Source: a virus. From it: a DNA stretch of 26,622 nucleotides. Where the stretch lies: positions 1 to 26,622 of the IMG/VR virus record IMGVR_UViG_3300030116_007829. One strand, 5' to 3'. A program made the translations under genes and the position numbers. How positions within the stretch are numbered: the stretch's first letter is position 1; each line of letters starts with the position of its first letter. Below, one piece after another: positions 1-26,622 of the stretch. The notes beneath the pieces were generated by a model. It had not been told where the DNA came from and searched no databases. It saw only the letters and a program-made list of their open reading frames with translations.

Positions 1-90
1 CTCATCGGCAATATTAATCTCAAGCAATGGAGCACCCAACTGCCTTTTACAGTAATCTATTAGTGTTGATCTACTTGATGGTTGAGCCAT
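1..90 (-). CDS. 13: gp13-like neck protein, N-terminal fragment (runs off the window)
   Basis: Only the first 30 codons are present, starting at the ATG at 88-90; the gene continues beyond position 1. The fragment contains LIDYCKRQLGAPLLEINIAD. This resembles the start of T4 gp13 as I remember it, which has a LRRLGAPIINVEL stretch near residues 16-28, and the N-termini of cyanophage neck proteins. gp13 and gp14 complete the head neck and connect it to the tail. Its place after the baseplate genes matches the T4 order, where gene 13 follows the gene 12/wac block. An AGAGG motif at 101-105, ten bases before the ATG, is a plausible ribosome binding site. The gap from the upstream gene is 23 bases. 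The identification rests on 30 residues and on synteny; another head-tail connector protein of similar fold remains possible. Confidence 0.7.
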   Translation of the reverse strand, partial: MAQPSSRSTLIDYCKRQLGAPLLEINIADE

Positions 91-113
91 TTATACTATA
101 CCTCTGTCAATAT

Positions 114-539
114 TTAGGGTGCAGAAGATACACCACCTCTTACAAGTATATTTCCGTCTACAATTCGATACACTGTCATGCCTGATCCCACTAAAACGTC
201 ATATACATATCTACCTGCATTAATACTTCTCGTGGCAGTTGATCCTAATGATATGGTTAATCCATATCCACTTGATGGAGTTGTATCAATACCGACTGAA
301 AATGTAGCTACTGGAAAAGCAGTTGATCCAATCGCCGTGCTTTTTGTCATCTGAGATGATCCTGTCCATCCACTTACAGTGTTTAATCCAACTGAATTAG
401 TAGTTGAAAAATTGAATCCAGTATTCGCTGTGTCAACAACGTTGAAAGTTGCACTAAAATCAGCACCCACGTTCATAATTAAATCGCATGGGTATGCAAC
501 TCCTGCTTCAGGATCAAAAGTAATTTTTTTAGTTGCCAT
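114..539 (-). CDS. Small predicted virion structural protein, 141 aa
   Basis: A 141-residue protein rich in Ser, Thr, Gly and Val, with no membrane segment or signal peptide. The pattern suggests a small beta-sandwich. It opens with MATKKITFDPEAG and ends with a stretch containing GRYVYDVLV (about residues 107-115), YRIVDGNILVRGG and SSAP. A YVYDV strand followed by a V-x-G-x-I-x-V strand is common in small head, neck and tail proteins of tailed phages. Its start lies inside the upstream gene (11-base overlap) and is supported by GAGGAG at 548-553, the clearest Shine-Dalgarno site in the window. It lies between the baseplate block and gp13, near the position of wac in T4, but it shows no fibritin-like coiled coil. 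Role in the virion is inferred from position and composition; exact function is not recognised. Confidence 0.75.
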   Translation of the reverse strand: MATKKITFDPEAGVAYPCDLIMNVGADFSATFNVVDTANTGFNFSTTNSVGLNTVSGWTGSSQMTKSTAIGSTAFPVATFSVGIDTTPSSGYGLTISLGSTATRSINAGRYVYDVLVGSGMTVYRIVDGNILVRGGVSSAP

Positions 540-753
540 TTACCAGACTCCTCAACATGTCTTTGATTTCGGTAATTTCATTTCTAAGAGTTGACAAATC
601 TCTTTCAAGATTTTCAACTTTATTTTTTTCACTTTTCTTAAGTTTACGACGAGTTATATACTCATCATATTCAGCTTTATTAGTATTAAGAATACAATTT
701 GATTTTGTATTCCTAATTAAATGCTCATGATCTTTTACTTTTACAAAATCCAT
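529..753 (-). CDS. Small coiled-coil protein, 74 aa, conserved-hypothetical type
   Basis: A 74-residue, highly charged protein. The first third (MDFVKVKDHEHLIRNT, then NCILNTNKAEYDEY) looks like a short folded head. The rest is a Lys/Glu-rich helix with heptad-spaced hydrophobics (VENLERDL, LRNEITEIKDMLRSL), predicted to be a coiled coil from about residue 38 to 72. I recall similar short proteins with MDFVKV starts and 'NTNK-EY' motifs in T4-like cyanophage structural clusters; their function is not known to me. Its ATG shares one base with the stop of the 2668-aa gene (TAATG), which favours translational coupling. No Shine-Dalgarno motif precedes it. A structural or assembly role (trimerising helix, scaffold or chaperone) is inference only. 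Confidence 0.8.
   Translation of the reverse strand: MDFVKVKDHEHLIRNTKSNCILNTNKAEYDEYITRRKLKKSEKNKVENLERDLSTLRNEITEIKDMLRSLVNGN
547..553 (-). promoter_or_regulatory. Strong ribosome binding site for the 141-aa gene
   Basis: Read on the minus strand, this is GAGGAGT, about eight bases before the ATG at 537-539. It fixes that start although it lies inside the end of the preceding gene. Most other starts in this block have no such motif, so this gene may be translated more strongly or independently of its neighbour. Confidence 0.7.
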
Positions 754-3700
754 TAGGCAGTTGCAATTACTTTCAAACTGGTCAATCGAGGCACGAATGC
801 CTGATTAGTTGAAGTCATTAAGAATTTAATTCTAAATGATTTAAATGATGGTAATTCATTTGCTGTAAATGTATACTCTTTATATTCAAGTTCCTCTGGT
901 ATGAAACCAGTTGAGTCTGATTTAGGTATCAATGCATCTGATTTACCACTACTTTTATCACTGGTTTTTACTCTTCCATTTTCATCTAGATTATCATGAC
1001 CGGGGAAAGGTTCAAATATTGGTTCAGATCCTTCCGAGTCACTTATCGCGTAGAATGCTCTAATGTCAGTTGTTGCACTTACATGAGCATCAACAATAAT
1101 TTTCAATGAAGTTGCAGATGTTTCAAGAACATTTTCTTTTGAAACATAAGTTGCTGCTGATGGATCATCAAGTAAAGTGTCAACTCTATTATCTTCAGTA
1201 ATATCAGTAATTACATTATCAATTCTATTACTTGTCAGGATTGCACTCATTCTCTGGGTGTCGATTACAGGTGAAACTTGGTTATTCTCTGTAAATAGAT
1301 TTAACTCCATAGTGAAAGAGCGAGCTCCGGGCAGAACATTTAGAGTTGTTGTGTTTAATTCATTTACTCTAGAAGCGATACATCTTGGACTATCAAAATA
1401 ATTTATTTCATTTAAAGATATATCCTCAACTTCTTGAACTATAAATGGAACATCTGTTCCCTCACCAGAACCATCTTTGATACTGGTTCCACTCACTGTT
1501 GTTACATCTGCTAACACACCTGTTCCTGATACAGTCATATTTTGAATCATAGGTGTGATTAATTCAAACGGCATGTTTTGAGTAGCATGTATATCAAAAC
1601 CACCTGTTGATTTTGTTTGATTTATGAATAAAGCTGGATAACTTGAAACGGTAGATGTGCTTCTTCCTATTCCTTGTTCTCCCATATTTAATTTTATTTT
1701 ATAAGAGTCAAGCGTGATTGGATTAGATTCTGTCACTTCTCTGAAATCATGAGTTTTGTTAATTCTACGTAATGAAACTCCTCCTAATTCATATTTTTCA
1801 ACTATGTCACCTTTAACATAATTTTGAGCAGATGTTGAATCTTGTGCCCTTGTAATACCTGTTAATGATCCTTGACCGCTAAACGCTGACACCCCTGTGT
1901 ATTTTATTATTTCATTTTTAACTAAAATATATCCGGGGTTTGTTGCAGCGACTGCAACATTTTCAAATGATGTAAGAATACCTATGTTATCAACAGTGAT
2001 ACTTTCTGTAGAACTATTATTATAGGGCACTGACAACTTAGTAGGAGCTAAATCTGTTGATACATCAGATATTGTAACTAAGTTTTGTTCATGATGCATT
2101 CCATGGTTCTTGTGATTAACGGTGATATGTAAACCATCAGAAACGGAAATTACTGTGTCATCTGGTACAAATGCTCCAGAACCTCCACCATTACCACAAA
2201 TCGCACTACCAACTCCAGCTTTTGTTGATCCAATATCACCATCTTCTGTTCCGTACATAAGAGTTGTTCCAGCACCAGTTAAGAATGCACCCTGAACATT
2301 ATCTATAATTAATTCGCTAGTTGCAGCGATTGATACTACAGACAATCTTCCATTTATACCAAAATCAGTTGTAATTCCCAATAAGTCACCAACTTGATAT
2401 CCCTGACCACCAGAGGTAATTGTTGCACTTACGATTGATCCCTCATTGTAGACAACACTCGCTTTTGCATTTACACCACTTCCAGTTATCGTTGATAGAG
2501 CGACTCCTGCCACAGTGTGTCCTGCCTGTGCACGAGAGGCTACTGACGCATTTGCTGATGTGTAACCAAGTCCTGCTCTTGTAAGGGTAAGACTTCCTGA
2601 TGCAGCACCGGCCGTCCCCACCAGATTACCAGTGACATTTGATCCCTGTTGATATATTGTATTTCCTAGATTTGGATGAATACCAGCACCAAATGCAGAT
2701 GATAAACCAACTCTAACTTTTTTAGACTGAAGTTTAAGTGAGTCGGGCATCAATCTAGAAATTTGATAATTTCCTCTTGATAATATTGGGTTATACAATA
2801 AGACAGATCCCTCTTCGGCAAATGTTGCTCTATTTAAATTAAATTTCAAATCTTCCCACTGACTTGGTTCCCAAGTAGATGCATTTTGTGATTTAAATAA
2901 TGATCCTAATAATGGTTGATTTGAAACAAATTCGTCAGTTATTAAATCATTTTCACCAACTCTTGATATAAAGACTCTGTATTTAAGTGATGTGGAAAGA
3001 ACAACTAAAGCATATTCAGTTCCACCCTCAAGGTAAACTGGTGAGTCAAATGTAAATTTAGTAGCTACAGAACCATTAGTTGAAGTTGAAATTTCATCTG
3101 GATCTAAGTTAACCTCTGAAAAAGGAACCACTTCTGAAGTTGGTAAACCAAGTTTTACAGTTCTTAATTGAACTGTTACTGGTATCCCGTTATCATCAAC
3201 TCTTTCAAAGAACACTTCAGCACTTGTTAAGAAGATACCATTCTGTTCACTTACAAAGAATGATTGTGCTAACGGATCTCTTGCTCCACCTCTTCTTCCA
3301 CCTCTTCTTCCGCGTCTTCCGCGCATTCCGCGGCCTCTCTTATTTCTCTTTCTTGTTTTTCCTGAACTTCCTTTAGATGAACCTCCTCCTTTACTTCTTC
3401 CTCTGTTTCCTCTAGCACCTCTTCCTCTTACGTTCTTTTTCTTCTTCGTTGCTGCTTTTTTTTGTGCTTTTCTTTTTTTTGCTGCTGCCTTTGCTGCATT
3501 TTGCCTCTTCTTTCTTCTTTTTGCTCGCCTCTGATTAGTACCACCATACCTGTTTGCAACATTTCCGGGGCCTTTTTTCCTCTTAACTTTTCTTGGTTTT
3601 TCTCCAGTGGCTATAATTCTTTCAGTAGTGTCAACGCCAATTACGTCAGTTTCTTTTATTGTTCCGACTTCTTGAGATACAGATCTAGATTCTTCAGATC

Positions 3701-6700
3701 CTACAACAATTACCTTTGCATTTCTAACTGATACAACGTTCTCTTGAACTGTGTTAATAGAACCGCTTGCATTGTAAACATCGGCACCAGTGGTGGAGTG
3801 CTCTTCAGGATCATTTGCAGGACTATCTGTTAGAACGAAAGTTCTCTCTCCAGTTTGGAAAACATGACTATTATTAGTATTTGGATTGGGAATAAAGAAA
3901 CTTCCTTGCACTGTTGAAGCAAAATCAACAATAAATCTTAAATTTGTTATTTTTGCTTCAGCACCGGAAGTTCCACCTTTTAAAATCATTCCCTCTTGAA
4001 TATAACCGTAGAAATCACCTTGAGGTTGATTTGCAAGAGAAACTATATCAACGTTAATTAATGAAGATGTTGATGAATAAGAACTGGGTATGATGGCGGT
4101 TGTTCCTCCAGCATTTCCAAGTATCTGACCTGTTGCACCTCCATAAGTCTCTAAAGCTAATTCAGCTACTTGAGTATCAGTGTATGGATTACGTGTATAA
4201 ACTCGTGTTGGTGTGTCGTGTGGCCCCTCCTTGTGATTTGGAACTGCTGCTCTAAACTGAATGTATGGTCTTTCTGCACGTATGAGTTTATTTGATTTTA
4301 CTGTTCCAGTTACTGTTTCACCAACAGAAAATGTTCCCGAAATCATTTCTATTTCGATAAGTTTTGGAACGCAATACTTAGTGACATTAACTCCATCAAA
4401 GAAAGAGTAGATTCTTGCTTGTGGTTTAAATCCTTTTCCATCAAAAGATACATTTCTTGATCGAATGGTTGGTGTTACCTCAGTGCTAATAACTCTGTCA
4501 CCCAATGATGTTTTATCATATTGCTCGGTGATAAGTTGTCTTGAACCTTCTCTTGATTTTGTTCCTGTTTTAAAACGATCAGTAAATGTGTCTTGGAATG
4601 TGGTCGTAGTTGTTTTTTCTACATCTTTCCATCTTCTACCTGATGTTTTTCTACTCTTAGATCTTGATGTAACCTCTTTTCTTTTTCTTACTCTTGTGTT
4701 ACTTCGTGTTCCTGTCCAAACAGTTTGCCAACTACCCCAGAGAGTGCTTGTCATTCCAGTTTGTGGATCAAAACCACCAAACTTTCTTTCTGCTGCCGTT
4801 ACAGTCTCAGTAAAATTACCCTCAGTTTCAAACACATTAGGTTCCATCCTCACAGTGTTAATCCAAGTATCACTTGATGGAGATAATTTGACAGTTCCTT
4901 GCCAAAAATTAAGTAAGAAAGGAGTTACACTTTCAGTTCTTGTACCAAAAGGTTGTGATAAATATTGAATTTCATCATAATCTAATGTTATAATATCACC
5001 AGTTTTTCTTATGTTTATGCCTTCGGGTTGAGTGTTTGCTGAGTAAATATCATCACCTTCAACAGGGCCAACTTGTAAATCAATTGCATTTGTGTAGTGT
5101 GATGGTCTTAATTCTTTATTTGTTGAATCAATACTATTTTTTATTGTAATTTCATCCTCTTGTGGTTGAAAGGTTGTGAAATTATCTACAAAAAATCCTG
5201 ATTTAAATTTATTTAAACCATCTTCATCTGGCACGAATAAGTTTGCAGTGGCTGTTTCTAGTAACGTAAGAGAACTATAGTATTCTAGATTTCTTATTCT
5301 TGTTTCAAGATCACGTATATCTTCCATTCTATATCTTTTATGTTTCAAGAATGACATCCTTGCTTCTGAAACATCAAAAAGATATGGAGGAAGAGATACA
5401 GTTGCTAATTCAAGAGCATCATCAACTGCTGTTGGTGGTTCAGGTTGTTCTGCAGATGTACCCTCAACAACATTTATTTCACCATATTTTGTAAGATATA
5501 TCTTATCAATTCTACCTAAGAAAAAAGAAAAGTCTATCGTTAAAGTTTCATCAGATGCTAATATGTTTGCAGCTGAATTTCCTGATCCACTTAAAGTTCT
5601 ACCTAAAAATTCTAAAGGAGATCTGTTACTTTCAGCAACCACATAGTTATTAACTCTTGGACGAATATCAATTAAATCTGTATTACGATATTCATTTACT
5701 GTTTGGATATCCTCTTTAAAATCAAAATCATCATATGAATTTACAGTTGTTATATCTCCATCATCATCAGACTCAAAAAATGCATTAGAAAAATATATTT
5801 TTATCTTTTTGGAAGGAGCATCTACTCCATTTTTCCTTCTCACAAATCCATGATCATATAAAGTATCTCCCTGACCATTGTTAAATGTAAATTCTGCTGA
5901 TATATTTTTTGAAGATGCATCAACGGTATTTACTAAGGCTTGAATATCTGAACTCTCAAAAACTAAAGGTTCTCCATCAATAAATTCACTTTCATTTATT
6001 GGTATGAACGATATTTGAGAACTTGATAACTGTTCAGCAAAAACAGCGAGTGTGCCGGATGTTTTTCCTTCAAATACCTCTCCAATTAATAGATCATTTG
6101 TTGTAGCATCAACTGTGTTTATTGATGATAATGTCATTTTTGGAGCAGATGGATCACTCGTATCAGTTGATTCAAAAATACCTAATATGTCTAACACATC
6201 TGGAGTGTTTAAAGATATTTTTTCATCTTGCACACGAGTTCCAAATGGATAACTTCCAAAAGTCAATCCATCGTTCAAAGTTGTTTTACCTATTCCAGAT
6301 CCTGATAAATTTGATTTATCAACCAAAATCGAGTTTACTTGTTTCTTTCTTTTTACTTTATTTTTAGGTTTTACTTTACTCAGAGTTGCAATTAGTGTTG
6401 CTTCTTGATTGGCGGTTAAATCTGTGCCAATATTACCTATTTGTAAGGTTCCATTACCATTTGAAAAAGTAAATTTATCATTTGTAAGAGTTTCTATTGT
6501 TCCGTCTGCTCTAATTAAACTATATCTCTCATCATCAAATGGTAAAAATGTTTCATTATCACCAGCCTGAACGGCAGTTGATAATTCATCAGCTGATTGA
6601 CTTATTGTTACATTAAATGTTTTTCTTATTCTTAAAGAAGCATTATCCAAAGTGACACTAGATATAACGCTCTTTGATAATGGAGTATAAAGAGTGTTAT

Positions 6701-8759
6701 CATCTGATTTTTCAAGTGGACTTGATATTAGAGTAAGATCAGAAACAGATGTTGGGTTTTTTGTACCAGTGGTTGTTGGTAATCCATCACAAATACCAGA
6801 TACAGTTGTTACACCAGTTACAGTAATATCATTAGTCCCTACTGCAGTTACTCTAGCAAAACTAAAATCATTATTTCCTATACCAAATTTAAGTACATTA
6901 CCAACTTTTACTTTTGCAGGGAATTGTGGATTTGAACTTGTTATCGTGCTAAAACCTGTGCTTCCATTTTTAGATGTAACTGATCCACTTCCAAATATAA
7001 ATTCATCCCTTAATAATACATCACCAGTAAAAGTTCTTGCGAAACCAACATCACCACTATTTTGATCTGTTAATCCTGGCCCACCATATAGAGATTTTAC
7101 ATCTCTTATACCGAAATTAGTGACCGCGACTGATACACGAGAATTTTCGATGCCGTTAAATATTAATGGTTCATTTGGAACAAAATCACCAGATGTCTCA
7201 TAAACTTGTAGTGAGGTAGAATCTGAAACCGCAGATCTTAAAAATCCAGTTGCGTTACTGTATTTCCCTTTTATAAAAGTTGGTGTGGATAATGTGTGAT
7301 TAGAATTAAGTGTTATTTTTGTAAATGTTTGAATGTCAAATAATGAAATATCCCATTGATTAATATTTGCGTTAGTAGTATTGTATGCACCAGACTCAAG
7401 TGAAAAATCATATACTCTTGCTAAACCTATCTCCTCTCCGGGTGCAGACATTATATTTGCTGCGCTTTGAGTGCCAGTTCTTTGATCTCTTAGACTAACA
7501 ATATATGTGTTGCCAATACCAACTTCAGGAGATCCCAGAACACGATTTAATCTAAATGAAGATCCAGTCTTATAAGCTATTCCTTGATTTTTTAATTCTA
7601 GAGTGTCTCGTGGTTTATCAAAATCAGCAAATTCTGCTCCAACTTTATTAACTTCATATCCTTTTACATATGCTTTACCAGATGATATTTGATATAAACC
7701 CAATTCTTCATTTGCTTCTCCACCATCTTCAGTTTCTCCACCATCATCGTAAACTCCATTATTTCCGATTTTGTTATTTGCCGAGTCTCTTACTTTTATT
7801 GAAAAAGGTTTAACAATGTAATCACCAGATTCATCAAAAGTTCTTCTTGCTAATTCATCTGCAATTAAATTATATTGAGATGTTGTTGTTTGTGTTTTAA
7901 CATCACCATTTACAAATGATGCTAGTTCAACAAAATCATTATCGTTCAGATCATCTGATTCTTTAAAATTAAGTGAACATGATATTTTTAATCTATCAGC
8001 TCCGGGTGCAGCAAAATTATTAAATCCTTTTGAATTATCTGTAAGACTTGGATCTTCATCTGCATTTATTGTTTCCTCTGAAATTCTTAATCCGACTCTA
8101 CCTGTGGGAGTGTTACTATATTGCTCAAGCAAGATGGTCTCTGTATTTACAGTTACAAAATTACCTCTAATAAAGTAAACTCCTTCATTTATCGAAAAGG
8201 CAGAACCAGTGGCAGTTGCGTTAACGGATATTGCACTTGCAAAAGCTTCTCCCGCTGGTATAAAAGTGCTATTCTCAGATCCTGATACAATATCTATATT
8301 TGTTATAAAATTTTCACCATCATCAAAATCATCAAAATCAGTTCTTGAGATATCACCTGATGATTCATATTGAATATAAAGTGTTAAATTATTTTCTTCA
8401 GATTGTTCAGCTGGTAATATTTTAACTACTGTTGCACTTACTCCAGAAGTTGCTCCTATTATTTTTTGATTTAGTAGTTGATTTATGTATGATTCAACTG
8501 TAATTCCAAGATATTCATTGTTAATCTGAACACAATCAAAATTATCATTATATTGTGTGTTTCCCGGTATTACTTTTGAACCTTCTTTAAAAAAGTGTTG
8601 ACCAAATTTTGCAATTTGATTTTGTAATATTGATTGCAGTCCAGTTAACTCTCTTGCTTGAACAGGTAGTCCAGGCTTAAACAACACCTTATAGTAATTG
8701 TTACTCTCATTAAAATCGTCAAAGTATGGCGATACGTTTAAATTTGTGGTTTGAGCCAT
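753..8759 (-). CDS. Giant DUF4815-type baseplate/tail structural protein, 2668 aa
   Basis: The N-terminus is of the DUF4815 type: PYFDDFNESNNYYKVLFKPG, then QARELTGLQSILQNQI and HFFKEGS (about residues 12-65). A conserved central section includes RYRMEDIRDLETRIRNLEYY (about 1142-1165), a likely helix. A moderately basic patch follows near 1350-1400. Residues 1721-1827 form an extreme Lys/Arg tract, directly followed by DPLAQSFFV at 1828 and a beta-rich domain. Further on are GxGY repeats, a His-rich NHKNHGMHHEQN stretch near 2215-2228, and a C-terminal domain with FEPFPGHDNLDENGR and TNQAFVPRL. At least five GxxSGAxA-like repeats occur along the chain. It occupies the interval held by genes 9-12 in T4. 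I infer a peripheral baseplate or fibre-attachment role, but no direct T4 homologue is visible. The gene starts six bases after the gp8 stop, without a Shine-Dalgarno motif. An earlier phage-annotation name for such proteins is simply 'virion structural protein'. Confidence 0.88.
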   Translation of the reverse strand: MAQTTNLNVSPYFDDFNESNNYYKVLFKPGLPVQARELTGLQSILQNQIAKFGQHFFKEGSKVIPGNTQYNDNFDCVQINNEYLGITVESYINQLLNQKIIGATSGVSATVVKILPAEQSEENNLTLYIQYESSGDISRTDFDDFDDGENFITNIDIVSGSENSTFIPAGEAFASAISVNATATGSAFSINEGVYFIRGNFVTVNTETILLEQYSNTPTGRVGLRISEETINADEDPSLTDNSKGFNNFAAPGADRLKISCSLNFKESDDLNDNDFVELASFVNGDVKTQTTTSQYNLIADELARRTFDESGDYIVKPFSIKVRDSANNKIGNNGVYDDGGETEDGGEANEELGLYQISSGKAYVKGYEVNKVGAEFADFDKPRDTLELKNQGIAYKTGSSFRLNRVLGSPEVGIGNTYIVSLRDQRTGTQSAANIMSAPGEEIGLARVYDFSLESGAYNTTNANINQWDISLFDIQTFTKITLNSNHTLSTPTFIKGKYSNATGFLRSAVSDSTSLQVYETSGDFVPNEPLIFNGIENSRVSVAVTNFGIRDVKSLYGGPGLTDQNSGDVGFARTFTGDVLLRDEFIFGSGSVTSKNGSTGFSTITSSNPQFPAKVKVGNVLKFGIGNNDFSFARVTAVGTNDITVTGVTTVSGICDGLPTTTGTKNPTSVSDLTLISSPLEKSDDNTLYTPLSKSVISSVTLDNASLRIRKTFNVTISQSADELSTAVQAGDNETFLPFDDERYSLIRADGTIETLTNDKFTFSNGNGTLQIGNIGTDLTANQEATLIATLSKVKPKNKVKRKKQVNSILVDKSNLSGSGIGKTTLNDGLTFGSYPFGTRVQDEKISLNTPDVLDILGIFESTDTSDPSAPKMTLSSINTVDATTNDLLIGEVFEGKTSGTLAVFAEQLSSSQISFIPINESEFIDGEPLVFESSDIQALVNTVDASSKNISAEFTFNNGQGDTLYDHGFVRRKNGVDAPSKKIKIYFSNAFFESDDDGDITTVNSYDDFDFKEDIQTVNEYRNTDLIDIRPRVNNYVVAESNRSPLEFLGRTLSGSGNSAANILASDETLTIDFSFFLGRIDKIYLTKYGEINVVEGTSAEQPEPPTAVDDALELATVSLPPYLFDVSEARMSFLKHKRYRMEDIRDLETRIRNLEYYSSLTLLETATANLFVPDEDGLNKFKSGFFVDNFTTFQPQEDEITIKNSIDSTNKELRPSHYTNAIDLQVGPVEGDDIYSANTQPEGINIRKTGDIITLDYDEIQYLSQPFGTRTESVTPFLLNFWQGTVKLSPSSDTWINTVRMEPNVFETEGNFTETVTAAERKFGGFDPQTGMTSTLWGSWQTVWTGTRSNTRVRKRKEVTSRSKSRKTSGRRWKDVEKTTTTTFQDTFTDRFKTGTKSREGSRQLITEQYDKTSLGDRVISTEVTPTIRSRNVSFDGKGFKPQARIYSFFDGVNVTKYCVPKLIEIEMISGTFSVGETVTGTVKSNKLIRAERPYIQFRAAVPNHKEGPHDTPTRVYTRNPYTDTQVAELALETYGGATGQILGNAGGTTAIIPSSYSSTSSLINVDIVSLANQPQGDFYGYIQEGMILKGGTSGAEAKITNLRFIVDFASTVQGSFFIPNPNTNNSHVFQTGERTFVLTDSPANDPEEHSTTGADVYNASGSINTVQENVVSVRNAKVIVVGSEESRSVSQEVGTIKETDVIGVDTTERIIATGEKPRKVKRKKGPGNVANRYGGTNQRRAKRRKKRQNAAKAAAKKRKAQKKAATKKKKNVRGRGARGNRGRSKGGGSSKGSSGKTRKRNKRGRGMRGRRGRRGGRRGGARDPLAQSFFVSEQNGIFLTSAEVFFERVDDNGIPVTVQLRTVKLGLPTSEVVPFSEVNLDPDEISTSTNGSVATKFTFDSPVYLEGGTEYALVVLSTSLKYRVFISRVGENDLITDEFVSNQPLLGSLFKSQNASTWEPSQWEDLKFNLNRATFAEEGSVLLYNPILSRGNYQISRLMPDSLKLQSKKVRVGLSSAFGAGIHPNLGNTIYQQGSNVTGNLVGTAGAASGSLTLTRAGLGYTSANASVASRAQAGHTVAGVALSTITGSGVNAKASVVYNEGSIVSATITSGGQGYQVGDLLGITTDFGINGRLSVVSIAATSELIIDNVQGAFLTGAGTTLMYGTEDGDIGSTKAGVGSAICGNGGGSGAFVPDDTVISVSDGLHITVNHKNHGMHHEQNLVTISDVSTDLAPTKLSVPYNNSSTESITVDNIGILTSFENVAVAATNPGYILVKNEIIKYTGVSAFSGQGSLTGITRAQDSTSAQNYVKGDIVEKYELGGVSLRRINKTHDFREVTESNPITLDSYKIKLNMGEQGIGRSTSTVSSYPALFINQTKSTGGFDIHATQNMPFELITPMIQNMTVSGTGVLADVTTVSGTSIKDGSGEGTDVPFIVQEVEDISLNEINYFDSPRCIASRVNELNTTTLNVLPGARSFTMELNLFTENNQVSPVIDTQRMSAILTSNRIDNVITDITEDNRVDTLLDDPSAATYVSKENVLETSATSLKIIVDAHVSATTDIRAFYAISDSEGSEPIFEPFPGHDNLDENGRVKTSDKSSGKSDALIPKSDSTGFIPEELEYKEYTFTANELPSFKSFRIKFLMTSTNQAFVPRLTSLKVIATA
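3279..3599 (-). other. Extreme Lys/Arg-rich low-complexity segment within the DUF4815 protein
   Basis: This codes residues 1721-1827 of the 2668-aa protein. By hand count it has 49 Lys or Arg in 107 residues and no Asp or Glu. The first half is Lys/Ala/Arg-rich (QRRAKRRKKRQNAAKAAAKK); the second is Arg/Gly-rich (RGRGMRGRRGRRGGRRGG), resembling RGG-type disordered tracts. It ends exactly where the DPLAQSF domain starts. The plus strand is correspondingly C/T-rich over about 320 bases, unlike the flanking DNA. It is probably disordered and strongly cationic. Binding to DNA, lipopolysaccharide or another polyanion is inference. Confidence 0.9.
3286..3309. repeat. Two tandem copies of a 12-bp unit coding RRGG
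   Basis: The plus strand reads CCACCTCTTCTT at 3286-3297 and again at 3298-3309. The period is four codons, giving RRGGRRGG in the protein. TTCCGCG-type units recur just downstream (about 3309-3331). This pattern suggests growth of the Arg/Gly part of the basic tract by replication slippage. Confidence 0.85.
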
Positions 8760-8765
8760 GAGTTA

Positions 8766-10316
8766 TTAGAACTGTAATATAACTTTGATATCTTCTTTTT
8801 GGTTAGAAGAACGTGTGATTGCTGGTCGATGATCAATATAAAGCATGTTTCCAGAGTATTTTTTAACTTCTGGATTAGATAAACCACTTGTAAATGTTTG
8901 ACCAAGATAATATGTTTTATTATTTATCGAAGTTGATAGACCATCAAAACTTGTGTTTATACCAAGAGAAATACTTCCTCCTGTTATATTTACACTACCT
9001 CCATCAGAGATATCTGCGGTAAATCTATCAGCGTTAAATCCATAAATTGGAGTAGTTGTTGCTGCACCAACAGTTGTGAAACCAGCCATGGTGCGATCCT
9101 GCCAGTATTTTAAAACGCCTGTCACCTGATCATAACTAATGACTTTTCCAATCGCAGTCACACCTGTTCCTGTTGTTTGAGTGATAATACTATCAGCAGT
9201 AAATGTAGCACTACTATAACCTGTTCCTGTCAAACGCATTGCATATGCTGCACTTGCCTTATCCAACGTAAGGATTGCCGATGACCCAAAAGCTTTTGGA
9301 TTTTCAATAATACCAATTCTCGCTATTTGATTACCAGTGATAAAATCTGGATTTTCTGGATCATTTTCAATTCTAGAATATGTCAAAGCGTTTGTTGCAC
9401 CTAACTCCTTATAGATGTCTGCACCATGACCACCAGTTGGAGGTATGATAACATCGAGTTGAGGATATGAATCTGGTCTTGGCAAACCACCAGCAACGAT
9501 GTCAACTGTTCCAAAGGTATAACCTGATCCTTGATTTGTAACATCAACTGATCCAATTTGTTGATCTGCGTTTACAACAACTGTGCACTCAGCACCACTT
9601 CCATCACCTTTGATTGGAACTCTGGTATAAGTTCTATTTGCAGTTCCTAAACCCACACCACGATTTTGAATAATAACAACTTTTATTCCACCATCAACTG
9701 CATTATTTCTTACAGCAGCATTATCCGACCCAGTTTCCCAGTCTGATGGCACTGGTACAAATTCTGTAGAATCGAATTTTACTAACTCTGAAGGTTTAAC
9801 CGTATAAAGATATTTCCAGACATATCCATCACCACTTGTTCCAGCAACTTTTGGTTCTAAATCAGTAAATGTTGGTTCATCTAATGATGGTTTTCCATCC
9901 GGTTGCTCTGGGCTTGTTCCATTTTTTAAACAAATATAAACTCTAAAATCAGAGTTTATAACATAAAAATTAGATGAATATAACGAAGTTCCTTGTGCAT
10001 GTTTAGGTGGATTTGTGATACTATAATCTGATCTATAATAGTCATATGTAGTTCCAGAAGTCCAAGAATTTTTTCTTACAACTTGTTTTACGTCAGTTGC
10101 ATTTATCTTTTTTAATGCGATTGCAGTATCCCAAAAATCATTATGATTCGTAAAATTGTCAATTGGTGATGGGGGATCATCATCCCAATCTGTTTGTATT
10201 GCTGTAGGATCTGTTAATCCAACAAAAGAATAATATGAATTAGTAGACGTTGAAACCCCTGCAACAAAATTCTTTGCATTTAATATTCTTATCTGATCAG
10301 TAATTATAGCTGCCAT
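8766..10316 (-). CDS. 8: Baseplate wedge protein gp8, enlarged, 516 aa
   Basis: Homologue of T4 gp8, a dimeric component of the baseplate wedge that contacts the gp6/gp7 core and gp10. Matching landmarks are GDGYVWKYLY near residues 162-171 (T4: GDGYVWEYLF) and the C-terminal SGNMLYIDHRP (T4: SGEMIYMENRP), followed by an IKVILQF end (T4: INILFTF). The start MAAIITDQIRILNAKNFVAG matches my recollection of cyanophage gp8 N-termini. T4 gp8 has 334 residues; the extra length lies mainly between about 190 and 470. That section carries GSGYTFG and GTGYSS motifs of the kind repeated in the two giant neighbours. The gene follows the giant with a 19-base gap and has no Shine-Dalgarno motif. A near-consensus late promoter (CATAAATA) lies just upstream. 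Confidence 0.93.
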   Translation of the reverse strand: MAAIITDQIRILNAKNFVAGVSTSTNSYYSFVGLTDPTAIQTDWDDDPPSPIDNFTNHNDFWDTAIALKKINATDVKQVVRKNSWTSGTTYDYYRSDYSITNPPKHAQGTSLYSSNFYVINSDFRVYICLKNGTSPEQPDGKPSLDEPTFTDLEPKVAGTSGDGYVWKYLYTVKPSELVKFDSTEFVPVPSDWETGSDNAAVRNNAVDGGIKVVIIQNRGVGLGTANRTYTRVPIKGDGSGAECTVVVNADQQIGSVDVTNQGSGYTFGTVDIVAGGLPRPDSYPQLDVIIPPTGGHGADIYKELGATNALTYSRIENDPENPDFITGNQIARIGIIENPKAFGSSAILTLDKASAAYAMRLTGTGYSSATFTADSIITQTTGTGVTAIGKVISYDQVTGVLKYWQDRTMAGFTTVGAATTTPIYGFNADRFTADISDGGSVNITGGSISLGINTSFDGLSTSINNKTYYLGQTFTSGLSNPEVKKYSGNMLYIDHRPAITRSSNQKEDIKVILQF

Positions 10317-10332
10317 TTGAGATTTTTTTATT

Positions 10333-10340
10333 TATTTATG
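10333..10340 (-). promoter_or_regulatory. Candidate late promoter upstream of gp8 (CATAAATA)
   Basis: The minus strand reads CATAAATA, one mismatch from the T4 late consensus TATAAATA. It overlaps the stop codon of the giant gene and lies 17 bases before the gp8 ATG, in an AT-rich gap. If used, it would give a very short leader and partly uncouple gp8 and downstream genes from the giant. The gap's base composition makes a chance match possible. Confidence 0.4.
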
Positions 10341-13300
10341 TGGAATAACTTTGAGTTTTTAAAAATGCCTCTCTCTTAAGGATTGGCCCTGTCAGTATGC
10401 CTGTTACACCATTAGACGTATTGACTGGATATGAACGCACAGTGTTTCGATCACTTAGTTGTAATCTACCATAACTATAATCGCCAAAGTACATACTATG
10501 ACCTAATCCTGATAGACCATTAAGACTGTTAACACTAACTACAACCTGAGTAACGACTGTAGATCCGAATCCCATTGCATCAGTGGTAACACCTAAAGTG
10601 CGATGAGCGACACGATAAACATTATCAATATAAGTTGTACCAACACCCACAGCACTGCCATCAGTATTTAGTGATGTTAATCCATGACCTACATTTGAAT
10701 TACTTACTATGAAGAAGTCACCAACGTTTAATCCAGATGTAACGATTCCACTATTACCACCTGAACCTGATGCTCCTTGTGTGATATCAGAATCTCTAAG
10801 GAAAGAATCGGAGGGAATCACTAAATCAAATACTAATCCAGTCACAGCAACTCCAGCTAATGAGGTTGTTCCAATACCTGTTATGATACCATGATCTCCA
10901 GAGTATGATATAACTGTATTTTTCTCTTCAAGCACAGGATCAGCACCGATAAGCACAACTGGTGGATTTGCATCACTGTATTCTGTTCCAGCGGTTGAAA
11001 CGCTTATGCTTGTCACTACACCATTTGTTATTGATGCAGTTGCTTCTGCACGAGCAGTGGTTCCAAGACCAACAGGATTTTGAATAGTTACAGTTGGAGC
11101 ACTATCGTAACCCCTACCACCAGTTGAAATCGCTACAGATGATATTGTTCCAGCAGCGGATACAATTGCGGTTGCGGCAGCCGCTAATCTTTCAACGTTA
11201 TTAATAATTACTATATTTTTTTGAAACTCAGTTGATATTATATTTTCATTTTTAGCGTTAAAGAATGGTCTAACACCAGTAACATATGCAATCGTTGTAC
11301 CTACACCCACTGTTTGAATAAAGTTAGTGGTTGGTGTAATATTACCTTTGTATAAATCTCTATCTTTATAGATTTTCTTACCCTCAACAATTTTGTCTTC
11401 AGTTTGTTTTGTCCATACTATTGGTCTGTATACTCTTGTATCTTCAAAAACACCCGGGCCATCATAATTATTTGTATCAACTGAATTAGATGAAGTAATT
11501 TCAAGAACACTTCTTGACTGCTCTTGCAAGAAATTTTCCTGATTAAGTTTATTATGATATCCAAGGGTAAGATCATCTCCGACTTTGACAGTTTCAATTA
11601 TTTCTCTATCAATAACATCTGCACCACCTGTTCCTCGATAGAATATTATCTTCAAGGTATCTTCAAACTTGGGTGCCTCATCAAAAGTGATATTACTACC
11701 GCCGAGGAATGTGTAAGACTCTCCGGGTATTTGTAGTATATCATTAATGAACACAAATAAAGTATCTTGAACTGTAACTGGTGATCCCGGTGCTGCTTGG
11801 ATTGATAATGACTCTCCACCAACAGTAAGTGGAAATGTTCTTCTTGATCCGTCAAATAGATTTTGGAAAGTATCTAATACCTGTAGTTGTCCCACAGACC
11901 AACCACTAAATTGATCGCTTGCTACATCATTAACTGTAATTCTAAATTCTTGATTATCGACAAAATTAGGTGTTGTTGGAATACCAGCTGATCCTGTTAA
12001 TGATAGAGTAAGTATTTCACCCACACCATATCCATATCCAGTATTAGTGATCTTAAAGTCCATTACAGTAGATCCCTGACTTACAACAACATCTGCTCTT
12101 GCCTCAGAACCAGCAAATCCCGGAGATGATGTGCTATGAATCAATTGCATGTCACTATATGACAGTGGATCATCAATAACAATCTTAGTTAATTGATCAA
12201 CTCTACCACCTCTTGCATAAAGGTGAGCTCTCGTTGATACACCACTATTGATTTCAAACTCAGTTGCACTTAGGACTCTTATTACTGATGCACCATCAAA
12301 CGCAACGTCTTGACCACTTGGTGAATTATTATTCGCTCGTGGTGCGATTATTGCTGGTTGTATAAATCCACCAGAAACATATTGTGTTGGAACAGTGGAT
12401 ATACCAGCATTAATGGTAAATTGAGTTGCACTCGCAACACCAACCACTGGTGTTCCATCAAATATTGGATCACCCTCTCTTGGATATTTGTGTTGAGTTG
12501 CGTAGTTATTCTTTGAACATGTAAATCTTAAGGACTCTTTCTTCAGTTTAATACTTCTTCCGGGTAATAATGTGTGTGCACCTATAGTAAGGACTAATAC
12601 ACCTGTATCAGCAGCGTAAGTAGCGTCAGACACGTCATAGAAGTTTAATTCAGACTTACCGACGTTTATTGTAATTGTATTAGTGGTGACAGCAGTGATT
12701 GCAGTTTGAATACCAGCTATTGGATCAGTTGGTCTTGGATATGGATGATCACTTCCATAATGATCCATTTCGCATGAGAAGACAATTGAACTCGTACCAA
12801 TACCAACAGTATCATTTGTAGACAATCCATGACTAGGTATTGATATCACAAACACTCCAGTGGACGCATTATAAGTTGCGTTTGTTGGTGTAAACTGAGT
12901 TCCAACACCTGTTGTAACCGCGTTTGCAAGTGCATATCTGAATGTATGAGAATAATCTCCACCTTGTATAACAGCACTACTTGCAGCACCTATGAATCTG
13001 TGAGTATATTGTTGACCTATAGGAGATTTAGATACGTCTAAGGTTATAGTTGTTGCTGTGGTAGATGCAACTGATATTGCAGTATCAAAGAAACGATCTC
13101 TATTCCTTGGATAGATATGATTTACTGTTGCACCAAGTCCACATGTAAACGCTAAACCAGTTAATATTACATCACTACTCTTACCAGTTGTTGATAAACC
13201 ATGAGCAGCAAGTGTGGTTACAGTCATGATACCGGTGGTATTATCATAGTTTGCACTTTGAACTCCGACAGCTGGGGCGTAGTCACAAGTAAATGCGATA

Positions 13301-16300
13301 CCAGATACAACCACCTCATTACCAACAGATAGATTATGTGCAAATGCAGTGGTTATAGTTGTTATACCAGTGATTGAAGAATAACCAACATTGTAGATAT
13401 CTCTTGGTTTATAGAAGAATTGTGGATTAGTAATATCAATGCTAGTTACATGACCATCAGTAACGTTAGCAAGACCAATAGTTGTGATTCCAGATTGATC
13501 AAATCCCTCAGTTTGTAAACCTACAGATACAGTTTGTATACCTGATCTGTAACCAGAACCTGTGTTACCTATACTTACACTATTGATTGTTCCTGCAAGT
13601 GATACTACGGCAGTTCCACCAGCACTCACTAATGGTTGATATCCAAATCCACTTGTTGATGCAACAGATATAATTACACCACCAACAGGTATAGATGCAG
13701 TATTAACATCCCTAGCAACTGAACTTGCAGCTCCGGTAAATGTTAATGTTGTTCCGGATCCAACAGTTGTTAACTCAAAATCACCGACTGATCCTGACAA
13801 TGGTGCTTGTAATACACCATTAATTAATACAAGTGCATTATTTGTTGCGATACCAGTTTTTTGTGCTTTGTCTACAGTAAGTGCATATTGTCTATTCTTA
13901 CCGTTAAAATCTGATGTTAAGTCATCATATAGATGGTTTGTAGAATAAGTTTCTGTGCTTCCATTTACAATGCCGGATCGAGTAAACACTCTTCCTTGGA
14001 AACTTGAAGAAGTCGTGATACCAACAAAGTCTCTTTCATCGGGAGGATTAGTTGTTGATCCTATTGGATTTTTTCCCGGAGGTGCCTCTGAGAATGTTAT
14101 CTCATTTTCAAGAATATTATAATTACCTCTTATTTTTTCAACTAATGATCCTGTTGGGAATCCAGCGATTGATGTTCCCAATCTTTGTCTTCTTACTTTA
14201 ATACCATTAGTTGTTCCAATACCAACAGATAATATCTTCATCACTTCACTCGTATTACCACTACTTACACGAATATTATCTGCACCGAAGAAAGATGTTA
14301 TTCCTGAGAAATGTATAACATCTTGTGACTTATCAATTGATCTGTCAAGTGTGGTCGTTACAGAGGTTCCAGCAATTGGTGATTGAAGGAAATTATCAAT
14401 AGCAACTAATACTCTTGTGTTTGCATTTTTTGCTGTAAATGAGTGTGATGTTCCAATACCAACATGTGTCAAATCTAAAGGTACAGCCACCTCTTTTAAT
14501 GCATCTTGAGCACTTCTTGCTAATTGAACTTTATCCTCTCCTTTCTTGATTATGAAGAGAGAAGATGGTAACAACGTGGTTGTAATTCCAAGAGCAGGAA
14601 ATTCAGTGGATGCAATTTGTATGGCAGATGATATGCCAGTTCTTCTATCTGTGTGTGCATATGACACCTCTTCACCAGACACGAAGAAATGATTTGGAAG
14701 TGTGATTGTATTTGCAGTTACATTTACAACCTCAGATGTTGATCCATCATATGGTTTCTTAAATATGGGATCGCCATTATGCTCTAGAGCAAATTTTGTT
14801 TTAATCGCTGATTGTGTTCCTTCATAATTTGCAAAGGAACTTTCTATTGAAGCGTTTTGCAAATCCTTGTTAGCTTCACCACCAACTTCTCTGGTTGCAC
14901 CTGATGGTAATAATTCAGTATTTTCTTCAACTCTCAATGAATTTAAGAAAGTTGTAATTGAAACACCAATACCTGCATTTGGTACAAAAGTAATTTCAGT
15001 AACATTGTCTGATGTTCTTCTGCCACTTATAGTTCCAAGACCAGCAAATGCTGTACCAACTTTAATATTACCAAACTCAGTAAGATAAACATTATCATCA
15101 TCCGTATAATCATCAATTATTATTACTTCTGCTAATTCGTAACTTCCATTTAATTTATCGGCAATCTGAACAATACAGTAAGCAGCATCGTATGCATCAC
15201 CATAACTTGCAATACCAACTGCCACAGGTGTAGATGATGATGATATTCCTGTGCTTTGTGCGGACATCTCAGCATATGCCATATCATATGATCCGATTCC
15301 GATGTACCCCTCAGTTGCAATACCAATTGCAGTTGCGTTGATAAATGCTGTTGTTAATCCAGCATCGGGTGTGTATCTTACAACAAGATCATTTCCAACC
15401 ATTAATGGGAAGAATGTTCCTATGTTGCCTGTCGATGAATAAGCATCTGAGGAGTGAATCGTTAATTGACCATACTCTTGGAATCCAACGTTTGTCCCAT
15501 CATGTATAACACTCACCTGATCATACTCAACACTTCCATCACTACCTTCAACACTTACAAATAGTTTAGCTGATCTATGTCCAGAGACTGTTGTTCCAAT
15601 ACCAGCGAGTGTGAACACAGTTCCTGCAGCACCACCAGCAACAGAAACACATGTTGACTGAATACTTACAAGTGATCCATTCAATCCCTCAGATGTAGAT
15701 GGATCAAAAGGTTCAGCGGGTATAGATGTGGTCGCTGTTGCAACATTTGTTGTCGATACACCTAATTGATTTGTGTCTATTTGATATGACCATAATACAA
15801 CGTTATAATCATTAATTGTAAATTTATGTGGGAAAAATCTTAAGACAGATTCAACACCATCAATAACAAAATCAAATGATCCTAGATCCAAAGTAGTTTC
15901 AACAGATCCATATTGATTCATCATTGTTAAACCACGACCTGTATCATGAAGAGTGTTAATAATCATTATCTGCCTTTCACCAGTAAATAATCTATCTTGA
16001 ATATAAGCAACAAAGAATTGAGCACGACCATCAGCTAACCTATTACGATAAACATCAGCAAAAGGTGTGGATCTTGCATTATTATTAAACAAGTTACTAA
16101 AGTCATCTATAGTAACCACTCTATTAGATACTGACTCAGAGTAATCTTTTAAAATACGTGATTTAAAATTAAATTCATCTGAGAAAGGTCTTTCAAATCC
16201 AGTTATGTAATTTTCTGACACTAAGTCAAAATCATGGAATGATTGTAGACTTTCTTTTCCTATTATATCAATAAGTATCGTTGTTCCATCTACAGGTCTA

Positions 16301-19300
16301 ACCACTAAATCATCAGATTTTTCTTTGGGAAGTTGAGATTCAAGTTGAAAATTTGCAAACTTTTTAAATCCAGCTGTGTGGTTCAAAGTATTAACTATGT
16401 CTTTCCATTCATCAAACTGCACTTTAGATTTAACTGAGTATGAGAATGCGTGATAATAATCATTATCGTGAACACGTTGTTGTTCATCATTTAAAAATCC
16501 AGTTCTTCTCTGCCATCCATTATTGAATATTGAAAAATAATCTAAATTATATTTTGATTCAAATTTTATTTTTTCCTTTATGATTCCTTTTGCACCAGTT
16601 GGTGCTGTGTATTCGTTACCACTAATTCTCTCTCCTCTAAATTTTGTCTGTTCAATTATTTGTCCAACATTAAATTCTCTGTTACTCTCAACAGTTATGT
16701 ATTTACTAGAATTATTCCAATCAGAAACTGTGCCTTTAACGATAACTCCAGAACTATCAATTGTTTGAATGTCATCACCAATTCTAAAATCAGTTGGTTG
16801 TAATTTTGGATCAAATTGTGGGAAATATTTTTCGGGAACTAACGTACCATTTGATTTTTCAGCGTTAAATACTCCGGGAAACTCAATATTTTTCTCTAAA
16901 AATTCAGACATATTATAAGTAACAACTCCAAAACCACCATAATTAGGAGTAACACTCGTTAAAGTAAACAAAGCGTAATCATAATCGGAAGAATTATATC
17001 CTGAAGCTGTTGATCCTACACCAACACTCACATTTTCAACAAGAACTTTGTCACCAACACTTAATGGGAATGGATCAATATATTCACCATCATTATTTAA
17101 AACACCACTAAACGCATTTTTTAAAGTAACACTTACCTCTTGTGTACTATTGTTATATGTAAAGTTTTTAGTTCTAATACCATTAGGGTTGCCTATCGGT
17201 AATATTGTTGGAGTTGTATTGTTTAGAGATTCAGTATTTTCTAAAATTTCTACGATTTGCTCTTCAGGGTTGTATCTTAGGTCAACATCTGTGATAGGTT
17301 TTTTAGTTACACCGTCTAAAACAACTAAACTTGGGTTTTGAATATATCCGGTTCCAAACGATGTTATTCCTATTGATCTAAATCCACTAAGTGGTGATAT
17401 TCTTAAAGTTTGTGGATATAAAGCCTCAGGTTTTAAAGTTTTATCACTTGGATAATCAAACCCAATATTTTCTATGGTTATTTTGGTTGGTTTACCTATC
17501 GTTGATGAGAACGTCTCAATGACTGCTCCACTTCCTAAATCAGATGTGATCGTTGTAATTCCGGGGATATTTTTGTAACCACCACCGGGTTCGGTAATTG
17601 TTATTTCATTAATCGATCCATAAGCACTTGTTGATATCGTAGAGTATTTAAGTGTTGATGTTGTAGAAGAGTAAGAATCAGATTCTGGTTTAAATGGAAG
17701 ATCATATTGAAATGTTGTTGATCCTGTTGATATGATATTAAATATTCCACTATAACCACTCTCTGCTGTTGTTATATTATTGTGATTAATAACATCTTCA
17801 TCAATGACTATATCTTTATTTTCAGTTAAATTATCAGATACGTTGATAGGTGATAATTTATAATAAAGATTTTTTGGAGTATTTTCATTTATCTTCAATG
17901 TTACTTTTGCATCACCTGTAACTCCTATTGTGCCAGTTCTTGAAACATCAAATGTTGCATTTACACCACTTGTTTCATAACTATTGCTGTAATTGCTATC
18001 TTTGAAAAAATCAAAATAAAATGCAGGATAAGAAGTAGCACTCACTCTATAAGATAAAGATGAATCACTTAAATCAAATATTGCGTTTGAATTTTTAACA
18101 AATACGAATGGTGGATTTATTGGTGATATCGTACCATTACCAGTAGATGTTATACCTATAAATTCTGGAAAATCTTGACTCGTTTGATACTCCGTCTCTA
18201 CAAATTTTAAGGTATCCTTATCAACAACATATACGTAATATTCCCTATTATTCTCAAGACCTATAGGATCATCTGATGTGTGTATTATTTTATCACCTGT
18301 GACTAACTTATGATCGTTTATGATAATCGAGTCTCTTATACCATCGTCAGACTTATTTGTTGTAATACCTGATGCGACGTAATCTAAAGGATTAAATACA
18401 GCTTTGCGACGAATTTTATTATATTTTACAGTAATCGTGGTATTAATACCCGGATTTACATCCATGTAAACTAAATCATTATTTGTCAACCCATGAGTTC
18501 CTGTTCCAACCACAGTGACGGCATCTCTTGTAATATTTCCTGATATAATATCTCTATTTTTTAATCTTAAACTATGAATAGATCCTATACCAACGTCCAA
18601 AAATTGTATCTCTTCAAAGATAGGTTGAGTGCCTGTTAATCCCAGACCAAATCTCACACCAGTAGATCCTACTCCAACTTTAACGGTTGATAGTCCAATT
18701 AAATTATTTGTTTTTCTAATAACAAATAAAGATGTTCCAATTCCAACTGTTGTATCTACTGTTGGAGTTGCACTAAAGAATTTAACTTTAGGAGCAGTCT
18801 CTGAACCATTAACACCGTTCAATTCATAATTAACAATATCACCAGTTTGTAAAGTATGATTAGGTAGAAATATAGATCCCCTTGGAATAATTCTTGTAGT
18901 AACACCTGCTCCGGGATTATTAATGGTAATAGTATTACCTATGCCAGTTTCATTGTCTGGGTTGGAATGTGATGTTCCGATTGAATCACTAGGATTAAAG
19001 TATATTTCTATATCCTCTCTAAGCGGAATTAAAGGAGCATTAATTGGTTGAAGATTATTGACAGTTGATCTAAATGAAAATACTCTTGGAATTTCTTGAA
19101 GTATAGTTGATTGAGTGTGTGAAATCCCTACAAATTCAACTGGTCTTAAAACTCTTAATCTTTTTGAAAAACCATCAACATCTAAGACTTTTATAATTTC
19201 AGATGATACTCCAACTCTAAATCTATCATTTGTTCTTATTTCAGATAGATCACCACTTACTGGGAAGAAAGTCACAATACCGGTTGCAGTTGCTGTGCCT

Positions 19301-22300
19301 ATACCTTGAGTTAGAATTAGTCTTGTTGATGATATTCCTATCTCTTGAGGGCCAACCAAATCCTGCACAGTTGATGATAGTCCACCGACATTTACTAATC
19401 TAGCATTTTCTAAATTTATAGAAGTTGACGCGATGCCAACTATTAGATCTTCAGACTTCCTATAAAATTTGATTCCTAATATGGACTCATTAGATGAACT
19501 TACATTTAATATTGATCCATTTATTCTTGTTACTTTTGCTCTTGCTTGAAAAGCACTATCAATATTTTGATCAAATACTAATTTATCATTGACTTTATAA
19601 TTTGTTCCACCAGAGGTTATGCCAACAGAATTAATTCCACCTTTAGTTACAAAATCTATATTTGAATCTTGATTTACAAACTTATAAGACTCTAGGAAAT
19701 AATCATAACCACTAAAATCTTTATTAACCGATAATGGATAAGTGTTTCTTACCACATTTGTTTTGTTAATGTCAAAATCCTCTTGATTTGATAATCTGCT
19801 AAAATTAAATTTATTTGGTTTTGAATTATATTTGTCGCCGATCAAATATGGAAATTTAGGTTTTTTAAAGTTTTTAAAAATACCATCTGAAGCTGCGGTA
19901 GAGTCAAAGGTAGAAAAATAAGCGTAAACTCCATTTGGATATTCGGGTGTTATACAGAATCTTCCGTTATTTTCATCAAGAACTGAATCATCATTTGATA
20001 CTTTATAAGTGAAATCTTCTACAAAAAATTCTGGAGGAAATGAAGTAAAAGGAGGTCGATTAATTTTTTTACTACTCTCATCTACATACCCAGATTTCAT
20101 TTGAACAATATCACCACCATCTCTTCTTGAATATCCATAAGGCCCGTATATTGGGTTGCCATCATATGCCCATCCTATGATTGGTGAGTGTTGATCACTA
20201 TTACTTTCAACTCCGTTTATAAGACTTAAATCTTTCTTACCAAATAAAACAGTTCCGTCAGCAGCAGATGCGTATGATATTCTTCTTAGATTTCTAGCAG
20301 GATAAACATATGAACATTGAAGTCCAAATAATCTATTTGTTGGTTCACTTATGAATACATCATCATCATTTAAATTATTTAAATTTTTTCTAAAATTATT
20401 AATTCTCCATTTTTGCACTGAGGGTTTAAAATCTGCTCCTTTTCCTGATGAGTCAACTCTCACTGTGGTTGTTGTAACACCGTAACCGATTCCACTACTT
20501 TCAATATTTACAGATGTTATATTTCCTAAAGAATTAATTACGGGGGTAAGTTTTGCATCCGATCCTATTCCTAAAACAACTAGATCTGGTGGTGAGTTAT
20601 AGTCAGTTCCACCATAACTAACACTAACATCAACAATTTTTCCTTTTGAAATAATCGGTGTGATAACTGCATCTCTTCCGCTATTAAGATCAATTTTTGG
20701 AACTCTATCAAAATTAACTATCTCAGATGCACCATATCCAACTCCACTTCTCGTCAATTGAAGTGAAGTTATCTCTCCTCTAAAAATAGGTTGTAATGAT
20801 GCTTCAAATGTATTACCTGATATTGAGGATAATCCAACTCTACCGATTACCTCTACTGATATTGGAGGATAATTAAATGTGTGAGTGCCAACTCCAGTAT
20901 TTCTAAATTCGTTAAATTGATTAGTGTTAATGTAAAAAGAACTAACAGTTGTTCCAACTCCAACAGCTGCTAATTTAAATTGATCTTTATTAACAACAGA
21001 AACATAATATTGTTTATCTGTGGACAAACCGTCAATTGATGTTCCATCAACTGAGTAATTTACAATTTCACCAGTTTTATAATCATGATTTGGTATATTT
21101 ACGATATTCAGAGAAGTGTTAATTCCTGTTGATTCACAAGATCTTTGTTTATTTTCGTAACCAGACCCACTGTCTAAAACGACAACTGAACTTACTATTG
21201 ATTTTCCGTTTAATGATTTAAAAGATTGTACTCCACTACCAAAAGCTGTAAACGATATCGTATTTACTCCAGCGATTGCTTCATCATAACTATTATGTAA
21301 TTGCACCGTATATTCTGATACAGAAGATACGTGGTAAATTGCTTCAGTAACCAACCCTACAATCGGAGTGCTCCCCAGAGGGTCATATACGACTCTCTCA
21401 CCCTGTCTAAATCGATGATAGGTAGTAAATCCTATGGAGGATGTATTTATTCCTGCTGTGTCTAATATTATGGTTCCAAGACCAACACCATCACCATTTA
21501 TTAATAATTCATGATTAATTTTATTAAGTTTCGCAACTGCTGTTGCACCTTTACCATTTCCTCCACTTATTTTTATAATTGGTTCTTCTACATAATCGAA
21601 ACCACTATCAATTATCCTTAAATCTTGTAAAGACCCTCTAACAGCAGCGATAGCTGTAGCTCCACTTCCAATAGAGTCATTAATTTCAATTCTTGGTGGA
21701 TTAATAACGTCATAGTTTTCACCATTTTTTACAACATTTATATCTTCCAAACGTCCGTGATATACAAATTCTTTAGACTTATAATTTAATACTTCAACTC
21801 CATCAACCAACACTCCAGTATATCCGGGACTTGTTGATACTTTTTCAGAGACGTTTATTGGTAGTGAAATCTCTCTAACCAACTTTTGTGGTTCAATAAC
21901 CTTGCCATTAAAATTATATTTTTCAATATCATTAAATGCAATTGTAACAGAATCAACTCCTCCATCGGGTTTTACTTTAGTAAACACACCCTCATAAATA
22001 TCTGATTGACTTTTTGCAAACTTTACTGTATTTGCATCGATTCTTTTTATATAATATAAACCTTCAGCAAATAATCTACTAATAATATATTCTTGTCTTA
22101 TTGTATTACCCTCAGAGTCAATTGTGCTTACTTGACCTTTTTGAGGGGTATAATATACTGCATCACCTGTAAAGAAATTATGATCAACTTGATCTGATAT
22201 TTTAATATCTTCATCATCTTTGTCATAAGTCCCACCAAAAGTTAATTTTTGAGTTTTTGGGTTTAACTTACTAACACCACTAAAAGGTAATGATGAAGAT

Positions 22301-24138
22301 GTAACATAAATTTTGTTTTGTCCTTCAATAGGTGTTATTGTTTCATGAAATTCAGATATATGTTTTTCTCCGACCATTTGTGTTCCTTTAGAAGGATGTT
22401 CATGTGATGGCCCATAGTATGGTACACCGTTTACCAATCCACCATCAGGTTTAAGGTAAATATTTTGAATATTAGCAGTAAACTTATTTAAATTTGGATG
22501 TATATCAGAATTTACTTTTGAAATTCTTTTGCTTACTTTTGTAACTTTTGTAGGATCACTTATTCCACTTCCCTTAATTAAACATGTATTATTATCAAAA
22601 ACATCAGTAACAACATATATTTTATTTGATGCTGGTTCAAATGATGAGGTGAATTCATCACCCCATTGGGTTCCCCCCGCTAAAGTTTCATGAGTTGTGA
22701 CATTATCACCGATTCTAAGAACGTTTGTGTCTTTAGTAACTAATTTAAAAGTATTATTGATTCCATCCACAATGGAAAGCGATTTAACAACATAACTTTG
22801 AGCTGTATTAAACAACCAATTGTTTTCTTTAACATTTTGACCAATTTGTCCTAAATTTTTTATTTTTACCTTTGATCCAACTTTTTGATTATTAATATTT
22901 GGTGAAATAATTAAATCATTTAAAACACCACGAATTTTTACTCGTATCTCCTTATCCCCTTCATCATCAAACGCATACGCAAAAGTATTTTGATCAATTG
23001 ATGTATTATCAGCAATCGATGTAGTAATTCCAGTTGTATTAATTCCTAAAAATTGATTTACAGTTTTTTCTGAATATGTGCAAACACCTAGTGTTCCATT
23101 TTCATACAAAAATGATAAAGTTCCAGAATTTGGAAATCCAAGAGTGGAGTCAACATCAATATATGTTTGTGCGATACTAACTTGACCTATAATTTTAGTT
23201 TTAGGATGAAAAGAAAAATCACCATATGTTAAACCTGTCGTTCCGTCAGGAATAGTTTGTCCATCATCAAAACTCAATTTATAAAATGTGTTAGTATTAA
23301 CACCAACTGGTATTTTTTGAACAAATCCAACAGAAGCATAAGCTTTTGGTATGTTTTCAAAATTATCTTGATATAATGTTCTGTTTACAAGATCTTCTGG
23401 ATCACCAATGTACGGTTCAACTATAAAATCTTTTGTTTTTTGAAAAATTGCATTAGAAGGTGATATAACATCATCAATCGGACGAATAACATCTACTTTT
23501 TCCCCATATAGTGCTCCAAATAATATATTAAAAGACTCATCTGTACCTCTTGTCGAGTAAAAATCTTTTGACTGACGAATAAATTGTGGTTTATTAAGTT
23601 TTTCGTCTAAATCTTTTTGAAATCCATACAAAAACTGATTTTTTGCTTTTTTTAAAAACTCATCAAGAAATAAAACGCTTAAATTTTCAACTTTAGTATT
23701 GTTTTCATGATTTTGAGCGACAGAAGTTGAAAAAACAAGATTCTCAGAATCATTAGGGTTACGAAAAGATGTTATTCCACTAAAACCTCTCTTGCAATTT
23801 ACAAAACTTATATCAGTCTTACTTTCATATGTAATAATTTCATCATTTATCTTGATTAGACCATAATTATCAGGAAATCCAGTTGTATTTGAAACAAATA
23901 TTGTTGCGGTTGATATTCCAGCAGCTGTTGTTGTATTTGTTGATTTTATTAAATTTCCACACTCACTTAATTTGATATAGGAGTCTATATTTTGAATTAA
24001 ATCGACAGGCCCGCCTTTATATTCTTGTCCCTGATAATATTGAGATAGAAAATTCCCGACCAAAGGAAAATCCTCTTGAACATAAGAGGGTAATTGGCTT
24101 TTAACAATCTGATTTAACTGAACTCTCTTTTCGGACAT
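10336..24138 (-). CDS. Giant modular baseplate/tail protein in the gene 7 position, 4600 aa
   Basis: One uninterrupted frame of 13.8 kb. The N-terminal section (MSEKRVQLNQIVKSQLPSYV) leads to FYSTRGTDESFNILFGALYG at about 191-212, resembling a motif of phage tail proteins. Other landmarks are six H-x5-(T/S)GD ... YYV modules between about 650 and 3215; a YHYH-like domain near 1277-1438; RRTGFLNDEQQRVHD and DYYHAFSYSVKS near 2540-2575, which I recall from other marine phage giants; two tandem beta-domains (about 2817-3078); Cys/HxYPR repeats (3597-3977); and a FxGSRRTFPLTV / INDILQIPGE module near 4096-4171. About 14 GxGY motifs and many VGIGT motifs occur throughout. It lies between gp6 and gp8, where T4 has gp7 (1032 aa), the partner of gp6. 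Functional equivalence to gp7 is inferred from position, not shown by sequence. The start is three bases after the gp6 stop with no Shine-Dalgarno motif. Confidence 0.87.
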   Translation of the reverse strand: MSEKRVQLNQIVKSQLPSYVQEDFPLVGNFLSQYYQGQEYKGGPVDLIQNIDSYIKLSECGNLIKSTNTTTAAGISTATIFVSNTTGFPDNYGLIKINDEIITYESKTDISFVNCKRGFSGITSFRNPNDSENLVFSTSVAQNHENNTKVENLSVLFLDEFLKKAKNQFLYGFQKDLDEKLNKPQFIRQSKDFYSTRGTDESFNILFGALYGEKVDVIRPIDDVISPSNAIFQKTKDFIVEPYIGDPEDLVNRTLYQDNFENIPKAYASVGFVQKIPVGVNTNTFYKLSFDDGQTIPDGTTGLTYGDFSFHPKTKIIGQVSIAQTYIDVDSTLGFPNSGTLSFLYENGTLGVCTYSEKTVNQFLGINTTGITTSIADNTSIDQNTFAYAFDDEGDKEIRVKIRGVLNDLIISPNINNQKVGSKVKIKNLGQIGQNVKENNWLFNTAQSYVVKSLSIVDGINNTFKLVTKDTNVLRIGDNVTTHETLAGGTQWGDEFTSSFEPASNKIYVVTDVFDNNTCLIKGSGISDPTKVTKVSKRISKVNSDIHPNLNKFTANIQNIYLKPDGGLVNGVPYYGPSHEHPSKGTQMVGEKHISEFHETITPIEGQNKIYVTSSSLPFSGVSKLNPKTQKLTFGGTYDKDDEDIKISDQVDHNFFTGDAVYYTPQKGQVSTIDSEGNTIRQEYIISRLFAEGLYYIKRIDANTVKFAKSQSDIYEGVFTKVKPDGGVDSVTIAFNDIEKYNFNGKVIEPQKLVREISLPINVSEKVSTSPGYTGVLVDGVEVLNYKSKEFVYHGRLEDINVVKNGENYDVINPPRIEINDSIGSGATAIAAVRGSLQDLRIIDSGFDYVEEPIIKISGGNGKGATAVAKLNKINHELLINGDGVGLGTIILDTAGINTSSIGFTTYHRFRQGERVVYDPLGSTPIVGLVTEAIYHVSSVSEYTVQLHNSYDEAIAGVNTISFTAFGSGVQSFKSLNGKSIVSSVVVLDSGSGYENKQRSCESTGINTSLNIVNIPNHDYKTGEIVNYSVDGTSIDGLSTDKQYYVSVVNKDQFKLAAVGVGTTVSSFYINTNQFNEFRNTGVGTHTFNYPPISVEVIGRVGLSSISGNTFEASLQPIFRGEITSLQLTRSGVGYGASEIVNFDRVPKIDLNSGRDAVITPIISKGKIVDVSVSYGGTDYNSPPDLVVLGIGSDAKLTPVINSLGNITSVNIESSGIGYGVTTTTVRVDSSGKGADFKPSVQKWRINNFRKNLNNLNDDDVFISEPTNRLFGLQCSYVYPARNLRRISYASAADGTVLFGKKDLSLINGVESNSDQHSPIIGWAYDGNPIYGPYGYSRRDGGDIVQMKSGYVDESSKKINRPPFTSFPPEFFVEDFTYKVSNDDSVLDENNGRFCITPEYPNGVYAYFSTFDSTAASDGIFKNFKKPKFPYLIGDKYNSKPNKFNFSRLSNQEDFDINKTNVVRNTYPLSVNKDFSGYDYFLESYKFVNQDSNIDFVTKGGINSVGITSGGTNYKVNDKLVFDQNIDSAFQARAKVTRINGSILNVSSSNESILGIKFYRKSEDLIVGIASTSINLENARLVNVGGLSSTVQDLVGPQEIGISSTRLILTQGIGTATATGIVTFFPVSGDLSEIRTNDRFRVGVSSEIIKVLDVDGFSKRLRVLRPVEFVGISHTQSTILQEIPRVFSFRSTVNNLQPINAPLIPLREDIEIYFNPSDSIGTSHSNPDNETGIGNTITINNPGAGVTTRIIPRGSIFLPNHTLQTGDIVNYELNGVNGSETAPKVKFFSATPTVDTTVGIGTSLFVIRKTNNLIGLSTVKVGVGSTGVRFGLGLTGTQPIFEEIQFLDVGIGSIHSLRLKNRDIISGNITRDAVTVVGTGTHGLTNNDLVYMDVNPGINTTITVKYNKIRRKAVFNPLDYVASGITTNKSDDGIRDSIIINDHKLVTGDKIIHTSDDPIGLENNREYYVYVVDKDTLKFVETEYQTSQDFPEFIGITSTGNGTISPINPPFVFVKNSNAIFDLSDSSLSYRVSATSYPAFYFDFFKDSNYSNSYETSGVNATFDVSRTGTIGVTGDAKVTLKINENTPKNLYYKLSPINVSDNLTENKDIVIDEDVINHNNITTAESGYSGIFNIISTGSTTFQYDLPFKPESDSYSSTTSTLKYSTISTSAYGSINEITITEPGGGYKNIPGITTITSDLGSGAVIETFSSTIGKPTKITIENIGFDYPSDKTLKPEALYPQTLRISPLSGFRSIGITSFGTGYIQNPSLVVLDGVTKKPITDVDLRYNPEEQIVEILENTESLNNTTPTILPIGNPNGIRTKNFTYNNSTQEVSVTLKNAFSGVLNNDGEYIDPFPLSVGDKVLVENVSVGVGSTASGYNSSDYDYALFTLTSVTPNYGGFGVVTYNMSEFLEKNIEFPGVFNAEKSNGTLVPEKYFPQFDPKLQPTDFRIGDDIQTIDSSGVIVKGTVSDWNNSSKYITVESNREFNVGQIIEQTKFRGERISGNEYTAPTGAKGIIKEKIKFESKYNLDYFSIFNNGWQRRTGFLNDEQQRVHDNDYYHAFSYSVKSKVQFDEWKDIVNTLNHTAGFKKFANFQLESQLPKEKSDDLVVRPVDGTTILIDIIGKESLQSFHDFDLVSENYITGFERPFSDEFNFKSRILKDYSESVSNRVVTIDDFSNLFNNNARSTPFADVYRNRLADGRAQFFVAYIQDRLFTGERQIMIINTLHDTGRGLTMMNQYGSVETTLDLGSFDFVIDGVESVLRFFPHKFTINDYNVVLWSYQIDTNQLGVSTTNVATATTSIPAEPFDPSTSEGLNGSLVSIQSTCVSVAGGAAGTVFTLAGIGTTVSGHRSAKLFVSVEGSDGSVEYDQVSVIHDGTNVGFQEYGQLTIHSSDAYSSTGNIGTFFPLMVGNDLVVRYTPDAGLTTAFINATAIGIATEGYIGIGSYDMAYAEMSAQSTGISSSSTPVAVGIASYGDAYDAAYCIVQIADKLNGSYELAEVIIIDDYTDDDNVYLTEFGNIKVGTAFAGLGTISGRRTSDNVTEITFVPNAGIGVSITTFLNSLRVEENTELLPSGATREVGGEANKDLQNASIESSFANYEGTQSAIKTKFALEHNGDPIFKKPYDGSTSEVVNVTANTITLPNHFFVSGEEVSYAHTDRRTGISSAIQIASTEFPALGITTTLLPSSLFIIKKGEDKVQLARSAQDALKEVAVPLDLTHVGIGTSHSFTAKNANTRVLVAIDNFLQSPIAGTSVTTTLDRSIDKSQDVIHFSGITSFFGADNIRVSSGNTSEVMKILSVGIGTTNGIKVRRQRLGTSIAGFPTGSLVEKIRGNYNILENEITFSEAPPGKNPIGSTTNPPDERDFVGITTSSSFQGRVFTRSGIVNGSTETYSTNHLYDDLTSDFNGKNRQYALTVDKAQKTGIATNNALVLINGVLQAPLSGSVGDFELTTVGSGTTLTFTGAASSVARDVNTASIPVGGVIISVASTSGFGYQPLVSAGGTAVVSLAGTINSVSIGNTGSGYRSGIQTVSVGLQTEGFDQSGITTIGLANVTDGHVTSIDITNPQFFYKPRDIYNVGYSSITGITTITTAFAHNLSVGNEVVVSGIAFTCDYAPAVGVQSANYDNTTGIMTVTTLAAHGLSTTGKSSDVILTGLAFTCGLGATVNHIYPRNRDRFFDTAISVASTTATTITLDVSKSPIGQQYTHRFIGAASSAVIQGGDYSHTFRYALANAVTTGVGTQFTPTNATYNASTGVFVISIPSHGLSTNDTVGIGTSSIVFSCEMDHYGSDHPYPRPTDPIAGIQTAITAVTTNTITINVGKSELNFYDVSDATYAADTGVLVLTIGAHTLLPGRSIKLKKESLRFTCSKNNYATQHKYPREGDPIFDGTPVVGVASATQFTINAGISTVPTQYVSGGFIQPAIIAPRANNNSPSGQDVAFDGASVIRVLSATEFEINSGVSTRAHLYARGGRVDQLTKIVIDDPLSYSDMQLIHSTSSPGFAGSEARADVVVSQGSTVMDFKITNTGYGYGVGEILTLSLTGSAGIPTTPNFVDNQEFRITVNDVASDQFSGWSVGQLQVLDTFQNLFDGSRRTFPLTVGGESLSIQAAPGSPVTVQDTLFVFINDILQIPGESYTFLGGSNITFDEAPKFEDTLKIIFYRGTGGADVIDREIIETVKVGDDLTLGYHNKLNQENFLQEQSRSVLEITSSNSVDTNNYDGPGVFEDTRVYRPIVWTKQTEDKIVEGKKIYKDRDLYKGNITPTTNFIQTVGVGTTIAYVTGVRPFFNAKNENIISTEFQKNIVIINNVERLAAAATAIVSAAGTISSVAISTGGRGYDSAPTVTIQNPVGLGTTARAEATASITNGVVTSISVSTAGTEYSDANPPVVLIGADPVLEEKNTVISYSGDHGIITGIGTTSLAGVAVTGLVFDLVIPSDSFLRDSDITQGASGSGGNSGIVTSGLNVGDFFIVSNSNVGHGLTSLNTDGSAVGVGTTYIDNVYRVAHRTLGVTTDAMGFGSTVVTQVVVSVNSLNGLSGLGHSMYFGDYSYGRLQLSDRNTVRSYPVNTSNGVTGILTGPILKREAFLKTQSYST
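11625..11850 (-). other. Fibre-type module (FDGSRRTFPLTV ... INDILQIPGE) in the giant protein
   Basis: Residues about 4096-4171 contain FDGSRRTFPLTVGG, then LFVFINDILQIPGESY and ITFDEAPKFEDTLKIIFY. I recall this arrangement as recurrent in tail and fibre proteins of marine phages. A diverged second copy (FNGKNRQYALTV ... LVLINGVLQAP ... LTFTGAA) lies at roughly residues 3403-3470 (about 13720-13930). Function is unknown; a repeated beta-domain of a fibre-like shaft is inference. Confidence 0.65.
12207..13350 (-). repeat. Cys / H-x-YPR protein repeats in the giant
   Basis: Residues about 3597-3977 hold successive units of the form YxxxTGxxxxTxxxHxL...(F)xFxCxxD/N...HxYPRxxDP...VxxxTxTxxTINVG. 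Three good units carry NHIYPRNRDR, DHPYPRPTDP and QHKYPREGDP. A preceding unit has FTCDYAP without the YPR part, and a trailing partial unit ends in HLYARGG. Each main unit pairs one Cys with a His 6-11 residues later. I recall similar units in other marine phage structural proteins. Confidence 0.75.
14905..15690 (-). repeat. Two tandem related beta-domains in the giant
   Basis: Unit 1 (about residues 2817-2962) contains KLFVSVEGSDGSVEYDQVSV, then IHDGTNVGFQEYGQLTI and VVRYTPDAGLTTAFINA. Unit 2 (about 2963-3078) contains YCIVQIADKLNGSYELAEV, then IIDDYTDDDNVYLTEFGNI and ITFVPNAGIGVSITTFLNSL. The shared order is a strand with (N)GS/YE, a DD/HDG turn, a TEFGNI-like strand and an FTPNA-like ending. 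This indicates an ancient internal duplication with strong divergence. Confidence 0.7.
19830..20310 (-). other. YHYH-like domain within the giant protein
   Basis: Residues about 1277-1438. It contains IIGWAYDGNPIYGPYGYS near 1322, then LDENNGRFCITPEYPNGVYA near 1385-1405 and FPYLIGDKY at the end. The GxAYDGxPIYGPYGY and (L)DExNGRxxxTPEYPxGxYxYx patterns are those of the YHYH family. The eponymous YHYH motif appears here as YAYF, so both histidines are absent. The family's function is unknown to me; a structural or surface-binding role is inference. Confidence 0.75.
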
Positions 24139-24141
24139 CTT

Positions 24142-26073
24142 TTACCGTATGATGTTTCCATTTTTGTAACTTGTTGTTACAGTATATGTTGAACCTGATG
24201 GGTCAGCACCAGAACTGATTTCATCTACAACCATGTCAACAAAACTACTATCTAATTGTAAGTAAAGATCTTGCAATCCAATAATATCATTTGATTCTGG
24301 AGTGGCTGATATCTCCAAAATGTCAACATTGTCTTTTGTTTTACCTGATACTATATTTATGGGGTCTAAAGTAATGCGACCTTTCTTATAATCTATCACT
24401 CCAATATTTCTTCTTTGAATAGTTGGTGTTGAAGATCCTTCATTCAAAGAAAATAATAAAATTTGTCCTTTTTCTGCTGTGGCATCTGGAATATCAGATA
24501 AGTAAACATCTGTGTTAATATTTAACACTCGAAAAGCACTTGAACGAATGTTAAAACCATTCATCGATTTAACATGAAACTGATTTCCAAAATCTATTGC
24601 ATATTCAGCTACCTGAGACGTGGCCAATCTAAGATCTCTTCGCATTTCAACAGTAGTAATGTTAGATGTAACTGACTCATGACTTGAATCAATTACTTTT
24701 AGAAATTGACTATATTTAAATCTCGCTCCATATCTATTTAATTGAGATGATTCAGCGTAAGATGTTAAATCTCTCTGTACTTTTGTTGAGACAAATGATG
24801 CGCTTGGTGCTAGATTTGTGTTATAATATACTTTGCTATTTGTTTCGATAAACAAATACTTTAAATCAAGTATTTCTGGCACGATTCCCGCGACAGCATA
24901 TCTTTTAAGATTTCTTTTTATATTTTCTTTAATTAAATTTGGTACAAAGTCACCATTTCGGGGTTTAATACTTATAAAAACTTTTCCATATTGTGGGGGT
25001 ACAAGTTCTTCACCTCCAAATACCGAAATTGACTCTGTTTCTGGATAAATTTTATTTGGAATTAATATTTCATAATCATTTGCACTTAAAGCTCTATTTT
25101 GAGTCGCATAAACTTGTGGTGCAAACTTACGAATTGACTCCACGCTCTCAATACTTTCACCACCACTTGATGGTAGTGCTGATGAAATCAGAGAAATGCC
25201 ATTTGTAACAAAAATTTCAACTGAATTTCTTACATAAGATACACTTCCAGTGAAAGTAAAACTATTAACACCATTTCCATCTGACCCATTTGTTACAATA
25301 TATGACATTTCAACAATATTTCCATCTTGAAGTTCTTTTCCAAAGATTCCATCCCCAAAAATTACTTCGTATTGCTCTCCTTCAACCTCTTGAATGAAAT
25401 AAATGTTTGAATTTCCAGTAATTGTTGATTTTGTAACAACATCAAATAGTTCATCTTGTCGTGTATACTTAGATGTTAATGAAGAATCAATTGAAGGACG
25501 CACACTAACGACTAAACTGTCTAAATCAATACCAACATTTGGTAAAATAAACTTTTGAAATGGATTTCGAGTTGAATAAACGTATGATTGACTTAAATAT
25601 GAACCTTCGTACACCTCAATATTATCAAAACTAGCAATTCCGTCAATTACAGACACTGTAATATCTTCTGGAATACCAAAAATAAAGGATTGTCCATTAA
25701 ATCGACCACCAGTAGTTGCTACAGGCCCTGCTTTGAGTGTTAAATTTGATGGTGTTGGTGAAACTGATGAAATATCAACGAAAAAACTGATCGATGCTCT
25801 TGAAGATTTCTTTGATCGAGGTATATAACCGATATTTCTTGCTAATGAAACTACATTTTCACGCAAAGTTGCTGAATCGATGAAAACTTCATTCGATATC
25901 ATGTTTGCATTATAAGATGTAATGTAAGTATTGTATGCTAATACATCTAAAATTGTCGAGAGGTTAGATCCTTCAAAATCATAGTCAGTAAAATCTGAAT
26001 TACTTTGAATGTAATCTTTTAGTGATTGTTTAATCTGGTCAAAATCCAGATTTGTAAAGTTTATGAGTGACAT
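24142..26073 (-). CDS. 6: Baseplate wedge protein gp6 (Baseplate_J-like), 643 aa
   Basis: Homologue of T4 gp6 (660 aa), whose dimer with gp7 forms the core of each baseplate wedge and joins neighbouring wedges into the inner ring. The N-terminal motif DFTDYDFEGSNLSTILDVLA followed by YNT (residues 28-49) matches T4 EFLDYDFEGSRLNVLCDLLAYNT. Also conserved are the ATLRENVVSLARNIGYIPRS section, a TNGSDGNG motif near 261-267 (T4: TNGADANG), and a central EIIP/YLFIETN region equivalent to T4 ITPSIISPNYLFIKTN. Length is near that of T4. The ATG directly follows the gp25 stop with no spacer and no Shine-Dalgarno motif, so it is probably coupled to gp25. No truncation or frameshift is seen. Confidence 0.95.
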   Translation of the reverse strand: MSLINFTNLDFDQIKQSLKDYIQSNSDFTDYDFEGSNLSTILDVLAYNTYITSYNANMISNEVFIDSATLRENVVSLARNIGYIPRSKKSSRASISFFVDISSVSPTPSNLTLKAGPVATTGGRFNGQSFIFGIPEDITVSVIDGIASFDNIEVYEGSYLSQSYVYSTRNPFQKFILPNVGIDLDSLVVSVRPSIDSSLTSKYTRQDELFDVVTKSTITGNSNIYFIQEVEGEQYEVIFGDGIFGKELQDGNIVEMSYIVTNGSDGNGVNSFTFTGSVSYVRNSVEIFVTNGISLISSALPSSGGESIESVESIRKFAPQVYATQNRALSANDYEILIPNKIYPETESISVFGGEELVPPQYGKVFISIKPRNGDFVPNLIKENIKRNLKRYAVAGIVPEILDLKYLFIETNSKVYYNTNLAPSASFVSTKVQRDLTSYAESSQLNRYGARFKYSQFLKVIDSSHESVTSNITTVEMRRDLRLATSQVAEYAIDFGNQFHVKSMNGFNIRSSAFRVLNINTDVYLSDIPDATAEKGQILLFSLNEGSSTPTIQRRNIGVIDYKKGRITLDPINIVSGKTKDNVDILEISATPESNDIIGLQDLYLQLDSSFVDMVVDEISSGADPSGSTYTVTTSYKNGNIIR

Positions 26074-26475
26074 TTATCGAGTTGGCAATAGCACGAATTC
26101 TAATTGTTGGGGTGGTACATCAATTCCCGTAACTTCATATTGAATCACCACGTTCATTTCGTTGTCATCAGGGTTTGGATTTACCGAAACATTTAACAAA
26201 TTCACTCTTGGTTCAAAATTTATGATTGAACTTCTAATTTCATCCTCAATTGCAAGCGCAGATACATCATCTACATTCTCAAAAAGCGATTCTGAGATTC
26301 GAGAACCAAAATCTGGATTAAAAAACTTCTCTCCGGGTTGTGTAAATACGATATTTTTCAATGAACGAGCAATTGCATTCGTATTTTTAAGCCCAATAAG
26401 ATCATCATTCAAGGGATTAGTCTTAAATGACATACTTAAGTCCTTAAATTTTCTACTTATTCGCTCTTGAGGCAT
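26074..26475 (-). CDS. 25: Baseplate wedge protein gp25 (lysozyme-like fold family), 133 aa
   Basis: GPW/gp25-family protein, a small component of the wedge core close to the tail-tube base, where sheath assembly begins. T4 gp25 has 132 residues. Conserved landmarks are FFNPDFGSRISESLFEN (about 51-67; T4 FDPEFGCDLSDQLFEN) and NFEPRV with the signature EPR at 88-90 (T4 NYEPRI). The listed start at 26473-26475 keeps the RISRKFKDLSMSF stretch, which I recall as conserved in cyanophage gp25, but has no Shine-Dalgarno motif. An internal ATG (codon 15, at 26431-26433) follows AAGGA with seven-base spacing and is the main alternative, giving 119 aa. The gene lies just downstream of the late promoter and abuts gp6. 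Confidence 0.94.
   Translation of the reverse strand: MPQERISRKFKDLSMSFKTNPLNDDLIGLKNTNAIARSLKNIVFTQPGEKFFNPDFGSRISESLFENVDDVSALAIEDEIRSSIINFEPRVNLLNVSVNPNPDDNEMNVVIQYEVTGIDVPPQQLEFVLLPTR
26441..26445 (-). promoter_or_regulatory. Shine-Dalgarno motif (AAGGA) before codon 15 of gp25
   Basis: On the minus strand AAGGA is followed by seven bases and an in-frame ATG at 26431-26433, which begins MSFKTNPLND. The upstream ATG has no such motif. This raises the possibility of an alternative shorter gp25, or of both starts being used. Family conservation upstream of codon 15 argues for the longer form. Confidence 0.45.
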
Positions 26476-26496
26476 TTAAGCACAGTTGATCTAACT

Positions 26497-26504
26497 TATT
26501 TATA
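26497..26504 (-). promoter_or_regulatory. T4-type late promoter (TATAAATA)
   Basis: The minus strand reads TATAAATA, an exact match to the T4 late-promoter core recognised by the phage sigma factor gp55. It lies one base after the stop codon of the upstream gene and 21 bases before the gp25 ATG. Transcription would start roughly 7 bases downstream, leaving a short leader. It is the only perfect core I found on this strand, so it is the likely driver of the baseplate block. Confidence 0.8.
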
Positions 26505-26505
26505 C

Positions 26506-26622
26506 CTAAAAATTTGGTATATCGTCAGGTTGTGCCTTTTCTTTCGCTGTTTTCCAAAAATAATTCTCATCATTGCCAAGGCCGTCACGATCATGACCAT
26601 TTTCGACCTGATAGTATACTGT
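26506..26622 (-). CDS. C-terminal fragment of an unidentified protein (runs off the window)
   Basis: From the window edge, 38 codons are open on the minus strand, ending in TAG at 26506-26508. The peptide ends KTAKEKAQPDDIPNF and contains VENGHDRDGLGNDENYFW. The composition (acidic and aromatic, with GHDRDGLGNDEN) looks like real protein, and the stop lies directly before the late promoter, as expected for the end of a preceding gene. In T4-like marine phages the neighbourhood of gene 25 often includes other baseplate genes such as 48, 53 or 5, but I cannot assign the fragment to any of them. Confidence 0.65.
   Translation of the reverse strand, partial: TVYYQVENGHDRDGLGNDENYFWKTAKEKAQPDDIPNF

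Follow-up and report, generated by a model that had tools for sequence, protein, structure and literature searches.

The virus record IMGVR_UViG_3300030116_007829, a 26.6-kb (26,622 nt) stretch analysed here in full as the window, encodes a baseplate-family protein with a 107-residue polycationic tract directly in front of a conserved DPLAQSF sequence. Comparison with homologous loci indicates that the tract is a real element, uncommon among the measured relatives and not isolated, which appears to be a charge-selected linker at a joint that hosts mobile intein-like domains in relatives. Our leading reading, a tentative one, is that the tract forms a polycationic tether, disordered for the most part, at a baseplate joint that tolerates insertions; it would be exposed and would adhere electrostatically to host glycans. 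The coordinates of the features are collected in Table 1.

Table 1 Features of the window discussed in the text.
Feature	Residues	Position (nt)	Strand	Basis or remark
Polycationic tract	1721-1827	3279..3599	-	49 K/R, 0 D/E
Conserved basic end	1806-1827	3279..3344	-	21/22 residues common with L001
Long predicted beta strand before the tract	1682-1714	3618..3716	-	AF2 model strand 303-335, block pLDDT 49-75, low to moderate confidence
Lys/Ala-rich predicted single helix	1742-1774	3438..3536	-	AF2 model 363-395
Arg/Gly-rich half, predicted disordered	1775-1827	3279..3437	-	AF2 pLDDT, composition
DPLAQSF beta-sandwich domain	1828-1992	2784..3278	-	Homologous to the phi812 baseplate DUF4815 chain
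DUF4815 (VrlC-like, phrog_358) baseplate protein, 2668 aa		753..8759	-	ORF, Pfam, PHROG and PDB matches
gp8-like baseplate wedge protein, adjoining the DUF4815 gene		8766..10316	-	PF09215, 44.7 bits versus cut-off 25
Second, milder basic stretch	1351-1382	4614..4709	-	14 K/R, 3 D/E; composition

The count of basic and acidic residues given in an earlier note on this DNA is exact (26 Arg, 23 Lys, no Asp or Glu, from nt 3599 to 3279), and the Lys/Ala-rich and Arg/Gly-rich halves described there agree with the compositions of residues 1721-1774 (17 Lys, 9 Arg and 10 Ala) and 1775-1827 (17 Arg, 17 Gly and 6 Lys); the tract also stops where it was said to stop, the next residues being DPLAQSF. No acid-free run of the protein is longer, and the best 107-residue segment elsewhere in it reaches net +15; from the composition outside the tract, at least 49 Lys/Arg among 107 residues would be expected with a probability of 4e-25. 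When the whole protein, with the tract, was shuffled 2000 times, the top 107-residue net charge was +20 versus the observed +49, and six further ORFs tested in the window gave net +8 at most (a 74-aa ORF taken whole). Cleavage in silico with trypsin yields just three peptides of at least six residues from the tract (GPGNVANR, YGGTNQR and GGGSSK), and Asp-N or Glu-C would not cut it. The tract is real and no artefact of frame or strand, as the reading frame stays open over 2668 aa and has a homologue in L001, the nearest relative, and the plus-strand ORFs across the tract (3140-3376 and 3462-3731) are rich in Phe, Leu and Cys, as expected from the antisense of Lys/Arg codons. A BLAST search of the tract against phage records gave no match at E ≤1, a search weakened by its low-complexity filter.

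The minus strand of the window displays a T4-like baseplate gene order, with genes for gp25-like, gp6-like, 4600-aa wedge-type, gp8-like and 2668-aa DUF4815 proteins. The last of these matches PF16075 with 193.1 bits (curated cut-off 30), and thus qualifies as a DUF4815 protein in Pfam, and matches phrog_358 over residues 1-2668. Its best Pfam stretch comprises residues 1069-1303 and the other two lie nearer the N-terminus, so that the tract belongs to the DUF4815 polypeptide, as noted earlier, and lies downstream of the Pfam domain. The DUF4815 chain of phage phi812 (PDB 9euf) was matched with an E value of 7e-47 in collinear phmmer blocks at residues 6-91, 187-392, 1070-1305, 1420-1458 (weak) and 1827-1992, of which the last corresponds to residues 791-954 of the phi812 chain and begins at DPLAQSF. 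Homology in sequence and predicted fold to a chain placed in a solved baseplate supports the assignment to a baseplate family, which agrees with the earlier description as a virion protein; a virion-protein mark was found in the records of relatives only, namely Synechococcus phage S-SCSM1 and TmpG of Kayvirus A3R.

The phi812 chain (9euf, 9eui and 9euj) and A3R TmpG share the N-terminal domains and the DPLAQSF sandwich in collinear order with the protein of the window, but are 1152 aa long compared to 2668 aa, and TmpG, a recorded virion component, has no basic linker before DPLAQSF (best 40-aa net charge +7). Homology extends over the full length in the DUF4815/VrlC-type proteins of Kyanoviridae (phrog_358), such as that of Synechococcus phage SynMITS9220M01 (QJT70098, 52.5% identity), whose gene is likewise placed after a baseplate wedge gene, whereas their linker before DPLAQSF is short and not basic, unlike that of the window. 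The nearest named phages are marine cyanophages at no more than 52.5% identity, and these sequence relationships indicate a virus of bacteria related to marine cyanophages. A search of bacterial genomes for a host returned relatives in 2 of 141 stretches, both in metagenome-assembled records, and was uninformative on the host.

Structural modelling of residues 1380-1995 in AF2 with 56 relatives gave a model of modest confidence (mean pLDDT 67, pTM 0.49). The predicted Lys/Ala-rich helix shows block pLDDT values of 66, 85 and 79, with a drop to 48 where it ends, and sequence of this composition may lead AF2 to over-predict helix. The disorder prediction proposed in the earlier note yields, on this model, pLDDT values below 50 just ahead of the helix and through the Arg/Gly half (model 395-448), the Lys/Ala part being modelled as helical. 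Because the modelled beta-sandwich and the phi812 match both begin at DPLAQSF, the tract is likely to be a linker insertion at the start of a domain; the domain boundary suspected earlier is thus predicted by the model, in which the sandwich directly follows the tract. By fold, the sandwich is closest to 9eui_Q (Z 16.1, rmsd 3.0 Å, 144 aligned residues, 33% identity), followed well below by a PBCV-1 capsid chain (Z 10.1), the lectin-like part of Cwp84 (9.6), a cyanophage A4 capsid chain (9.3) and then PHR and CBM sandwiches. That the DPLAQSF domain has the fold class of lectin-like and CBM sandwiches lends weak support to a surface role, against which it must be said that a shared sandwich fold alone shows no function.

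The joint before DPLAQSF is hypervariable. From 122 relatives with both flanks we obtained 100 distinct linkers with a median length of 40 aa and a median net charge of +1, a census that takes in loci fetched by an Arg-containing pattern and leaves out the window, whose own linker between the same flanks has 146 aa and net +45. Elsewhere the same joint is occupied by Pro-Arg repeats, poly-Pro, sequence judged by eye to be coiled-coil-like or acidic, Gly/Arg-rich sequence, or an intein-like domain. Two linkers at this joint, those of L178 and L195, are long (189 and 208 aa) and strongly acidic (net -16 and -19); a Pfam scan of the L195 linker returned no match, and the linkers of L116, L137 and L166 end in a similar way.

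A polycationic pre-DPLAQ linker was defined as one in which some 40-residue segment of the 150 residues preceding DPLAQ reaches at least net +13; the virus studied here, at +22, has one. Two samples of relatives were chosen by the domain that follows the linker: sample A, the best 80 of 595 confirmed relatives of the window, and sample B, the best 80 of 333 confirmed relatives of L241. Strongly basic linkers make up 7 of the 61 distinct linkers in sample A, all within the window's own clade, and 2 of the 65 in sample B, one of these two being the query L241, itself a basic-linker locus; the other 54 and 63 are not strongly basic. These counts leave out 6 of the 80 rows of sample A (L008, L009, L022, L052, L056 and L077) and 4 of the 80 of sample B (L289, L315, L327 and L334), among which L008 and L022 look basic but are incomplete and L009 lies on a contig whose intein-like (Hint) domain and basic linker belong to L217. 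The earlier note had described DUF4815 relatives as lacking such a tract, which is true of most of those measured, although a minority does carry one; a similar tract in most homologues would have made it an ordinary family feature, a reading that the census in these two capped samples does not support. The picture of a single odd insert has to be given up in favour of a hypervariable linker in which basic versions arise repeatedly.

A deliberately biased search for RGGR in front of DPLAQ returned 34 stretches and 31 new loci, of which 26 were measurable and 25 distinct; 20 were strongly basic and are spread over several divergent groups, and RGGR directly before DPLAQ ends many basic linkers. 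The basic-linker relatives found are nearly all metagenome contigs, and the window's own clade yielded no isolate. In a first set of 11 annotated phage-collection records (nine isolates and two single-cell contigs), nine linkers were measurable and two basic; in a later set of ten, nine linkers were obtained, none above net +8, and S-PM2 yielded none. The only basic linkers among the named phages measured are those of S-SCSM1 and Sf-FS3 (net +13). S-SCSM1 carries a 114-aa acid-free basic run with 32 Lys/Arg at the same joint, built of PR/PN/PQ repeats with no Gly and in a different lineage from the window, and its DUF4815 protein with this Pro-Arg linker is the one marked as a virion protein; 45 virion proteins of this phage have been reported from mass spectrometry (PMC9602691). 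A literature search at title level, with most subscription journals outside its scope, recognised no paper on basic linkers or bacterial intein-like (BIL) domains in DUF4815 proteins.

In a tree built from 80 representatives, nine changes of the basic label (carried by 13 rows) are required, at least seven by starred branches, a count that is a rough guide because the tree is one search with unsettled bootstrap, includes loci retrieved with basic patterns, retains basic rows at finer differences than the others (identity thresholds of 85% and 72%, respectively), splits some sister pairs by its identity cut-off, and lumps Pro-Arg and other basic linkers with the Lys/Arg/Gly ones. With this reservation, the tree suggests that basic linkers have been gained and lost repeatedly at the pre-DPLAQSF joint. 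A similarity of tract-end DNA between lineages was considered as proof of transfer and not accepted, because the sequence is of low complexity: the L265-L001 comparison gave z 7.4 in a shuffle test, and 10 of 300 shuffles reached the observed similarity once the last 22 residues were left out (the rows of L218 in this test are meaningless, its 110-residue tail being mostly Hint). An apparent clustering of the second, milder basic stretch with the tract (6 versus 58 rows) was discounted, as it rests on one clade.

Comparison with L001 suggests that charge is kept while sequence changes. The tract is identical at 44 of 107 residues (41%) with 11 gap columns, compared to 82-87% identity in the flanks, and the L001 linker is still net +35. 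None of the tract codons is acidic, although 51 of the 107 are one transition away from Asp or Glu; at the 63 differing positions acidic residues account for 1 of 126, compared to 96 of 818 elsewhere in the protein (P 2.6e-6, an approximate value, as the alignment is of low complexity and positions were treated as independent). Within the last 22 residues, two synonymous and one nonsynonymous codon differences were observed. In the L001 tract two Cys residues stand 11 residues apart (NGVCKANDRKSFNKCKRP); the tract of the window has none.

This charge pattern speaks against pure drift, in which a functionless low-complexity sequence would have expanded neutrally by slipped replication of purine-rich codons, an account that we regard as improbable. 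It would suit the short tandem repeats (7-15 bp) found in the DNA of the tract, of which only one scores above the default threshold and most score low, and which suggest slippage and hint at how length may vary; many different low-complexity linkers occupy the joint, and the charges in sample B are continuous (+9, +11, +12, +15 and +17, with L284, L285, L287 and L250 just below the threshold), so that a clean two-class split is not general. It fits poorly with the avoidance of acidic residues, the conserved 22-residue end, the repeated appearance of the same composition and the charge gap in sample A, where no linker falls between +9 and +14. Slippage of purine-rich codons may nevertheless vary the sequence while selection would keep acidic residues out. 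Since similar stretches were gained at the same joint, some of them holding an intein-like domain, the tract is probably a functional element and not junk.

The intein-like domain, of 142 aa, interrupts the basic linker in L003, L005, L006, L214 and L215, and also in L217, with two copies in tandem in L005. The first five loci form the sister group of the window and L001, the seven together being supported at 95/96. Pfam Vint exceeded its cut-off in the four loci of the first scan, and the ataxin-type AXH scored about as well, below its cut-off in L003, L004 and L006 and above it in L005 (two copies). A sequence search of the PDB returned a bacterial intein-like domain, then an intein and then ataxin-1, and fold comparison (VIA) with the AF2 model of the relatives' domain (pLDDT 94) favours BIL/intein over AXH, with Z values of 20.1 to BIL2 of Tetrahymena, 17.5 to the gp41-1 intein and 17.2 to a BIL of C. 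thermocellum. All 8 aligned copies have Cys1, TxxH and the terminal His-Asn, and Lys occupies position +1 in each of the 11 copies observed in DUF4815 linkers. The relatives' domains, for example those of L214 and L218, share with type-A BILs (PDB 2lwy and 6y75) the Hint fold, Cys1, TxxH, the C-terminal His-Asn and the absence of Cys, Ser or Thr at +1. Type-A BILs are reported to be able to splice, with cleavage predominating (PMC4031507). The insert of the relatives therefore fits a type-A BIL with putative splicing or cleavage activity. No homing endonuclease was found in the BIL copies seen.

Basic residues flank both sides in every copy with both flanks visible. The Hint domains of L218 and L219 are 88% and 87% identical to that of L214, whereas their DPLAQ domains are only 44-45% identical to that of L214; this disparity argues that the module moved horizontally to the same joint in a distant phage. 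On the first tree the Hint label needs three changes. A C-terminal part of a Hint lies at another, long-branched place of the tree in L220, its upstream flank being outside the contig, and L221 is truncated where its contig stops. A second, weaker Hint (29% identity, with Ser replacing Thr in TxxH and an intein-splicing match below cut-off) was found in L263, which is related to L218 and has long RGG repeats.

As one rival to an adhesive tether, the joint could be mainly a platform for a mobile type-A BIL, the basic linker being chiefly its flank, the BIL splicing itself out or cutting, and the window having lost or never received it. The occurrence of the domain inside basic linkers of the five-locus sister group, L218 and L219, and more weakly L263, the basic residues on both sides, the signs of horizontal movement and the match to the BIL fold all point this way; we still consider it rather unlikely, as a Pfam search of window residues 1380-1995 gave no Hint match at E 0.05, and both lineages include basic linkers without Hint (the window, L001, L165 and L007 in one and L244 in the other, likewise L241, L236 and others), from which it appears that the basic linker is not just an intein flank and that Hint is optional. 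A broader proposal, doubtful as well but less so, is that in baseplate proteins of cyanophage-like viruses the pre-DPLAQSF joint serves as a landing site, with polycationic linkers and mobile type-A BILs coming and going together, that during assembly or infection the BIL would cut or splice the protein inside its basic linker, and that the tract of the window represents the BIL-free state. If so, some contractile phages would process a baseplate protein by intein chemistry, with the invariable Lys at +1 as a possible twist.

Hint-like domains were also observed outside this family. Distant relatives of the domain (27-34% identity) occur in L268 (7001-7459), L272 (1611-2072), L275 (3435-3890) and similar loci within L269-L281, at the very C-terminus of other phage proteins with PFTY/PSIG-type repeats, after a Gly run and with about 5-15 residues following, the +1 residue not being Lys. 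The Ruegeria phages DSS3-P1, vB_RpoS-V7, V11 and V18 have a 25% identical Hint-like match in annotated tail tape measure proteins, indicating that phage structural proteins beyond the DUF4815 family also contain such domains.

Returning to the tether, a Lys/Ala-rich helix and an Arg/Gly-rich tail are predicted to fill the hypervariable linker just before the sandwich. The tether would be exposed on the baseplate and engage in multivalent electrostatic contacts during adsorption, its most likely partners being anionic glycans on the host envelope. We favour these glycans because baseplate features that are hypervariable and have been gained repeatedly often face towards the host. At the ionic strength of seawater electrostatic binding is weakened, which counts against adhesion.

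The charge might instead act inside the virion, with the tract clamping acidic faces of neighbouring baseplate proteins together. The rest of the DUF4815 protein is net -107 without the tract and the neighbouring 4600-aa wedge-type protein net -120, which favours such a clamp; we judge it unlikely because the majority of measured relatives have short ordinary linkers and presumably assemble, from which it also appears that the tract is not needed for assembly in general. Contact with nucleic acid in the manner of a histone tail, for example in RNA-dependent assembly or with genome DNA on ejection, would find some basis in the ten RG dipeptides and the predicted Lys/Ala helix, but the phi812 relatives are parts of the baseplate, away from packaged DNA, and only two RGG triplets occur in the 107 residues, leaving this account very improbable. 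The rivals thus rank as BIL platform, clamp, drift and nucleic-acid contact, in that order.

Whichever reading holds, the comparisons suggest that a specific joint in a widespread baseplate family is a site of repeated, charge-selected change, and that an intein-like module moves between phages into it, without a homing endonuclease in the observed copies. With the adhesive tether as the preferred reading, this joint is a testable place to seek electrostatic adsorption in cyanophage-like viruses. Two further features of the window were noted on the minus strand: the 4600-aa wedge-type protein (10336-24138) contains a YHYH domain (PF14240) at residues 1312-1415, and downstream of the DUF4815 gene a 141-aa protein (114-539) matches phrog_3304 (L-shaped tail fibre assembly).

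Follow-up and report, generated by a model that had tools for sequence, protein, structure and literature searches.

The 4600-residue protein encoded between gp6 and gp8 in our contig is very probably the orthologue of T4 gp7, with its conserved core split by inserts and followed by a C-terminal tail. The window (the whole stretch of DNA that was analysed, 26,622 bases) is a genome fragment, deposited in IMG/VR as a single metagenomic viral contig with a GC content of 34%. The gene is present as originally described, as a single open reading frame in the gene 7 slot at positions 10336–24138 on the minus strand, with an ATG start, 4600 codons, zero internal stops and a predicted product of 497 kDa. 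An open frame of this length is far from plausible as a product of chance. The size given in the original prediction, about 4.5 times that of T4 gp7, is borne out because T4 gp7 consists of 1032 residues. The same prediction had placed the protein between clear homologues of gp6 and gp8, and both neighbours indeed score over the Pfam cut-off and have PHROG matches. The gene neighbourhood, in order along the minus strand, is as follows:

26074–26475, minus strand: gp25 (PF04965), beyond gp6
24142–26073, minus strand: gp6 (PF21379 over cut-off; phrog_219, 615 bits)
10336–24138, minus strand: whole gene of the very probable gp7 orthologue (4600 aa), between gp6 and gp8
8766–10316, minus strand: gp8 (PF09215 over cut-off; phrog_438, 533 bits)
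753–8759, minus strand: VrlC/DUF4815 protein (2668 aa), beyond gp8, a separate protein which coexists with gp7
114–539, minus strand: protein of 141 residues at the end of the contig, similar to phrog_3304 'L-shaped tail fiber protein assembly'

Marine Synechococcus and Prochlorococcus are hosts to T4-like phages that occur throughout the ocean. The order gp25-gp6-[slot]-gp8 in the window matches that of cyanophages, the T4 order being gp6-gp7-gp8. The gp6 of the record is closest to that of Synechococcus phage S-SM2 (64.5%), and the fragment therefore belongs to a cyanophage-type T4-like phage (Kyanoviridae). A gene named like the phrog_3304 product comes after VrlC in S-SM2 and P-TIM68.

The protein in the slot is giant in every cyanophage examined, with lengths of 4156 aa in S-SM2 (YP_004322253), 4307 in P-TIM68, 5195 in P-SSM2, 4446 in P-HM1, ~6395 in S-RIM8, 4225 in ACG-2014f and 3032 in S-CAM1. 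Slot proteins of marine cyanophages belong to PHROG 2885/701/4406. Our protein matches phrog_2885 'baseplate wedge subunit' with 3266 bits, and is also matched by PHROGs 701 and 4406, which are catalogued as 'head and packaging'. Database records name the slot proteins of S-SM2, P-SSM2 and P-HM1 (4156–5195 residues) gp7, while other records use baseplate wedge subunit, initiator or merely 'structural protein'. The giant slot protein is already annotated as gp7 in close relatives, so its identity is ordinary and its size is what is remarkable.

The original prediction had left two alternatives, namely a gp7 enlarged by inserted modules or a different protein in its place. Our analysis supports the former, since three core blocks (A1, A2 and B) are found in the order in which their counterparts occur in T4 gp7 (~644–690, ~724–758 and ~865–891, respectively). 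Replacement by a different protein was not borne out, as these gp7 core blocks have profile support in the slot protein. The two segments which had been singled out for inspection, residues 1–300 and ~2480–2700, coincide with the split gp7 core. Features of the protein, from its N-terminus and with approximate boundaries for A2 and B, are listed below:

23968–24138, minus strand: core block A1, residues 1–57, LPSYVQEDFPLVGNFLSQYY; N-terminal helices, counterpart of the T4 gp7 core-bundle helices ~644–690
23692–23967, minus strand: insert 1, residues 58–149, a beta module; a gap against compact relatives, also in other cyanophage gp7s
23377–23691, minus strand: core block A2, residues 150–254, DFYSTRGTDESFNILFGALYGEKVDVIRP; A2 HMM E 4e-38, counterpart T4 gp7 724–758
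23197–23433, minus strand: first part of a domain V-like beta domain, residues 236–314; from hhalign with compact relatives and an HMM alignment with T4-type gp7 727–827
22987–23208, minus strand: beta-barrel module, residues 311–384, resembling barrels of phage tail tubes, tail tips and tailspikes
16762–23187, minus strand: insert 2, residues ~318–2459, a long series of beta-rich modules separating A2 from B, from the spacer comparison
19894–20205, minus strand: YHYH domain, residues 1312–1415 (PF14240, E 6.6e-20)
16549–16761, minus strand: second domain V-like stretch, residues ~2460–2530, leading back into the core; hhalign to compact relatives
16321–16518, minus strand: core block B, residues 2541–2606, DNDYYHAFSYSVKSKVQFDEWKDIVNTLNHTAGFKKF; B HMM E 5e-31, counterpart T4 gp7 865–891
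10339–16266, minus strand: C-terminal tail, residues ~2625–4600, an accretion after the core, from the tail-length comparison
12397–13260, minus strand: three tandem FTC/YPRxxDP modules, residues 3627–3914, from the module HMM

Block A2 carries the consensus ..DFYStkGte.S..fLF..Ly.e.v.i.. and is homologous to T4 gp7 724–758, and block B, with the consensus ..YY..SY.vkS.l....w.d.v...vHp.GF.., follows it and is homologous to T4 gp7 865–891. The same motifs follow one another in T4 gp7 itself, with YDFYSTKGIEASYKFLFKVLYNEEVEI within 724–758 and then YYVMKIKSNLPSSRWKSDVIRFVHPVGF at ~862–889. BLAST against small gp7-like proteins (phiN3, Cr30, OC, YB07 and HTVC008M) returned collinear blocks at residues ~1–57, 150–250 and 2540–2605. 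HMMs for A2 and B from which all T4-type sequences had been kept out match seven of seven T4-type gp7s (A2, E ~1e-8 to 1e-9) and five of the seven (B, E 1e-3 to 9e-3). Against T4-family gp7, cyanophage-only profiles reach E 1.1e-7 with a score of 66 (profile A) and E 1.6e-4 with a score of 39 (profile B), whereas the maxima over 60 column shuffles of each profile are 26 and 24, and the reversed profiles give 16 and 14, respectively. When a profile of the window family covering residues 1–440 was compared with all PDB sequences, T4 gp7 (6.7e-8) and KP1 gp7 (2.1e-7) were recovered, and beyond T4-type gp7 there was noise only, from E 0.1. Toxin chains at E ~0.1, aligned over one helix (residues 147–179), are chance matches.

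Direct similarity to T4 gp7 is short, with BLAST aligning ~32 residues at 47% identity (E 4e-4 in the panel), and the remainder of the comparison leans on profiles and intermediates. A phmmer search of the PDB with the whole 4600-residue protein gave chance matches only (best E 0.11), and profiles are therefore needed. The T4-specific Pfam gp7 models (helical, domain V and domain VI) have no match in the protein, and PF23786 stays below its cut-off (22.3 vs 27 bits). No counterpart of T4 gp7 residues 1–640 or of domain VI was found in the protein. We take these parts as non-defining because gp17 of Vibrio phage XM1 is accepted as an orthologue without them. Block B is the weakest link to T4.

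The gap between the giant protein and T4 gp7 is bridged by compact relatives, which were found by an IMG/VR search with the 631-aa gp7 of phage OC (L088–L093 and others). These proteins contain A1, A2, the domain V-like domain and B in succession within ~300 residues. In hhalign comparisons with the compact family, residues 4–314 of the window protein align at E 9e-23 and residues ~2460–2613 at E 3.8e-16, while the compact family aligns with T4 gp7 635–882 (profile columns) over 242 columns at E 6e-12.

Structure models, which are of moderate quality, agree with this picture, and the core is predicted to fold like T4 gp7. Fold similarity to gp7, for which the original prediction had looked to structure prediction, was found both in a compact relative, where it is strong, and in window residues 1–440, where it is weak. 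The model of the compact member L088 (pLDDT 65, pTM ~0.4) has as its top three Foldseek matches KP1 gp7 (1.4e-8), T4 gp7 5IV5 (1.3e-7) and T4 gp7 5HX2 (3.5e-6). Its VIA Z is 10.8 to 5IV5 and 10.7 to KP1, against ~6 for unrelated barrels; the VIA rmsd is 16–24 A, and the relative placement of the parts is therefore not reliable. The model of window residues 1–440 (pLDDT 70, pTM ~0.4) matches the compact core in the order of its helices and strands, with A1 helices at 8–15, 18–23 and 25–38 and a beta module (66–152) between A1 and A2. Its best Foldseek match is T4 gp7 (E 1.8e-3, prob 0.41), and its VIA Z to gp7 of 7.4–7.9 is below the level that stands out. Judging from the sequence, the helices of A1 are probably homologous to those by which gp7 links two gp6 chains in the core bundle.

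The inserts and the tail consist largely of beta modules which are common to other cyanophage gp7s, some of them also to tail fibres. Insert 1 carries the motif TTGFP..G..I..EIITY..RGFSG, the TTGFP/RGFSG beta module comprising residues 64–128. The barrel near the start of insert 2 superimposes with an overall rmsd of 1.8–2.2 A over ~70 residues on barrels of tail tubes, tail tips and tailspikes (VIA-align to 9n71_A: Z 10.5, rmsd 1.8 over 72 aa; to tailspike 4ru4_B: Z 8.2, rmsd 1.9 over 70 aa). All eight giant cyanophage gp7s that were tested have the YHYH domain, as does S-CREM2; the model of the domain matches neither T4-type gp7 nor any short gp7 of the target set. The FTC module HMM finds three copies in the window protein, ten in P-SSM2, six in P-HM1 and none in S-SM2 or P-TIM68; Syn1, S-RIM32 and S-WAM2 also have the module, in proteins whose annotation is tail fibre or short tail fibre. 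The FTC...H.YPR..DP sequence has a conserved Cys/Asp/His pattern, and it is a guess that this pattern binds metal. BLAST self-comparison of the 4600-residue protein detected no internal repeat under E 0.05, module profiles being the more sensitive method.

In a comparison of 25 close IMG/VR relatives, the first half of the C-tail (residues 2650–3650) is ~92% conserved vs ~77% for insert 2 (residues 250–2640), with a step at ~2650 and dips at residues 251–300, 1501–1750 and 2601–2650. The step may reflect recombination or a different constraint. We also considered hypervariability of the receptor-binder type for insert 2 and for the C-tail, and rejected it, the C-tail being the most conserved part and insert 2, the less conserved one, lying at the level given above.

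Comparison of spacer lengths reveals how the core has grown. Between A2 and B there are 71–99 residues in compact relatives, 107 in T4 and 151–414 in most mid-sized proteins, with 72 in OC, 494 in HTVC008M, 529 in Cr30, 782 in phiN3 and 1627 in S-CREM2; the giant cyanophage proteins have 1764–2688, and the window protein has 2287. The tail after B is 12 aa long in phiN3 and S-CREM2, 30 in Cr30, 1994 in the window protein and 2665 in P-SSM2. In the window protein, a chain of ~2,100–2,300 added residues pulls a small core apart and the tail adds ~2,000 more, and this combination of split core and tail is the same in the other marine cyanophages examined. Because domain V-like sequence flanks insert 2 on both sides, the insert opens inside or beside that domain. 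Its opening was perhaps accompanied by a duplication of domain V, as the two flanking sequences would suggest.

It is also possible, though rather unlikely, that the added mass came from fusion of the gp7 core with formerly separate genes, an origin which is compatible with the identity of the protein as gp7. The C-tail and some of insert 2 would then derive from genes for peripheral baseplate or tail-fibre proteins, and not from modules duplicated inside gp7. The occurrence of the C-tail's FTC modules in the annotated tail-fibre proteins of Syn1, S-RIM32 and S-WAM2 is consistent with such an origin. S-CREM2 gp7 points the same way, as it stops directly after B and the tail is therefore separable. 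However, FTC copy number differs within gp7 itself (3, 10, 6 and 0), and the domain V-like sequence on either side of insert 2 fits growth in place. Fusion and in-place growth may both be true for different parts of the protein.

T4 has six copies of gp7, each a monomer, which contact gp6, gp8, gp9 and gp10 (PMC3004832). In the 242-residue orthologue of phage XM1, N-terminal helices join two gp16 (gp6-like) chains, and tail spikes attach at its two flexible parts (PMC10457771). ORF122 of S-CREM2 (1937 aa) has been identified in the virion by mass spectrometry with 91 unique peptides and 27% coverage (PMC10665884). Our profiles find both A2 (E 9e-23) and B (E 7e-21) in it.

By extension from T4 and XM1, one copy of the giant gp7 would be present per wedge and would pair with a gp6 dimer as a (gp6)2-gp7 heterotrimer. 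Blocks A1, A2 and B would pack with the two gp6 chains in the core bundle and the trifurcation, insert 2 would loop out of the core at domain V, and the tail would branch off after B. Loop and tail might form the outer part of each wedge, mounting host-contacting arms or acting as such arms, which is the most speculative of these steps. Host binding by gp7 modules is a guess. With six copies assumed, giant gp7 would amount to ~3.0 MDa, and the very large appendages which the original prediction derived from that number are likewise conjectural. The outer place of the wedge is held in T4 by gp9-gp10-gp11. Among the complete relatives, gp11 was undetectable in nine of nine by profile (absence by profile is not proof), and the N-terminal domain of gp9/gp10 was over cut-off in two of the nine, P-TIM68 and S-RIM8 only. 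Therefore, the outer baseplate must be built differently, and giant gp7 and VrlC are the obvious candidates for it. We tentatively propose that giant gp7 took over the outer baseplate from T4 gp9/gp10/gp11, domain V having opened and the loop and tail having become fibre mounts and host-contacting arms, and regard this as possible rather than probable.

A protein of this size might alternatively be a polyprotein which is cut at assembly into distinct mature products, with the gp7 core parted from the arms. Apart from size alone, the prohead protease encoded by T4-like phages speaks for such processing. However, the core itself is split across the chain, so that a cut inside insert 2 would put A and B on different chains; moreover, no evidence of cleavage was found, the 27% peptide coverage of the S-CREM2 homologue being undecisive. 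We consider processing of this kind very improbable.

Our assignment of the slot protein as gp7 does not agree with a 2020 study of pelagimyophages, which stated that cyano- and pelagimyophages lack T4 gp7 and that VrlC apparently takes its place (PMC7029224). If so, VrlC would do the job of gp7 and the 4600-residue protein would be an unrelated structural protein, and the weak direct BLAST match to T4 gp7 could be read in the same sense. However, A2 and B occur in T4 order with profile scores far above those of shuffles, and in the window VrlC there is no A2 match and the best B match is not credible (E 1.4, chance level). DUF4815 is present in nine of nine non-T4 genomes, each time alongside an A2/B protein, and this coexistence means that VrlC is not a gp7 substitute. 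When the T4 gp7 profile was searched in six frames of complete genomes (E<=10), the slot protein was its sole match in six of seven cyanophages (S-SM2, P-TIM68, P-SSM2, P-HM1, S-RIM8 and ACG-2014f) and likewise in phiN3. A gp7 elsewhere in the genome, which the original prediction had named as a refuting observation, was seen in none of these complete relatives. The profile gave no match at this threshold in S-CAM1 or HTVC008M, and homology there therefore rests on A2/B and the compact relatives. Replacement by VrlC is thereby largely refuted, and the chance that gp7 has been replaced is slight. The window VrlC contains an extremely basic stretch at residues 1724–1823 (3291–3590, minus strand), with a net charge of +46 per 100 residues, which is RG- and KR-rich and resembles a nucleic-acid-binding tail. 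Elsewhere, the maximum charge of VrlC is +5 to +7 per 100 residues in S-SM2, P-TIM68 and HTVC008M, and P-HM1 VrlC reaches +20 per 100 residues at another location.

The record is one metagenomic contig, but an assembly artefact or spurious reading frame is excluded for practical purposes by dozens of independent contigs which encode the same protein (46–87% identity over residues 1–300) and by cultured phages which have its homologue in the same slot.

New here are the anatomy of the split core, the series of spacer lengths and a correction to the claim that gp7 is missing (PMC7029224), the slot protein being a split-core gp7 and not a replacement. No description of the split core appears to exist in the openly accessible literature searched, and no solved baseplate structure of a T4-like cyanophage was found there. 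For structural work, residues 1–314 and 2460–2606 are those to be docked next to gp6, and it is the added ~4,000 residues (~90% of the chain) that must explain how the baseplate differs from that of T4. With spacers ranging from 71 to 2,688 residues, gp7 lends itself well to the study of how a structural core grows through insertions.

Compared with known systems, the window protein shares with T4 gp7 (1032 aa; 5IV5, 5HX2) the order of A1, A2, domain V and B as well as the position between gp6 and gp8. The two differ in where the extra mass lies: T4 gp7 has ~640 residues before A1 at its N-terminus and domain VI after the core, neither of which was detected in the window protein, whereas the latter has inserts in the core and a tail. 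XM1 gp17 (242 aa; PMC10457771) is a minimal gp7, about twenty-fold smaller than the window protein, and its flexible parts, which carry attachments, would correspond to the growth sites of the window protein by analogy. The gp7s of phiN3 (1006 aa), Caulobacter phage Cr30 (767 aa), Ochrobactrum phage OC (631 aa) and Pelagibacter phage HTVC008M (1016 aa) contain A2 and B with short or intermediate spacers, and have neither a giant insert nor a YHYH match. The HTVC008M orthologue (L011:33435-36485) bears the database name 'head closure Hc2', which it probably owes to a GxGY beta module that also occurs in that PHROG. VrlC/DUF4815 is also a giant protein of the baseplate region, adjacent to gp7, but is without the gp7 core blocks. 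Closest to the window protein is the slot protein of S-SM2, which has the same slot, split core and YHYH domain, although it is, like that of P-TIM68, without FTC modules. Identity to S-SM2 is 41% over residues 1–3531 and 43% over residues 3986–4598, and between these two regions the window protein has ~455 residues (3531–3986), containing the three FTC modules, where S-SM2 has ~144.
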